Below, piece by piece: positions 1 through 64,000 of a DNA stretch of 64,000 nt. A model generated the notes under the pieces. The model was not told where the DNA came from. It ran no database searches and saw nothing but the letters and a program-made list of their open reading frames with translations. The DNA is from Acidimicrobiaceae bacterium (GTDB lineage Bacteria > Actinomycetota > Acidimicrobiia > Acidimicrobiales > RAAP-2), in NCBI GenBank assembly GCA_003152015.1, contig PLZF01000043.1:1-64000 (forward strand). Direction: 5' to 3'. The position numbers and the translations under genes were made by a program. The number at the start of each line of letters is the position of its first letter. The stretch's first letter is position 1.

Positions 1-330
1 GAGGCGCAGGCGCCGGACGATCTGGGTCGGCGACTCGGCGAGGCCGGCACTGAGGAGTCTCTTGTCTGCACTGATCAGGGGCATTTCCGGGCCTCGAGCA
101 GTTGCCGCCCACGCGGCGTCGTAGAACGACAGACTGTGCTCGGCTGCCAGCGAAGAAGCGTCTCGCAGCCACTGCGAAGACAGAACGAGTGGGGTTCCAC
201 TTACGGCGAGAAGGTCGTCGAGTTGATCCGTGACATCTCGAGCCGACCATTTCAGGGATCGCACAAGAATATTGCCGACCTCGTAGACGGCGAGCTCGAT
301 GAGGTGGGCATCAACGTCTCTATGTATGTC
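1..330 (-). pseudogene. PIN-domain (VapC-like) toxin remnant, N-terminus missing
   Basis: Minus-strand translation reads ...DVDAHLIELAVYEVGNILVRSLKWSARDVTDQLDDLLAVSGTPLVLSSQWLRDASSLAAEHSLSFYDAAWAATARGPEMPLISADKRLLSAGLAESPTQIVRRLRL. PIN-like acidic positions (YEVGN, FYDAAW, ISADKRL) are present. The N-terminal first-Asp segment and a start codon are absent before the in-frame stop near 385. The 3' end runs off the window. Confidence 0.7.
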
Positions 331-340
331 ACCGGTCGGC

Positions 341-1864
341 CTACTTGGCGGCGGCGGGCAGCTGGGCCGGGCCGGGTGTGCCCGTCAAGGTGGTTTGAGG
401 ATGCACCGGCAACGGCATGGGCGAACGGGGAGCCTGGGTGAAGTCGAAATCTGTGGTGATGTCTCCGAGGATGCTGACATTTTCTCGGACGTCTGGCCTT
501 GGGTCGGGCCGACCGTCGGTGCGGGGATCAATGCGTTGACCGCCGAGAAAATCATCCTCGATGAACTTGTCGTAGGCGTCGAACGAGAGCGTCTGGTGAT
601 CGATATACCCCTTCTTGGCGTAGGGGCTGATGACCATGGCCGGCACTCGCAAGCCGTATCCGTTCTCGTCGACCGACGGAGGGGCCACGTGGTCGTAGAA
701 GCCGCCCCAGTCGTCCCAGCCCAAAAGGATTGCCGTCGAGTCCCAGTCAGGGCTAGCCATGACTGCATTGACCAGGCTGGTCACGTAGGACTGGCCGTAG
801 CTCACCGGCGCGGGTGGATGCTCGCTCACTGTCCCCGACGGCACCACCCAGCTGACGGCCGGCAGGGTTCCGGCCTTTGCTGCAGAGTAGAAGTTGGTGA
901 CGGACTGGATGTTGCCGAGTTGGCCATCGTTGCGGACGGTGTCGAAATAGGGCAGCGGGTTCCAGATGCCCGGAGTCGTGGCGTTTTGCTTCACTGGCGC
1001 GCACGAGACGGTTGAGTCGTTTTGGCAGTCGGGCTCGGTCCCGGCCACGACGTAGTAGCCCCAACTCACATTGTTCTTGTGGAGCAGATAGGTGAGATCG
1101 GTCCAGGCGTAGATGGGATTCGGCGCGGTGGCGGCCGGTGAGGCGCCGGTGACGCCGCCCGCTTTAGGTGTCCCGGGTGCCTGCAATGCGTTGGTGCAGC
1201 TACTCGGGTTGTTGTGTTGGGTACAAGATGCCGACCATTCCGACACTTGGAACAGGTGCTCGGGGAGACTCCACGACGCGTTGGGTTCGAACATGTGGTC
1301 CTGAAGCACAAAGTTATTGGCATAGGCCCAATAGTTTGGAATGTCGCTTCCGGTGTGGTAGCTGGCGACATCCGGGGTCGCGGAGTTGGTGCACGCCGGA
1401 TTGGTCGGGTCGACACAACCACGCCGTCCGGCGACAGCCTGTTTTACGAAGCCGTTCATCTGTCCTGCATTGATATCGGCGGCGGCGTTGACCGCGCTGT
1501 GTGGGCCTCCTCCGTTGACGTCGGCGTGGTCGACGTAGGGTCGCACACACGGATCGTTTGCCGGGGCGGGAAGACAGGCAGTGGGCTGACCATTGGTCAT
1601 CGGAATGCCATCGGCCCCGGGGTAGGTGCCGAAGTAGGAGTCGAAGGAACGGTTCTCCTGCATGATCACAATCACGTGCCGGATCTTGTGGATCCCTGAC
1701 CCGGTGGCCACCGTCGTGCTCGATCCGGCGTGCCCGCCTGCCGTGGTAGGCGACGACGTTGGGCTTGACGAACTACACGCTGCGGCCACCACCACCACGG
1801 CCAGCGATCCGGCGATCCATCTCGCTCGCACGGCGACCTCCTCATCGGGACGGCATCGACGCAC
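341..1864 (-). CDS. phosphoesterase family protein (phospholipase C / acid phosphatase-like), secreted
   Basis: [28 protein letters not shown] motif; N-terminal signal/lipoprotein-like segment ([15 protein letters not shown]). Confidence 0.85.
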
Positions 1865-2184
1865 GTAGCGCCGCTGTCGAGGCCATCTTGGCAGACGACG
1901 GTTATGGAACGGTGAGGACGTCCGACGGGTGGTTCGTGGGTCCCGTCGTCCACCACTGGTGGTGCTGGTGGAAGCCTGGGGGTTGGAAGGAGAGAGTCAC
2001 ATCGCTGATGCCGGCGGTGTGACTTTCACGGGTACCGGTGGGTTGGGTAGGGCTCATGGAGCCACCGGCACGGAGACTTGCTTGGTTGCGCCGATGACGG
2101 CGATCTCGAAGTCGGGACGATCGAAGCCTGTCACGGCGCCCCCCTGCTGACGGTGGCTCACCGGTCGACTGTGCGCCGAATGGT

Positions 2185-2208
2185 TACTTGCGGTCTTGAC
2201 CGCAAGTA
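2185..2208. repeat. near-perfect palindrome TACTTGCGGTC-TT-GACCGCAAGTA (hairpin or operator)
   Basis: 11-bp arms with a 2-nt centre, intergenic between the acyl-CoA synthetase 3' end and the phosphoesterase promoter side. Confidence 0.7.
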
Positions 2209-2255
2209 CATAAGACTCCCTGGTCAGCGGCAGCTCATGGTCAGATTGTGGTGGA

Positions 2256-3929
2256 TCAGCGGGTGGCCACGGCCTGATCGAGATCGTCGGCCTCGGTCGA
2301 TGACAACATTCGGTAGAACGGGTCTCTCTCCGGCCGCCACCAGACCGTATCGGTGCATCGCCAGGCTTCGTTTCGCAGCACCCGCTTCAATACCTTGCTG
2401 GTGGCAGTGAGGGGAAGGTCGGATGCCACCCGCACGAACTTCGGTGCGGCCTTGGTTCCGAGGTCGGTCTGATCCGACAGAAATAGGCTGAACGCCTCCG
2501 GGTCGAATTTGGTCCCCGGGCGGAGCAACAGGGCGGCCATCACCTGGTCCCCGACGGCGATGTCGGGTACGGCGTAGACCGAGGCCAGGACCACGTCGGG
2601 GTGGCGGGTGAGGATGGCTTCCACCGGGGCGGCGGCGAAGTTCTCTCCGTCCACTCGCAACCAGTCGTAGTCACGGCCGGCGAAATAGAAGAAGTCGTCG
2701 CTGTCCCGATAGGCGAGGTCACCGGTCCAGTACCACCCATTCCGCAACCGGGCCGCGTTGGCCTCGTCGTTGTGCCAGTAGCCCTCGAAGCCGGCACCCC
2801 CGGTCTTGGAGACCATTTCGCCGATGGCCTCTTCGGCATTGAGGAGTCGACCGTATCGGTCGAAGTGGGCCCGCGGGCACTCTTGGCCGGTCTCGGAGTC
2901 GAGGATCATGGTGCCGGGCAGGGCCCGGCCCAGCGCCCCTCGGGGGGTGTCGGCCGTGCGGGTCACCGCCGCGCCACCCTCGGTCGATCCGTACGCATCC
3001 TGCACGGTGCAGCCGAACCGCTCGGCGAATCGGGCTACGTCGGCCTCAGCGGCTTCGTTCCCGAACGCCCGCCGCAAGGGATTGTCGGCATCGTCGGGAA
3101 GTTCGGGGGTGGCCAGCACATAGGAAAGCGGTTTGCCCACGTAGTTGAAGTAGGTGGCGCCGAAGGTGCGGACGTCGGAGAGGAATTGCGAGGCGGAAAA
3201 GCGCTCGCGGAGCGCCACGGTGGCCCCGGCGGCCAGGGCCGGCGCCCACCCGGTCATCAGGGCATTGGAGTGGAACAGAGGCATCGGGATGTAGCAGACG
3301 TCGTCGGCGGTCAGGTCGAACATCTGGGCCACGATGGAACCGATGCGGGCCAGTCGTCCCTGGGAGCACAGGCACGCCTTGGGGGCGCCCGAGGTACCCG
3401 AGGTGAAGAGGAGCAGGCCCAACGAGCTCTCGTCGACTCCGGCTTCGGCCGGGTCGGGGAGGGTTGCTCCGCCCGCACCGGTCAGCAACGCTCCATAGGG
3501 GGAGAGGGAGCCCGAATCGCCACTGACGTCCCCTTCGGGGGTGTCGATGACCAGAATCCGCTCGGCGGGAAGGGCGGGCCCGAGGTCGTAGCCGTTGACC
3601 AGTTGGGAGTAGGTGGAGTCAGTGATCAACAGCTGGCACTCGGTGTGGGACAGGTCTCGGGCCAACTCGTCGCCCCGGTGGGTGGGGTTACCGCCGACCA
3701 CCACCGCGCCACAGAGAGCCCCGGCTCCCATCCAGAAGACGTACTCGGGCACGTTGTCCAAGAGCAGGGCCACATGGAAGGGCCCGGGCTTCTGCATCCG
3801 AACCAGGATGGCCGCCCGCTCGGCCTGGGCCGACACGACCTCGGCGTAGGTCCACGACCGGTCCCTGAACACCAGACCGGGGTGTTGATCGTCGGCCCGC
3901 TGTCGGATCAGTTCGTCGATTGTCAGCAC
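2256..3929 (-). CDS. AMP-dependent acyl-CoA synthetase (FadD-like)
   Basis: LLLFTSGTSGAPKACLCSQ, YGSTEGG and GWYWTGDLAYRD adenylate-forming motifs. Confidence 0.9.
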   Translation of the reverse strand: MLTIDELIRQRADDQHPGLVFRDRSWTYAEVVSAQAERAAILVRMQKPGPFHVALLLDNVPEYVFWMGAGALCGAVVVGGNPTHRGDELARDLSHTECQLLITDSTYSQLVNGYDLGPALPAERILVIDTPEGDVSGDSGSLSPYGALLTGAGGATLPDPAEAGVDESSLGLLLFTSGTSGAPKACLCSQGRLARIGSIVAQMFDLTADDVCYIPMPLFHSNALMTGWAPALAAGATVALRERFSASQFLSDVRTFGATYFNYVGKPLSYVLATPELPDDADNPLRRAFGNEAAEADVARFAERFGCTVQDAYGSTEGGAAVTRTADTPRGALGRALPGTMILDSETGQECPRAHFDRYGRLLNAEEAIGEMVSKTGGAGFEGYWHNDEANAARLRNGWYWTGDLAYRDSDDFFYFAGRDYDWLRVDGENFAAAPVEAILTRHPDVVLASVYAVPDIAVGDQVMAALLLRPGTKFDPEAFSLFLSDQTDLGTKAAPKFVRVASDLPLTATSKVLKRVLRNEAWRCTDTVWWRPERDPFYRMLSSTEADDLDQAVATR

Positions 3930-4099
3930 CGGTCCCCCTCGTTCACAGTAGGCACATTACGCTCCCGAGCGGGCTGGGTAGGCACAAATCTGTAACACGT
4001 TGCAATTTAGTCGGTGTGCGTGTTACCGTGCCAATGCGCCCGGAGCGAACATTCCCATCCCCGAGAGCGCCCCGTGGGACCGAGAGGAGCACCACCACA

Positions 4100-5323
4100 A
4101 TGGAGTTCGGAGTCTTTCTCAACGGCTATCTGCCCGGCCCGGCGGCCCACGATCCCGCCGCCGAGCACGAGATGTACAAGCGAGAGATCGCCTATGTCAT
4201 CGAGGCAGACAAGTACAACTGGAAGTACGCCTGGATCGGCGAGCACCACTCCCTCACCGAGTACAGCCACATGTCGTCACCCGAAGTGGTGATGGGCTAT
4301 CTGGCCCACGCTACCGAGCGCATCCATATCGGTACCGGCATCATGAACCTCTCTCCCCGGGTCAACCACCCTGTGCGGGCGGCCGAGCGGGTGGCGCTGC
4401 TCGATCACGTCCTCGAGGGACGTTTCGAGTGGGGCACCGGCCGCGGAGCCGGCAGCCACGAGATCGCCGCCTTCAACATTCTGGATAAGAACTCCACCAA
4501 AGCCGAGTGGAACGAAGTCATCCGCGAGATCCCACGGATGTGGGAGCAGAAAGACTACATGTTCGAGGGGGAGCACTTCACGGTGCCGTACCCGCACAAC
4601 ATTCTGCCCAAGCCCTACCAGGGCAAGGGCCACCCGCCCATCTGGGTGGGTTGCGGCAACCCGGGTACCTTCACCCAGGCCGGCGAGCTCGGCATCGGTG
4701 CCATTGCCTTCAACTTCGAGCCCATCTACAACCTCAAGGGTCGCATCGACGCCTACAAAGAGGGCGTGGCCAACTGCACCGAGCCATTGGGGCAGTTCAA
4801 GAACGACAACGTGATGATGACCAATGCGGTCATTTGTCTGAACGACCGGAAGAGGGCCCGCGAGGTTGCCCTGCGCCGTGGCCGTGGGTACCTCTACTCG
4901 TTGGTGTGCAACTACCACGACACCATTCCCCACCAAGAGGGAGTCCCGGTATGGCCGGAGCGCCCCAGCACCATCACCGACGAGGCGATGCTCGACTACC
5001 TCATCGAACAGGGTTGGATGCTGTGTGGCGAGCCCGACGAGGTGGCCGAACAGGCGGCCGCGTACCAGTCGGTGGGATGTGACCAGCTGGTGTTCGGGCT
5101 GCCGTCGGACTCCTTCATGGAGGACGAGGTCCACGAGATGCTCGAGGTGTTCGGGACCAAGGTGATCCCCCAGTTCGATACCGATCCTGTCCACTCGACC
5201 ACCCGGTACCGCGACACGGCCAAGCGGAAGTACTCGGACTTCAACTTCCCCGTCCCCGACATCACCGTGGAAGAGCTCCCCACCAACGCCATGATTCAGC
5301 TGGACGGTACCCGTACCTTCTGA
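4100..5323 (+). CDS. LLM-class flavin-dependent (luciferase-like) oxidoreductase
   Basis: MEFGVFLNGYLPGPAAHDPAAEHEMYKRE...YAWIGEHHSLTEYSHMSSPEVVMGYLAHATERIHIGTGIMNLSPRVNHPVRAAERVALLDHVLEGRFEWGTGRG. Start placed at ATG 4100 after GAGAGGAG. Confidence 0.9.
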   Translation: MEFGVFLNGYLPGPAAHDPAAEHEMYKREIAYVIEADKYNWKYAWIGEHHSLTEYSHMSSPEVVMGYLAHATERIHIGTGIMNLSPRVNHPVRAAERVALLDHVLEGRFEWGTGRGAGSHEIAAFNILDKNSTKAEWNEVIREIPRMWEQKDYMFEGEHFTVPYPHNILPKPYQGKGHPPIWVGCGNPGTFTQAGELGIGAIAFNFEPIYNLKGRIDAYKEGVANCTEPLGQFKNDNVMMTNAVICLNDRKRAREVALRRGRGYLYSLVCNYHDTIPHQEGVPVWPERPSTITDEAMLDYLIEQGWMLCGEPDEVAEQAAAYQSVGCDQLVFGLPSDSFMEDEVHEMLEVFGTKVIPQFDTDPVHSTTRYRDTAKRKYSDFNFPVPDITVEELPTNAMIQLDGTRTF

Positions 5324-5339
5324 TCGACGGTCGTCCTGG

Positions 5340-5963
5340 TCACGCTGACCACGCCGCCAGCAGTGCATCGACAGTTGTCAACGTGGCGATCAGGGGAAAG
5401 GTGTTGTCCAACACCGCGTCGGCATACACCGCCGGCAGTCCGGCCACCGCGTCGCGGGGGACCACCACCTGGTAGCCGAGGTTGACGGCTTCGATGGCCA
5501 ATCCGAGCACGCCGAGATTCACCGACACGCCGGTGGCGATGACGGTGGTAACCCCGAGGTTGCGCAGCCAGGTGTCGAGTGACGTGCCATTGAAAGGGGA
5601 GACGCCTGATAGCCGGGGACAGACCAGATCGGTCGGCTGCGGGGCCAACTCGGGCACGATCTCGGCTGAGGGGGTGCCGCTCAACATGTGGTCGGGATTG
5701 CGCAGAGCGGCGGCCACCAGTTGGCAGTTCACCGCCGTCCCGGCCCGGTCGGGTCGGAATTCGGCGGTGCAGTGGATGACCTTCACCCCGAGCGACCGGG
5801 CAGTCGAAATCAGCCGGGCGGTGGCGGGAATGACCCCCACGTGGGCCGCGGCGTCAGCCAGTTGCGGAAAGGTACTCAGGTCGCCGACCACCCCCCGTTG
5901 GATCTCCATGGTCAGCACCGCGGTGTGGGCGGGGAGGGTGAGTTCGGCGAGGTCGATGGGCAT
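5340..5963 (-). CDS. isochorismatase-like / cysteine hydrolase family protein with atypical catalytic residues
   Basis: Isochorismatase-fold pattern VLTMEIQRGVVGD ... LVCPRLSGVSPFNGTSLDTWLRNLGVTTVIATGVSVNLGVLGLAIEAVNLGYQVVVPRDAVAG. Confidence 0.8.
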   Translation of the reverse strand: MPIDLAELTLPAHTAVLTMEIQRGVVGDLSTFPQLADAAAHVGVIPATARLISTARSLGVKVIHCTAEFRPDRAGTAVNCQLVAAALRNPDHMLSGTPSAEIVPELAPQPTDLVCPRLSGVSPFNGTSLDTWLRNLGVTTVIATGVSVNLGVLGLAIEAVNLGYQVVVPRDAVAGLPAVYADAVLDNTFPLIATLTTVDALLAAWSA

Positions 5964-6026
5964 CGGACAGGTTTAGTTCGGTTCAGGGACACCCGGACAC
6001 CGGAAGGTGGGCACCGGACATCGGGC

Positions 6027-7679
6027 TCACGAGTCGGTCGAGGTCCTGGCGCCACCACTGTCGGTCTCTTCGGGCACGTCCCTCACGATGTCGGCGGCCC
6101 ACCGGTAGTCGGGCTTGCCACTCGGCGACCGCAGGATGGCATCCACCACATGGAGCTGGCGGGGGACCTTGAAGCCGGCGATGGCCTCCCGGCAGTGTTG
6201 CTGGACCTCTTCGAGGGTGGGATGCCGATCGGCTCTCGGACAGATGATGGCTGCCACCCGCTGCCCCCACCGTTCGTCGTCCGCACCGACCACGATGGCG
6301 TCGAACACGTCGGGGTGAGAGCGCACGGCCGACTCGACTTCTTCGGGGAAGATCTTTTCGCCCCCGGAGTTGATGCACACCGAACCCCGCCCGAGAAGGG
6401 TGATGGAGCCGTCCTCTTCGATGGTGGCGAAATCGCCCGGCATCGAATAGCGGGTGCCGTCCACGTTGATGAACACCTCGGCCGACTTCACCGGATCGTT
6501 GTAGTACCCGAGGGGCACATCACCACTTCGGGCGATCTTCCCGATGGTGCCCGAGCCCGGGATCACCGGTTTGAGGTCGTCATCGAACACCACTGTGTTG
6601 CCGAGGGCTGTCACCGTCGGTCCGCTCCTCATGGCGGTGTTCCCCTTGCCCACGATGGTCATGCCGTTGTTGCCCGACTCCGACGAGCCCACCGCGTCGG
6701 TGATCATGATGTTGGGAAGGTGATTGAAGAACTCATCCTTCACCGGGGCGGAGAACAAGGCGGCCGATGACACCACCGCGTACAGCGAGGAGACGTCGTA
6801 GGAGGCGCCGGGATCGTCGAGCGCCTCGACCAGGGGCTTGCCCATCGCATCGCCGGTGATCATCACCGAGTTCACCTTCTCGGTCTCCACCAGGCGCCAT
6901 ACCTCGTGGGGATCGAACTTGCCCATCAACACGATGCGGTTTCCGGTGAAGCTCTGACCCATCACCGCCCACTGGGTGGCGCCATGCATGAGGGGGGCGA
7001 TGGGCAGAAAGACGATCTGGGCCCCGCCCTGGGCCCGACCCTTCTCGACCATGGCTTCAGGCCCCGAGACACGGGTGTTGGTCAACGGGTCCACCCCGCC
7101 GCCGAGAGCGAAAAAGACGTCCTCATGGCGCCACACCACGCCCTTGGGCATCCCGGTGGTTCCGCCGGTGTAGAGGATGTAGTGATCATCGTTGGAACGA
7201 GGTCCGAAGTCGCGCTCGGGCCCACCCGAGGCGATGGCGTCTTCGTACGGGACCGCTCCGGGGGGGAGGGGCTGATCGGAACCGTCGTCGACGGTGACGA
7301 TGTGCCGGAGGTCGGGAAGGTCGGGAAGCAACTCGGTGACTCGGGGCCCGAACTCGGCCTGGTGTACCAGCGCCACCAGATCCGCGTTGGTGAAGAGGTA
7401 GCGGAGCTCTTCTTTCACATAGCGGTAGTTGATGTTGATCCACACCGCCCGGAGCTTGAACACCGCCCAGGCCGTCTCCACCCACTCCACGCTGTTGACC
7501 GAGTAGATGCCGACATGGTCTCCAGGACCTACGCCGTTGGCGGCCAGGTGATGGGCGAGGCGATTGGCCCGATCTTCCATCTCGGCGTAGGTGCGCCGTT
7601 TCCCATCGACCACCAGGTACTCATTGTCGCCGAAGGCATCTACGGCCGCCTCGAACAGGTCAGCGAGGTTGAACGTCAT
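6027..7679 (-). CDS. acyl-CoA synthetase (AMP-forming)
   Basis: YILYTGGTTGMPKGVVWRHEDVFFALGGG; C-terminal RSPSGKPDYRWA. Confidence 0.92.
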   Translation of the reverse strand: MTFNLADLFEAAVDAFGDNEYLVVDGKRRTYAEMEDRANRLAHHLAANGVGPGDHVGIYSVNSVEWVETAWAVFKLRAVWININYRYVKEELRYLFTNADLVALVHQAEFGPRVTELLPDLPDLRHIVTVDDGSDQPLPPGAVPYEDAIASGGPERDFGPRSNDDHYILYTGGTTGMPKGVVWRHEDVFFALGGGVDPLTNTRVSGPEAMVEKGRAQGGAQIVFLPIAPLMHGATQWAVMGQSFTGNRIVLMGKFDPHEVWRLVETEKVNSVMITGDAMGKPLVEALDDPGASYDVSSLYAVVSSAALFSAPVKDEFFNHLPNIMITDAVGSSESGNNGMTIVGKGNTAMRSGPTVTALGNTVVFDDDLKPVIPGSGTIGKIARSGDVPLGYYNDPVKSAEVFINVDGTRYSMPGDFATIEEDGSITLLGRGSVCINSGGEKIFPEEVESAVRSHPDVFDAIVVGADDERWGQRVAAIICPRADRHPTLEEVQQHCREAIAGFKVPRQLHVVDAILRSPSGKPDYRWAADIVRDVPEETDSGGARTSTDS

Positions 7680-7774
7680 CGGCCGATAAGTAGAACACGT
7701 TTCTGTTCTGGCGGCAAGCAGGGAAGTTCGGCCAGGTTCCGTGTCTCAGGTCGGGGTTAGGAATGGGTGCCGAC

Positions 7775-9748
7775 TCAGTCAGCCGAGTCCGAGGAGGGAA
7801 GCACCGGCGCCGAGACAACCTCGCGGATCGATTGCGCCAGGCCGGGGCCGTCCAGACCGAGCTGGGCCAGGATGCGGTCCGGTTTGTCCTGGGGAATATA
7901 GGCACGGGGAATCCCGAGCACCGTTACTGGTGGCACCCCTGCGTCCCCGTCGTCGTCACCGGGGAGTAGGTGATCCCGGTGCAACGCGGCCATGGCGTCA
8001 GCCAAAAACATGCCGGCCCCGCCCTGGCGCATGCCGTCTTCGGCGGTGAAGACCTGTCGATGGCGGGCTGCATCCACCAACATGTCGGGGTCGGGGGGAG
8101 TTACCACCCGCACATCCCACACGGTGACGTCGATACCTTCGACCCGAAGTTTGTCAGCGGCTTCCTCGGCCGCCGCGACCATCTTGCCCACGGCCAGGAT
8201 GCATACCCCGCCGTCGCCCTCCCGAAGGCGCCGGGCACGGATGCCCGATCCGACCGAGCCGCCGGCCACCACCGGTGCCGGGGTCTTCGGGAAGCGGATC
8301 ACCGACGGGCCTTCGAGAGACAGGGCCTCGTCGAGCATCACCTCCACCTCGGGTGCCGACGATGGCGCGAAGACCGTCATGCCGGGGATGGACAGCGCCA
8401 GGGTCATGTCGAGCACGCCATGGTGGCTCGGTCCGTCGTCGCCGGTGATCCCGGCTCGGTCGAGGGCGAAGACTACCGGGACGTTGTGGAGGCCGACGTC
8501 GAGATTGGCCTGGTCGAAGGCCCGGGAGAAGAACGTGGAATAGATGGCCACCACCGGTCGCAATCCGGCCATGGCCATGCCGGCCGCCGCCGTCACCGCG
8601 TGCTGTTCGGCGATCCCCACGTCCACGAATCGGTCGGGGAAACGCGCCTCGAACGGAAGCAACCCGGTGGGACCGGGCATGGCCGCAGTGATGGCCACGA
8701 TGCGGGGATCGGATTCGGCGTTGCGGAGCAGTGCCCGGGTGAAAGCATCGGTGAAGGTCACCGGCGGGATGACCGCCACCGGATCCAACTCGGAGGCGAG
8801 GCCGGAGCCTTTGGGCGCCGGGTCACTGGGCGCGGTCGGCTTCACCTTGAAGTCATGGAGACGCTGGATGTCGTCCTCTTCGGCCGGCGCATAGCCCCGG
8901 CCCTTTTGGGTGATCACGTGGATGAGGATCGGCCCCTCCCACTCGGAGGCGTTGGCCAGTGCCTGCTCGACCTCGGCGATGTCGTGACCATCGATGGGAC
9001 CCGCGTACCGGATGCCGAGGGCCTCGAAAAAGGTGTGGGGGGTGACCACCTCTCGAACGGCACTGGTGAGCCCGTGCACCCCGGAGTAGGCCAACCCGCC
9101 GATCCCGGGGATCCCCTGGAGCAGATTCCTGATCCGTTGCCGGGCCTGGACGTAGGTGGGGTTGAGCCTGAGGTGGGTGAGACCGACCGAGAGGCGTGAC
9201 ACGGTCGGTGCATAGGAGCGGCCGTTGTCGTTCAACACCATGAGAACCGGCGTACCCGAATGACCGATGTTGTTGAGGGCTTCGTAGGCCATGCCGCCGG
9301 TCAGCGCGCCATCGCCCACCACCGCCACCACTTTGCGTTCGACTCCTTGGAGTTCGAAGGCGCTGGCCAACCCATGGGCGTAGCTCAGGATGGTGGACGC
9401 GTGGCTGTTCTCCACCCAGTCGTGTTCGGACTCGGCCCGGTTGGGGTAGCCCGAGAGCCCACCGGCCTGGCGAAGATGGGTGAATGCCTCGCGCCGGCCG
9501 GTGACCAGTTTGTGGACGTAGGCCTGATGGCCGGTGTCCCACAGCAGGACGTCCCGAGGAGAGTCGAAGGTGCGGTGGAGGGCCAGGGTCAACTCCACCA
9601 CACCGAGGTTGGACCCGAGGTGGCCACCGGTGGTGGTGACGGCACTGACAATGAACTGGCGGATCTCCGCGCAGAGTTCCGTCAACTCCTCGGCGGACAG
9701 GGTGCGGAGGTCAGAAGGGCTGTCGATGCGGTCGAGGATGTTGGGCAT
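7775..9748 (-). CDS. dxs: 1-deoxy-D-xylulose-5-phosphate synthase
   Basis: LWDTGHQAYVHKLVTGR, VVGDGALTGGMAYEALNN, VDVGIAEQHAVTAAAGMA, DRAGITGDDGPSHHGVLD. Confidence 0.95.
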   Translation of the reverse strand: MPNILDRIDSPSDLRTLSAEELTELCAEIRQFIVSAVTTTGGHLGSNLGVVELTLALHRTFDSPRDVLLWDTGHQAYVHKLVTGRREAFTHLRQAGGLSGYPNRAESEHDWVENSHASTILSYAHGLASAFELQGVERKVVAVVGDGALTGGMAYEALNNIGHSGTPVLMVLNDNGRSYAPTVSRLSVGLTHLRLNPTYVQARQRIRNLLQGIPGIGGLAYSGVHGLTSAVREVVTPHTFFEALGIRYAGPIDGHDIAEVEQALANASEWEGPILIHVITQKGRGYAPAEEDDIQRLHDFKVKPTAPSDPAPKGSGLASELDPVAVIPPVTFTDAFTRALLRNAESDPRIVAITAAMPGPTGLLPFEARFPDRFVDVGIAEQHAVTAAAGMAMAGLRPVVAIYSTFFSRAFDQANLDVGLHNVPVVFALDRAGITGDDGPSHHGVLDMTLALSIPGMTVFAPSSAPEVEVMLDEALSLEGPSVIRFPKTPAPVVAGGSVGSGIRARRLREGDGGVCILAVGKMVAAAEEAADKLRVEGIDVTVWDVRVVTPPDPDMLVDAARHRQVFTAEDGMRQGGAGMFLADAMAALHRDHLLPGDDDGDAGVPPVTVLGIPRAYIPQDKPDRILAQLGLDGPGLAQSIREVVSAPVLPSSDSAD

Positions 9749-9841
9749 AAGCGTTCTGGCTTCCACGATACCAGTGACCGGATGCGGAAGTCTGGGCCGG
9801 CCCTACCTCCAAAAGCGGGTTGTTGCACTATGAGTCCCAGG

Positions 9842-11044
9842 TCACAGGTGCCGTTTGACGGCCATGAGGGCCGCCACCAAACCTGCCAACGCCGCGGTGA
9901 CCCCCAGGCCCACGCCGAGTCCCCAGGTATCGGCGAGCAGACCGATGATCGGGGCACCGGCCACCCAGCCGAGGTAGCCGGCCGCGGTGAAGGCGCTGAC
10001 GGTGGCGGTGGGCCGACTGGCAACGGTGGAGACGTGGGCCATCAACAGCGGCCAGAAGATGGACGAGCCCCCGGCGGCCAAGGCCAGGCCGAATCCGGCC
10101 AGCAGCGGTGTGGAGGCGAGTGCTTCGAGGGCCAGTCCCGCACAGGCGCCACCGGCCCCGGCGATCACGCCCAGCCGCGGCCCGATACGGCCCAGGCTGG
10201 GACCGCCCAACCCGCGGGTGAGGATGGCAATGCCTTGTCCGAGGCCGTAGGCCGACGCACCGACCAGGGCGGTAGCGGCCAAGTGGGTCCGGAGAAAGAG
10301 GACCCCCCAGGTATCCACCCCCCCTTCGACGATCTCGGCGGCGGCGAAGACAATGAGCAAGACGATGAGGCCATCGGCCCGCAGCAGAGCCAGGGAGCGG
10401 AGAAAAGGGACATGGGAGTCGTCATCGGCATCGAGGTGGTCAGCATCCGCCGCAGAGGCATCCGATCGGCGTGGGTCCGATCCTCGGACATGAACCCAGG
10501 CGGCGATGGGCAGGGCGACCACCGCCACCATTGGCCAGACCCACCGCCACGACACCTGTACTTGCACCAGCGAGCCCAACGCCACCGCACCGAGGAGGGC
10601 ACCGACGTTGAAGATGCCATGGAACCGGACGAGACCACCGGGCCGGTTCCCCAAGCGGGCCGCCGAGGCCGCATTCATGGTCATGTCCACGCAACCTCCG
10701 GCGGCCATGGTGGCGATGAACACCGCGATGAACTCAGTGCGGGTGCGAGCTGCGCCGGTAAGGGCCAGAAGCACAGCCCACACCAGTAGCGACCGGACCA
10801 GGGTGGGGACCGCCCCCCACCGTTCGGCCCGGTTGCCGACGATGGCCCCGACGATGCCGCTCGCGGTGACGGCCACGGCCAACAGGGTGCCGAGTTGAGC
10901 GTCCGACAAGCCGTACGAGGAACGGATGTCGGCGGTAGCCACCGCCCAACTCCCCCAGAACATACCGAAGACGACGAAGGTGCCACCGATGGGAAGGAGC
11001 GCTCTACGCTCCTCGTTTCGCACTGTGGAGACCGGGGTATGCAC
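9842..11044 (-). CDS. MFS transporter
   Basis: About 12 hydrophobic segments; FGMFWGSWAVATADIRSSYGLSDAQLGTLLAVAVTASGIVGAIVGNRAERWG. Confidence 0.85.
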   Translation of the reverse strand: MHTPVSTVRNEERRALLPIGGTFVVFGMFWGSWAVATADIRSSYGLSDAQLGTLLAVAVTASGIVGAIVGNRAERWGAVPTLVRSLLVWAVLLALTGAARTRTEFIAVFIATMAAGGCVDMTMNAASAARLGNRPGGLVRFHGIFNVGALLGAVALGSLVQVQVSWRWVWPMVAVVALPIAAWVHVRGSDPRRSDASAADADHLDADDDSHVPFLRSLALLRADGLIVLLIVFAAAEIVEGGVDTWGVLFLRTHLAATALVGASAYGLGQGIAILTRGLGGPSLGRIGPRLGVIAGAGGACAGLALEALASTPLLAGFGLALAAGGSSIFWPLLMAHVSTVASRPTATVSAFTAAGYLGWVAGAPIIGLLADTWGLGVGLGVTAALAGLVAALMAVKRHL

Positions 11045-11071
11045 AGGAATGAAGCCTTAGGTGAGGACTGC

Positions 11072-11509
11072 TCAGCCGGACCGAGGGTGGTCCGGGTGAG
11101 GGACCTCCACCACATCGAGGTCATCGATGCCGGCAAAGTCTGAGGGATTGCAGGTGTACACCGGAAGGTCATTGGCCATCGCGATGGCCGCGATCATTGC
11201 ATCCAAGGCGCGGGCGTTGGCCTTGCGGCCGGAACGCCGCAGCGATGATGCCACCCGCCCAAAGGCGCGAGCCGCGTCACTATCGAACGGGAGCGGATCG
11301 AAGTCGGACTCGGCTTGCTGCAGGTGTGCTTGTCGAGCAGCCCGGGTTGCCTCTTGCTTTGCCACCAAGGGACCGACCGTAAGTTCCGCCAAGGTGACAG
11401 CGGTGATGAGAGGTTCCGCCGGGAGCTGGGTTGCCTCGGTGATCCTGGCAAGAAGGATGACTGTCGATGTATCGAGAATTCCACGGTCGCAGCGGTTCGA
11501 CTGCATCAA
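11072..11509 (-). CDS. vapC: type II toxin, PIN-domain ribonuclease (VapC family)
   Basis: GILDTSTVILLARI ... TAVTLAELTVGP ... NARALDAMIAAIAMANDLPVYTCNPSDFAGI; 4-nt overlap with upstream antitoxin gene. Confidence 0.9.
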   Translation of the reverse strand: MMQSNRCDRGILDTSTVILLARITEATQLPAEPLITAVTLAELTVGPLVAKQEATRAARQAHLQQAESDFDPLPFDSDAARAFGRVASSLRRSGRKANARALDAMIAAIAMANDLPVYTCNPSDFAGIDDLDVVEVPHPDHPRSG

Positions 11510-11742
11510 AGCGTGTTGTCCACCACGGCGTCGATGTCTTCCCGAAGGTCATTCGGATCGATGGATGGGAGCCGATGCCAGCGGACGAGTAGTGCGGCCG
11601 CGGTCAAACCCGGGCGAGCGACGGGACGGAGTTCGGCGACCGGCTTGCCTCCGCGGGTGATGATCACCGCCTCTCCCTGTGCGGCACGATCTACAACCTC
11701 ACCACCGTGATTACGGAGGTCTCGGATGGTTACCATGGCCAT
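11506..11742 (-). CDS. vapB: type II antitoxin, Phd/YefM-VapB family
   Basis: MVTIRDLRNHGGEVVDRAAQGEAVIITRGGKPVAELRPV, typical Phd/YefM N-terminal pattern. Confidence 0.88.
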   Translation of the reverse strand: MAMVTIRDLRNHGGEVVDRAAQGEAVIITRGGKPVAELRPVARPGLTAAALLVRWHRLPSIDPNDLREDIDAVVDNTL

Positions 11743-11751
11743 GATGACAGT

Positions 11752-11767
11752 GTATCACCCGTGATAC
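11752..11767. promoter_or_regulatory. candidate VapBC autoregulatory operator, palindrome GTATCAC-CC-GTGATAC
   Basis: Perfect 7-bp arms with a 2-nt spacer, 10 bp upstream of the vapB start. Confidence 0.7.
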
Positions 11768-11800
11768 GCGGTCAGCCCTTAGCTCAACGGTTATTCGCCA

Positions 11801-12238
11801 ATGGCTGGAGAAGGCGACGTGCACGTTGCCACCTCGGCCACCCTCCTCCGGCGAGCGGGACCGCCCAGCCGGGCCCGCTGTGGCTTCGCCGGCTATTTCG
11901 AGCCGGGGAAGTGGGTCGACCATTCGGTTGTCGAACACTGGGATGGAGACCGTTGGGTGATGCTCGACCCCCAGGTCGATGACTTCCAACGCGGGCTCAT
12001 CGGACTTGTCGACGATCCCGCCGACCTACCGTCCGGCCTCTTCCTCCCGGCCGGTGAGGCGTGGCTCCGATGCCAGGCCGGCCAGGAGATCGGCGAACAC
12101 TTCGGCATCCTCGACATGTGGGGGCAGTGGTTCATCAAAGGCAACATCGCACGGGACCTGGCCGCTTTGAACAAAGTGGAGATGTTGCCCTGGGACGGCT
12201 GGGGTCGCCTGATGGGAGACGTAGCCGAGTTGATCTGA
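11801..12238 (+). pseudogene. truncated transglutaminase-like protein
   Basis: RARCGFAGYFEPGKWVDHSVVEHWDGDRWVMLDPQVDD...FLPAGEAWLRCQAGQEIGEHFGILDMWGQWFIKGNIARDLAALNKVEMLPWDGWG resembles the transglutaminase superfamily C-terminal half. N-terminal half absent; in-frame TAG at 11780. Confidence 0.7.
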
Positions 12239-12256
12239 ACAAAAGAACTGGCGGGC

Positions 12257-12640
12257 TCAGCGGGCGTTGGTGAGGAAGGTGTCGCGATCCACCACTACCC
12301 GGGACACCTTTCCTGCCGCCACCAACCCCGACGCGTCGGAGACCGACACGGTGAAGGTGAGCCGGCGTCCCTCGATGCGGTCGAGTGAGGCTTCGGCCTG
12401 GACGTCGCCGCCCACGCCCACCGGGACCAGGTGGTCGAACTGCACCCGCTTACCCACGCTGGTGCTCCCCTCGGGGAGGTGCCCCTCCAAGGCCAGGCAC
12501 GAGGCTTCCTCGCACAGCGCCAACAGCCGGGGAGTGGCCAGCACCGGGACGTCACCGGCGTGGAACGCCTCGGCCGTATCGTCATCGGTCACACGAAGCT
12601 CGACTCGGGCGGACAAACCGGTGCGCAAGGCCACGCCGGT
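12257..12640 (-). CDS. hotdog-fold thioesterase-like protein (start uncertain)
   Basis: VPVLATPRLLALCEEASCLALEGHLPEGSTSVGKRVQFDHLVPVGVGGDVQAEASLDRIEGRRLTFTVSVSDASGLVAAGKVSRVVVD, similar to FlK-like thioesterases. Confidence 0.75.
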   Translation of the reverse strand, partial: TGVALRTGLSARVELRVTDDDTAEAFHAGDVPVLATPRLLALCEEASCLALEGHLPEGSTSVGKRVQFDHLVPVGVGGDVQAEASLDRIEGRRLTFTVSVSDASGLVAAGKVSRVVVDRDTFLTNAR

Positions 12641-12700
12641 ACCATACGGGAGACAGCCCGGGCTCGGCCACCAGACCCGGGTTGGCCCAATGAGGAGGCA

Positions 12701-14098
12701 GTGGTGATCGACACACCTGTATTGGAGCGCGTGCTCGGTGAAGCGCTCCGCCACGGCGGGGAATTCGCCGAGGTGTTCGCGGAGGACCGCTCGAATTCAT
12801 CGGCGTTGCTCGATGACGGACGGGTAGAAGAGCTGTCGTCGGGACGTGAGCGGGGTGCTGGTATCAGGGTGGTCACCGGCGACACCACCGGGTTCGCCCA
12901 CACCGCCGACCTCAGCGAGGAAGGTCTCATCAGAGCGGCCGAAGCCGCCTCGGCGGTGGCCCGTAGTGGAGGTGGAGGCACCCATACAGTGGCGGTCGGG
13001 TCTCTGCACGCCGCGGAGGGATCCCGTCGGTCCGGATCGGATCGGGCACCCACGGTGCCCAAGGCCGACACTCTCGACCTGTTGCGCCGGGCGGACGAGG
13101 CCGCCCGGGCCTCCGGTGGTGCCATTTCCCAGGTGCAGGCCGGTTACGGCGGTTCGAGACGCGACGTGCTGATCGCCAATTCGGAAGGGCTGCTGGCGAC
13201 GGACCAGCAACGCCGAACCCGCTTCTCCGTATCGTGCGTGGCCGAGGGGGACACAGGCCTCCAAACCGGTTCGGAGACCACTGCCCGCACCCTCGGCTAC
13301 GAACTGTTCGACGAAGTATCGGTGGAGGACCTGGCTCGCATGGCTGCGGGTCGGGCCCTGTCCAAGTTGTCGGCTCGCCCGGCGCCGTCCGGTGAGGTGC
13401 CGGTGGTCTTGGCCGGCGGAAGTGGCGGCATCCTCTTCCATGAGGCCTGCGGGCACGGCCTCGAGGCCGATCACATCGCCAAGAATGCCTCGGTGTACGT
13501 GGGCCAGGTGGGAAAACAAGTGGCCAGTCCGTTGGTCACCCTGGTCGATGACGGCACGGTGGGCTCCGAGTGGGGCACCTTCGGCTTCGATGACGAAGGT
13601 CGGCCGGCCCAACGCAACGTGCTCATCGAGGATGGCATCCTCACCGAGTACCTGTGGGACTACCTCCGGGCCCGCAAAGAGGGCCGGAAGTCGTCAGGCA
13701 ACGGTCGGCGCCAGACCTATCAACACCTGCCCATGGTGCGGATGACCAACACATTTCTGTTGCCGGGTAACGACGACGCCGACGAGATCGTGGCGCAGAC
13801 CCCCCATGGCGTCTACGTGGCAAAACTGGGCGGTGGGCAGGTAAACACCACCACCGGCGACTTCGTGTTCGGTACCACCGAGGCGTACCTGATCGAGGGA
13901 GGACGGATCACCGAACCGCTCCGCGACGCCAACCTCATCGGGAACGGGCCCGAAATCCTGAAGCGGGTGGACGCGGTGGCCACCGACTTCGCCATGACTC
14001 CGGGAACCTGTGGCAAGGACGGCCAGAGTGTGCCGGTGGGGTGTGGCCAGGCCACGCTCCGGATCACCGGCGTGACCATCGGGGGTACCACGGAATGA
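12701..14098 (+). CDS. tldD: metalloprotease TldD family
   Basis: GGSGGILFHEACGHGLEADHIAK (HExxxH-type motif); followed by TldE/PmbA with ATGA overlap. Confidence 0.92.
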   Translation: MVIDTPVLERVLGEALRHGGEFAEVFAEDRSNSSALLDDGRVEELSSGRERGAGIRVVTGDTTGFAHTADLSEEGLIRAAEAASAVARSGGGGTHTVAVGSLHAAEGSRRSGSDRAPTVPKADTLDLLRRADEAARASGGAISQVQAGYGGSRRDVLIANSEGLLATDQQRRTRFSVSCVAEGDTGLQTGSETTARTLGYELFDEVSVEDLARMAAGRALSKLSARPAPSGEVPVVLAGGSGGILFHEACGHGLEADHIAKNASVYVGQVGKQVASPLVTLVDDGTVGSEWGTFGFDDEGRPAQRNVLIEDGILTEYLWDYLRARKEGRKSSGNGRRQTYQHLPMVRMTNTFLLPGNDDADEIVAQTPHGVYVAKLGGGQVNTTTGDFVFGTTEAYLIEGGRITEPLRDANLIGNGPEILKRVDAVATDFAMTPGTCGKDGQSVPVGCGQATLRITGVTIGGTTE

Positions 14099-15498
14099 CA
14101 ACCGCCACTGAGACCACATCGGCCGCGGCTGGCCCCCACCCGGACGGCCCCGACGACCTCCTGGCCCTGGCCGATCGGGTGGCCGGCTGGGCGCGATCGG
14201 GTGAGGACGTCGAGGTCTACGTGGCCCGGGGTGACGAGACGGAGATCCGCGCCTATGACGGTGAGGTCGAATCCCTGACATCGGCCACCTCGGCCGGCAT
14301 CGGGGTTCGGGTGGTGGTCGATCACAAACTCGGGTTCGCCTGGGCCGGCTCTCTTCATGAATCTGTCCTGGCGGAGACGTTGGACGAGGCTCGTGACAAT
14401 GCCACCTTCGCCACCCCCGACGATCACGTTCAGTTGGCGGTGCCCGATGGCGTGGTTGCGGTGCCGTTCGACCTGTGGGACGAAGCCCTGTCAACCATTC
14501 CGACCTCACAGAAGGTGGCCCTGGCCCTGGCGCTGGAAGCACAGGCCCGAGCGGCGGATCCCCGTATCCGACAGGTGTCGTCGGCTGACTACGGCGACAC
14601 CTCGGTGGAGGTCGCCCTGGTATCGACCACCGGCATCCGCTCGTCGAATCGCAAGACGCAGGGTTTCATTTCGGTCGGGGTGATCGCCGGGGATGGCGAT
14701 GCCAGCCAGACCGGTGGTGGATTCGATACGGCCCGTGGGTTCGACGGCCTGGACCCCGACAAAGCCACCGCCGACGCGGTGGGGCGAGCGGTGCGCATGT
14801 TGGGAGCCACCAAAGGCCCGTCGGGACGCTCGGTGGTGGTCTTCGACCGGCGGGCGGCATCCACGTTGCTATCGGTAATCTCCACCGCCCTGTCGGGAGA
14901 AGCCGTGGCCAAGGGCCGTTCGTTCTTCGCCGGAAGGATCGGTGAACAGGTGGGGGACACCGGGCTCACCCTGGTCGACGATCCCACCAATCCGTTGGCC
15001 TACGGGGCGGCGTCCTACGATGCCGAGGGCCTGGCCTGCCGGCGTAACGAGCTCATCGTGGCGGGGCTCTTGAAGGGCTTCTTGTATGACACGGTGGCCG
15101 GGTCACGGGCCGGAGTGGCCTCGACCGGCTCGGCGGTGCGGGGTGGCTTCGCCGGAACCCCGGGGCCGGGCTGCCGGGCACTGGCCTTGACGCCGGGCCC
15201 CGAGGGATTCGATGAGGACGGGGTGCTGGCGGCGGTGGGTGACGGGCTCTTCGTACAGTCGATGACCGGGGTCCATTCGGGGGTGAATCCGATCAGTGGT
15301 GACTTCTCGGTTGGTGCGGAAGGGCTCATGATCCGCGACGGAAAGCTGGCCGAGCCGGTTCGGGAGATCACCGTGGCATCGACCCTCCAGAGAATTCTGC
15401 ATTCGCTGGTAGCGGTGGGGGCCGACGTCGAGTGGCTTCCCGGGATCGCCGCCGGTCAGACCTTGGCCGTAGGTGACATGCAGATCAGCGGGGTATAG
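14095..15498 (+). CDS. tldE: TldE/PmbA family metallopeptidase partner
   Basis: VEVYVARGDETEIRAYDGEVESLTSATSAGIGVRVVVDHKLGFAWAG...GSAVRGGFAGTPGPGCRALALTPG. Confidence 0.9.
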   Translation: MTTATETTSAAAGPHPDGPDDLLALADRVAGWARSGEDVEVYVARGDETEIRAYDGEVESLTSATSAGIGVRVVVDHKLGFAWAGSLHESVLAETLDEARDNATFATPDDHVQLAVPDGVVAVPFDLWDEALSTIPTSQKVALALALEAQARAADPRIRQVSSADYGDTSVEVALVSTTGIRSSNRKTQGFISVGVIAGDGDASQTGGGFDTARGFDGLDPDKATADAVGRAVRMLGATKGPSGRSVVVFDRRAASTLLSVISTALSGEAVAKGRSFFAGRIGEQVGDTGLTLVDDPTNPLAYGAASYDAEGLACRRNELIVAGLLKGFLYDTVAGSRAGVASTGSAVRGGFAGTPGPGCRALALTPGPEGFDEDGVLAAVGDGLFVQSMTGVHSGVNPISGDFSVGAEGLMIRDGKLAEPVREITVASTLQRILHSLVAVGADVEWLPGIAAGQTLAVGDMQISGV

Positions 15499-15526
15499 AA
15501 GAGCTCGCTATATCAGGTGAGATTAT

Positions 15527-15982
15527 TTGGGTGTGGATTTCGCCCCCCGATTGAGAACTGCCAGAATTGCAGCCCGGTTGAGTCAGACCGAGTTGGCCAA
15601 GCTGGCCGCAACCAGCCAGTCGAGAGTTTCGTCATATGAGCAGCGCAAAGTGACTCCGGCCCGGGCCACCAGAGACCGACTTATTCATGCGACCCGATCA
15701 ACTCCTTCTCATGTGCTGTTCCAACAACGAGAGCGAGTGGTGGAATTGGCGGGGGGTCGCCATGCCTCCAATGTCCGGGTGTTCGGCTCGTGTGCCCGGG
15801 GTGAAGACACGACACAGAGTGACATCGATTTGGTAGTCACCTTTGGCCCCGAAGCCTCGCTGTTTGATCAGGTGGGTCTTGAAATGGACCTCTCGGAGTT
15901 GCTCGACTATCCGGTCCAGGTCATTTCGGAACGCTCAGTAAGGTCGGGATCGTCCATCGCTCGGGATACCGTCCGTTTGTGA
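15527..15982 (+). CDS. XRE HTH fused to MNT-type nucleotidyltransferase (putative antitoxin of a HEPN-MNT pair)
   Basis: RLSQTELAKLAATSQSRVSSYEQRKVTP (HTH) plus VRVFGSCARGEDTTQSDIDLVVTF (minimal NTase GSx..SDxD). Confidence 0.88.
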   Translation: MGVDFAPRLRTARIAARLSQTELAKLAATSQSRVSSYEQRKVTPARATRDRLIHATRSTPSHVLFQQRERVVELAGGRHASNVRVFGSCARGEDTTQSDIDLVVTFGPEASLFDQVGLEMDLSELLDYPVQVISERSVRSGSSIARDTVRL

Positions 15983-16383
15983 AGAAGCGCACCGATGGGG
16001 AGCCGAACGGTGAACGGATTACTCCGGGCCGGAGCATGGATTCCGGGCTCCACATGTCGTCGCCGGGTGAAAGGTTGGCAGAGTAACTCGGAAGTCTCCG
16101 GAGATGCATGGATGACGCCGGTGTGTTGGTAGCCGACGGCAAAGAACTCTATGACTCGAATTGGATGGCCAAACGGGCGGCAAGGAACATCGTGACCGAG
16201 TTCGCAGGGACGGCCAACCGGCTCCCTGACCATTTCAAGGAAACACATCCGACAGTTCCTTGGTCGGGGATTCGTGGATTGAGAAACCGAGTTGTCCACG
16301 ACTATGAAACCACCGACACCGAGATCGTCTGGAGGGTACTTGCTGTCGAGTTCGTCGTTATCCGCAATCAACTCGGGTTGTAG
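15979..16383 (+). pseudogene. HEPN-domain toxin partner with one in-frame TAA (16084-16086); residual ORF from ATG 16108
   Basis: GTG 15979 overlaps the MNT stop (GTGA). Frame reads VKKRTDGEPNGERITPGRSMDSGLHMSSPGERLAE*LGSLRRCMDDAGV...WMAKRAARNIVTEF...GIRGLRNRVVHDYETTDTEIVWRVL; RNRVVH = HEPN Rx4H motif. Confidence 0.75.
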
Positions 16384-16405
16384 GCGCGTATAAGCGGGCG
16401 CACTG

Positions 16406-17152
16406 TTACTTGGCGTTGGCGGCTTGGGTGCAGGCGGCCAGGGCGCTGGGAGTGGCCGTGTAGTAGATCGATCCGGCGACATCCAATCCGTAGGGCCCTC
16501 CAGTTGGAATGGTGGGGGTCTGGCCTACCCACAGCGGGGGAGCCGTGGCGCCGGCGGCGGCCGAGCCTCCGGCCGAGGCACCCGCGGTCGATGTTGCCGC
16601 GCCGGCCCCGACCGCCAGGGTGAAGGTCTGGATCACGAACAGCCGGGGGAACGAATCAAGACCGGCGATGAATGCGGACATCTGGGCATAGTTGCCGGTG
16701 ATGTGCATCTTGACCGGGATCGGGACCACCCCACTGGAGACAGTTGGACTGCCCGCCACCGGGGGTGTGATGGCGGTAGCTGCCGATGCGGTGTTGCCGG
16801 TCCAGGCGAAGGTGGGGATCGACGTTCCCGACGAACCCACCAGGGCGGTGAGCTGGTTGTAGAAGGATGACTGTTCAGCGGCGAGGTCTCCCGGGTTCTG
16901 AACGCTCGGAATCTGCACCGAGATCTTCTGCAGGTCCACGCACTTGCCCGATAGCTTATGCTTTTCCGCCTGCAGGCTGGTCAATCGCGCCTGCAGTTGC
17001 TGTTGTTGACCCGCTAGCTGTGTCTTCTGCGCGTTGAGCTCGGAGAGCTTCGAGCTCTGCGGTGAGATCAACAGTGCGTACAACAAGATGGCGGCGACGA
17101 TTCCCACCACGGCGACCAACAGTGGCCTCTGGTATTCCTTGACGGTGCTCAT
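16406..17152 (-). CDS. pilO: type IV pilus inner-membrane platform protein PilO
   Basis: Single N-terminal TM, coiled coil LSELNAQKTQLAGQQQQLQARLTSLQAEKHKL, then a PilO-like domain; ATGA overlap with pilM. Confidence 0.8.
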   Translation of the reverse strand: MSTVKEYQRPLLVAVVGIVAAILLYALLISPQSSKLSELNAQKTQLAGQQQQLQARLTSLQAEKHKLSGKCVDLQKISVQIPSVQNPGDLAAEQSSFYNQLTALVGSSGTSIPTFAWTGNTASAATAITPPVAGSPTVSSGVVPIPVKMHITGNYAQMSAFIAGLDSFPRLFVIQTFTLAVGAGAATSTAGASAGGSAAAGATAPPLWVGQTPTIPTGGPYGLDVAGSIYYTATPSALAACTQAANAK

Positions 17153-18843
17153 TGCAGGCTCGCATTCTTGGCCAAGCTGGCAAAGGGGGTAACCGAGATC
17201 GTCGAGGGGAACGATACGGAACCGTCGGGATTGGTGGCGATCGAAGTGGGGACAGGGTTGGCAAACATCTTGGCCGGATCGTTGGCGATGGCCTGAGTCC
17301 ATTGGGAGGGGCTGGTGAGCCCGGGCCCGGGTCCGGTGAGGGCAGTGGCCACGAAACCGATGGAAGCCGACACGGTGTTGCTGGCCGGAGTGGTCGTGGT
17401 CGTGGTCGTGGCCGGGGTGGTGGCCGTCCCGTTCCCGGTGGTTCCCACGAATGACTGCACCTGAAGCCGAGCCGGTGTGATCGAGATCAGGTTGGTGAGG
17501 GCCTGGGGCCAGTCGATGGATTGGCCCAGTACAGCGGTCCGCCGTGCCTTCCCCTGGGTGTAGGCGGTGTCGGCCGCCACCACCAGGTCATATTTGGGTA
17601 TCTGCGCATTCAGTGTGCTGATGCTGGAGTTGAGAGCGCTCACATCATTCTGGGCACTGTGCACTTGGAAGACCTTCCACACGCCGAAGGCGGCGAGCAG
17701 TACCACGATGACCGCGGCCACCTGCATCGTTCGCTGTTGGATGTAGTTGAGTCGGGTTCGCCTGATCACTTCGGGGGGCAGCAGATTGAACTGCTTCACC
17801 GCCGGATTGGACTCGGGGAGGGCCAGGCCTATCGGCGTCGAGAGTACGGGACTGACCTCGGCTGCCTGATCGGGCGTGAGGTCGACCTTGGTAATGTCCA
17901 GGCGGGCCAAGGGGGAGACCGAGTGGACGGGCAGATGGATCTGGGCGCCCAGCATGGGAATGAAGCCGTGGAGTGATGACCCGCCCCCGGTTACCAGGAT
18001 GCGAGAGACGGGGAGACGACCGGGCAACGACGCGAAGTACTGGATCGAGTTGCGGATTTCGCTGATGAGATTGTCGACAGTCTCTTGGATTGCCTGTTGT
18101 GCGGCATGCACCTGAGGAGTGGGATCTCCCAGGCGACGTTTGAGCGCCTCGGCATCGGCCAAGGGAAGATCGAGAGCGGAGGCGATGGCGGCGGTGGTGG
18201 CATTGCCACCTGACCCGATGGTGCGGACGAACTGCGGGCGCCCGTTCTGATGGATGACCACCACGGTGAGGCCGGCACCGACCGACACGATGGCTTCGGG
18301 TTGGTCGTCGGTGGCGCCGCCAGAGATCGCCCGCACCAGAGCAGAGGACACCAGGTCCACGCCCTTGACCACCAGCCCGGCACCCTCGGCCACGGCGACG
18401 ACTCCTTCGACCAGATCAGCGTGGGCCGCAGCCACCAGCACCCGGCGCATTTTGGCGCCCTCGGGAGAGGTGTAATCGGAGAGGATCTGCGACGAGAGGA
18501 TGGTCTTGTCGGGAGCGAAGGGGATGACCTCTTCGGAATGGAACCGGACGGCACTGTCCACTTCGTTGTCCGGAACGAACGGAAGCTCGATTTCGCGGGT
18601 GATGGCCCGAAGGCCGGCAATCCCGACGATCACGGAGGTGGTGGAGAACTGGCCGCTCTTCCACAGGCGACGGACCGCTTCTGACACTGCGGTGGCGTCG
18701 TGGATCTCTCCATCGACAACCGAACCCGGCGGCAGTCCGGTCTGCCCGTAGTTGAGGAGTTGGGGTGGTTTCAAACTGACATCGAGCTCAGCGGCGCGAA
18801 CGGCGCTGGTGCCGATGTCGAGGCCCACGATCAGCTGTGCCAT
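17149..18843 (-). CDS. pilMN: PilM-PilN fusion protein of type IV pilus assembly
   Basis: MAQLIVGLDIGTSAVRAAEL (actin-like PilM) through FIPMLGAQIHLPVHSVSP; C-terminal FNLLPPEVIRRTRLNYIQQRTMQVAAVIVVLLAAFGVWKVFQVHSAQNDVSALNSSISTLN (PilN-like) in the same ORF. Confidence 0.85.
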   Translation of the reverse strand: MAQLIVGLDIGTSAVRAAELDVSLKPPQLLNYGQTGLPPGSVVDGEIHDATAVSEAVRRLWKSGQFSTTSVIVGIAGLRAITREIELPFVPDNEVDSAVRFHSEEVIPFAPDKTILSSQILSDYTSPEGAKMRRVLVAAAHADLVEGVVAVAEGAGLVVKGVDLVSSALVRAISGGATDDQPEAIVSVGAGLTVVVIHQNGRPQFVRTIGSGGNATTAAIASALDLPLADAEALKRRLGDPTPQVHAAQQAIQETVDNLISEIRNSIQYFASLPGRLPVSRILVTGGGSSLHGFIPMLGAQIHLPVHSVSPLARLDITKVDLTPDQAAEVSPVLSTPIGLALPESNPAVKQFNLLPPEVIRRTRLNYIQQRTMQVAAVIVVLLAAFGVWKVFQVHSAQNDVSALNSSISTLNAQIPKYDLVVAADTAYTQGKARRTAVLGQSIDWPQALTNLISITPARLQVQSFVGTTGNGTATTPATTTTTTTPASNTVSASIGFVATALTGPGPGLTSPSQWTQAIANDPAKMFANPVPTSIATNPDGSVSFPSTISVTPFASLAKNASLQ

Positions 18844-19135
18844 GGATAAGCTCCTCTCACCGCGCGCAAGGCCACTTCAGTGGCTGTCTGCGGATCGGCG
18901 CCCAACCCGCGCTCTCCTGGCTGATTGAACTCAGCGTTCGTCTCACCATGTCGTTGTGACACCTGGGGATACCTGATTTCTGTTGATGCCGGCTGAGTTG
19001 TGCACACGGACCGTACCCGCTCATCCGCTCTGCAGGGAGTATCGGAACGAAGGGGCTTGGCTTGAGCGAGCGGGGACAATCTGGGGCAACCCGGATGAAT
19101 TGACAGACATCGCCGCCGACCCATGCCGATCCGGT

Positions 19136-20275
19136 TCATTTCACTGGCGGTACGACCGCCTGCCCTTCGCCTGATGATGCGTACTGGCCGGTCTGGAGGA
19201 CGCCCCGGCGCTCCAGCAGCACCTTGAGGTCGTGGGGGTTGGTGGCGCTGTTCATGGCTTCGCGGACATCGACCACTCCCTCGGCGACCAGGCCGGCCAG
19301 AGACTGGTCGAACGTCATCATCCCGTAGTACTCACCTTCAGCGATGATGCCCCCGATATCCGATGTCTGGATCGGATCGACGATAGCCTGTTGGATACGC
19401 CCGTTGGAGACGAGCAGTTCCAGTGCGGGCACCCGGCCCTTTCCGTCGGCGGTGGGAACCAGTCGCTGACAGATGATCCCCTTGATGGATCCGGCCAGGC
19501 TTACCCGTCTCTGGTTCTGCTCATGAGGAGGGAAGAAGTCGACGATACGGTTGATGGTCTCAGTGGCGTCGGTGGTGTGCAGGGTCGAGAGCACCAGGTG
19601 ACCTGTCTCCGCAGCGGTGAGGGCGGCCGACACCGTCTCTAAGTCACGCATCTCACCGACGAAGATGACATCGGGGTCTTGACGGAGTACCACCCGCATG
19701 GCCGACGAGAAACTGTCGGTGTCGAACCCGACCTCACGCTGATCGATGGCAGCCAGATCGTCGGCATGGAGGAACTCGACCGGATCTTCAATGGTCACTA
19801 CGTGACAGGCCCGGGTGTGATTGATGTGATCGACCATGGCGGCCAGCGTGGTGGTCTTTCCGGATCCGGTCGGACCGGTGACCAGCACCAGGCCCCGCTG
19901 CTCCTCGGCCAGCCGGGTGATTGTCTCGGGCAAGCCGAGATCGGACACGGTAGCGGCATTGGTTCGCACCAGGCGCATGGCCATGGCGACTGACGATCGC
20001 TGATAGAAGGCGTTGACCCGAAATCGCCCGATTCCGGGCACGCTGTAGGCGAAATCGATTTCGTGATGTTTGCGGAAGTTCTCGAGAGTTCCGGGCTGCA
20101 TCATCGACTCGGCGATTGCCAATGTCTCTTCCGGAGTGAACCGCGGCTCATCGATAAGCGGCCGCAGCGCTCCGGAAATTCGTACCCGTGGGATCGCGCC
20201 TGCTCTTACGTGAAGGTCCGAACCGTCCAGTTTCGCAAGCAGGACCAACAATCGATCGAGGTCCGTGCGGTCCAT
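19136..20275 (-). CDS. pilT: type IV pilus twitching motility ATPase PilT
   Basis: LVTGPTGSGKTTTLAAMVDHIN, VTIEDPVEFLH, REVGFDTDSFSSAMRVVLRQDPDVIFVGEMRDLETVSAALTAAETGHLVLSTLHT. Confidence 0.95.
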   Translation of the reverse strand: MDRTDLDRLLVLLAKLDGSDLHVRAGAIPRVRISGALRPLIDEPRFTPEETLAIAESMMQPGTLENFRKHHEIDFAYSVPGIGRFRVNAFYQRSSVAMAMRLVRTNAATVSDLGLPETITRLAEEQRGLVLVTGPTGSGKTTTLAAMVDHINHTRACHVVTIEDPVEFLHADDLAAIDQREVGFDTDSFSSAMRVVLRQDPDVIFVGEMRDLETVSAALTAAETGHLVLSTLHTTDATETINRIVDFFPPHEQNQRRVSLAGSIKGIICQRLVPTADGKGRVPALELLVSNGRIQQAIVDPIQTSDIGGIIAEGEYYGMMTFDQSLAGLVAEGVVDVREAMNSATNPHDLKVLLERRGVLQTGQYASSGEGQAVVPPVK

Positions 20276-20376
20276 GCCGGCAGTGTACGGCTGAAACACC
20301 TACCGTGCGAGGAAAATCAATGCAGTCGGTAGTTGCCGACGCCCGGTCGGCAATCAAACGTGTTCGGCGCCGATCT

Positions 20377-20721
20377 TCAGTCCGACGACTTGGGTGTGCT
20401 AGTTGAGGTGGAGGCACCATCGGAGCCGCCCGACTTTTTGGAGCTGTCCGAAGCCGGAGCCTTCGTCGCGGTGGCAGTTGAACTCGAGTCAGACGACCCA
20501 TTCGACGACGAGCTACTTTCAGACGACGATTTCGATGATTCCTTGGGGCGGCTGTCGTTCTTGTAAAAGCCGCTTCCCTTGAACACCACACCCACGTTGC
20601 CGAACACCTTGCGCACGGGATTGCCACAAGTGGGGCACTCAGTAAGGGGATCGTCGTGGAATGACCGGACGACGTCGAAGGTCTCATCGCAGTGTGCACA
20701 GTTGTATTCGTAAGTGGGCAC
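20377..20721 (-). CDS. FmdB-family zinc ribbon protein with Ser-rich tail
   Basis: MPTYEYNCAHCDETFDVVRSFHDDPLTECPTCGNPVRKVFGNVGVVFKGSGFYKND. Confidence 0.92.
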   Translation of the reverse strand: MPTYEYNCAHCDETFDVVRSFHDDPLTECPTCGNPVRKVFGNVGVVFKGSGFYKNDSRPKESSKSSSESSSSSNGSSDSSSTATATKAPASDSSKKSGGSDGASTSTSTPKSSD

Positions 20722-20842
20722 GCTGGCTGATCCCTTTGCTGTCTGCGCTGCTCGGATTAGCAGTCTAGTGCAGCGAGTGCCAATACGGATTCGGAATCGG
20801 GTTGTCCTCTACACTGTCGTCCGTGATCGATCGGACCTTGGT

Positions 20843-21328
20843 ATGACTGACCGGAGTCTCAGTCATCTGGACCCTCTGGGTGGGGCACGCATGGTGGACG
20901 TTTCCCCCAAGGAACCCACCCATCGGCGAGCATTGGCCCGGTGCCGGGTGGCGATGAAGCCCGAGACCACCTCCAAAGTTGCCAACAACGCCATTACCAA
21001 AGGCGACGTGCTGGCGGCGGCCCGGGTGGCCGGCATTCAGGCGGCAAAACGGACAGCCGACCTGGTTCCCATGTGTCACCCGCTGCTGGTGGGGGCTGTG
21101 CACGTCGACTTCACCATCGGTGACGACTATGTCGAGGTCGAGGCCAAGGTGGAGACAGTCGACCGCACCGGGGTCGAGATGGAGGCCATGACGGCCTGTG
21201 CCATCGCCGCCCTCACCGTCTACGACATGTGCAAGACCACCGACCGCACCATGAGCATCGGGGAGCTGATGCTGTGGGAGAAGAACGGTGGCAGCTCAGG
21301 AATGTGGAAGAGGGAACCTACAGCCTGA
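20843..21328 (+). CDS. moaC: cyclic pyranopterin monophosphate synthase MoaC
   Basis: AITKGDVLAAARVAGIQAAKRTADLVPMCHPLLVGAVHVDF...TGVEMEAMTACAIAALTVYDMCKTTDRTM. Confidence 0.96.
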   Translation: MTDRSLSHLDPLGGARMVDVSPKEPTHRRALARCRVAMKPETTSKVANNAITKGDVLAAARVAGIQAAKRTADLVPMCHPLLVGAVHVDFTIGDDYVEVEAKVETVDRTGVEMEAMTACAIAALTVYDMCKTTDRTMSIGELMLWEKNGGSSGMWKREPTA

Positions 21329-21366
21329 GGTTGGAATCTACGACGAGATGATCATCGCCCCCGCGC

Positions 21367-22557
21367 TCAACGGCGGAACTTGAATCTCTTTCGGGGGTGA
21401 GCGGTGAAGAAGTCGGGCGTGATCGGCACCTCTGATGGGTCCGGCTCATCGACCGAATGGGCGACCGTTTCCTTGCCTTCGACCTGACCGGATTCCGGCG
21501 CGGCATCAGGTGCAGCGGCGAGAATATCGTTCACCATTGCCGCGGCGGAAGCAAATGACTGTCCCGACGAACGGAATAAGTCAGGTGCAGGAGGAAGGTT
21601 GGCCGCTAGCTCCTCTACCGGCGGGGCGAATGGAGGGCTCGCAGCTTTGCCCCCAATGGTGATCTTCGCCGTCGGGGTGGGCGCGGTGAGTGGCGCCGGT
21701 GGAGCTTTCACTTGACCGTTTCCGGTGAGGTCATCAGCCTTCAATTTGTCCAACGTGGCGTTGAACGAGAACGGAGTTGCCGGTTTGGTGACTGGTTGAG
21801 TTTGAGGTTGAGGATTGACCGAGACCTTCGGAGCGGCCGGCGTCTTTTCGTCGAGGAGCGGCGGTACGTAGAAGATCGGTTCGGGTACGTGAGAGGCGGC
21901 CAGCTCATTGGCGGCGGCGGTATCGCTTTCGGCAATCGGGCTGGTGACGTTGGGGGCGTTCGGTGAAACGGCCGGAGGCGGAGTCTGGATCGACTGAGCC
22001 GGCCGCGGTCGCGGTCGTCCAAATTCTTCCCCGAGGAGTCTGTCGAGGGGGCTGAGCGAAGAACTCGGGTTATTCGAGAGAGATGCACCACTCGACGTGG
22101 GGGACACAGGTCCACCTCCACCTTTTGAAGGCGGAGGTGGTGGAGGCGCAGACTCACGGTCAACTTGTGGCGGCGGCGGAGTTGTCGGCTGTTCTCCAAA
22201 CCCCGGCGGTGGCGGGGGCGAGGTTCCCGTCCGAATGGCGAATCCCGGCGGAGCTGCCGGCCGTTCTCCAAACCCCGGCGGTGGCGCGTCAGTCGAAGGC
22301 GAAGGTGCAGTGCGAATGGCGAACCCCGGCGGTGGCGGCGGTGGCGGTGGTGGCGGCGGCGGTGCGGTTGCAAGTGGATGGTCCGAAGAGCTCTTCTGCA
22401 GCGAGTCGATCTGACCGGAGAGCACGTCGATGGTGCGAGCAAGCTCACTCTGAGAATTCTTTACCGCCGCCATGTTGGTGGCTAGAGCATCGGGGGACAG
22501 CTTTTCATCCGAAGCGGTAGGCCGGTTGTCTCCCGAGGCGGGTCCTCTGATTTTCAT
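21367..22557 (-). CDS. proline-rich protein of unknown function (12-Pro run, PPGFAIRT/PPGFGE repeats)
   Basis: Long ORF with strong composition bias, inside the pilus locus; N-terminal coiled-coil-like SQSELARTIDVLSGQIDSLQ. Confidence 0.65.
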   Translation of the reverse strand: MKIRGPASGDNRPTASDEKLSPDALATNMAAVKNSQSELARTIDVLSGQIDSLQKSSSDHPLATAPPPPPPPPPPPPGFAIRTAPSPSTDAPPPGFGERPAAPPGFAIRTGTSPPPPPGFGEQPTTPPPPQVDRESAPPPPPPSKGGGGPVSPTSSGASLSNNPSSSLSPLDRLLGEEFGRPRPRPAQSIQTPPPAVSPNAPNVTSPIAESDTAAANELAASHVPEPIFYVPPLLDEKTPAAPKVSVNPQPQTQPVTKPATPFSFNATLDKLKADDLTGNGQVKAPPAPLTAPTPTAKITIGGKAASPPFAPPVEELAANLPPAPDLFRSSGQSFASAAAMVNDILAAAPDAAPESGQVEGKETVAHSVDEPDPSEVPITPDFFTAHPRKRFKFRR

Positions 22558-22719
22558 GAACTCCTCCCCCGGTGTACTCAGTGCCGGTCGTGGCAGACGC
22601 GCACACTACGGGTACAACCCGCGACCTGCCGAGTCAGTGTATCCGACGGGTTGGCGTGACACTTATCGCGAAGCCGGTTGAGAAATGGGTTCAATCCAGG
22701 CGATGCCAGACTCGGATTC

Positions 22720-23019
22720 CTAACCCAGCGCGGCGGATCTCAGTTCGTCGAGCGTGAGCTCTGTTGTTGCTTCACCACCGCATTGAGCGCAATGTTCCAC
22801 GTGGCGCCAGCTCCTGAGGAGACGGGTTCCTTCCTCATTGAGCAGAACCACGAACGATTCCGACATTGGGTCAATCTCCAAACCGAAGCAAGGCCTCCAC
22901 GCCGTCGAGGCCTGTCCGGCACTCGTATCGAACCCCTTCAGAATCCGCTTGAACCTCGAGTTCTCGAGGTCGACCACCCACGTGCTGTGGCACGACTCAA
23001 TGACCATGGGTTCCATACA
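22720..23019 (-). CDS. small conserved-looking hypothetical protein
   Basis: MEPMVIESCHSTWVVDLENSRFKRILKGFD...LEIDPMSESFVVLLNEEGTRLLRSWRHVEHCAQCGGEATTELTLDELRSAALG. Confidence 0.65.
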   Translation of the reverse strand, partial: CMEPMVIESCHSTWVVDLENSRFKRILKGFDTSAGQASTAWRPCFGLEIDPMSESFVVLLNEEGTRLLRSWRHVEHCAQCGGEATTELTLDELRSAALG

Positions 23020-23225
23020 GTGATTGTGCCACCCAAATACTGGATTCAAACTGCAGAATCATTGCGGTCGTGTGACAGTTGCCACCGGGCACAATGAGCG
23101 AGGGGCGGATTGTTCGTGGTCCTTGGGTCAAAACTGATTCTGACCAGGGAATTGTCTACGGCGACGAGACATGCAACCCGCACCCCAATCCCAGACGGCA
23201 ATAGCCGCACAAACACTTTAAAGCT

Positions 23226-23247
23226 CCTGATCAGTGGGCTGATCAGG
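23226..23247 (-). terminator. hairpin CCTGATCAG-TGGG/CCCA-CTGATCAGG at the prepilin peptidase 3' end
   Basis: Perfect 9-bp inverted repeat, 4-nt loop, overlapping the pilD stop and followed on the minus strand by AGCTTTAAAG. Confidence 0.65.
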
Positions 23248-24085
23248 CGAACACCGCGAGACCTACTGCCGTTCCCAACGCCACCGACACGACCATCGGC
23301 AGACCGATCACGCGGTGTAGGAGTCCGGTTGAAGATGAAATGGCTGGGTTCTCGTCACTCCGCGGGGCGATCTTCCCTGATTTCCGGTTGAAAGCGACGC
23401 AGAGGAGAAAGACGGCGAGAAAGACCCCTGCCCCGATTCCGGCGGCCACGAGTCCAAGGCCTCCGAGCCAACAGCCTGCGGGAATCAGGGCGCTACGGCC
23501 GAAACCCTCCCGACAGTCGCACCCCGGATCCATTCGTCGCAACGCACTGAAGCCGACGATTCCGGCGAGTGTCCCGGCTTGAGCGCCTACGAGCACTGAC
23601 CAGTGGCTGCCGGCGGCAGCAATGATCACGAGAACTAGGTCGGCAATGGCTGTTCCCAAGGCCGCCACCAACAGCGGTGATCGCAGTTCGCCGGCATCGA
23701 TGAGGAGAATCGTGATGATGGTGGCGACCAACAGGCAGTAGGGAATGGTCATCAAGGAACCGTGCCTGGCCCATGCAATGAGGACGAAGGCCCCGGCGGT
23801 ACCCGCTTCGACCAGGGGGTATCGAATCGAAATGGCCTCCCGGCAGGTCCTGCAACGACCCCGTAGGACCACCCATGAGACGAGGGGCAAATTTTCCCAC
23901 CATGCCAGCTGGCGTTGACAGGTTGGACAGAATGACCGGGGTTTGGAGACCGAGAGTCCTCGAGGTATCCGGTAGACGACCACATTGAGGAACGAACCCA
24001 CCAGCAGCCCGATCACCAACGCAATTCCGAATATCACTGAGAGCGACACCATCACGGTGGTTGAGGAGATAGATTGAGTAGTCAT
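23243..24085 (-). CDS. pilD: prepilin peptidase (A24 family)
   Basis: FLNVVVYRIPRGLSVSKPRSFCPTCQRQLAWWENLPLVSWVVLRGRCRTCREAISIRYPLVE (CxxC...CxxC). Confidence 0.93.
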   Translation of the reverse strand: MTTQSISSTTVMVSLSVIFGIALVIGLLVGSFLNVVVYRIPRGLSVSKPRSFCPTCQRQLAWWENLPLVSWVVLRGRCRTCREAISIRYPLVEAGTAGAFVLIAWARHGSLMTIPYCLLVATIITILLIDAGELRSPLLVAALGTAIADLVLVIIAAAGSHWSVLVGAQAGTLAGIVGFSALRRMDPGCDCREGFGRSALIPAGCWLGGLGLVAAGIGAGVFLAVFLLCVAFNRKSGKIAPRSDENPAISSSTGLLHRVIGLPMVVSVALGTAVGLAVFA

Positions 24086-24318
24086 GATCGGTACTGGATC
24101 CCGGAATTGGTCCTTGAGCTGGGGGTCGAGAGGTGGCAGGGTGGAGTGCCGCAGAGATGGACCAAAGCCCGCGAACGGTATCACCGGGGGCGATCGGTAC
24201 GTTGATACGTGGGCCCGGCAACCTCCACCTCGGTGGCACCGTCACTCCTTGTGGGGAGGCGATCACCGAACAGGGGGACAGATCCAATGTTCACAGCGAA
24301 TGTGCCGATGAAGAAGCC

Positions 24319-26763
24319 ATGAGCGACGTCGACGCCATACGCACCCTGGCACGGGAACGCGACCTCGAATTTGTTGATCTCGATGCCCAGACGGTTGATA
24401 ACAGCACCGCCGAGGTTCTCCCTGAGGCGATAGCTCTACGCCTCCATGTGGTCGCCATCAAATGGAAGTCAGGGATCCCGGTGATTGCCGTCGCCAACCC
24501 CGATGACATCTTTGTCCTCGACACCATCCGCGCCTCCGTGGGTAGAGACTTCACGCTGGTTGTCGCCCCGCCTGAGCAGATCGTCAGGTACGTCGACCGA
24601 CTCTACGATGCGTCCCATGCGTCCGGGACGACCACGCCGACGGGTGCCGTTGCCGTTGCGCCCACAACTGTTCCGCCGCCGGTCCCGCTCCCGGCAATCC
24701 CGAACCCGTCAGTCATCTCGGCACGCCAGATCGCCACCCCTGCAGTCGACGATGGGTCGGAATCCCCATTGTACGGATCGGCATTTCTCCCGAAAGAGGG
24801 TTCGCCAAGCCAAGAGCCTCCAATCAATGGACATGGAGCCCAGTCGATTCCGCCGGCATCAATTGAGATCGGTACTGATCTAGCGCTACCTCCTGATGCC
24901 CTGGCGGCCAGTGCCTCCGAGTTGGCTGAGTTGGCACGCACGGCACGGCCGGCGAAGCCCACCGAACGGGTCGATTCGGCGGCGGAGACTGCCGATCTGG
25001 TTGACGAGGCGGTGGCAACCTTCGAGGGACAGCAAGCCGAACCGGAGTTGCTCACAGGGCTCGCGTCGACGTTGCCGCCGATGGCCAAGGTGCTGATCGA
25101 GGGGAATCGGGTGTCCTTGGCCGACATGGAGCTGGTCCTCGAGGAACACGATCGAAGTGGCCGGAGCATTGCCCGCATCCTGACGGCCAAGAAGTTAGTG
25201 ACCGAGGCCGACCTCATGTGGGGAATGGCTCACGAGATGGGCCTCGAGTTTGTCGATCTTGATACGGCCGGAGTCAAATTTACCGAGTCGGATATCATCC
25301 CCGAGGCGACGGCGCGCTATCACAACGTGCTGGTCATCTCCGATGACGCCAATGGGCTGGTCGTGGCCGCCTCCAATCCCACCGACGTGTTCGCCATGGA
25401 CGACCTCCGCACCATCATTGGCCGGAGCTTCACCATCGTGGTTGCCACCCGCAGCCAGATCAACGCCTACATCGGACGTGCCTATGGTGCCGGCGACGCC
25501 GCGGACATGGCCGAAACGGCCTCACTCGAGTTCGACCGGGAGGATCCCGGTGCCGCCATGGACGACATCCAGGCGGTTACCGAGGAAGCCCCGATTGTTC
25601 GGTATGTGAACCTTCTGATGGTCCAGGCGGTCAACGAGCGAGCGTCCGACATTCATGTGGAACCCACCGCCACCAACCTTCGGATCCGCTATCGCATCGA
25701 TGGGGTCCTCCATGACGTGTCGACTGCGCCCCGTTCCATTGCCGCGGCGGTGACGACCCGCTTGAAGGTGATGGCCGACATGAACATCGCCGAGCACCGG
25801 ATTCCCCAGGACGGTCGGATTTCGGTGACGATCGGGAACAAGGAGATCGACCTCCGGATGGCGACGTTGCCCACCATCCACGGAGAAAAAATCGTGATGA
25901 GGGTACTGGACAAATCGAGCGTTGTCCTCGGATTTCCCGATCTCGGTTTCGACGAAGATCTGTTGGCCACCTACGCGGGGATCTACACCAAGCCCTACGG
26001 GACCATTCTGGTCACCGGCCCCACCGGTTCGGGCAAGTCCACCACCCTCTACGCGACGCTCATCGCACTGAACTCACCGGAGAAGAACATCATCACCGTC
26101 GAGGACCCGGTGGAGCTCCGACTACAGGGCGTCAACCAGATTCAGCTCAATGTGAAGGCCGGCCTCACCTTCGCCTCGGCGCTGAAGTCGATTCTGCGAT
26201 CCGATCCGGACATTGTGCTGGTCGGCGAAATCCGGGACAAGGAGACTGCGGTCATCGCCGTCGAGGCCTCCCTCACCGGCCACCTGGTGCTCGCGACCTT
26301 GCACACCAATAGCGCCGCAGCTACGCCGATGCGCCTGGTGGAGATGGGGCTGGAGCCATTCTTGGTCACCTCGTCGCTGACCGGGGTGTTGGCTCAGCGC
26401 CTGGCCCGCCGGCTCTGCAACCCCTGCAAAGAGGGTTACGACGTTACCGATGCGGATATCGTGGCGGCGGGATGGGAGGTAGAAGAGATGAGGGCCATTG
26501 AGGAGATCAGTGGCAAGCCCCATTTCTACCGGGCAAAAGGGTGCCCCGCCTGCGCGAATACGGGATACCGGGGCCGCAAGGCTTTGGCGGAGTTGATGCC
26601 GATGACCGAAGAGATCCAACGCTTGATTATTGAAGGAGGATCCGTGGACGACATCCATCGGATGGCCGTCTCGCAAGGGATGGTCACCTTGCGCCAGAGT
26701 GGCCTACGCAAAGCGATCGAGGGCGAAACGACCCTTGAGGAAGTGCTCCGGGTGGTGGCATGA
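24319..26763 (+). CDS. pilB: type IV pilus assembly ATPase PilB (GspE family), two N-terminal MshEN-like modules
   Basis: LVTGPTGSGKSTTLYATLIALN, ITVEDPVELRLQGVNQIQ, LRSDPDIVLVGEIRDKETAVIAVEASLTGHLVLATLHTN; C-terminal zinc CxxC pairs (CNPCKEGY, CPACANTGYRGR). Start at ATG 24319 is a choice; the ORF extends to 24133. Confidence 0.93.
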   Translation: MSDVDAIRTLARERDLEFVDLDAQTVDNSTAEVLPEAIALRLHVVAIKWKSGIPVIAVANPDDIFVLDTIRASVGRDFTLVVAPPEQIVRYVDRLYDASHASGTTTPTGAVAVAPTTVPPPVPLPAIPNPSVISARQIATPAVDDGSESPLYGSAFLPKEGSPSQEPPINGHGAQSIPPASIEIGTDLALPPDALAASASELAELARTARPAKPTERVDSAAETADLVDEAVATFEGQQAEPELLTGLASTLPPMAKVLIEGNRVSLADMELVLEEHDRSGRSIARILTAKKLVTEADLMWGMAHEMGLEFVDLDTAGVKFTESDIIPEATARYHNVLVISDDANGLVVAASNPTDVFAMDDLRTIIGRSFTIVVATRSQINAYIGRAYGAGDAADMAETASLEFDREDPGAAMDDIQAVTEEAPIVRYVNLLMVQAVNERASDIHVEPTATNLRIRYRIDGVLHDVSTAPRSIAAAVTTRLKVMADMNIAEHRIPQDGRISVTIGNKEIDLRMATLPTIHGEKIVMRVLDKSSVVLGFPDLGFDEDLLATYAGIYTKPYGTILVTGPTGSGKSTTLYATLIALNSPEKNIITVEDPVELRLQGVNQIQLNVKAGLTFASALKSILRSDPDIVLVGEIRDKETAVIAVEASLTGHLVLATLHTNSAAATPMRLVEMGLEPFLVTSSLTGVLAQRLARRLCNPCKEGYDVTDADIVAAGWEVEEMRAIEEISGKPHFYRAKGCPACANTGYRGRKALAELMPMTEEIQRLIIEGGSVDDIHRMAVSQGMVTLRQSGLRKAIEGETTLEEVLRVVA

Positions 26764-28370
26764 GCCCCGTCTCGTCGGACATCCGGGCCGAATGGTCGAC
26801 CAGATTGGCAGAAGCGCTGGTCAACGGTGGCTATGCCACCGAGTCCGACTTGTCGCCGCTGATGGCCGAAGCGGAGGCAACGGGCCGACCCTTGGCCACC
26901 ATACTGATTGAAAGGCAGGTGGCAACCCCGGGGGTGGTGGTGGGTGCCCAGGCTCAACTGGCTCAGCTGCCGGCGGTCGATCTGTTGTCGGCGGCACCCG
27001 AGCCGCACGTATCCGCTCTCATTCCCGAGGCTGTCGGCCGCGAGTACGAAGCGGTGGCGCTCAAACGCGAGGGAACCCAATTGGTGGTCGGTTTCGCCGA
27101 GCCCCCGGGGCCGCAGACCGTCGATACCCTCTCGGCCCTCATTGGCTTTCGGGTCATGCCGATGCTGGCCGATCCCACCGTCATCGCCCGGGTGTTGTCA
27201 TCGGGTCCTCTTCGCGTGGCAACTGAGAATGGAATCTCAGGGGCGAAGTCGGATGAGGACGAGGAGGCCACCCAGGGGATGCCTCCGATGGCGGTCGGCA
27301 ACGGTATGCCGTTGCATATCGATGACCTGTTGCGCTACGCGGTCTCGGTGGGAGCGTCGGATCTGCACCTGACCGCCGACATGCCCGCCTGCATCCGACT
27401 GAATGGTGCCATCCGCCCGATCGAGGGTTGTCCAACGTTGGAGAACGAAACCATTCGCGACATGGTGTTCGGGATCCTCCCGGCATCGCAGCGCGAGCGA
27501 TTCGAAGCTGACCACGAGTTGGATACCTCACATTCGATCGTCGACGTTGGCCGCTTCCGGATGAACGTCTCGATGCAACGAGGCACGGTGGCCGTCGCCA
27601 TGCGACCGATCCCCCACGAAATGCCGGCATTCGAGTCTCTTGGGATTCCCGAATCGGTCCGGGCCTTCGCTGAACTTCGGAGAGGTCTGGTGCTGGTCAC
27701 CGGGCCCACCGGTTCCGGAAAGTCCACCACCCTGGCGTCCTTGGTCGACATCATCAACCGCAGCAAGCCGTTGCACATTGTCACCATCGAGGACCCGATC
27801 GAGTTTCTCCATTCCCACAAGCGGTCGATCATCGACCAGCGAGAGATCGGCGAGGACACCAATTCGTTCTCCGAGGCCCTTCGTCGGGTATTGCGTCAGG
27901 ACCCCGATGTCATTCTGGTGGGGGAGCTCCGTGACCTCGAGACCATTTCGACGGCACTGACGGCGGCGGAGACCGGTCACCTGGTGTTCGCCACCGTCCA
28001 TACCCAAGATGCCGCCCAGACGGTGGACCGGATCATCGACGTGTTTCCCACCTCTCAACAAGAGCAGATCCGGGTGATGTTGGCGGCGACCCTCGAGGGT
28101 GTCGTCACTCAGCAGCTCCTGGTGAACAAAGAGGGGACGGGTCGGATCGCCTGCTGTGAGGTATTGGTCTGCACCACCGGGATCCGGAACCTCATTCGCA
28201 CGGTCAAGACACATCAGATCTACTCACTCATGCAGACGGGTAGTTCGTATGGGATGCAGACGATGGACCAGGGCCTGGCCAAATTGGTACGGGACGGGCT
28301 GATCTCCGAGAGCGTGGCGTTTGATCGCTCTCATAATGAAGACGACCTTCGGGCCCATCTCAACGCCTAA
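26760..28370 (+). CDS. PilT-like ATPase with N-terminal MshEN/GspE-N-like domain
   Basis: GRPLATILIERQVATPGVVV...ALIPEAVGREYEAVALKREGTQLVVGFAEP followed by a full PilT core (LVTGPTGSGKSTTLASLVDIIN, ASDLHLTADMPACIRLNG); ATGA overlap with pilB. Confidence 0.9.
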   Translation: MSPVSSDIRAEWSTRLAEALVNGGYATESDLSPLMAEAEATGRPLATILIERQVATPGVVVGAQAQLAQLPAVDLLSAAPEPHVSALIPEAVGREYEAVALKREGTQLVVGFAEPPGPQTVDTLSALIGFRVMPMLADPTVIARVLSSGPLRVATENGISGAKSDEDEEATQGMPPMAVGNGMPLHIDDLLRYAVSVGASDLHLTADMPACIRLNGAIRPIEGCPTLENETIRDMVFGILPASQRERFEADHELDTSHSIVDVGRFRMNVSMQRGTVAVAMRPIPHEMPAFESLGIPESVRAFAELRRGLVLVTGPTGSGKSTTLASLVDIINRSKPLHIVTIEDPIEFLHSHKRSIIDQREIGEDTNSFSEALRRVLRQDPDVILVGELRDLETISTALTAAETGHLVFATVHTQDAAQTVDRIIDVFPTSQQEQIRVMLAATLEGVVTQQLLVNKEGTGRIACCEVLVCTTGIRNLIRTVKTHQIYSLMQTGSSYGMQTMDQGLAKLVRDGLISESVAFDRSHNEDDLRAHLNA

Positions 28371-28402
28371 TCCGAAACAACAACCCTACGAACAGGGGAA
28401 CA

Positions 28403-29629
28403 GTGTCACTCACGTTTGAATACAAGGTTCGGGACCAATCGGGAAGCCTGGTAGAGGGGCAACTCGAGGGCGACAGCATGGCGTTGGTGGTTCGGAAGCT
28501 GCGCGAGATGGGCTACATGCCCATCGCTGTCACTCCGAAATCCAACATCAGCATGAAGACCGAGATCAAAATCCCGGGGATCTCCGACCGGGTCAAGCTG
28601 AAGGAAGTGGCGGTCGTCACTCGTCAGCTATCGACCATGGTCGATTCGGGACTGTCGGTGGTGCGCTCCCTCGGGATTCTGGTCGGCCAGGTCGAGAACA
28701 AGGAACTGGCACGGATCCTTTTGGCGGTGCGTCTCGACGTCGAGCACGGATCCGCTCTTTCGGTGGCCTGCGCCAAACACCCCAAGGTCTTCTCTGAGCT
28801 GTTCTGTACCCTTGTCCACGCCGGCGAGGTGGGCGGCAATCTCGATGATGTGTTGGGCAACTTGGCCACCACCATTGAAAAGCAGGCCAATCTCAATCGC
28901 ACCATCCGCTCGGCGATGACCTACCCGGCGGTGGTGTTGTCGGTGATGGTCGTCATCTTCACCGCCATGATCCTCTTCATCGTGCCGGTGTTTCAGAATC
29001 TCTTCAAGAGCCTGGGCGGGGCACTTCCACTGCCGACCCAAGTCCTCATTAACGTGTCGAAGATCATCTCCAGCCCGTGGGTACTGCTGATCATCGCTGT
29101 CATCATCGGGGGCATCTACGGCCTGAGGAAGTGGATCGCCACAGATAAGGGAAGAGTCAAGTGGGACCGGCTCATGTTGCGCCCTCCGATCTTCGGGCCG
29201 CTGTTTCACAAGGTGGCACTGGCCCGGGTCACCTCGACCCTGGCCTCGCTGATGAGCTCAGGTGTGCCCATTCTCGAGTCGTTGGACATTTGTGCTGACA
29301 CGGCCGGTAACCGCACGGTCGGCGATGTACTTCGTCAGGCAAAGGACGGGGTCCGCGAAGGGCGCCCCCTGGCCGATCCACTTCGTGAACATGAGGACGT
29401 TATTCCCTCTCTGGTCGTCCAGATGATCGAAGTAGGGGAGCAGACAGGTGCGCTCGACGACATGTTGAACAAGGTGGCCGAGTTCTACGACCAAGAGGTC
29501 GAGACAACTGTGAAGAACTTGACGGCTCTGCTCGAGCCGCTGCTCACAGTCTTTATGGGCATCGGCGTGGGCACCATGGTGATCTGTCTCTACCTGCCCA
29601 TGTTCAGCTATATCAAGCTGGTCCATTAG
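28403..29629 (+). CDS. pilC: type IV pilus inner-membrane protein PilC (GspF family)
   Basis: VVTRQLSTMVDSGLSVVRSLGIL...LFCTLVHAGEVGGNLDDVLGNLA...PSLVVQMIEVGEQTGALDDMLNKVAEFYDQEVE. Confidence 0.95.
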   Translation: MSLTFEYKVRDQSGSLVEGQLEGDSMALVVRKLREMGYMPIAVTPKSNISMKTEIKIPGISDRVKLKEVAVVTRQLSTMVDSGLSVVRSLGILVGQVENKELARILLAVRLDVEHGSALSVACAKHPKVFSELFCTLVHAGEVGGNLDDVLGNLATTIEKQANLNRTIRSAMTYPAVVLSVMVVIFTAMILFIVPVFQNLFKSLGGALPLPTQVLINVSKIISSPWVLLIIAVIIGGIYGLRKWIATDKGRVKWDRLMLRPPIFGPLFHKVALARVTSTLASLMSSGVPILESLDICADTAGNRTVGDVLRQAKDGVREGRPLADPLREHEDVIPSLVVQMIEVGEQTGALDDMLNKVAEFYDQEVETTVKNLTALLEPLLTVFMGIGVGTMVICLYLPMFSYIKLVH

Positions 29630-29720
29630 CCGAGGAGCTGTTGGTGGGGTGGAGATCACTCTTTGTAGAGGTAGCTGTCGCGTTTCGTGCACGGATTTCT
29701 ACTAAAATGCTGGTAAGAGG

Positions 29721-29745
29721 GTTAAACTTTTGCTAAAGTTCTAAC
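29721..29745. promoter_or_regulatory. AT-rich imperfect dyad GTTAAACTTT-TGCT-AAAGTTCTAAC in the pilA upstream region
   Basis: 10-bp arms with one bulge, about 105 bp upstream of the pilA ATG in an AT-rich pocket. Confidence 0.4.
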
Positions 29746-29849
29746 GCTTGTCTGCCGAAGATATGGGTAGCTACAAATAAATTGCCCCCGTGGCCAACTC
29801 GGATGCGGGACCCAGGTCCATTGACCGAAAACCAACACAGGAGGACATC

Positions 29850-30536
29850 ATGTTGTCAAGCCTCATACAGCGCTTGGGCGAGCGGCGTGCCGCTGAGTTC
29901 GAGGCAGAAGGATCGGCTGAAGCCGGTTTCACCCTCATCGAGCTGATGGTCGTACTGCTCATTTTGGCCATTTTGCTTGCCATCGCCATCCCTACGTTCC
30001 TCGGTGTGACGGGTTCGGCCAACGATCGGGCTGCTCAGTCCAACCTGAACACGGCGCTCACCAATGCGAAGACCGTCTATGAGCAAAGCAATCAGGCGTA
30101 CCCGACTACAGTGGCGACGCTTGCCGCAAGCATTATGAGCAATGAGCCATCGCTCCCGATGACCACCGCCCTCAACGTGACCGCCGGACAAGTCGGGGCA
30201 GTCACGGACACGGCCTTCAACACGAACGGGGCCATTCTCTTTTCCCTGGCGAAGAAGACCAATGAGTGTTGGTGGGTCGCTGACAACACCGCCACAATGG
30301 GTGCTACCCCGGGCCCGGCTGCCGCTGTACCGTGGAATTCTGCAGCTACAGCGCTCGCCCCCGCTGCCCAACTCGCTACTAAGACGGGGGTCCCGGAGAC
30401 ACAGGGAATCTTCTACGGTGTTTACAAGGAGGGTGCGGTAGAGGGGACTATCACAAATGGAGCTACCTGTGACACGACCACCCTTGGCACCGCCTCTTCG
30501 ATCGTCAGCACCACTGCGTTCCCGTCGGGAGAGTAA
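29850..30536 (+). CDS. pilA: type IV pilin (major pilin candidate)
   Basis: Prepilin motif EAEGSAEAG|FTLIELMVVLLILAILLAIAIPTF; AGGAGG SD before ATG 29850. Confidence 0.93.
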   Translation: MLSSLIQRLGERRAAEFEAEGSAEAGFTLIELMVVLLILAILLAIAIPTFLGVTGSANDRAAQSNLNTALTNAKTVYEQSNQAYPTTVATLAASIMSNEPSLPMTTALNVTAGQVGAVTDTAFNTNGAILFSLAKKTNECWWVADNTATMGATPGPAAAVPWNSAATALAPAAQLATKTGVPETQGIFYGVYKEGAVEGTITNGATCDTTTLGTASSIVSTTAFPSGE

Positions 30537-30608
30537 CCTTCGGGTGACTCGGGTGACGTGGCTCGATTCACCACCGGAGTCATTTACGGACATGGTATAA
30601 ACCAATCG

Positions 30609-30636
30609 ACAGTGCCCCTCTTCGGAGGGGCACTGT
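30609..30636 (+). terminator. hairpin ACAGTGCCCCTC-TTCG-GAGGGGCACTGT downstream of pilA
   Basis: Perfect 12-bp stem closed by a cUUCGg tetraloop; no U-tract follows. Confidence 0.8.
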
Positions 30637-30700
30637 CGCGGACGGGGTGAACAGCACCGGCACTCGGTTTGAATGTGCTCAGTTGAGAGATCGAGAGAGG

Positions 30701-32173
30701 ATGTGGCGTGTGTTGACGGGATCTACCCTGACTGACGAAGATGCCGAGGCGCATCCGACAAGCCTCCTCGTCGATGTAACGAGCGAACGATTGAAAAGTG
30801 GAAACGGCCCAATTCTCTCTCGTGGGATTCCGCTGGCGTGGAGTGTCGTGTTGGTCGCTTTCGGGATCGCATTTCTCTTGGGTTGGGGGCCGCTTGTCCT
30901 CCATCACTCGCAATGGACGACCGGCGGCGACCTGTGGGGGATATTCCGCGCTGCTCACTATGTGGGGTGGGGCTTCTTTGGCGGTGTCTACGATTCGTCG
31001 ACCGGTGTCAACACGTTTCCGGGGATGTCGGTGCTGTTGGCACCGGTGGCCATGTTCAGTGGTGCGCTGGGCCTCACCGAATCAACGCTCGGGATTCTTG
31101 TTTTCCGCCCCACCGCGGCTCTGCTGCTCCAACCGGTGGAACTGCTGTGTGCCTGCACGGTGTTGTTCGCAGCCGACACCGTGGCGGTGCGCCTGGGGGT
31201 CCGCAGGGCTGTCCGTGTCTGGCTGATCGGGGTTCTCGCCGTTGTCGCCTGGCCGGCGGCAGCGATTTGGGGACATGCCGAGGACGTTCTGGCGGTAACG
31301 TTCGCGTTGATCGCCGTTCGGTTGCTCATCGATGGGAAGAGTCGCCGTAGCGGGTGGTTGTTGGGCATCGGTATCGCCTTCCAACCGCTGGTTGGTTTCA
31401 TACTTCCCATCGCGGCTGGCATGTCGCCAACGGGTCGGCGACTGAAATTCTTCTTCCAGGCCGCCCTCCCGTCAGTGGTGCTGATCGGTATTGACTTGGC
31501 CGGCAATTGGTCTGACACCTATCGGGCGTTGGTCAAGCAGCCCACTCCACCGGCGCTCAACCATGCCACGCCATGGGTGTCCTGGGCTCCTTATGTCGTC
31601 CACCAAGTCATACCGAAAGTGGAGACTGGCATTCGACTGGGTCAACTGCACGGTCACTTTCACACGTTTACCAGCACGGTCAATTCCAGCTCGTTTGTCC
31701 TCGTGTCGGGTGGCCCAGTCCGTACCATCGGGTTGATATTCGCGGTGCTGATCGGGTTGTTCGTGTGGCGGAAGCGCCCCGACCCCATTGGGATCATGTG
31801 GCTGTGCGGTGTGGCGCTCGCCTTACGGTGCTACTTCGAGCCGGTGATGACGCCGTACTACCTGGCACCTCCGCTGATTGTGGCTCTGATCGCCGCCGCC
31901 CGCATGGGCCGCCTGCGATTCGGGATCGCCGCCGCCGTCGGTCTGGCCGACACCATCTTCGCTTACTACCGATTTTCTCCTTGGGCCTGGTGGCTTCCCG
32001 TCGTGGGCATGCTGACCATCGTTCTGGCCTGTGGATACCCGGGCCGAGAGCACGTAGTGGCCGGAGGAGCGATAGCGAATGATGACGGATCGATAGGGGA
32101 CGGGGCCTGCACGCCGGCTGACACGACTGTGCCGTCCTACCGCACCAAGAGGTGGGCAGAGACACAAGCGTGA
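30701..32173 (+). CDS. polytopic membrane protein, possible GT-C-type glycosyltransferase
   Basis: Multiple hydrophobic segments (IPLAWSVVLVAFGIAFLLGWG, VWLIGVLAVVAWPAAAIWGHAEDVLAVTFALIAVRLL). Confidence 0.7.
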   Translation: MWRVLTGSTLTDEDAEAHPTSLLVDVTSERLKSGNGPILSRGIPLAWSVVLVAFGIAFLLGWGPLVLHHSQWTTGGDLWGIFRAAHYVGWGFFGGVYDSSTGVNTFPGMSVLLAPVAMFSGALGLTESTLGILVFRPTAALLLQPVELLCACTVLFAADTVAVRLGVRRAVRVWLIGVLAVVAWPAAAIWGHAEDVLAVTFALIAVRLLIDGKSRRSGWLLGIGIAFQPLVGFILPIAAGMSPTGRRLKFFFQAALPSVVLIGIDLAGNWSDTYRALVKQPTPPALNHATPWVSWAPYVVHQVIPKVETGIRLGQLHGHFHTFTSTVNSSSFVLVSGGPVRTIGLIFAVLIGLFVWRKRPDPIGIMWLCGVALALRCYFEPVMTPYYLAPPLIVALIAAARMGRLRFGIAAAVGLADTIFAYYRFSPWAWWLPVVGMLTIVLACGYPGREHVVAGGAIANDDGSIGDGACTPADTTVPSYRTKRWAETQA

Positions 32174-32204
32174 CGATCGCCACTGGCGCCGCCCGGCGGT
32201 GGTG

Positions 32205-32363
32205 GTGAGTCTCGAGAATCCGAAGTCCTTGGCAGGGAATCTTGACATTCTCGGTGACGCCGCCGTCGTGGACGACATTGGCACTTCGGTCGCCGAGTTT
32301 GACGCCGGCGGTGGAACGTCACTCACCCAGGCAGAAGCACTGGCCCTGATGACGGATCGGTGA
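32205..32363 (+). pseudogene. C-terminal remnant of a Phd/RelB-like antitoxin (52 aa)
   Basis: VSLENPKSLAGNLDILGDAAVVDDIGTSVAEFDAGGGTSLTQAEALALMTDR, antitoxin-tail-like; N-terminal DNA-binding part absent. Confidence 0.45.
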
Positions 32364-32375
32364 AGTTCGGCGACT

Positions 32376-32561
32376 TTGAGATGTTCTGCGTCTTGGTCTG
32401 CGCGCCGTTCGCCATCTCGGTTGCCGGAGAAGGTTGCCACTGCCGTCGTCGAGTTCGTCTGTGGATCGCTGGCTGCCGACCTGCCTCGGGCGGGTGGCAA
32501 CGATCACCGAGTCGAGATCGCGGCAGTCGAGCACAGATCAGGCTCAAGTAGGCAGCGATGA
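32376..32561 (+). pseudogene. RelE/ParE-like toxin remnant with internal deletion
   Basis: SWSARRSPSRLPEKVATAVVEFVCGSLAADLPRAGG-NDHRVEIAAVEHRSGSSRQR: RelE-like N-terminal helices and C-terminal 'VEIxAVEHRxxxYR'-like end, with the central segment missing. Confidence 0.55.
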
Positions 32562-32609
32562 CATTCCCGGGCCGGTGTCACGTCGCTCCGCAGTACCCGT
32601 CTCCAACCC

Positions 32610-33965
32610 CTACAGCGGCCCGATGGTGTGCTTTCGCCCGGGCAGGTGCTCTCGTGACGACTCCAGGGCGTCGAGGGCCCGGGCTACCACCGACCGGGTA
32701 TCGGCAGGGTCGATGACCTCGTCGACGAACCCCCGCTCGGCCGCTTCCCACGGGGTGAGGAATCGCTCGGTGTACTCGGCTTGGAGCTCGGCTCGCTGCT
32801 CGGGTGCCGCCCGGCGGTGGAGGATCTGTACGGCACCCTGGGCTCCCATCACCGCGATCTCCGCACACGGCCAGGCGAAACACAGATCGTTACCCAACCC
32901 GCGGGAGTCCATCACGATGTAGGCCCCGCCGAAGGCTTTGCGGAGGATCACGCAGACCCGGGGCACGGTGGCTTCGGCGTAGGCAAAGGCGAGCTCGGCA
33001 CCGTGGCGGATCATCCCTCTCCACTCGAGGTCCTTACCCGGCAGAAACCCCGGCGTGTCCACCAGTGTCACCAGGGACAGATTGAAGGCATCGCAGAACC
33101 TCACGAACTTCGCCCCCTTTTGGGAAGCGGCGATGTCGAGGGTTCCGGCCAGCGCTTGGGGTTGGTTGGCGATGAAGCCCACCGATCGACCACCGATTCT
33201 CCCGATGGCGGTGACCAACTGGGGCGACCACCGTGACCACAGTTCGGTCACATCGTGATCGTCAGCCAGGGCGGCGGCCACGTTCCGGACGTCATATGAG
33301 CTCGTTGTCCGCGAGGGGATCACTTCGCGCAGGGCGGGAACCGCCCGGTCTGTCGGATCGTCGAGCGGGCCCAGTGGGGCCACCTCGTCGGCGTTGGCCG
33401 GGAGGAGGCTGAGCAAGTTGTGGACGTGGGCCATGGCGTCGTCCTCGGTGTCGGCCTCGATGGCGCACAGCCCACTGGAACGGGCATGCATGGCGGTGCC
33501 CCCCAACTGGCGGAGCCCCAAGCGCACCCCGGTGAACTCTTCGACCATGGCCGGCCCGGACACGAAGGCAAAGGCCTCCGATGTCATCACTACGATGTCG
33601 GCGATCCCCAACAGGAGTGCCGGGCCCGAAATAGCCGGCCCGGTCACCACCGCGATGATCGGCACCATTCCCGAACATGCGGCGATGGCCCGTGCGCCCT
33701 GTCCCCAGCCGTGGAGCGAGTCGATCCCTTCGGAGACGTCAGCCCCGCTGGATGCGAGAACCAGCACCAGCGGGATCCGAAGGCTCAGCGCCGTATCCGC
33801 TCCTTCTTTGATAGTGATGCCGTCCTCCAACGAGAGTGCTCCCCGGCGCAGAGCCGACACCGATCGGACAACGATGGCAGGACCATTGCCCAACTCTTCG
33901 ATGCCGGCTTTGACAGTTCCTCTCACCAGGGCGCGGAGAGCGGGAGCGGGAGCGGCGGTGGGCAC
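32610..33965 (-). CDS. acyl-CoA carboxylase carboxyltransferase (beta) subunit-like
   Basis: GRIGGRSVGFIANQPQALAGTLDIAASQKGAKFVRFCDAFNLSLVTLVDTPGFLPGKDLEWRGMIRHGAELAFAYAEATVPRVCVILRKAFGGAYIVMDSRGLGNDLCFAWPCAEIAVMGAQGAVQIL. Confidence 0.93.
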   Translation of the reverse strand: MPTAAPAPALRALVRGTVKAGIEELGNGPAIVVRSVSALRRGALSLEDGITIKEGADTALSLRIPLVLVLASSGADVSEGIDSLHGWGQGARAIAACSGMVPIIAVVTGPAISGPALLLGIADIVVMTSEAFAFVSGPAMVEEFTGVRLGLRQLGGTAMHARSSGLCAIEADTEDDAMAHVHNLLSLLPANADEVAPLGPLDDPTDRAVPALREVIPSRTTSSYDVRNVAAALADDHDVTELWSRWSPQLVTAIGRIGGRSVGFIANQPQALAGTLDIAASQKGAKFVRFCDAFNLSLVTLVDTPGFLPGKDLEWRGMIRHGAELAFAYAEATVPRVCVILRKAFGGAYIVMDSRGLGNDLCFAWPCAEIAVMGAQGAVQILHRRAAPEQRAELQAEYTERFLTPWEAAERGFVDEVIDPADTRSVVARALDALESSREHLPGRKHTIGPL

Positions 33966-34016
33966 TAACCCATGCTACGGACATGGGATGGACTGTGCTG
34001 CGATTGGGGCAAGGCT

Positions 34017-34328
34017 TTATTGATCGGTGTCATCGGGCGGCGGAGAGGTGGGATCGCGGTCGTGCTTGGCGTTCCGCTCACTGCGGCGCGCCGCCCGCTC
34101 CAACTGCCGTTCCACGTCGGCCAGGTCGGCCAAAGGCCAGGTGAGCATCACCGCCGCAGCCGCCCCTGCACCCGCCAATGCCAGCATCTGCCTGGGTGTC
34201 CACGGCGTGGCCTCTTCGTTTCGGCGCCTCACATGCCGGTGGCCGCCGACGATGGCGAGGGCGGCCAACCACAACACTGCCCACGCTGCAAGGAGTGGTT
34301 CCCAGGCATAGGGGTGGCCGGGGTTCAT
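34017..34328 (-). CDS. short membrane protein, N-terminus CtaG-like (possibly truncated or fused)
   Basis: MNPGHPYAWEPLLAAWAVLWLAALAIVGGHRHVRRR...TPRQMLALAGAGAAAAVMLTWPLADLA, then a charged tail DVERQLERAARRSERNAKHDRD. Confidence 0.5.
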   Translation of the reverse strand: MNPGHPYAWEPLLAAWAVLWLAALAIVGGHRHVRRRNEEATPWTPRQMLALAGAGAAAAVMLTWPLADLADVERQLERAARRSERNAKHDRDPTSPPPDDTDQ

Positions 34329-34395
34329 GGGCCCACTTCCACATAGGGGTGGCACCGGGCGTGGGCCCACTTCCACATAGGGGTGGCACCGGGCG
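34328..34395. repeat. perfect tandem duplication of a 34-bp unit (TGGGCCCACTTCCACATAGGGGTGGCACCGGGCG x2)
   Basis: Read directly: copy 1 34328-34361, copy 2 34362-34395. Confidence 0.95.
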
Positions 34396-34418
34396 TGGGC
34401 CGCCCTAGATTGGCGACG

Positions 34419-35384
34419 ATGGCACGTCTCGATCGGCTCGAACGAGTGACCGACCTGTTGTTGGTATTGCTCGATACCCCCCGCCCGCTGAGCCTCCGAG
34501 AGATTGCCGATCGGGTGCCGGGCTACCCCGAAGGCCACGCCGCCCGGCGTCAGGCTTTCGAACGCGACAAGCGCCTGTTGCGCGACGAAGGCGTGCCGGT
34601 GCTGGCCGAAGCGCTGGAGGGGCACGACCAGGTGGGCTACCGGGCCGACCCCGATGCTTACTTTCTGCCTGACCTGGGCCTCGACCAGGACGAGCAGGCT
34701 GCGCTCAACCTGGCCGTCGCCGGCGTCCATCTCGGCGAGCCTAGCGGCCGAACCGCCCTTTCCAAATTGGGCGCCACCGGGGAGCCCCCGCTTCTCGGTG
34801 CCCCTTCGATGCCGGTGGTCGATCTGCCGTCGATGACCGAACTACCGGCCCTCCCCGTGCTGTTCGACGCGGTGCGCCAATCGGCCACCGTCAGTTTTCT
34901 GTATCGCGGCAATGCCCGACACGTCGATGTGGGCGCCATCCGCTTCCGCCGGGGGTACTGGTACATGGTGGGATTCGACCGCGACCGGGGTGACGCCCGT
35001 ACGTTCCGTGTGGACCGGGTGGAGTCACTGCCCGAGGTGGGACCACCCTCCTCGGGCCAACTACCCGACGGGTTCGACCCCGCGAATACCTTTTCGGTCG
35101 ACCCATGGAAGTTCGGTAGTGGCGAGGAGACCGACGCCGACGTGCTGGTCGACGCGGCTGAAGCTGGACGGGTCATCGGTGAGTTGGGTGAAGGAGCAGT
35201 GGTCGAGCGACGGGACGACGGGACGGTGGTGGTGAGGTTGGCGGTTACCGACCAGCAAGCGCTGGTGACCTGGGTGCTCGATTGGTTGGATCACGCCGAG
35301 GTGCTGGGGCCACCCGAGGTGAGAATGGCGGTCGTCGATCGGCTGACCTCGATCATCGACACCGGTGGATCGGTCAGCTCATGA
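34419..35384 (+). CDS. pafB: WYL-domain transcriptional regulator PafB-like
   Basis: RLERVTDLLLVLLDTPRPLSLREIADRVPGYPEGHAARRQAFERDKRLLRDEGVPV; WYL core VGAIRFRRGYWYMVGFDRDRGDARTFRVDRVES. Confidence 0.88.
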   Translation: MARLDRLERVTDLLLVLLDTPRPLSLREIADRVPGYPEGHAARRQAFERDKRLLRDEGVPVLAEALEGHDQVGYRADPDAYFLPDLGLDQDEQAALNLAVAGVHLGEPSGRTALSKLGATGEPPLLGAPSMPVVDLPSMTELPALPVLFDAVRQSATVSFLYRGNARHVDVGAIRFRRGYWYMVGFDRDRGDARTFRVDRVESLPEVGPPSSGQLPDGFDPANTFSVDPWKFGSGEETDADVLVDAAEAGRVIGELGEGAVVERRDDGTVVVRLAVTDQQALVTWVLDWLDHAEVLGPPEVRMAVVDRLTSIIDTGGSVSS

Positions 35385-36349
35385 GCATCCCCACAGACAC
35401 TGCCGGTCGACTGCGACAACTGCTGGCCATCCTGGCCTGGCTGGCCCAGGTGGGTGAGGCGCCGGTCGATGAGTTGGCCACCCGATTCGACCTGACACCC
35501 GAGGCCCTCGTCACCGAACTCGAGTTGGCCGCGTGTTGTGGGCTCCCCCCGTATACGCCCGACCAATTGATGGAGATAGTCGTCACCGACACCACCGTGT
35601 CGACCCGTCTCGGCAGCGCCCTGTCCCGGCCCCGGCGGTTGAGCCCGGTCGAGGGGTTCGCCCTGGCGGCATCGGCCCGTGGGCTGTTGGCCGTCCCGGG
35701 CAGTGACGAGGACGGTGCCCTCTCCCGTGCACTCGGGAAGCTCGAGACGGCACTGGGGGCTGAGCGCCTGGTCATCGACCTCGACACTCCGCCGATGCTG
35801 GCCGTCGTCAGTGATGCCGCCGCGGCGGGAGTAAGTCTGGAGATCCATTACTACTCGGCGTCGAGCGACCGTCAGAGTGAACGGGAGATCACCCCTTTGC
35901 GGGTCTTCGCCTCCGAGGGGCACTGGTACGTGGACGCCACTTGCGCCCAGGCCGGTGAAGTCCGCCGGTTCCGGATCGATCGGATCGATGCGGCCCGGGT
36001 CATCGAGGGGTCAAGTGGCGTCGGGGATCGCTCGGCGATGGACAGCGAGCCCACTGGGTTCGAAGCCTTCGTCCCCGGGCCGGATACCCGCCGGGTCCGA
36101 CTCTCCCTCGATCCCGCCTTGGCCTGGATGGTGGAGTCGATCCCCACCGTGGCCCCGGTCGAACGGGCGGACGACCGCCTGGTGGTGGAGGTGGTGGTGG
36201 GAGGGGATGCCTGGCTCGAGCGGTTACTGCTGCGCTTGGGAACCGGGGCCGCCGTGGTCGATCCCTCCGAGGACGCCGGCCTGGCCGCCGAGGCCGCCGC
36301 TCGCATTCTGCTCAGATATGGTCTGGATATCAAAAATAAAGAAAAATAA
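35381..36349 (+). CDS. pafC: WYL-domain transcriptional regulator PafC-like
   Basis: ATGA overlap with pafB; LEIHYYSASSDRQSEREITPLRVFASEGHWYVDATCAQAGEVRRFRIDRIDAARVI. Confidence 0.88.
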   Translation: MSIPTDTAGRLRQLLAILAWLAQVGEAPVDELATRFDLTPEALVTELELAACCGLPPYTPDQLMEIVVTDTTVSTRLGSALSRPRRLSPVEGFALAASARGLLAVPGSDEDGALSRALGKLETALGAERLVIDLDTPPMLAVVSDAAAAGVSLEIHYYSASSDRQSEREITPLRVFASEGHWYVDATCAQAGEVRRFRIDRIDAARVIEGSSGVGDRSAMDSEPTGFEAFVPGPDTRRVRLSLDPALAWMVESIPTVAPVERADDRLVVEVVVGGDAWLERLLLRLGTGAAVVDPSEDAGLAAEAAARILLRYGLDIKNKEK

Positions 36350-36368
36350 CAAGATGGTATAGAAAGAC

Positions 36369-37733
36369 TTGAACCAGTACGGTTCGGGACGTGAGAATCC
36401 CGCCGTGCTGAAGCTCCATGTCGTCCATGTGGGCCACCACGGGTACTACGTGGAGGGCCGCCAGTTTGGACACGGCGACGACTTCGATGTGGCCATCGAG
36501 TCCCCGGGGGCATGGACAGGGCCTGCGGCCCCGTCGCTCGGTCTCGGTGGGGTGGTCGATCCCGAGACCTTTGGACGGGTGATGGAGGGTTTCGACCCGG
36601 ATTCAGGACGCCGGCTCCGGCTGGGCCGGGGTGCTGCCAGCGTGGCCGGGTTCGATCTCACCTTCTGTGCCCCGAAGTCGGTGAGCCTGTTGGAGGCGCT
36701 GGCCCCCAGAGAGATCGCCACCGAAGTGGGCGCCGGCCACGATGCCGCCGTGGCCGAGGCCAGCGCCTATCTCTCCCGCACCGCGGTGGGGGTCCGTCGG
36801 GGAAGCGGCCGGTCACTGCAGCTTCTGCCATCGACCGGCATGGTGGCCGGCGGCTTCCGCCACCTGACCAGTCGGGCCCTCGATCCCCATCTGCATACCC
36901 ATGTGGTGGCGGCCAACCTGGCCCAAGGGGTCGATGGCACCTGGTCGGCGGCCGACGGCCGGCGGGTCTTCGCCCATGCTCGGGCGGCCGGGTCGATCTA
37001 TCAGGCGAGGCTCCGTTTCGAACTGTCGGACAGGCTGGGTGCTGCGTGGGAGGTCCGGCCTTCGGGGCTTGGCGATGTGGTGGGTGTCGACGGGGGACTG
37101 CGGCGGCTCTTCTCGCAGAGATCAGCAGACATCGAAGAGTTTGTTGCGGTTCGCCACGGAGGTGCCTCTGGCCGTCACCCCGGCGCCTTCTATGCCACCC
37201 GACCGGACAAGGACCTCACCCGATCCCTCGAGTCACTGGTCTCGTCGTGGAAAGGCCGCGCCGCGGACTTCGGGTTCGACCTTGGCGATCTCTCCCAGGT
37301 GGTGGGCCGGGGTGCTCAGTTGGGGCGAGAGGTGGGCGGCGGTGTTGATCCACAACGCATGGTCGACCGGCTGGAGGGAGCCGGACGACCCGAGGGTTCG
37401 ATGGCCCGCCGTGATCTGGTGGCGTTGGTGGCATCAACCTCACTGCGAGGAGCCACCGTGGCCGGCGTCGACTCCACGGTGGACCGCATCGTCACCTCAG
37501 TGGGGTCGAGAGCTGAAACAGATAAGGGTCGTGAGCCGAGGTGGCGGAGGGGGGATGTGTTGTCGGTGGCTCGCGAGCGGGGGAGTGAACTGACGGTTCG
37601 ATCCGAGCGGGAGGTCGCGCCCTCGGCTGCAGTCGATCGACGGGCCGGACGGGAAAGGGAGACGGCGCGCCACCTGGACCGCACCGGAGAGCGGCGTCGT
37701 GAGCGCGGCCGGGACCACGGACTGGGGCTGTGA
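36369..37733 (+). CDS. MobF/TrwC-type relaxase domain protein (no helicase domain)
   Basis: GHHGYYVEGRQFGHGDD...FDLTFCAPKSVSLLEALAP...GGFRHLTSRALDPHLHTHVVAANLAQGVDGTW (HUH/three-His motif). Confidence 0.9.
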   Translation: MNQYGSGRENPAVLKLHVVHVGHHGYYVEGRQFGHGDDFDVAIESPGAWTGPAAPSLGLGGVVDPETFGRVMEGFDPDSGRRLRLGRGAASVAGFDLTFCAPKSVSLLEALAPREIATEVGAGHDAAVAEASAYLSRTAVGVRRGSGRSLQLLPSTGMVAGGFRHLTSRALDPHLHTHVVAANLAQGVDGTWSAADGRRVFAHARAAGSIYQARLRFELSDRLGAAWEVRPSGLGDVVGVDGGLRRLFSQRSADIEEFVAVRHGGASGRHPGAFYATRPDKDLTRSLESLVSSWKGRAADFGFDLGDLSQVVGRGAQLGREVGGGVDPQRMVDRLEGAGRPEGSMARRDLVALVASTSLRGATVAGVDSTVDRIVTSVGSRAETDKGREPRWRRGDVLSVARERGSELTVRSEREVAPSAAVDRRAGRERETARHLDRTGERRRERGRDHGLGL

Positions 37734-37753
37734 TGGTGATCTGTCTGTATCGG

Positions 37754-39232
37754 TTAGCGCTCGACGCCGTGGTCGGTCCGTCGGAGTTGTTGGCGGCGAT
37801 GGGCCCGCCCGGAATCGCTCAACATCTTCCACGGCTCCACCGAGTGGGCCGGTGCCAGCCGAACCCATGTCGGTTGATTCCGCTCATCGAAGGCCAGCGC
37901 CATGCCCGGCGATCCTCGGGTGATGAGGTCAGGGGGCAGTCGCCGACGCCACTGGGTGGAGGCCGACTCGCCCGCGTGGGGACGGCCTCCGGTGACCATG
38001 TCGGAGAAAGGATGACCCGAGGGAGCCCGTCCCGAGGACACCGACCGGGTGGTGATCTCTTCGTCACCGGCCAAGGTGGAGAGCGCCTCGAGTGTCCGCA
38101 CGTCTCCGATGCCGGGCAGCACCACAGTGGTGCCGAACAGCGAAGGAAATCCGTCGGCCTCATCGGGCCAACGCTGCCGGGCCTGGGAGAGATCCTGCAG
38201 GCTGGCCAATGTCACCACCCCCTGTCCACCGCCTTCGCTGATCATCGACGGCAGGTTGGGAAGGGGGGCGATGTTGGTCACCTCGTCGAGCGCCAGCAGC
38301 ACCGGCGGATTCGGTCGAGCCTCGCCGACGGCCGGCTCGGAGGCACGTTGGTAGGCCGCGGTGCGCACGTCTTCGACCAGTCCGACCACCATGGGAGCGA
38401 CAAGGGCCTGACGATGAGCCGGGGCACAGATGAAGATGGTGTCAGCCGAGTCCACGAAGTGGATGGCATCGAAATCAGGGTCGGCGGTGACCGCCAGTGC
38501 CCGTTCGGTCCGGAAACCGGTAAGGGCACCCGACGCGGTGGACCAGATGCCACTCAGCTCCCGTTCATCGGTGGCGGCCATGCCTTCCAGGGCGTTGGTG
38601 GCCAGTTCTGCGATCCCTCCGGGGGTGCCGGCCAGGATTGTCTGGGCCGGAAGCGATTTTCGACGGTCCACCCAGGTCAGGACGGTCCGCATATCGGCTC
38701 CGTCGAGTGCCGCGGCGTAGAGAAGTGGTGCCAGCAACGCTTGTGCCCGCTCATTCCAGTGGGTGCCGTCGTTCCGCGCCGTCCCCCGTGATCCCGCCGC
38801 GGCGGCAACCTGCACCAGAGATCGGGCCGAGCCCATCGCCCCGTCCCACGTTCCACATGCCTGCAGCGGGGACCAACGCAGTGGTTCGAGATCTCCACTC
38901 GGGGTGGTCGAACCGGTGGGGTCGAAGAGAAGACATCTCCCCGATTGGGACCGTGCTGCCGCGGTGGCGTCGAGCACGTCCGGTTTGGTCGAGGTGGAGA
39001 CAACCGGACCGTTGGCGGCCAACACGTTCGGAATGATCAACGAAGATGTCTTTCCTGAGCGCGGTGGACCCAACATCATCACCGACATTTCGGGTGGGGC
39101 GAAGTACCAATCATCGCCGTCGTGTCCGAGATAGATGCCGAACTCGGCAGAGGCCGATGCTGCGCGCGCGGCGCGCAGGTACTTCGTTTCGCGCTGTTTA
39201 TCGGTCGAATGCGAAAAAAATGTCATATCCAC
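37754..39232 (-). CDS. VirD4/TraG-like coupling ATPase (T4CP), apparently lacking N-terminal TM helices
   Basis: MMLGPPRSGKTSSLIIPNVLAANGPVVSTSTKPDVLDATAAARS (Walker A), PPVLLALDEVTNIAPLPNLPSMISEGGGQGVVTLASLQDLSQARQRW (Walker B). Confidence 0.88.
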   Translation of the reverse strand: MDMTFFSHSTDKQRETKYLRAARAASASAEFGIYLGHDGDDWYFAPPEMSVMMLGPPRSGKTSSLIIPNVLAANGPVVSTSTKPDVLDATAAARSQSGRCLLFDPTGSTTPSGDLEPLRWSPLQACGTWDGAMGSARSLVQVAAAAGSRGTARNDGTHWNERAQALLAPLLYAAALDGADMRTVLTWVDRRKSLPAQTILAGTPGGIAELATNALEGMAATDERELSGIWSTASGALTGFRTERALAVTADPDFDAIHFVDSADTIFICAPAHRQALVAPMVVGLVEDVRTAAYQRASEPAVGEARPNPPVLLALDEVTNIAPLPNLPSMISEGGGQGVVTLASLQDLSQARQRWPDEADGFPSLFGTTVVLPGIGDVRTLEALSTLAGDEEITTRSVSSGRAPSGHPFSDMVTGGRPHAGESASTQWRRRLPPDLITRGSPGMALAFDERNQPTWVRLAPAHSVEPWKMLSDSGRAHRRQQLRRTDHGVER

Positions 39233-39518
39233 CTAGCGCCGCAATCGCGGTTGGCAATGCCTCGTTGTGTCGGCGAACGTCAAGTGTTCGCAACTCGACC
39301 GCGTGTCTCGCGTAGGTAAATAATCCTTGCAAACAAACAGGTTTTTGTCCATGGTCAATTGCGTGCGGCGTGTAGTGGCGCTGTTGACGTGCGAAGCCGT
39401 CGCCGAATGTGGCGTTCTCCGCGAAGCGCGGTCGCGCGTCAAAACACGCGAGGGTCCTTGATCTGAGCCCAAAAAACCATTTAGATATTTATGATTGCGT
39501 ATCGCTGAGGAGGTGATC

Positions 39519-40199
39519 GTGAACAAATCGCAACTAGTCCGAGCAGTCAGTGAGACAACATCGTTGGGTCGCCGAACTGTCGAGGATGTGGTTGATGCTT
39601 TGTTCGATTCGGTCGTCACCGCGGTTCAGTCTGGACAGAAGGTAACGGTGATTGGTTTCGGGACATTCAACCCGGCCACCCGTTCCGCTCGTTTGGGTCG
39701 AAATCCGCGGACCGGTGCAGCGGTACCAATCCCGGCGTCGAAAGGTGTCCGGTTCGCCACCAGTTCAGCGTTCAAATCCGCGTTGAACTCCAAGGAGGGA
39801 GCACCCATGGCAGTGAAGAAAGCTGCGAAGAAGGCAGTCCGTAAGGCTCCGGCCCGTAAGACCGCCGCAAAGAAGACAACCGCGAAGAAGGCAGTGAAGA
39901 AGGCTCCGGCCCGCAAGACTGCTGCAAAGAAGTCCGCGGCGAAGAAGGCAGTCCGTAAGGCTCCGGCCCGCAAGACCGCCGCTAAGAAGGCCACGGCCAA
40001 GAAGGCAGTGCGTAAGGCTCCGGCCCGTAAGACCGCCGCCAAGAAGACTGCCGCCAAGAAGGCAGTGCGCAAGGCTCCGGCCCGTAAGACCGCCGCCAAG
40101 AAGACTGCCGCCAAGAAGGCAGTGCGCAAGGCTCCGGCCCGTAAGGCGGCGGCCAGGAAGACTGCGAAAAAGGCCGTCCGCAAGACAGCCCGCAGGTAG
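39519..40199 (+). CDS. hupB: HU-family nucleoid protein with histone H1-like Lys/Ala/Arg repeat tail
   Basis: VNKSQLVRAVSETTSLGRRTVEDVVDALFDSVVTAVQSGQKVTVIGFGTFNPATRSARLGRNPRTGAAVPIPASKGVRF + (AKKAVRKAPARKTAAKKTA)n. Confidence 0.93.
   Translation: MNKSQLVRAVSETTSLGRRTVEDVVDALFDSVVTAVQSGQKVTVIGFGTFNPATRSARLGRNPRTGAAVPIPASKGVRFATSSAFKSALNSKEGAPMAVKKAAKKAVRKAPARKTAAKKTTAKKAVKKAPARKTAAKKSAAKKAVRKAPARKTAAKKATAKKAVRKAPARKTAAKKTAAKKAVRKAPARKTAAKKTAAKKAVRKAPARKAAARKTAKKAVRKTARR
39831..40190 (+). repeat. tandem 57-bp coding repeat (19-aa unit AKKAVRKAPARKTAAKKTA, about 6 copies)
   Basis: Read from the HU-H1 ORF translation. Confidence 0.88.
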
Positions 40200-40227
40200 T
40201 TGATCGACGGCTCTGCCGTCATCAGAT

Positions 40228-40264
40228 GACGAACAACAGGGGCCTGCGGGTCCCTGTTGTCGTC
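40228..40264 (+). terminator. hairpin GACGAACAACAGGG...CCCTGTTGTCGTC after the HU-H1 gene
   Basis: 13-bp stem with a 1-nt bulge just after the HU stop codon. Confidence 0.7.
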
Positions 40265-40265
40265 T

Positions 40266-41102
40266 CTACAGGTCGCCCATCAGGTGGAAGGCTTCGCCGA
40301 CCGGAAGGGTGGCCAGGGCGCCATGGGCGGCCAGCTGGTGATGCACCTTGGCCGCGAAGGATTCGACGTCGGCGTCCGGTGCTGGGTCATCTTGTCGACC
40401 CGAATCAATCCCCATGGTGGTGACTTGTTGGCTGGCGTGACACAGCAGGGCATCGATCTTCGCCGCCTCGAACCCGGCCGCATTTTCGACGTGGTTGGGC
40501 AGGTCTGCCTCCCACAGCAACAGAGACGTAGGCCGATGAGGGGCCGGGCCGATGTCGGGGAAGAAGTGGGGGTCTCGGGCGGCCACCAACGCGTCAAGGC
40601 TGAGGAAGCCGGCGTTGCGATGGTCGGGATGGAGTCGGTATCGCCTCCACGGGTCGTGAGCGAGCACCACGGCCGGACGGAGCGAACGGATGACACGGGC
40701 CACCTCTCGCCGCTCCTCCTCTCCGTTGCTGAGTTCGCCGTCCACCCTGCCCAGGAACAGCACCCGGTCGTCGGAGGACGGGCCTGACGCTGCCCCGTCG
40801 ATAACCGCGGCCGCGGCTCGACACTCAACCACTCGGGCCGCCACCAGGGCGGCCAGGTCTTCGTCGGGATCCCAACTTCCCTTGGACCCATCGGTCAGCA
40901 CCAGGTGATGTACCCGGCATCCGGCATCAGCCCACTTGGCCAGCGTGGCGCCGCACCCGAATTCGATGTCGTCGGGGTGCGCACCGATAGCCAAAGCACT
41001 TGACGGGATGGGGAGATTGACCGTCACCGGTCCATCGATGAGCAGGTCGCCCACCGGGAGTTCGCTCGGCTGTGACCATCGTTCGTCGTCGGGACGGTTC
41101 AT
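40266..41102 (-). CDS. PIG-L/LmbE family N-acetylglucosaminyl deacetylase
   Basis: ALAIGAHPDDIEFGCGATLAKWADAGCRVHHLVLTDGSKG; HDPWRRYRLHPDHRNAGFLSLDAL. Confidence 0.92.
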   Translation of the reverse strand: MNRPDDERWSQPSELPVGDLLIDGPVTVNLPIPSSALAIGAHPDDIEFGCGATLAKWADAGCRVHHLVLTDGSKGSWDPDEDLAALVAARVVECRAAAAVIDGAASGPSSDDRVLFLGRVDGELSNGEEERREVARVIRSLRPAVVLAHDPWRRYRLHPDHRNAGFLSLDALVAARDPHFFPDIGPAPHRPTSLLLWEADLPNHVENAAGFEAAKIDALLCHASQQVTTMGIDSGRQDDPAPDADVESFAAKVHHQLAAHGALATLPVGEAFHLMGDL

Positions 41103-41707
41103 GAGAACGCGGAGGCGGGCGTGGTGGAGACGGGGACGACATCAGCGGGTTCGTCGATGTCCCAGGCGAGATCGGGACGATCGAGGACCCGGACGGGAAG
41201 GCCGGTGCGGGCAGCTTCGATCCGGTGGCGGGCGAAGGAGCCGGGCCCGTAGGAGAACCGGAACCCGGCGTCGGTCGGGATCACGATGACATTGGTGCCG
41301 TTTCCGAATCGATCGGGCACCAGGGTCACCCCGGGAGCGTCTCCGACCGAAAAGAGGTCCGAAGCCCGGGGGAGATCGGCGTGTGCCACCGTCACCTGTT
41401 CGACCCCCCGCTGAGACAGGAGCTCCACGCCCGCCTCCACCGCGCCGTTGAGGCCCCGTCCTGGTTCCCAGACGACCAACGCACCCCGCGACCGGGCCCA
41501 GGTGGCTACTTCGTTGTCGTCGCAGACCACGGCGACCGGCAATGGAAACGCAGCCGCCAATACCCGATGGGCCATGGCGGCGGCCAGCGCGGCCCGTTCG
41601 CTGTCACTCAACGCGGTATCGAGGCGACCCTTGGCCTCTCTGAATGCCTTGACCGGCACCAGCACGGCTCGGGGTCCGAAGGGCAACGCGTCGCCCGGGA
41701 ACTGCAT
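41099..41707 (-). CDS. cofC: 2-phospho-L-lactate guanylyltransferase (F420 biosynthesis)
   Basis: AVLVPVKAFREAKGRLDTALSDSERAALAAAM...VTVAHADLPRA...GVTLVPDRFGNGTNVIVIPTDAGFRFSYGPGSFARHRIEA. Confidence 0.92.
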   Translation of the reverse strand: MQFPGDALPFGPRAVLVPVKAFREAKGRLDTALSDSERAALAAAMAHRVLAAAFPLPVAVVCDDNEVATWARSRGALVVWEPGRGLNGAVEAGVELLSQRGVEQVTVAHADLPRASDLFSVGDAPGVTLVPDRFGNGTNVIVIPTDAGFRFSYGPGSFARHRIEAARTGLPVRVLDRPDLAWDIDEPADVVPVSTTPASAFS

Positions 41708-41793
41708 CCGTTGGTCGGCGCCTTCCACTCCGTCAGTGTAGGGGGGTCCCGACGGGGCCACCGTCCGGCCAGCGTGGCGCATAGTGTGGCCCC

Positions 41794-42801
41794 GTGTCAG
41801 AAAAAGTTGCCGTCATCGGCGCAGGATCCTGGGGAACAACGGTGGCGGCACTGGCAGCGGGCAATGCCCCCACCGTGCTGTGGGCTCGGGATCCGGCGTT
41901 GGCGGAAACCCTTCGCACCGAGCACCGTAATCCGTCCTACCTCCCCGATTTCCGCCTGCCCGACCGGCTCGACGCCACTGCTGACATCGAAGCCGCGGTG
42001 TCGGGGGCTTCATTGGTGATCATGGCGGTTCCATCCCACGGTTTCCGCGCCGTGGCCACCGATCTGGCCGCGGTGCTCGTCGACGGCACTCCGGTCCTCA
42101 GTCTCACCAAGGGATTGGAACAGAAGAGCCACCTTCGCATGACCGAACTGTTGGCCGAGGTGGTGCCGAACAGCCCGACCGGCGTGCTCACCGGGCCCAA
42201 CCTGGCTTCCGAGGTAGCGGCCGGCCAACCGACAGCCGGGGTGGTTGCCCTGGCCGACGGGGACCAGGCGCGCTGGGTCCAGGGCCTGTTGGTGTCGGAT
42301 ACGTTCCGGGTTTACACCAACGGAGACGTCATCGGGTGCGAGATCGCCGGGGCCCTCAAGAACGTGCTGGCGGTGGCGGCCGGCATCTCGGACGGTCTGG
42401 GGTTCGGCGATAACTCCCGAGCGGCAATGATCACCCGCGGCCTGGCCGAGATGGCTCGGTTGGGCCAGCAGCTGGGTGGGGACATCATCACCTTCGGCGG
42501 TTTGGCCGGGGTGGGAGATCTGGTCGCCACCTGCACCAGTTCGAAGAGTCGGAACCATGCCGTCGGGGTGGCTCTCGGCCAGGGGCGGTCACTGGCCGAT
42601 GTGATGGGCGAGATGCGGATGGTGGCCGAGGGAGTGAAGACCGCCCGGCCCATGGTCGAGTTGGCTGCCTCCGCCGATGTGGAGGTCCCAATCGCCTCGC
42701 AAGTGGCCGACATGATCGATGGGATCCAGAGTCCGGCGGAGGCAATCGCCGCTCTCATGCAGCGTCCGGCCACCTCCGAGTTCGGGAATCTTCGACCATG
42801 A
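41794..42801 (+). CDS. gpsA: glycerol-3-phosphate dehydrogenase [NAD(P)+]
   Basis: VAVIGAGSWGTTVAALAAGNAPTVLWARDP; LSLTKGLEQ; GCEIAGALKNVLAVAAGISDGLGFGDNSRAAMITRGLAEM. Confidence 0.96.
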   Translation: MSEKVAVIGAGSWGTTVAALAAGNAPTVLWARDPALAETLRTEHRNPSYLPDFRLPDRLDATADIEAAVSGASLVIMAVPSHGFRAVATDLAAVLVDGTPVLSLTKGLEQKSHLRMTELLAEVVPNSPTGVLTGPNLASEVAAGQPTAGVVALADGDQARWVQGLLVSDTFRVYTNGDVIGCEIAGALKNVLAVAAGISDGLGFGDNSRAAMITRGLAEMARLGQQLGGDIITFGGLAGVGDLVATCTSSKSRNHAVGVALGQGRSLADVMGEMRMVAEGVKTARPMVELAASADVEVPIASQVADMIDGIQSPAEAIAALMQRPATSEFGNLRP

Positions 42802-44174
42802 GCGACGGTGGCGCGACTGGCGGCGGCACCGACGGGCCGCCCGATTCCGCGAATTCGTCCTCGGATGACGAGGCCATGGTTCCCGATCCCGAACGGCGGG
42901 CCGAAGCCCTGGCCCGGGTCCGTTCGCTCCTCATCGATCTGGGCACCACCGAAGAAGAAATCGACGCGGCGGTGGCCGACGATGTCGTCGATCTGTTGGT
43001 GGTGGATCGGATGCTGGTGCCGGCGGAGCGTCGATTGACCCTGGCACAGGTCTTGGCCCGCACCGGGATCGGGATGGAGCAGGCCCGACGAATCTGGAGG
43101 GCCCTGGGGTTTCTGGATGTGGACGAAGACGAACTCGCCTTCACCGAAATGGATGTCGAGGCGCTTCAACAGTTCGAGGCCCTGACCAGCATGGGACAGG
43201 CCGATTTCGATTCGTCATTGCAAATGGTCAGGGTCATCGGCTTTTCCATGGCACGCATCGCCGAGGCCACCACCGCCCGTGGCACCACTCCGGCCATCGA
43301 ATCGTCGGGAGACAGCGTCGTAGACGCCGACGTGTACTCCCGGGTGCTCAGCGTGTCGCTTCCGACCATGGCCCGTTTGCTCGAGTTCATATGGCGCCGT
43401 CACCTTCAAGCTGCCACCCGGCGCGAAATGCTGATTCGTGCTCGTGGGGCGGCGAAGGGGACCAGCCCGGTCATGGCCGTCGGGTTCGCCGACATGGTGG
43501 GTTTCACCATGCTCAGCCAACATCTGGCTGACGATGAGCTGGCGGCCGTGGTCGCCAGGTTCGAAGAACTCGCCCACAACACCGTGACGTCGTTGGGTGG
43601 CCGGGTGGTGAAGATGATCGGCGACGAGGTCATGTTCGTGGTGCCGACCGCCGCCGATGCCGCTCGGATCGGGCTGAGCCTGGCCGAGGCGTACTCCGAC
43701 GATGAGCTCCTGTCCGATGTGCGGGTGGCGCTGTCGGTGGGCCCGGTGCTGCTCCAGGACGGTGACTACTACGGCCCGGTGGTCAACCTGGCCAGTCGCC
43801 TGGTCGGGATCGCCAATCCCGGCACCGTGTTGATGTCCGATGAGTTCCACGCGGCCATCGTGTTGGAGACCGAGGGGGAATTTGTCGGACGCGCGCTCCG
43901 GCCTCGCAGCCTGAAAGGCATCGGCTGGGTACAAGTCTGGAAGCTGTCACGGGTGGGAAGCGAGCCCGGGGCCGAAGGTCGACGCAACGTGCGGTGGGAA
44001 CGGTTCGGCGAGGTCGTACGCGAAATCGACGAACTGCGCAACCGGGGGGAGAAATTGATAGTGGAGCGTCACCGCCGTTCCGCTGCGGATTCACCTGCCG
44101 GGGAGCCTGACCCACCGGGCGGGGACGCCAACCTGTCAGCCGAGGTGGATAGTGGCGATCCGGTGACCCCGTAG
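42798..44174 (+). CDS. class III adenylate/guanylate cyclase with N-terminal regulatory domain
   Basis: VGFADMVGFTMLSQHLADDELAAVVARFEELAHNTVTSLGGRVVKMIGDEVMFVVPTAADAARIGLSLAEAY; VVNLASRLVGIANPGTVLMSDE. Confidence 0.9.
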   Translation: MSDGGATGGGTDGPPDSANSSSDDEAMVPDPERRAEALARVRSLLIDLGTTEEEIDAAVADDVVDLLVVDRMLVPAERRLTLAQVLARTGIGMEQARRIWRALGFLDVDEDELAFTEMDVEALQQFEALTSMGQADFDSSLQMVRVIGFSMARIAEATTARGTTPAIESSGDSVVDADVYSRVLSVSLPTMARLLEFIWRRHLQAATRREMLIRARGAAKGTSPVMAVGFADMVGFTMLSQHLADDELAAVVARFEELAHNTVTSLGGRVVKMIGDEVMFVVPTAADAARIGLSLAEAYSDDELLSDVRVALSVGPVLLQDGDYYGPVVNLASRLVGIANPGTVLMSDEFHAAIVLETEGEFVGRALRPRSLKGIGWVQVWKLSRVGSEPGAEGRRNVRWERFGEVVREIDELRNRGEKLIVERHRRSAADSPAGEPDPPGGDANLSAEVDSGDPVTP

Positions 44175-44273
44175 GTCTACCCGCCAAGCTCGTCTCCCCC
44201 TGACGGCCCACGACCCAGGCCGGCTATCAGCAGAGAATCCTGTTGCTACCTATTGTCACGGGCGAACCTTGGC

Positions 44274-44305
44274 CCGGCACGCGAGTGCCGGCGGTGATTC
44301 GCCGT
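44274..44305 (+). promoter_or_regulatory. two adjacent hairpins in the cobQ leader: CCGGCAC-GCGA-GTGCCGG then CGGCG-N6-CGCCG
   Basis: First stem perfect 7 bp with a GNRA (GCGA) loop; about 80 bp upstream of the cobQ start. Confidence 0.4.
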
Positions 44306-44384
44306 CGCCCGCTTCCCGGGGGAGTATGGCGTCGATGTTGAGTTCGCGAACGTTTTTGTGCGCTGTGCCACATCGGGACGCGCG

Positions 44385-45893
44385 ATGACCGGCGGACTGC
44401 TGGTCGCCGGCACCACCTCGGATGCCGGTAAATCGTTGGTCACCGCCGGCATCTGCCGGTGGTTGGCCCGCCGCGGGGTGCGGGTCGCCCCGTTCAAAGC
44501 CCAGAACATGTCCAACAATTCAATGGTCTGTCTGGACGGGTCGGAGATCGGGCGGGCCCAGTGGTTGCAGGCCCTGGCCGCCGGGGTCGTGCCGGAGGCA
44601 GCCATGAATCCGGTACTCCTGAAGCCTGGAAGCGACAACCGGTCCCACGTGATGTTGATGGGCCGGCCGCATGGGGAACTGTCGTCCTCGGACTGGACGA
44701 CCGGCCGGTCCGCCCTGGCCGAGGCCGCCTTCGCCGCCTTCGCCGATCTGGCTTCGCGCTACGACGTGGTGATCGCCGAGGGTGCCGGCAGTCCCACCGA
44801 GGTGAATCTGCGAGCCGGCGACTTTGTCAACATGGGGTTGGCCCGGCGGGTTGGTCTGCCCGTATTGGTGGTCGGTGACATCGACCGTGGCGGGGTGCTG
44901 GCTGCCATGTTCGGCACCTTGGCCCTGCTGTCGGCCGCCGACCAGGCGCTGGTGGCAGGTTGGGTGGTGAACAAATTCCGTGGTCGGCAGAGCCTGCTCG
45001 ATCCGGGCCTTCAATCGTTGCAGCGGGTCACCGGGCGTCCAGTACTTGGCGTGCTTCCGTGGCTGGAAGACGTGTGGATAGATGCAGAGGACGCGCTGGC
45101 CGTCGCCGGTTGGTCCTCGCCGGCACCAGTCGCCGGTCCCACACTGCGGATAGCCGTCATCCGCCTTCCGCGGGCATCCAACGCCACCGACGTCGACGCC
45201 CTGGCCGCCGAACCGGGCATCGCCGTCAGTGTCACTGCCGATCCCGACACGGTGGCGTCCGCCGACCTGGCCGTGTTGCCGGGCAGCCGTGCAACCCTGG
45301 ACGACCTCGATTGGCTTCGCCGACGCGGTCTCGCCGATGCCCTCGCCGCTCGGGCCGGTGCCGGTCGGCCGGTGCTGGGCATCTGCGGCGGCTACCAGAT
45401 GCTGGCCAAGTCCATCGATGATCCGATCGAGTCCCGGCGGGGACGGGTGGCAGGCCTGAGTCTGTTGCCTACCCTGGTCACCTTCGACAACTCCAAGCAT
45501 CTCGGAACGACGTCGGGGAAGTGGCGGGGCAGGGTTGTAAGCGGTTACCAGATCCACCACGGTGTGGCCATCCTCGATGCCGAAGATCCCGAGGCGGCGG
45601 ACGCGGAGCCGTTCCTCGACGGCTTCAGACACCGAGCCGTATGGGGATCCACCTGGCACGGCGCATTCGAACATGACGAGTTCCGCCGCGCCTGGTTGAC
45701 CGAAGTAGCTGCCCAGGCCCAGGTCGCCTGGCATGCATCCGAGCACTCGCCGGGTTTCTCTGGGTTGCGGGACACCATGCTCGACCGACTGGCCGACGCC
45801 ATCGAGCAGCACCTCGATACCGACTACCTGCTCCGCATCATCGAGCACGGACCCGACCCGGACCTCCCATTCATTCCGCCCGGTGCACCCTGA
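44385..45893 (+). CDS. cobQ: cobyric acid synthase CobQ
   Basis: LLVAGTTSDAGKSLVTAGICRWLARRGVRVAPFKAQNMSNNSMVCLDGSEIGRAQWLQALAAGV...VLGICGGYQMLA. Confidence 0.96.
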   Translation: MTGGLLVAGTTSDAGKSLVTAGICRWLARRGVRVAPFKAQNMSNNSMVCLDGSEIGRAQWLQALAAGVVPEAAMNPVLLKPGSDNRSHVMLMGRPHGELSSSDWTTGRSALAEAAFAAFADLASRYDVVIAEGAGSPTEVNLRAGDFVNMGLARRVGLPVLVVGDIDRGGVLAAMFGTLALLSAADQALVAGWVVNKFRGRQSLLDPGLQSLQRVTGRPVLGVLPWLEDVWIDAEDALAVAGWSSPAPVAGPTLRIAVIRLPRASNATDVDALAAEPGIAVSVTADPDTVASADLAVLPGSRATLDDLDWLRRRGLADALAARAGAGRPVLGICGGYQMLAKSIDDPIESRRGRVAGLSLLPTLVTFDNSKHLGTTSGKWRGRVVSGYQIHHGVAILDAEDPEAADAEPFLDGFRHRAVWGSTWHGAFEHDEFRRAWLTEVAAQAQVAWHASEHSPGFSGLRDTMLDRLADAIEQHLDTDYLLRIIEHGPDPDLPFIPPGAP

Positions 45894-45894
45894 C

Positions 45895-45926
45895 CGGCGG
45901 GGTCAGGTGACGGCGGGGTCAGGTGA
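45895..45926. repeat. 16-bp perfect tandem duplication CGGCGGGGTCAGGTGA x2
   Basis: Read directly between the cobQ stop and the 3' end of the minus-strand pseudogene. Confidence 0.9.
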
Positions 45927-46341
45927 CGGTGGGGACGGCGATACCTAGATCGTCGGCCGCGGCGGCGAGCAGCGGCCCGACATTGCGTTCCGTGCCGAAC
46001 CATAGTGCCCGGCCCCAGGTGAGACCGGCGGCGAGGGTCTCGGCGCTGAGCCATCCGGTGCCGTCGTAGCGGGCGGCAATCTGCGCAGTCTCGTCGAGCA
46101 AGGGCCGGGGGTCTGCGACCTGAAGCACCTCGGGATGGGAGTAGCGGATGGTGTCCCGGTCTGTCGGGCTCAACGCGGCAAGCAGCTGGGAGATCTATCC
46201 GGCACACCGGGTCGGTGGATGAGCTGCAGAAGTCGCCAGTGGCGGCTGGCCGGGAGCACCAGTTCTTCTGTGTCGGGTTAGACCATCCGGCCATCTGCCG
46301 CCCACCACGCGCACAGCCAGGTATTCGTCGACGATGATCAC
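45919..46341 (-). pseudogene. frameshifted protein of unknown family (toxin-like partner of a two-gene module)
   Basis: Three frames join into one protein: VIIVDEYLAVRVVGGRWPDGL | PDTEELVLPASRHWRLLQLIHRPG | ISQLLAALSPTDRDTIRYSHPEVLQVADPRPLLDETAQIAARYDGTGWLSAETLAAGLTWGRALWFGTERNVGPLLAAAADDLGIAVPTVT. Confidence 0.65.
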
Positions 46342-46362
46342 CGCCGGTTGTTTCCCGTCCGG

Positions 46363-46554
46363 TCAGCCGGTGTCGTCGTGGTGGCCGCCGAGGATCGGGT
46401 CGGCCTCCAAGTAGGCGTCGAGGGAGGCCTGGAACTCGTCGACCAGGTCACCGGTCGTGAACCGGGCCAGCACCTCCCGGCCGGCCGCCGACAGGCGCGG
46501 ATCGCCCGCCCGGCGGCGCCTGCGGCGCTCTTCTAAGACATCGACGACCACCAT
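46363..46554 (-). CDS. small antitoxin-like protein (63 aa) preceding the frameshifted ORF
   Basis: MVVVDVLEERRRRRRAGDPRLSAAGREVLARFTTGDLVDEFQASLDAYLEADPILGGHHDDTG; immediately upstream of GTG 46341. Confidence 0.5.
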   Translation of the reverse strand: MVVVDVLEERRRRRRAGDPRLSAAGREVLARFTTGDLVDEFQASLDAYLEADPILGGHHDDTG

Positions 46555-46905
46555 CTATTCCATTGTGCCGCCTCCGGCCAGCGAAGGAACAGCAGTTGAC
46601 GGAAGGACCAGGACCGGATGTGCTCGGCCCAGCCACGCTCCTCATTTCGGCCCCCTCTGGATTGATCGAGGTCAACTTGCCAACTGACAACTCGCGCAGG
46701 CCGGTGGTTTGCGACTTGACGCTGGCACGACCGGAGGAACCTCAGAACTGACGTTGGCAATGGCAGGGGAAACAACCGACAAGGGCAGCCCGGTCGGCGT
46801 CTGCCTGTGAGAACATCTTGGGTGCAGGCGAACGATGGCTCAGGGGAACTCACACCGAGTTCGACAGCCAGTGCGCGGGTCCGAGAAGAGAACCGAGGAT
46901 TGGGC

Positions 46906-47322
46906 ATGAACTGGACATGGAACATCCGCAGCCGGGATGGTGGAATGAACGGGCTCGAGTTCACCCGGGCAACCACCGCCGGAGGTTTCACCCGGGTCCT
47001 GGTTCACGCCGCCCCCGGCCAGGCGTCAGTGGAAGTGTTCGCCGACGATGGTGGGGTCGTGGTGCGAGGTGACGTTGACCGCGCCGGTGAGTACTCCCCG
47101 ATCACCCTGCTGACCCTCGAGGGTGGGCTCACCCGAAAAGAGGTCTGGCCCGATGACAGCCTGCTCGGCCTCCCCGTGCTGATCGCCGGCGGCGAAGTCG
47201 GGATACTGACCGAGTGGCACCATGCAGAAGACCACAGTTGGTGGAAGTGGTCGGTGGAGTTCTCCAACCACACCGGAAGGCCGGCTGATTGGGCACCACC
47301 GGACCCGAAGGTGAAGCACTGA
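46906..47322 (+). CDS. hypothetical protein
   Basis: MNWTWNIRSRDGGMNGLEFTRATTAGGFTRVLVHAAPGQASVEVFADDGG...WHHAEDHSWWKWSVEFSNHTGRPADW. Confidence 0.65.
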   Translation: MNWTWNIRSRDGGMNGLEFTRATTAGGFTRVLVHAAPGQASVEVFADDGGVVVRGDVDRAGEYSPITLLTLEGGLTRKEVWPDDSLLGLPVLIAGGEVGILTEWHHAEDHSWWKWSVEFSNHTGRPADWAPPDPKVKH

Positions 47323-47480
47323 GGGCGGGCTGTTCTGGGGACGTCCGCCTGCAGACGGACCGGCGGCCGGCAGGTCACACCCTTTGGTCGACCATTGGTC
47401 TCTACTGATCTCCGTCGACGACATGGCGCACGACGTTCCGTAGTCGGACCATGAGTCACACACTTTGGTCCGCCACCCTG

Positions 47481-50192
47481 TCAGTCGAGGCGGAGGGTGG
47501 CGATGCCGTGGGCTCGGAGTTCGAACCGACCGGCGAAGGGTAGGAGGGGCCGGCCTCGTAGGTCGACCAACCACCCCGATCGACTGTCGACCTCCACCAC
47601 CGTGGGAAGGTCGTCCGGGTTGAACACCCTGACCTCGAGGGCACCAGTCTCTCGTCGTACCGAGGACACCTCCGCCCCCCGGATGGTGAGCGGCGACCCC
47701 GAGGCAGGTCGGCTACCTCCACCGAAGGAGCCCACCGTCAGCAGGGGTAGGAGGACGTCATCGGCCAACCGGTAGGGATTGGTGTCGTCGACCGAAAGGG
47801 CATAACGGGCCTCGACCGGTCCGATCATCTGAGGACCCTCGATGGGGGTCATCGGGCCGGCCGGGAGGGGGCGGGTGCTCATCCCGAATCGGGACAGCAT
47901 GCCGGTGGACCGGAGCAGGGTGAGGGCCAGGCCGGTTGCCCTCGGCTCGGAGTCGTCAACGCTCACGATGTCGACGAGTTCGTACTCGAGGAGCCCCTCG
48001 TGGATCACCGTCAACCCCCCGGCCGACACGAAGCGGCGCGAGGGAAAGGTAGGGGTGCCGAACTCGTCTTCTCGGCCCTCGGCCGTCAACCCGCGTTCGA
48101 CCACGGTGAAGGCGCACTCGGCTCGTGAGGTCATAGCCGGTTCGGGCAGCGGGAAATGGACACGTAGCCGGTGATCTCTGGACGGATTTTCGAAGGCGGT
48201 ACGTACCCGTGTCACCGTTTCATCGGCCCGGAGCTCCAAGGTGGTGGTGACCTCGGTGGTGCGCGACCCGACCCGGGCCAGGCGGTCACCATCCACCCGC
48301 TCGGGCCAGGTATAGGTGGAGGTCACGATCACGGTGCCCCGCACCGGGCCCCGGTCGCCGATGGAGACACTCACCGAGTCGGGAACGTCCACCGTGGTGT
48401 CGTTGGCCGGCGGAGAGTAGTTGTAGGTATCGCCGTAGTCACCCTCGTCGACCAACCGGCCGTAGCCGGGCACCCCATTGAGGGAGAAGGTGCCGTCGTC
48501 GGGATTGACCACCACCGTCATCAGACCGTTGGAAAGGGTCGCCACCAAATTCGAGTCGTCGGCGGTGACCGGGTGGACGAGATGGGCGGGGGCAAACGTG
48601 GCCCACCCGAAGCCGGGGACCGACTCCTGGCGGCTGAGGATCCTTCGCATGGCCGGTTGGTCGACGGTGACCCGGACTTCGGTGTCCGGATGGGCGGTGA
48701 GCCGAGTGAACAACTCCCGTTTGATCTCTTCGATGGGCACCTCCTCGGGAGCCTCGGGTCCCAGAGTGAGGGTGATGTCGAGACCGGTGTCGTCTTCGGT
48801 CAGCGACACCTCGGTCACGTAGGTGTCGTCGTCGATGCGCGACCCCTGGATCAGTCCGAGCATGCTGATGACGGTGGCGCCACTGAGGGTGATGGTGCCG
48901 GGGAGTCCGGCCCGCTCGGACATCACTTGGACATCCGGTCCCGGGTCGCCATTCGCCGGTACCACCAGTTCCACCATGCCCGCCCGGTCGCCGGCGGCTG
49001 GGTTGACCACGGCGGTTCCCGGTTCGGTGAGCGAGGCGCCGATGGCAGCCAGTGCTTCACCGGTGAGGCCTTCACCGATATGGCGAGCCTCGGCGTAGCG
49101 GTGGAGTACGGCGTCGACCACCTCGTCCACCGAGCAGGCGCAGATCGAGTCGTGGGCGGCGTTGCGGATCATCAGCTTCCAGGCCACATCGAGAAATGCC
49201 CCCGGCCAGCCATCCCCGGGGAGATAGAGGGCACTGAGCGGTTCGGCCAGCCGTTCGAGTGACCGTTCGGATCGCGCCGCCGCCTGTTTCACGTCGACCC
49301 GGTTCGACCCGACGCCCATCAACAGATTCGAGCGGTATCCCGAGCGGAGCTCTCCCTTCCACTCCGGCAGGTCGTCGCTGGTGAGGCCACTGAGGTAGTC
49401 GGGCAGTGAGCTGATGCCGAGTTCGAACTCACCCTGCATCTCATTGGCCTCGGCGACCACCCGGCCCAGCCAGGGCTGGGGGCGTTGGTGATCGGTGCCG
49501 TTCATGAACAGCAACGGTGCATCGTCGGCCAGGAGCGACCCGATCTCATCCATGTGGGCCCGGAGCCGGCGGACGAGGGCCTTGGCATCGTCGGGCACGG
49601 CCGCACCGTTCCCGTACCCGGCAATCAGGTACTCGGCCCTGACCCGCGTCTGGTCGGGCGCCTCCCAGACGAACGCCGAGGTGTCGATGGCCGACGGGAC
49701 CCCTCGCCACACCACCGCATCGTGCAGCCCGGCCAGCGAAAGAATCTGTGGCATCTGGGCGATGTGTCCGAACATGTCGGGGAGGTAGCCCACATCCATT
49801 ACCCCTCCGAAGCCGGTGCCCCGTCTGATGCCGGCCTGCAGGTCGCGGACGATGGTCTCGCCCGAGATGAGGAACTCGTCCATCAGGATGTACCACGGAC
49901 CCAGGGTGAGCCGCCCAGCGGAAACCAGCGCGCGCAGGCGCGACTCGTTCTCGGGACGGATCTCGAGATAGTCGTCGATGACCGCCAGTTGGCCATCGAG
50001 GAGGAAGGTCTTGTAGGAGGGATCCCGTTCCAATAGGTCGATCAGGCCATCGATGAGGTGAACCAACTTCAACCGGAACGTCTGGAACGGGTCATACCAC
50101 TCCCGGTCCCAGTGGGTGTGGGGGACGACGGCGATACGTCGGGGCGCCGATGGCCGTCCCCCAGCTTCAGAGGCTGTCGTCGAAGAGGTCAT
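47481..50192 (-). CDS. glycoside hydrolase family 38 (alpha-mannosidase-like)
   Basis: IAVVPHTHWDREWYDPFQTFRLKLVHLIDGLIDLLERDPSYKTFLLDGQLAVIDDYLEIRPENESRLRALVSAGRLTLGPWYILMDEFLISGE; DMFGHIAQMPQI. Confidence 0.95.
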   Translation of the reverse strand: MTSSTTASEAGGRPSAPRRIAVVPHTHWDREWYDPFQTFRLKLVHLIDGLIDLLERDPSYKTFLLDGQLAVIDDYLEIRPENESRLRALVSAGRLTLGPWYILMDEFLISGETIVRDLQAGIRRGTGFGGVMDVGYLPDMFGHIAQMPQILSLAGLHDAVVWRGVPSAIDTSAFVWEAPDQTRVRAEYLIAGYGNGAAVPDDAKALVRRLRAHMDEIGSLLADDAPLLFMNGTDHQRPQPWLGRVVAEANEMQGEFELGISSLPDYLSGLTSDDLPEWKGELRSGYRSNLLMGVGSNRVDVKQAAARSERSLERLAEPLSALYLPGDGWPGAFLDVAWKLMIRNAAHDSICACSVDEVVDAVLHRYAEARHIGEGLTGEALAAIGASLTEPGTAVVNPAAGDRAGMVELVVPANGDPGPDVQVMSERAGLPGTITLSGATVISMLGLIQGSRIDDDTYVTEVSLTEDDTGLDITLTLGPEAPEEVPIEEIKRELFTRLTAHPDTEVRVTVDQPAMRRILSRQESVPGFGWATFAPAHLVHPVTADDSNLVATLSNGLMTVVVNPDDGTFSLNGVPGYGRLVDEGDYGDTYNYSPPANDTTVDVPDSVSVSIGDRGPVRGTVIVTSTYTWPERVDGDRLARVGSRTTEVTTTLELRADETVTRVRTAFENPSRDHRLRVHFPLPEPAMTSRAECAFTVVERGLTAEGREDEFGTPTFPSRRFVSAGGLTVIHEGLLEYELVDIVSVDDSEPRATGLALTLLRSTGMLSRFGMSTRPLPAGPMTPIEGPQMIGPVEARYALSVDDTNPYRLADDVLLPLLTVGSFGGGSRPASGSPLTIRGAEVSSVRRETGALEVRVFNPDDLPTVVEVDSRSGWLVDLRGRPLLPFAGRFELRAHGIATLRLD

Positions 50193-50443
50193 GGGGCGAG
50201 GGGGCCGTGCTCCGCTTCGTATTTTTCGAGTTCGCCGACGATGCGTGCCGCATCGGCCGTGGTCTGGTCGGTGGAGTGACCCTGGTGGTCGGCGTAGGCG
50301 GCGGCCCCCAGTTGGCGCAGGAGGTCCTCGGCGTTGCGCTTGGCCTGGACGGCATCGAGCTTGTCCTTACCGGCCTTCCCTGCCTCGCTGGCTTTGGCCA
50401 TCCCTGCTTCCGCCTGTGCCTTTACCTTGTCCATGAACCCCAT
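50189..50443 (-). CDS. small hypothetical protein (Ala/Lys-rich helical)
   Basis: MGFMDKVKAQAEAGMAKASEAGKAGKDKLDAVQAKRNAEDLLRQLGAAAYADHQG; ATGA overlap with the GH38 start. Confidence 0.75.
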   Translation of the reverse strand: MGFMDKVKAQAEAGMAKASEAGKAGKDKLDAVQAKRNAEDLLRQLGAAAYADHQGHSTDQTTADAARIVGELEKYEAEHGPLAP

Positions 50444-50567
50444 GGATCCTCCTCTCCGCCGCCCGCGCTTGCCGCTGGCGTTCGACCGAATCGTAGAACG
50501 TCGGAGGGGTGCCGTGCTCCCAGGGCCATGCAGGGCCAGATGGGTCCGGCGCGCTAGACATCCACCC

Positions 50568-52145
50568 ATGGGTCCGGGTCGGGAAGGCGAAGGGCAACTG
50601 CGTACGTGGAGGGATCATTTGCCCTCCGAGATCCGGTTCCAACCCTCTGACCTGGTGACGTCGGGGACGTTGCTCCGGGCGTGGGCGGACCGGTGGGGGG
50701 CCAATCCCGAGACGCCGGTGCTGATGGACGTGGCGCCGATGGCTGGGCCCTCCTCACCGGCCGGTCTGGCTCATCGACCCGGCACCTGGTGGTCGGCGGA
50801 GGAGTTCGACGCCGCGACCCGCCGGGCGGCCGGGCGGCTGGTCGCGGCCGGCCTTCGGCCTGGCGACCGTGTGTTGTGGTCCACCGGATCTTCGGTTTCC
50901 TCGATCATCTGCCATGTGGCCGCGCTGCGGGTCGGGCTGGTGGTGGTGCCGGCCAATACCGCCTACACCCAACGTGAGATCGCCTACATCGTGTCCGACG
51001 TCGGTCCGGCGGCTGTCATCGTCGACGATCCGCAGCGAGGGCGATGGGCCACGGATGCCTCCGACCGGGACCTGATCGTGACGGGACCCGATCTCGATCT
51101 TCCCGACGGGGAGCCGGCCCGGCTCGACGCCGCCCTCCCCGACGACCCTGCACTCATCTGTTTCACCTCCGGCACTACCGGAGCTCCCAAAGGGGCGGTG
51201 CTGTCCCACCGCAACTTGCTGGCCGCCACCCGAGCCGTGTGTGTGGCATGGAGATGGACCCCCGCCGATCGCCTCATTCACTGTCTTCCGGTCTTCCATG
51301 CCCACGGTCTCTGCGTCGGCATCTATGGGACCTTGCTGTCAGGGGGGTCTGCGTTGCTTCTTCCCGGTTTTGATCCCGATGCGGTTGTCGATACCGCTTC
51401 GACCCACCACGCCTCCCTATTCTTCGGGGTGCCGACTATGTACCACCGCCTGGTCCGCTCGGCCCGGGCCGCCGAGATGAGGCGGCTGCGACTCTGCGTC
51501 TCCGGCTCTGCGCCGTTGGCGGCCGATCTGCATCGTGAGGTGTCGGCCGTCATCGGCATGTCCGTGCTCGAGCGGTACGGGATGACCGAGACGCTGATGA
51601 ACGCGTCCAATCCCTACGATGGTGAACGCCGTCCCGGATCCGTGGGTTTCCCGCTCCCCGGGGTGGAGGTGAAGCTGGCCGGTGACGGCGAGATCGGCGT
51701 GCGAGGGCCCAATGTGTTCGATGGCTATTGGGAGCGCCCGGCCGCCACCGCCGACGCCTTCGAAGACTCCTCCGATGGTGGGGGACGATGGTTTCGTACC
51801 GGCGATCTCGGTACCATCGACGATGGCTACCTCACCATTCGCGGTCGATCCAAGGAGCTGATCATCAGCGGCGGCTTCAACGTGTACCCGAGCGAAGTCG
51901 AAGATGTGGTACTCACCCACCCCGGGGTCGCCGAAGTGGCGGTGACCGGCACACCGTCCGACGAGTGGGGAGAGGTGGTCACCGCCTGGATTGTCGCCGA
52001 CGGGCGCGCCCCGTCGGCAGAGGACCTGTCCGCCTACACCGCTGACCGGCTGGCTGCCTACAAGCGACCCCGGATCGTCCGTGTCGTCCATTCCCTACCC
52101 CGGAACGCCCTGGGCAAGGTGCTCCGAAGCGAGCTCGGGCGATGA
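50568..52145 (+). CDS. AMP-dependent synthetase/ligase (acyl-CoA synthetase)
   Basis: LICFTSGTTGAPKGAVLSHRNLLAATRA; ERYGMTETLMNASNP; GYLTIRGRSKELIISGGFNVYPSEVEDVV. Confidence 0.93.
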   Translation: MGPGREGEGQLRTWRDHLPSEIRFQPSDLVTSGTLLRAWADRWGANPETPVLMDVAPMAGPSSPAGLAHRPGTWWSAEEFDAATRRAAGRLVAAGLRPGDRVLWSTGSSVSSIICHVAALRVGLVVVPANTAYTQREIAYIVSDVGPAAVIVDDPQRGRWATDASDRDLIVTGPDLDLPDGEPARLDAALPDDPALICFTSGTTGAPKGAVLSHRNLLAATRAVCVAWRWTPADRLIHCLPVFHAHGLCVGIYGTLLSGGSALLLPGFDPDAVVDTASTHHASLFFGVPTMYHRLVRSARAAEMRRLRLCVSGSAPLAADLHREVSAVIGMSVLERYGMTETLMNASNPYDGERRPGSVGFPLPGVEVKLAGDGEIGVRGPNVFDGYWERPAATADAFEDSSDGGGRWFRTGDLGTIDDGYLTIRGRSKELIISGGFNVYPSEVEDVVLTHPGVAEVAVTGTPSDEWGEVVTAWIVADGRAPSAEDLSAYTADRLAAYKRPRIVRVVHSLPRNALGKVLRSELGR

Positions 52146-52801
52146 GTACGATGGCCCGCCCCTCCACCAAGGCCGAGCAGTCGTTGCTCGAGGAAGGGTT
52201 CGACGTGATCGTCGGTCTTGATGAGGTCGGACGGGGCGCGTGGGCGGGTCCGGTGTCGGTCGGGGTGGCACTCATTCCCATGGAGGTACCGCCGCCCGTT
52301 GGTCTTCGTGATTCGAAGTTGGTGCCCGAGCACCACCGTGAGACCCTGTTCCCGCTGGTAGCGGCCTGGTGCATGGACTGGTCGGTGGGGCACGCCGGAC
52401 CCGATGAGTGTGATCAATGGGGGATGACCATCGCCCTGAGGTTGGCGGCGCAGCGAGCATTGGCCGGGCTGTCGTGCATCCCCGACGTGGTGCTTGTAGA
52501 CGGCGGGTTCGACTACGTCACCGAACCCGGCAACGACGATGTCGCCACCGTCCGGACGCCGAAAATCCGGACGCTGGTCCGGGGTGACGCCACCTGCACC
52601 TCAATTGCCGCCGCATCGATCGTGGCCAAGGTGACGCGGGATCGGATGATGCGCGACCTGTCCGAAAGCTTTCCGGCTTTCGACTTCGATCGGAACAAGG
52701 GATATCCGTCTCCGACCCATCGAACCGCGTTGGCCGGACGCGGATTGACGGCTATCCATCGCCGGTCATGGTCGTACGTGGAGAACCTGCCGTTCCGCTG
52801 A
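52142..52801 (+). CDS. rnhB: ribonuclease HII
   Basis: VIVGLDEVGRGAWAGPVSVGVAL...LRDSKLVPEHHRETLFP...VLVDGGFDYV...GDATCTSIAAASIVAKVTRDRMM. Confidence 0.94.
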   Translation: MSTMARPSTKAEQSLLEEGFDVIVGLDEVGRGAWAGPVSVGVALIPMEVPPPVGLRDSKLVPEHHRETLFPLVAAWCMDWSVGHAGPDECDQWGMTIALRLAAQRALAGLSCIPDVVLVDGGFDYVTEPGNDDVATVRTPKIRTLVRGDATCTSIAAASIVAKVTRDRMMRDLSESFPAFDFDRNKGYPSPTHRTALAGRGLTAIHRRSWSYVENLPFR

Positions 52802-53349
52802 GAGGGAAGTGGTCGCATGCCGGCCGCCTACGGCTCAGGACGGTGTCGAACAGACCGGAAGATGGTGCCATCGGGTGATCAAAAGAGCGGAAGCTGTCAC
52901 CCGTTGCGCACCGTCTTGCTCTCCACCGTGACCACCGGCAGCGGTGCACCCATGGTTCCGGGGAGAGCCTGGTTGGCCAGCTGGGTGAAGTTGAGGGTAA
53001 AGCTGTATGTGGCTTGGATCTTTTGACGGGCCAGGACCTGTCCGCGCATCGACGGGCTCACGGTGAAGGTGGCCGTGCAGGGGGTGTAGAGCAGGACGTT
53101 GCGTACCCGGCGGTGGGGCTCGTCGCGTCGTTGACAAAGGGGGCTCGTGCGCCCTAGCACTTGAGGCAGCATGACTACGCTCGGTGGCGGCAGGAGGGTT
53201 TTTGACGCGGAAAGTGCGCGTTGAACAGGGATCCCTGGTTGGGCGCCGGCTACAAGGAGTGATATTCGAGGAGCCGGTGCCGATCGCAAGGGCTGGGGGT
53301 GATCGGTCCTTTCCGCGCCGCTTGGCGGAGCGGAGTGGAGGGAATGCCT

Positions 53350-54585
53350 CTACTTCGGAGTCGGATCTTTCGGTAGCCCGAGCACCCGTTCGCCGATGAT
53401 GTTGTGCATCACCTCATCGGTGCCGCCGGCCACCCGCATCCCCGGTACGCCCAGGAGGAACTCCGACCATGCGTAGGTGCCCCATCGGCCGTTATCGGCG
53501 ATCAGTTCGGGTCCGAGCACCGATGAGAGCAGTTCGTAGGTGCGCACCATGTTGGCGGTGAGCGACAACTTGCCCAGGGACATCTCCGGTCCCGGCAGTT
53601 GGCCGGCCGCAATCTTGGCCATGGAGCGGAGGTTGGTATACGCGGCCACCCGGTCGTGGATGATCACATCGGCGAGCCGTTGACGAATGAGGGGATCGTT
53701 CGCCCGTCCCTGGGCCCGGGCCAGTTCGATCAGACGCTGAGAGGAGTGCAGCCCGACGCCGCCGCCCCCGCCGCCGATGGCGGCCCGTTCGTTCATCAGA
53801 GTGGTGAGCGCGACAGCCCAGCCTCCGTTCACATCGCCCAGCCGATGGGTATCGGGGATTCTGACATCGGTGAAGAAGACCTCGTTGAACGTCGCCCCAC
53901 CGGTCATCTGGCGCAGGGGTCGCACTTCGACGCCGGGCGCATGCATGTCGACCACGAAACCGGTCAAGCCACGGTGCTTGGGCTGATCAGGATCCGTGCG
54001 GCAGATGATCTCCCCGATATCGGAGTACTGCGCGCCGGAGGTCCATACCTTCTGGCCATTGACTATCCATTCGTCGCCGTCGAGGACCGCCCGCGTCTGA
54101 AGGGATGCCAGGTCGGAGCCGGCCGCCGGCTCGCTGAACAGCTGGCAGCCCACGATGTCGCTCCGGTGCATTGGCTGGAGATAGGCCTCTTTCACCTCTT
54201 CGGTGGCGTGGGCCAGGATGGTGGGTGCCACCATCCCGAGCCCGATGCCGAACGGGGACTGCGAGGGAGTTCGGTAATCGGCGGCCACCGAGTTGTAGAT
54301 GCGTTGGTAAGAGCGTGGAAGTCCCCGGCCCCCGTAGGTCGGAGGACCGGTGATCCACCCGAATCCGGCGTCGAAGACTGTCCGAGCCCACTCTTTGGCA
54401 TTGGCGACGTCAGAGGCCTCCTCCTCGGGGGTGCGCTCGGGAAACAGGCCCACGTAATCGGACCCTTGGCCCCACACGAAGTTCTCGGCCGTCCGGCGCG
54501 GGAGATGGGCGTCGAGGAAGGTACGGACATCGACTTCGAACTGCTCTTCGGTGATCTGAGTCGTGTCGGTGGCAGTAGTGGTCAT
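53350..54585 (-). CDS. acyl-CoA dehydrogenase
   Basis: VGCQLFSEPAAGSDLASLQTRAVLDGDEWIVNGQKVWTSGAQYSDIGEIICRTDPD; GGTDEVMHNIIGERVLGLPKD. Confidence 0.94.
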   Translation of the reverse strand: MTTTATDTTQITEEQFEVDVRTFLDAHLPRRTAENFVWGQGSDYVGLFPERTPEEEASDVANAKEWARTVFDAGFGWITGPPTYGGRGLPRSYQRIYNSVAADYRTPSQSPFGIGLGMVAPTILAHATEEVKEAYLQPMHRSDIVGCQLFSEPAAGSDLASLQTRAVLDGDEWIVNGQKVWTSGAQYSDIGEIICRTDPDQPKHRGLTGFVVDMHAPGVEVRPLRQMTGGATFNEVFFTDVRIPDTHRLGDVNGGWAVALTTLMNERAAIGGGGGGVGLHSSQRLIELARAQGRANDPLIRQRLADVIIHDRVAAYTNLRSMAKIAAGQLPGPEMSLGKLSLTANMVRTYELLSSVLGPELIADNGRWGTYAWSEFLLGVPGMRVAGGTDEVMHNIIGERVLGLPKDPTPK

Positions 54586-55274
54586 TTCGTTAAATCCCCC
54601 TTGTGTCGGTCGATTTCTTGACCGTTCAGTCCAGACGCACGTCAGCGTATCGGTAGGACAGTGTGAGGGGAAAAACGACCCCGATCCGACCGGTCGGCGT
54701 GGGGAGAACCTCCTTGTGCCAGCCGAGATTTCTCAACATTCTCTTGCCTGTGTTGGGTGAACCCCCGGGCGCTGGCGCCACCGCCGCTGGTAGCAGCCCG
54801 CAGCAACTTGCTGGAAACGCTTTTTCGGATGGTGGTTTCCTGGTGGAAACGCTCCAGGGATCACCCTTTTGAACATTGGGACTGGATTGTAGAAAACACC
54901 GGGCGGGGCCGGCGGTCCGCGGTCAACGGGCGTTACTACGTGCGTGTCCGGCCAGGCGGGTGCAGGTTGCGGCCAAAATGCACCCAGCTCTTCGATGAGT
55001 GTGATCACCGGTGGTGGTGGAGCGGGAACTACGGGCGGTGGTCTTTTGCCTCTTGGATTTCCGGGGGGGGAAACTCATGTAAGGGAAATTCAGCGTGGCG
55101 TCCGCGGGAGGTGGCGGTGGCGCCGGAGCGTCGTACGCCAATTCGAATGGATGCCCGCGCCCACTTTCAGTTCGGCGGCGTAGCCGGCGAGCGACCCCAC
55201 CCATGCTGGCCTGATTTCGACGATCATCTTTTGCTCCGGTGATCCTCTCTACGGAACGTGCGGGCAAAATCCCC

Positions 55275-56108
55275 TTAAGGTCGTAACCGGGACGATTCGT
55301 CCTGCATCCCCTCCGTAGCCACCGCCACCTCACCGGCCCGCTCCACAGCTCGGCGTACGAAACCGGCGAAGCCATCGGGGTGGGAGAGGTGGGCCCCGTG
55401 GGAGGCACCGGCGATGTCGACGAGTTCGGAGTTCGGGGTGTGCTCGACCAGCCATGCCACCCCGGCCCGGTGGTGGGGGATTGACTGTCCGCCCCGGCCG
55501 AAGAGGGCAGGGATCCGCATAGATGTGACATCGAAGGGGGGATCACTGACCCGGATGGCGTTCAGTTCCGCCACCAGAGCCGGCCCGTCGGCCCGCCGTT
55601 CGGCTTGCGCGGATTCGGATAGCCGGTCCCAGGCGCCGTCCCCGGCGACGCGTCGGAAGAATCGCTCGGCTTCGGTATCGGGATCGTCGCGAAGTTTCTG
55701 GCTTCGCGCCGAGCCACCGCGACCCGCCCACAACGGCAGCCACGGAAGCGGCGGCTCGTAGCCGGCCACCGAGACAATGGTGGAGGTGGGGCTACGACGA
55801 AGGGCAGCACCAATGGCGATGGTTCCCCCGTAGCTGTGTCCGATCACCACCGCCGGTCGCCCACCGATGACACCCAGCAGGTCGTCGATCTGTCCATCGA
55901 TGGTGGTGGGAAGAGGAACCGCATCACGAGAGCGGTGGTAGCCGCGACGGTCGTAGACGACTGTGTGGAGATCGTCGAGCCGACGCAGTACCCGGGCGAA
56001 GCTGGTGGAGCGATCGAGTGTCCCATGTACCAGCACCACCACTGGGTCCCCGGGCGGCCATTCCGAGGGCACGTGCTCGGTCACTGCCAGTCCGCTCACG
56101 TGCTCCAT
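55275..56108 (-). CDS. alpha/beta hydrolase
   Basis: VVVLVHGTLDRSTSFARVLRRL; VVIGHSYGGTIAIGAAL (GxSxG); ELVDIAGASHGAHLSHPDGFAGFV. Confidence 0.92.
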   Translation of the reverse strand: MEHVSGLAVTEHVPSEWPPGDPVVVLVHGTLDRSTSFARVLRRLDDLHTVVYDRRGYHRSRDAVPLPTTIDGQIDDLLGVIGGRPAVVIGHSYGGTIAIGAALRRSPTSTIVSVAGYEPPLPWLPLWAGRGGSARSQKLRDDPDTEAERFFRRVAGDGAWDRLSESAQAERRADGPALVAELNAIRVSDPPFDVTSMRIPALFGRGGQSIPHHRAGVAWLVEHTPNSELVDIAGASHGAHLSHPDGFAGFVRRAVERAGEVAVATEGMQDESSRLRP

Positions 56109-56309
56109 GTCGCCCGTCAGCCTGTCAGATGGCCGTCTGATGCCGCCACCTGGCCATTCATTTGTCTGATCTGGCCATCGGCATAGTCGCAGTTCACAGC
56201 GGCCGTCTGTGCCCGATCTTCAGCAAATATCGGCAGAATTCGCCCGAAATCCGCGCCTTGGGTCCATATTTCGTGCATTGTGGTGGCTTCCGTAGACGAA
56301 GGAGACATA

Positions 56310-56618
56310 GTGCCCATTACCAAAACAGACCTGATTGCGGCGGTTGCAGCCCACACCGATTCGACCATCAAGGACGTTGCTGCCGTGTTGGCGGGTTTCG
56401 AGGATGTCGTGGTGGCCAACGTGGCCAAGGGCGAGAAGATTGTCATGACAGGATTCCTGACGTTCGACCGTGGACAGCGGGCCGCCCGCATCGGTCGCAA
56501 CCCACAGACGGGTGAGGCCATCAAGATTGCAGCTTCGAAGAACCCGAAGGTCAGCGCAGGCGCATCGTTCAAGAAGATCGTGAACGGCAAGGCTCCGGCT
56601 CCAAAGATCAACAAGTAA
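56310..56618 (+). CDS. HU-family DNA-binding protein
   Basis: MPITKTDLIAAVAAHTDSTIKDVAAVLAGFEDVVVANVAKGEKIVMTGFLTFDRGQRAARIGRNPQTGEAIKIAASKNPKVSAGASFKKIVNG. Confidence 0.9.
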   Translation: MPITKTDLIAAVAAHTDSTIKDVAAVLAGFEDVVVANVAKGEKIVMTGFLTFDRGQRAARIGRNPQTGEAIKIAASKNPKVSAGASFKKIVNGKAPAPKINK

Positions 56619-56636
56619 CAACGCACAGTTTGTGAA

Positions 56637-56673
56637 CACATGCCGGTCCGGGGACTCCCTGGGCCGGCATGTG
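56637..56673 (+). terminator. hairpin CACATGCCGG...CCGGCATGTG after the HU gene
   Basis: Perfect 10-bp stem about 19 nt after the HU stop. Confidence 0.7.
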
Positions 56674-56719
56674 CGCGTCCAACCCCAAAATCGGCGGTGT
56701 CGGTAGCGGCGCCGGCGGC

Positions 56720-57511
56720 TCAGAGCTGGCCGATGGCCTTGTGGGTCTGCGGGACCACCCGAACGTGGGGATACTTCCACAGCGCAAGTTCCTGAAGGGT
56801 GAGCACATCGTCAGGAGTCGGGGCGCGGGTGACGGCGGCGAACGGGGTCACCGGCTGCAGGTAGATCACCGGCTCGGCTCCCGGGGTCCGAGCTGCCGCC
56901 TCCGCTACCATCGCTACCGCCTTCGACAACTCGTCGGTGTCGGTGTGGGCTCCGACCACGATCTTCACCCAGGTGTCGACCCCGGCCCGAAGGGCGACAT
57001 CGAGGAACCGCTGTTGCAGTGACGGGTCCACTCGCTCCCCGTCGACGCTCGGGAGTTTCACATCCATGCTCACGTAGGTCAGCCACCCGATGAGTTCTTC
57101 GAGACCGTGCACCAGGGTGCCGTTGGTCTCCGCCATCAGAGGCATGCCCAGCTCGGCCAACATCGGGAACAGACCGGCCAAACGCTTGGACTGCATGAGC
57201 GGCTCGCCGCCGGTGACGCTGACCGAGTGATGGGGCATGGCTCGCCACAGTCGATCCACCGCGTCGACCACTGACTCGATGGCCAACGGGCTCTCCACCC
57301 TGTCCCAGTCCCGTCGTCCCGGTGTCCGTTCGATCCGACACGGCCCCGGGCGCTTCTCGAGGGCCTCGGGTTGATCGCAGTACGCACAGCGGATGTTGCA
57401 CCCGGTCATTCGAAGGAATACCTGGCGGGTGCCGACCAGAGCCGCCTCCCCCTGGATAGCCGAGAACACCTCGGAGACGAGCAGATCCGAGGGCGTTCCC
57501 GAGGCTGTCAC
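56720..57511 (-). CDS. queE: 7-carboxy-7-deazaguanine synthase QueE
   Basis: LLVSEVFSAIQGEAALVGTRQVFLRMTGCNIRCAYCDQPEAL (radical SAM CxxxCxxC variant); VSVTGGEPLMQ. Confidence 0.92.
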   Translation of the reverse strand: MTASGTPSDLLVSEVFSAIQGEAALVGTRQVFLRMTGCNIRCAYCDQPEALEKRPGPCRIERTPGRRDWDRVESPLAIESVVDAVDRLWRAMPHHSVSVTGGEPLMQSKRLAGLFPMLAELGMPLMAETNGTLVHGLEELIGWLTYVSMDVKLPSVDGERVDPSLQQRFLDVALRAGVDTWVKIVVGAHTDTDELSKAVAMVAEAAARTPGAEPVIYLQPVTPFAAVTRAPTPDDVLTLQELALWKYPHVRVVPQTHKAIGQL

Positions 57512-58188
57512 CGGCCAGTGAGGGCCGGGTCGTCCACACCGGCTTCGGAAAAGCCGCGCACCCGCAGCAGGCAGGCATCACAAACCCCGCAGGGATTTGT
57601 CTCTCCCTGGTAACACGACCAGGTCAGCTGCAGGGGTGCCTTGTGGTCGATGCCCAGCCGCACAATGTCCGCTTTGGTCAACTCGATGAGCGGCGTCCGG
57701 ATCTCGATCGGATCGCCTTCGACGCCGCGTTTCTGGCCGGTGGCGGCCACCTGCCGGAACGCCTCGATGAACTCGGGCCGACAATCCGGGTACCCCGAGT
57801 AGTCGATGGCATTCACCCCGATCCATACTGCGTCGAGACCCCGGGCCTCAGCTACCCCGAGCGCCACGGCCAGAAAGATCGAATTCCGGGCGGGCACGTA
57901 GGTGACCGGTATTCCCTCCTCGGTCCCACCCGCGGGCACCGCGATGGAGGGATCGGTGAGCGCCGAGCCTCCCCAGGCCGAGGTGTCGAGCGCGACCACC
58001 AGGTGCTCGGCCCGGAAGTGGCCGACCACACCGGCGGCATGGTCGAGCTCGGTGCGGTGCCGTTGACCGTAGTCGAAGGTGAGGGCCACCGGCGGCTTGC
58101 CGCCTTCGGCCTCGGCCAGCGCCATGCACACGGTGGAGTCGAGTCCACCCGAGAGGACGACCAGGTGCCCGCGGCCTCGGTTGCTCAC
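57508..58188 (-). CDS. queC: 7-cyano-7-deazaguanine synthase QueC
   Basis: LVVLSGGLDSTVCMALAEAEGG; VPARNSIFLAVALGVAEA; TWSCYQGETNPCGVCDACLLR. Confidence 0.95.
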   Translation of the reverse strand: MSNRGRGHLVVLSGGLDSTVCMALAEAEGGKPPVALTFDYGQRHRTELDHAAGVVGHFRAEHLVVALDTSAWGGSALTDPSIAVPAGGTEEGIPVTYVPARNSIFLAVALGVAEARGLDAVWIGVNAIDYSGYPDCRPEFIEAFRQVAATGQKRGVEGDPIEIRTPLIELTKADIVRLGIDHKAPLQLTWSCYQGETNPCGVCDACLLRVRGFSEAGVDDPALTGR

Positions 58189-58556
58189 GACGTCTCGTCG
58201 ACGGTGAGGTCCACCCACGATCCCGGGGTCTCCCACAGGCGCAGGGCGGAAACAGGAAGACCACCAATGGTCAACAGCTCCCACGCCCGATGGGCCAGTA
58301 GCTCGGCAGTGGGGTTGTCGAGCACTTCGTTGAGGTCCCGGTGGTCCCACTGGTCGATGACCTCACGGGTGACCACCGAGTGCAGAATGTCGAAGTCGAT
58401 CACCACGCCGTTGGTGTCGAGGCCTCCGGCCACCGTCACGTCGAGTCGGTAGGAGTGACCATGGAGGTTGCGGCACTTTCCGGTGTGCCACTCCAGACGA
58501 TGGGCGGCTTCGAAAGTGAAGGTGCAGGTGACGCTGGTTTGGATGGCTCCCACCAT
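58185..58556 (-). CDS. queD: 6-carboxytetrahydropterin synthase QueD
   Basis: CTFTFEAAHRLEWHTGKCRNLHGHSYRLDVTVAGGLDTNGVVIDFDILHSVV; GTGA overlap with queC. Confidence 0.93.
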   Translation of the reverse strand: MVGAIQTSVTCTFTFEAAHRLEWHTGKCRNLHGHSYRLDVTVAGGLDTNGVVIDFDILHSVVTREVIDQWDHRDLNEVLDNPTAELLAHRAWELLTIGGLPVSALRLWETPGSWVDLTVDETS

Positions 58557-58630
58557 GAGGACGCTAACCCACCCATTTAGCGGTCGTTTCGAGGCCATGG
58601 CTGCGGATCGGTCCCATTAGGCTCTCCTCA

Positions 58631-61600
58631 ATGGATAACACCATCGGATCAGACGTCTCAGGGGGATCCAACCCGGCGCGCCCGGCCACCACAACTGGGG
58701 CGTTCGGACCCAACGCGTGGCTGGTCGAGGACATGTATGACAGTTACCGTGCCGACCCGACGTCGGTATCGGCGTCGTGGCGGGAGTTCTTCACCGACTA
58801 TCGACCGGCGGTGACTCCGGCGGGCGGCGCTCCGGCGGGCGGCGCTCCGGCACCTGCCGCACCTGCGCCCGCTCCAACCCCGGCGAAGTCGGCTCCGGCC
58901 GCGAAGACCAGCCCACCTAGTGCCGCGTCCAATGGCACGTCGGCGGGGGAGAAGGTCACCCCGCTCCGTGGTGCCGCCGGTCGCATTGTCATCAACATGC
59001 AGGCCTCCCTCGAGGTGCCCACCGCCACCAGTGTGAGGGTGGTGCCGGCCAAGCTCTTGGAGGTCAACCGCACCATCATCAACAACCAGCTGTTGCGCGC
59101 TACCGGAGGCAAGGTCAGCTTCACCCACCTCATCGGGTATGCGGTGGTGAAGAGCCTGGTGGCGGTTCCCGCCATGAACGCCAGCTTTGTGGCCGATTCG
59201 GACGGCAAGGGAACCCCCGGGGTGATCCGGCATCACCATGTGGGCCTCGGCCTGGCCGTGGACGTGGAGAAGTCCGACGGTTCACGCACCCTGATGGTGC
59301 CGTGCATCACCGATGCCGACAGCCGTGACTTCCGTGGCTTCGTGGGTGCCTACGAAGAGTTGGTACGCAAAATTCACATCAACAAGATCTCCCCCGACGA
59401 TTTCGCCGGCACCACTGTCACGTTGACCAACCCGGGCACCCTCGGCACCGTTCAGTCGGTGCCCCGCCTGATGCCGGGTCAAGGGGTCATCGTCGGGGTA
59501 GGAGCGCTCGGGGTCCCCTCCGGCTTCGAAGCCACCGACCCTCATACCCTGGCCGAGCTGGGGGTGGGCAAGACGGTCACCCTCACCTCCACCTACGACC
59601 ACCGCATCATCCAAGGGGCGGAGTCGGGGCTGTTCCTCGCTCACATATCCGAGTGCCTGATGGGGAAGCACGACTTCTACGACGAGGTATTTGCCGCCCT
59701 CGAGATCCCCTACGAGCCGGTGCGGTGGGAGAAGGACACCAACGACACCGAGGACACGGTGGAGGGCATTCACGAGCGCCTGCTGAAACAGGTCCATGTG
59801 CAGACCCTCATCAACATGTACCGGGTACGCGGCCATCTCATCGCCCATCTCGATCCCCTCGATGCCGAATCACCCGATCTTCATCCCGAGTTGGACCCGC
59901 TCCACTATGGCCTCACCATCTGGGACCTGCCCCGCCGCTACGTGGCCGATGGGCTGGCCGGCCAGGGCAACGCCACCCTCGACGAGATCCTCCACACACT
60001 GCGGAACGCCTACTGCCGCACCCTCGGCGTCGAGTACATGCACATTCAGGACCTGGCCCAGAAGCGGTGGATCCAACAGCACGTGGAGGGGGTGTCGTCG
60101 GAGCTATCGCCCGACCAGCAGCGCCACATCCTCGACCGCCTGGGTGCGGCCGAGGTCTTCGAGCGGTTCCTCCACTCCCGCTATGTCGGACAGAAGAGGT
60201 TCGGTTTGGAAGGGGCCGAGTCGGCTATCGTCCTCCTCGACACCATCCTCGACGAGGCGGTGACCGAACGCCTCGTCGAAGCGGTGATGGGGATGTCCCA
60301 TCGGGGCCGGCTCAACGTGCTGGCCAACATCGTCGGGAAGTCCTACCACGAGATCTTTGAAGAGTTCGAGGGCAATCTCGACCCCGAGTCGGTACAGGGT
60401 TCGGGCGATGTGAAGTACCACAAGGGGGCCTCCGGGGTCTTCACCGGTCGCTCGGGTGGCACCATCCCGGTGTCGTTGGCCTCCAATCCCTCCCACCTCG
60501 AAGCGGTGGACCCGGTGGTGGTGGGTATGGTGCGGGCCAAACAGGATGCCCTCGGCGGCGAGCGGGGGAGCGGGAAGCGACTCGAGGATGGCACCGGCGA
60601 GCCGTTCCCGGTGTTGCCGATACTGCTGCACGGCGACGCCGCCTTCGCCGGGCAGGGAGTGGTGGCCGAAACCCTCAACCTGTCAGGTCTGGCCGGTTAC
60701 CGCACCGGCGGGACGATTCACATCGTCATCAACAATCAACTGGGCTTCACCACCGCCCCCGAGGCCGCTCGCACGTCGGTGTATCCGACCGATGTGGCCA
60801 AAATGGTGCAGGCGCCGATCTTCCACGTGAACGGGGATGATCCCGAAGCCTGCGTCCGGGCCGCCCGGCTGGCGTTCGGGTTTCGTCAGACCTTCCACAA
60901 GGACGTGGTCATCGACATGGTCTGTTACCGGCGCCATGGCCACAACGAGGGGGACGACCCCAGCTATACCCAACCGTTGATGTACGCCCTCATCGAGGCC
61001 AAGCGTTCAGTGCGCAAGCTCTACACCGAGGCACTGGTGCGCCGGGGTGACATCACCATCGAGGAGGCAGAGGAAGCACTCGACAGGTTCTCCGCCCGAC
61101 TGCAGGCAGCCCTGGACGAGACCCGGGCCGAGGCGGAGTCGTCGGCCGGCATCACGCCCACCCTCCCGGCCTATTTGGTGCCCGACCTGTCCATCCCGGC
61201 GATCGAGACCGGCGTGGACTCGTCGGTCATCAGCCGCCTGGCCACTGCGGTGAGCTCGGTGCCGGAAGGTTTCGTGATCCATCCCAAACTCGTCCGCCAG
61301 TTCGAGGGCCGGGACAAAGTGGTGGCTGGCGGGGAGGTGGACTGGGCGTTGGGCGAGGCCATGGCGTTCGGGTCTCTGTTGCTCGAAGGCACCAATGTGC
61401 GCCTCACCGGCCAGGACACCCGGCGGGGGACCTTTTCCCATCGTCACGCGGTTCTGGTGGACAACGTCACCGGGGTCGAATACGTCCCATTGGCCCAACT
61501 CGAAGGCGGTCGGTTCACCGTCCTGGACTCACTGCTCTCCGAGTACGCCTGCGTGGGTTTCGAGTACGGCTACTCGGTGGAGGCGCCATCGGATCTGGTG

Positions 61601-62374
61601 GCGTGGGAGGCGCAGTTCGGCGATTTCTGGAACGGGGCCGAGATCATCGTCGACAACTTTCTGGTGGCGGCCGAGGACAAGTGGGACCAGCAGTCCGGGT
61701 TGGTCCTGCTCCTGCCCCATGGGTATGAGGGCCAGGGCCCCGAGCACTCCTCGGCGCGGATCGAGCGCTTCCTCACCCTGTGTGCCCGGGGCAACCTCCG
61801 GGTGACAAATCCCACCACCGCCGCCCAGTACTTCCACCTGCTCCGTGCCCAGGTAAAGCTGGCCGAGCGCCGACCCCTGGTGGTGTTCACCCCCAAGTCG
61901 TTGCTTCGGGCCCGTCAGGCCCGGTCCCCCATCGAGGCCTTCTCCATCGGGTCGTTCGCCGAGGTCCTCGACGATCCGATCACTGCCCGCGAAGGGTTCG
62001 ATCCGTCGGGCGTGACCCGGGTGGTGCTGTGCTCGGGAAAAGTCGCTTACGACGCCATGGGCCGCCGGGACGAACTCGACGGGGCCGGGGGCGGCGTGGT
62101 CGTCGTCAGGGTCGAGCAGCTCTATCCCTGGCCCTCAGCCGAAATCACCGAGGTGCTGGAGCGCTACCCGAATGCCGTCGAGGTGGTATGGCTGCAAGAA
62201 GAGCCCGAAAACATGGGGGCATGGAACTTTGTCCATCTGCATCTGCACTCTCTGCTGCGTGACACCCACTCGTTGACCCACGTGAGCCGGGCGGAGTCGG
62301 CCAGCCCGGCCTCGGGGAGTGCCGCACTCCACCGTTTGGAACAGGACGATCTATTGATCCGCGCCATCGGCTGA
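58631..62374 (+). CDS. kgd: multifunctional 2-oxoglutarate metabolism enzyme Kgd (E2-E1 fusion, SucA-like)
   Basis: NAWLVEDMYDSYRADPTSVSASWREFFTDY; E2 domain STYDHRIIQGAESGLFLAHI; E1 domain VLANIVGKSYHEIFEEFEG, VCYRRHGHNEGDDPSYTQPLMY. Confidence 0.97.
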   Translation: MDNTIGSDVSGGSNPARPATTTGAFGPNAWLVEDMYDSYRADPTSVSASWREFFTDYRPAVTPAGGAPAGGAPAPAAPAPAPTPAKSAPAAKTSPPSAASNGTSAGEKVTPLRGAAGRIVINMQASLEVPTATSVRVVPAKLLEVNRTIINNQLLRATGGKVSFTHLIGYAVVKSLVAVPAMNASFVADSDGKGTPGVIRHHHVGLGLAVDVEKSDGSRTLMVPCITDADSRDFRGFVGAYEELVRKIHINKISPDDFAGTTVTLTNPGTLGTVQSVPRLMPGQGVIVGVGALGVPSGFEATDPHTLAELGVGKTVTLTSTYDHRIIQGAESGLFLAHISECLMGKHDFYDEVFAALEIPYEPVRWEKDTNDTEDTVEGIHERLLKQVHVQTLINMYRVRGHLIAHLDPLDAESPDLHPELDPLHYGLTIWDLPRRYVADGLAGQGNATLDEILHTLRNAYCRTLGVEYMHIQDLAQKRWIQQHVEGVSSELSPDQQRHILDRLGAAEVFERFLHSRYVGQKRFGLEGAESAIVLLDTILDEAVTERLVEAVMGMSHRGRLNVLANIVGKSYHEIFEEFEGNLDPESVQGSGDVKYHKGASGVFTGRSGGTIPVSLASNPSHLEAVDPVVVGMVRAKQDALGGERGSGKRLEDGTGEPFPVLPILLHGDAAFAGQGVVAETLNLSGLAGYRTGGTIHIVINNQLGFTTAPEAARTSVYPTDVAKMVQAPIFHVNGDDPEACVRAARLAFGFRQTFHKDVVIDMVCYRRHGHNEGDDPSYTQPLMYALIEAKRSVRKLYTEALVRRGDITIEEAEEALDRFSARLQAALDETRAEAESSAGITPTLPAYLVPDLSIPAIETGVDSSVISRLATAVSSVPEGFVIHPKLVRQFEGRDKVVAGGEVDWALGEAMAFGSLLLEGTNVRLTGQDTRRGTFSHRHAVLVDNVTGVEYVPLAQLEGGRFTVLDSLLSEYACVGFEYGYSVEAPSDLVAWEAQFGDFWNGAEIIVDNFLVAAEDKWDQQSGLVLLLPHGYEGQGPEHSSARIERFLTLCARGNLRVTNPTTAAQYFHLLRAQVKLAERRPLVVFTPKSLLRARQARSPIEAFSIGSFAEVLDDPITAREGFDPSGVTRVVLCSGKVAYDAMGRRDELDGAGGGVVVVRVEQLYPWPSAEITEVLERYPNAVEVVWLQEEPENMGAWNFVHLHLHSLLRDTHSLTHVSRAESASPASGSAALHRLEQDDLLIRAIG

Positions 62375-62412
62375 AGTTTGTCCCGTCTGATGTGTCGGCC
62401 CGGGTCGACCGG

Positions 62413-63759
62413 TCAGACCAGAAAGTCTTGAGCCAGGGCCATCCACATCTCGGTTGACAACCTGAGGGTCTCGATGTCGACCCGCTCGTCGATCCCATGG
62501 AACATGGCCCCGTACTCCGCCGATCCTATGGCGGGGCTGTGCATCCCGAAGCCGTAGGCCACGCTGCCCAGCGCCCGGTGGTACCGGGCATCGGTTGCCC
62601 CCGCGGTGAGGAACGGGATGTTCTTGGCCCCGGGGTAGAACCCTTCGCTCACCCGCTGCAGCGCGTCCCACAGCGGCGTGTCGATGGGCGACGCCGAGGA
62701 TGGATCAGCGTAGCGGAAGGTGACTTCCACATCATCGGCCAGGTCACCCACCACCTCATCGACCATGGCCCGGACATCGACCAGATCCCACCCGGGCAGG
62801 CTCCGGATATCGATCTGCAACTCGACCCGGTCGGGAATCACGTTGATCTTCGATCCGGCCTCCATCATGGTGGGGGCCATGGTGGTGTGGGTGCAGGCGT
62901 GGGCCTGGCGGGCCAGGCCCAACCGCGGCAGCTCCTCACAGAAGGCATCGATCCGGTCGGGATCGAGGAGCGGCTCGCTGAGCTCGGGTGGGTACCCGAG
63001 CCCGTCGACGAACCGGCGCCAGATCTCGTGCATCTCGGCCTGGGGACGGTACTCGTCGATGCGCCGGACGATCTCTGCCGCCTTGATGAGGGCATTGTCG
63101 GTCCGGAGGGGTTGGGAGGCATGGCCGGGGACACCCTTGACGGTGAGGATGCACCAGTAGATGCCCTTCTCGCCCACGATCACCGGCAGTCGGGTCCCAC
63201 CGTCGGCACCCCGGGTGGGAAACCCACCCGACTCGGTGATCACGTAATCGCTGTTGACCACGTCAGCCTGGTGTTCGCAGAGCCACTTGGCGCCGTGGAT
63301 TCCGGTTGCCTCCTCGTCGGCCACCGCCACGTAGGTGAGGTCGCCTGCCGGGCGAAATCCCTCCAGGGCCAGATGGCGCAGACCAGTGGCCATGGTGGCG
63401 GTGAGGTTCAACATGTCGATGGCGCCCCGGCCCCACACCTCTCCATCGATCAACTCACCGCCGAAGGGGTCGTGGCGCCAGTCCTCCCCGGTGGCCGGGA
63501 CGACGTCGGTATGGCCCAACAAAGTGAGGGAAGGGGCAGACGGATCCGATCCGCGGATCTTGGCCACCAGAGAGGTGCGTCCGGGTTCGGGTTCGAATCT
63601 CTCCATCTCCACGCCGGAGCCGTCGAGGTAGGTGGCCAGCAGGTCGGCGCTCCGGTGCTCGTGGCCCGACGCCACGGTGCCATCGTTCACGCACTCGTTG
63701 CGGATGAGGTGCTGAAGCAGATCGGTCGCCTCACCGGCGAGGGTGCCGTCAGTGGTCAT
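62413..63759 (-). CDS. M20 family metallopeptidase
   Basis: SLTLLGHTDVVPATGEDWRHDPFGGELIDGEVWGRGAIDMLNLTATMATGLRHL; VADEEATGIHGAKWL. Confidence 0.94.
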   Translation of the reverse strand: MTTDGTLAGEATDLLQHLIRNECVNDGTVASGHEHRSADLLATYLDGSGVEMERFEPEPGRTSLVAKIRGSDPSAPSLTLLGHTDVVPATGEDWRHDPFGGELIDGEVWGRGAIDMLNLTATMATGLRHLALEGFRPAGDLTYVAVADEEATGIHGAKWLCEHQADVVNSDYVITESGGFPTRGADGGTRLPVIVGEKGIYWCILTVKGVPGHASQPLRTDNALIKAAEIVRRIDEYRPQAEMHEIWRRFVDGLGYPPELSEPLLDPDRIDAFCEELPRLGLARQAHACTHTTMAPTMMEAGSKINVIPDRVELQIDIRSLPGWDLVDVRAMVDEVVGDLADDVEVTFRYADPSSASPIDTPLWDALQRVSEGFYPGAKNIPFLTAGATDARYHRALGSVAYGFGMHSPAIGSAEYGAMFHGIDERVDIETLRLSTEMWMALAQDFLV

Positions 63760-63977
63760 GTCGCCACCTTAGGACTGCGCGGTGAAGTCGCCCCGATCAG
63801 GGTCTGCACACTGCACTGATCCACAAGTGCGGTGGCGTCCACGTTGTCGGTTTTTGGCACCACTGGGACCGGTGGTCCTTTTGACCTGTTCCGCGGTGCA
63901 GGTCCGAGACCATGTCTGCGCAGAACCCCTTCCGCCAGCCAGTTTATTACGGAAGGATCTACTGATAATCTTCCGTT

Positions 63978-64000
63978 ATGAGAGCAATACCGGAAGGGGA
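63978..64000 (+). CDS. start of a truncated ORF at the window edge (MRAIPEG...)
   Basis: ATG at 63978 downstream of an inverted repeat; too short to assign. Confidence 0.3.

Follow-up and report, generated by a model that had tools for sequence, protein, structure and literature searches.

A helicase-less MobF relaxase and a VirD4-type coupling ATPase beside pafBC: possible DNA-processing arm of a domesticated conjugation system in Acidimicrobiales

In the 64,000-nucleotide stretch of an Acidimicrobiaceae genome analyzed here (the window), a relaxase gene (REL) follows pafBC and faces a coupling ATPase gene (T4CP1), and we regard it as an evenly poised proposition that these two genes supply the DNA-processing part of a domesticated, vertically inherited conjugation system shared by one large section of the Acidimicrobiales. 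That the two genes themselves are domesticated on the chromosome and inherited vertically we hold with high confidence. Conjugation machinery is regarded as belonging to mobile elements, and the open-access literature on Acidimicrobiia relaxases and on domesticated relaxase/coupling pairs yielded no description of this system.

REL (36369..37733, plus strand) encodes a MobF/TrwC-type relaxase domain protein of 454 amino acids when read from its TTG codon, and the family alignment favors the GTG at 36405 as the likely true start, giving 442 amino acids. The protein matches Pfam PF08751 (TrwC; 217 bits, amino acids 27 to 300) and the MobF model NF041492 (194.8 bits against a cutoff of 100), and a PDB sequence search aligns it with TrwC of R388 at 29% identity across the relaxase domain. 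Consistent with this, its AF2 model (pLDDT 84) matches TrwC 1osb with an E value of 8e-19 and a target TM score of 0.86, so that by both sequence and fold the closest solved relatives are the TrwC/TraI relaxase domains. A single tyrosine pair, Y26/Y27, is equivalent to TrwC Y18/Y19; the catalytic Y26 (36444-36446, plus strand) and the metal-binding residues H165, H176, and H178 (36861-36902, plus strand) are invariant across homologues. The TrwC-type HUH domain, the N-terminal tyrosine, and the three-histidine site together assign REL, as judged from its sequence, to the MobF (MOBF) family. Two MobF traits have no match in REL, namely, the second catalytic tyrosine (TrwC Y26) and the C-terminal RecD-like helicase with its Walker A motif; Pfam finds no helicase domain behind the relaxase domain, and the remainder of the protein is a mostly helical tail. 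The first-pass annotation had proposed a helicase-less MobF relaxase, and the Pfam match and TrwC fold bear this out; the YY that it listed is the first tyrosine pair only, the second pair being gone, and the three histidines are to be placed at H165, H176, and H178.

The same combination recurs throughout the family. The first catalytic tyrosine and the histidine triad are present in all 57 complete pafBC-linked RELs, even where overall identity falls below 30%, and the helicase Walker A motif has been lost from all 57, including forms of 675 to 1063 amino acids. Most carry one tyrosine pair, and some of the long ones retain residual helicase-like sequence (AAA_30 at 59 bits in one 1063-amino-acid member). 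REL sizes form a series of 1063, 1039, 928, 912, 833, 786, 775, 675, 571, 454, and 330 amino acids, as would be expected had a full relaxase-helicase at the pafBC address been shortened little by little from its C terminus. Walker A is still present in the ICE-type relaxases of the same genomes (GQAGTGKS, for example), most of which, where the N terminus is complete, have two tyrosine pairs. We propose that losing the helicase and the second tyrosine was tolerable because there is no complete element to unwind and recircularize. A single-tyrosine, helicase-free relaxase is an experiment of nature on which parts of MobF remain necessary without plasmid recircularization.

T4CP1 (37754..39232, minus strand) lies convergent with REL in the window and encodes a VirD4/TraG-type coupling ATPase of 492 amino acids (PF02534, 85 bits; PF12696, 70 bits), with a Walker A motif, GPPRSGKT, at amino acids 55 to 62 (39047-39070, minus strand) and a Walker B motif, LALDE, around amino acids 313 to 317 (about 38282-38299, minus strand). 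Both Walker motifs are kept in homologues, in which a family motif, QDLSQARxRW, is invariant. A PDB sequence search with T4CP1 returned no match; its AF2 model (pLDDT 91) matches the fold of the VirD4-type ATPases Cagbeta and TrwB-deltaN70. Pfam, the model, and the fold search thus all place a T4SS-DNA_transf ATPase core together with an all-alpha domain in T4CP1, as in VirD4/TraG proteins, but the N-terminal transmembrane anchor of those proteins is missing. No transmembrane segment precedes Walker A, and in homologues the sequence ahead of this motif has a median length of 41 amino acids and is not hydrophobic, the three exceptions among 45 being over-long gene calls. T4CP1 is therefore in keeping with its earlier description as a coupling protein with Walker A and B motifs, a near-N-terminal Walker A, and no membrane segments, and would be a soluble, probably hexameric ATPase. 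Its orthologues form a group of their own, scoring 345 to 705 bits against 215 to 320 bits for transmembrane-anchored and ICE paralogues. The fold search also returned the HerA and DndH ATPases, more weakly, as might be expected if an HUH nickase and a HerA/VirD4-like ATPase formed an anti-phage or anti-plasmid defense pair. We consider this highly improbable, given that PADLOC does not recognize REL and matches T4CP1 only marginally and that the two genes have been kept at one address by vertical descent, in contrast to the usual turnover of defense genes.

The constant upstream neighbor of REL, as judged by synteny, is a pafB-like WYL regulator gene (34419..35384, plus strand; Pfam WYL/WCX), followed by a pafC-like WYL regulator gene (35381..36349, plus strand; Pfam HTH_PafC), with REL next on the same strand. 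The gap between pafC and REL has a median of 59 bp and is at most 200 bp in 40 of 53 loci, and because of the shared strand and short spacing, pafB, pafC, and REL probably form one operon. A perfect 34-bp tandem duplication lies directly upstream of pafB (34328-34395). Divergent from T4CP1 is a gene for an HU-like nucleoid protein with a Lys/Ala-rich tandem tail (39495..40199, plus strand; PF00216), which synteny identifies as a conserved neighbor in part of the family; 57-bp tandem repeats in six registers occupy the tail region (39768-40217). Beyond it, at 40266..42801, lie genes for a PIG-L deacetylase (minus strand; Pfam), CofC (minus strand), and GpsA (plus strand), which recur in synteny within the same family; these housekeeping genes anchor the locus at its chromosomal address. 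No oriT was identified: the T4CP1-HU interval, searched for one, is conserved at the genus level only and has weak inverted repeats, with nothing shared across genera. A PafBC promoter consensus had no hit anywhere in the window, a result that we treat as uninformative. The window also contains a type IV pilus cluster (16406-30536) with pilM-, pilT-, pilB-, and pilC-like genes and an N-methylated pilin gene, 4 to 18 kb upstream of pafBC-REL. The archaeal Ced system works together with a UV-induced type IV pilus. As candidate functional partners, however, type IV pilus genes are suggestive at most: of the 54 REL+paf loci fetched, 14 contain them, and they are missing from the vicinity of REL in streamlined genomes and in the majority of other families.

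The locus is conserved far beyond the source genome. The arrangement pafB-pafC-REL convergent with T4CP1, commonly followed by HU, PIG-L, CofC, and GpsA, was seen in approximately 40 refetched neighborhoods (outside the window, genes were delimited with a simple home-made caller), with REL identities of 30 to 60% across genera. The relatives that carry names are Acidimicrobiales, Acidimicrobiia, or Actinobacteria MAGs. A REL homologue was found in 50 of 61 genomes searched (the genome's own and relatives), and nearly every genome of the same GTDB family has one short copy. Almost all genomes examined have REL next to pafBC, in many cases facing T4CP1, and within the same family T4CP1 is usually there; other families show the same gene order or have T4CP1 relocated while REL still adjoins pafBC. 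In our order-level sample of 248 Acidimicrobiales genomes, T4CP1 orthologues are present in 76, spread over 19 families. In outgroup families of the order, pafBC is present but neither REL nor T4CP1 lies within 1.5 kb of it, and no strong T4CP1 orthologue (345 to 705 bits) turned up outside the order among the 247 genomes of a class-level sample and the 347 genomes of a phylum-level sample. Plasmid relatives are only distant, at 31 to 38% identity (about 31% for REL and 34 to 38% for the coupling protein), and no homologues of either protein were found on viral contigs. Within the genus, dN/dS of REL and T4CP1 is 0.14 to 0.25, like that of the flanking housekeeping genes. Ten sampled same-family genomes of 1.5 to 2.2 Mb, which are streamlined, retain REL, T4CP1, and VirB4, and the complete genome G067 (2,158,157 bp), taken as Acidimicrobium ferrooxidans, has REL, T4CP1, and the type IV secretion system (T4SS) described below, its 675-amino-acid REL lying 7 kb from pafBC. 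A. ferrooxidans has a single replicon and no extrachromosomal elements (PMC3035218).

These data bear directly on the mobile-element readings. The first-pass annotation had left a choice between a stripped remnant of a mobilizable element and a domesticated DNA-processing pair, with conservation beside pafBC to mean domestication. Such conservation is what we found, in many genera and families and together with purifying selection and invariant catalytic residues, and it therefore strongly supports a domesticated pair and leads us to reject the remnant. Nor did an intact ICE or mobilizable element fit: the REL/T4CP1 locus has no tRNA gene, no integrase, and no convincing flanking att repeats, and the distribution is not sporadic. 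Decay of such an element in this lineage would account for helicase loss, for the size gradient from 1063 to about 330 amino acids, and for an interrupted virB4 in the source genome (see below), but we give it very little credence in view of the order-wide fixed address, the invariant active sites, the low dN/dS, the retention in streamlined genomes, and the lack of an integrase or att sites.

A paralogue of T4CP1, T4CP2, which scores about 215 to 320 bits with the T4CP1 profile, pointed us to a T4SS of five genes, consisting of VirB2-like, VirB6-like, SCO6880-like, and VirB4-like proteins and T4CP2. In about 16 families this T4SS has a single address, next to serS and a senX3/regX3-like pair, with ctaA/ctaB and a ROK kinase gene often close by, so that its parts, too, sit at a fixed chromosomal address and are vertically inherited. 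The source genome has two T4SS loci, both outside the window. The earlier observation that no T4SS is visible therefore holds for the window but not for the genome, and the "minimal pair" is real but incomplete: since an equally conserved chromosomal T4SS is present in the same genomes, REL and T4CP1 probably make up one half of a system with two loci. VirB4 was found in 74 of 76 T4CP1 genomes and in 28 of 172 others (Fisher P = 8e-37, a value that ignores phylogeny; the counts were collected by hand from result tables). Across 28 genomes, distance matrices of T4CP1 and VirB4, encoded at unlinked loci, correlate with an r of 0.73 (Mantel P < 0.0005), and those of REL and VirB4 correlate with an r of 0.65. 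SerS as a housekeeping reference gave weak, nonsignificant Pearson values of 0.13 to 0.21 against T4CP1 and VirB4, perhaps owing to outlier pairs, and we therefore rely on the T4CP1-VirB4, REL-VirB4, VirB4-GpsA, and T4CP1-pafC comparisons. Because the two loci are unlinked, the case for a partnership rests on co-occurrence and coevolution, from which we consider it reasonably likely that REL and T4CP1 work with the serS-linked T4SS.

ICE-type VirB4 copies in the same genomes (L108, L109, and L113) fall in a separate clade (94/94), in VirB4 trees that are otherwise only partly resolved, and one ICE-type T4SS copy has a transglycosylase/NlpC gene that is absent from the fixed copies. In the genome from which the window comes, L108 (G000:C37:91000-99200) is an intact, separate T4SS with an NlpC/SLT hydrolase, and L108 and L119 (G000:C9) carry ICE-type T4SS parts with a full-length MobF relaxase-helicase that has Walker A; such parts could supply a channel. 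The serS-linked virB4 of this genome is split at about codon 290, in the Walker B region, by an integrated element with an 18-bp duplicated core, ATCCTCTsCAACCTCGGG, that has one mismatch (G000:C85, L137:10093-10110, and G000:C107, L107:8622-8639). The congener G002 has an intact empty site in virB4 at 95% identity, and virB4 of G001 and G008 is split at the same point. An integrating element appears to target this conserved gene. Some phages target comK in a comparable way. The channel may be off in the source strain unless the element excises or an ICE copy substitutes. G028 (4 contigs, 2.0 Mb) has REL and T4CP1 and no VirB4 hit, possibly because the channel has been lost naturally or because the assembly has a gap. 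Together, the interrupted virB4 and G028 suggest that the channel may be dispensable; VirB4 also occurs without T4CP1, in the 28 of 172 genomes noted above.

How might the two loci work together? REL, expressed with pafBC, would nick one chromosomal strand through Tyr26 and the HUH metal center and remain covalently bound to the 5' end. T4CP1 would then take up the REL-ssDNA complex and, with the transmembrane-anchored T4CP2 and VirB4, would feed it through the small T4SS, the proposed channel locus reading serS, senX3/regX3-like, VirB2L, VirB6L, SCO6880L, VirB4, and T4CP2. What is moved would be DNA of the host itself, transferred between kin cells or released, rather than a mobile element. 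With a catalytically preserved relaxase, two coupling ATPases, a minimal channel, and no element, transport of host ssDNA would be the simplest use. As judged from the genes, cell-to-cell chromosomal transfer is a possibility that we place just short of even. More tentatively, the system may represent core-genome, relaxase-driven conjugation of the host chromosome expressed with the ssDNA-sensing regulator PafBC, also in streamlined lineages and A. ferrooxidans, a counterpart of Ced that keeps its nickase, in effect programmed Hfr-like sex without a plasmid. Bacteria with REL, T4CP1, and the T4SS may therefore own a machine that moves their own chromosomal DNA.

The position of REL in the pafBC operon is also what would be expected if REL and T4CP1 had been domesticated for an intracellular job, processing or pumping chromosomal DNA in repair of damage-associated ssDNA, resolution, or segregation, with the T4SS-like complex working at the septum or envelope and not between cells. 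The missing membrane anchors of T4CP1 and the absence of a VirB4 hit in G028 point in the same direction, as does the effect of the Streptomyces cmdABCDEF genes, which encode SCO6880/SCO6881-like proteins, on chromosome segregation and sporulation (PMC2782261). Even so, we think this explanation unlikely, if the most substantial of the rivals, because T4CP1 is accompanied by a VirB2-like/VirB6-like/VirB4/transmembrane-T4CP channel, which fits trans-envelope translocation better. Secretion of ssDNA or of the relaxase protein, as eDNA into the medium or biofilm or as an effector, with no directed chromosome transfer, would draw on the same chromosomal parts list of relaxase, coupling protein, and T4SS, and the loss of the second tyrosine and the helicase implies that plasmid-style termination is not needed. 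Although sequence data cannot separate secretion from transfer, pure protein secretion would not need a catalytic Tyr/HUH site, yet this site is invariant, and we rate the secretion reading as rather improbable. Returning to the domesticated conjugation system, we find the pafBC operon position notable because mycobacterial PafBC is a damage-response activator triggered by ssDNA (PMC11804915, PMC6789036) and archaeal Ced is UV induced (PMC9905601); the system is perhaps linked to DNA damage in a similar way. The position may instead be just an old insertion site.

The domesticated T4SSs known so far are either archaeal, without a relaxase, or bacterial secretors of protein or DNA, and no relaxase is known from archaea. 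REL shares the HUH fold, the histidine triad, and the first catalytic tyrosine with the MobF relaxase-helicases TrwC of R388 and TraI of F; unlike them, it lacks the second tyrosine and the helicase ATPase and lies off any mobile element, behind pafBC. Similarly, T4CP1 shares the RecA-like ATPase, the all-alpha domain, and the Walker motifs with VirD4, TrwB, and Cagbeta, but its homologues lack the N-terminal transmembrane segments. The ancestral parts list is that of actinobacterial T4SS-type ICEs with a MobF relaxase (PMC3218068), which are present in the same genomes (L108 and L119). The ICE sets are mobile, with an intact helicase Walker A, a double tyrosine pair, and, in L108, a peptidoglycan hydrolase, whereas the domesticated set stays at fixed addresses. 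Mycobacterial distributive conjugal transfer is ESX dependent, using type VII secretion, and the gonococcal GGI, whose T4SS releases DNA without directed cell-to-cell transfer, is a horizontally acquired island. Both offer precedents for plasmid-free transfer or release of chromosomal DNA (the former cited in PMC9905601). The cmdABCDEF genes of Streptomyces coelicolor (SCO4126-4131) likewise encode a chromosomal T4SS-like membrane complex, and CmdC and CmdD have been described as resembling SCO6880 and SCO6881, proteins whose like occur in the Acidimicrobiales T4SS; no relaxase has been described for the cmd system, however, and its reported phenotype concerns differentiation and chromosome segregation, not transfer (PMC2782261). 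Ced and Ted DNA import in Sulfolobales and Thermoproteales, UV inducible in the case of Sulfolobales Ced, is likewise a chromosomal, domesticated conjugation T4SS with VirB2-, VirB4-, and VirB6-like parts (PMC9905601). Compared with Ced and Ted, the proposed Acidimicrobiales system has, in addition, kept a relaxase of the MobF family and a pair of VirD4-type coupling ATPases.
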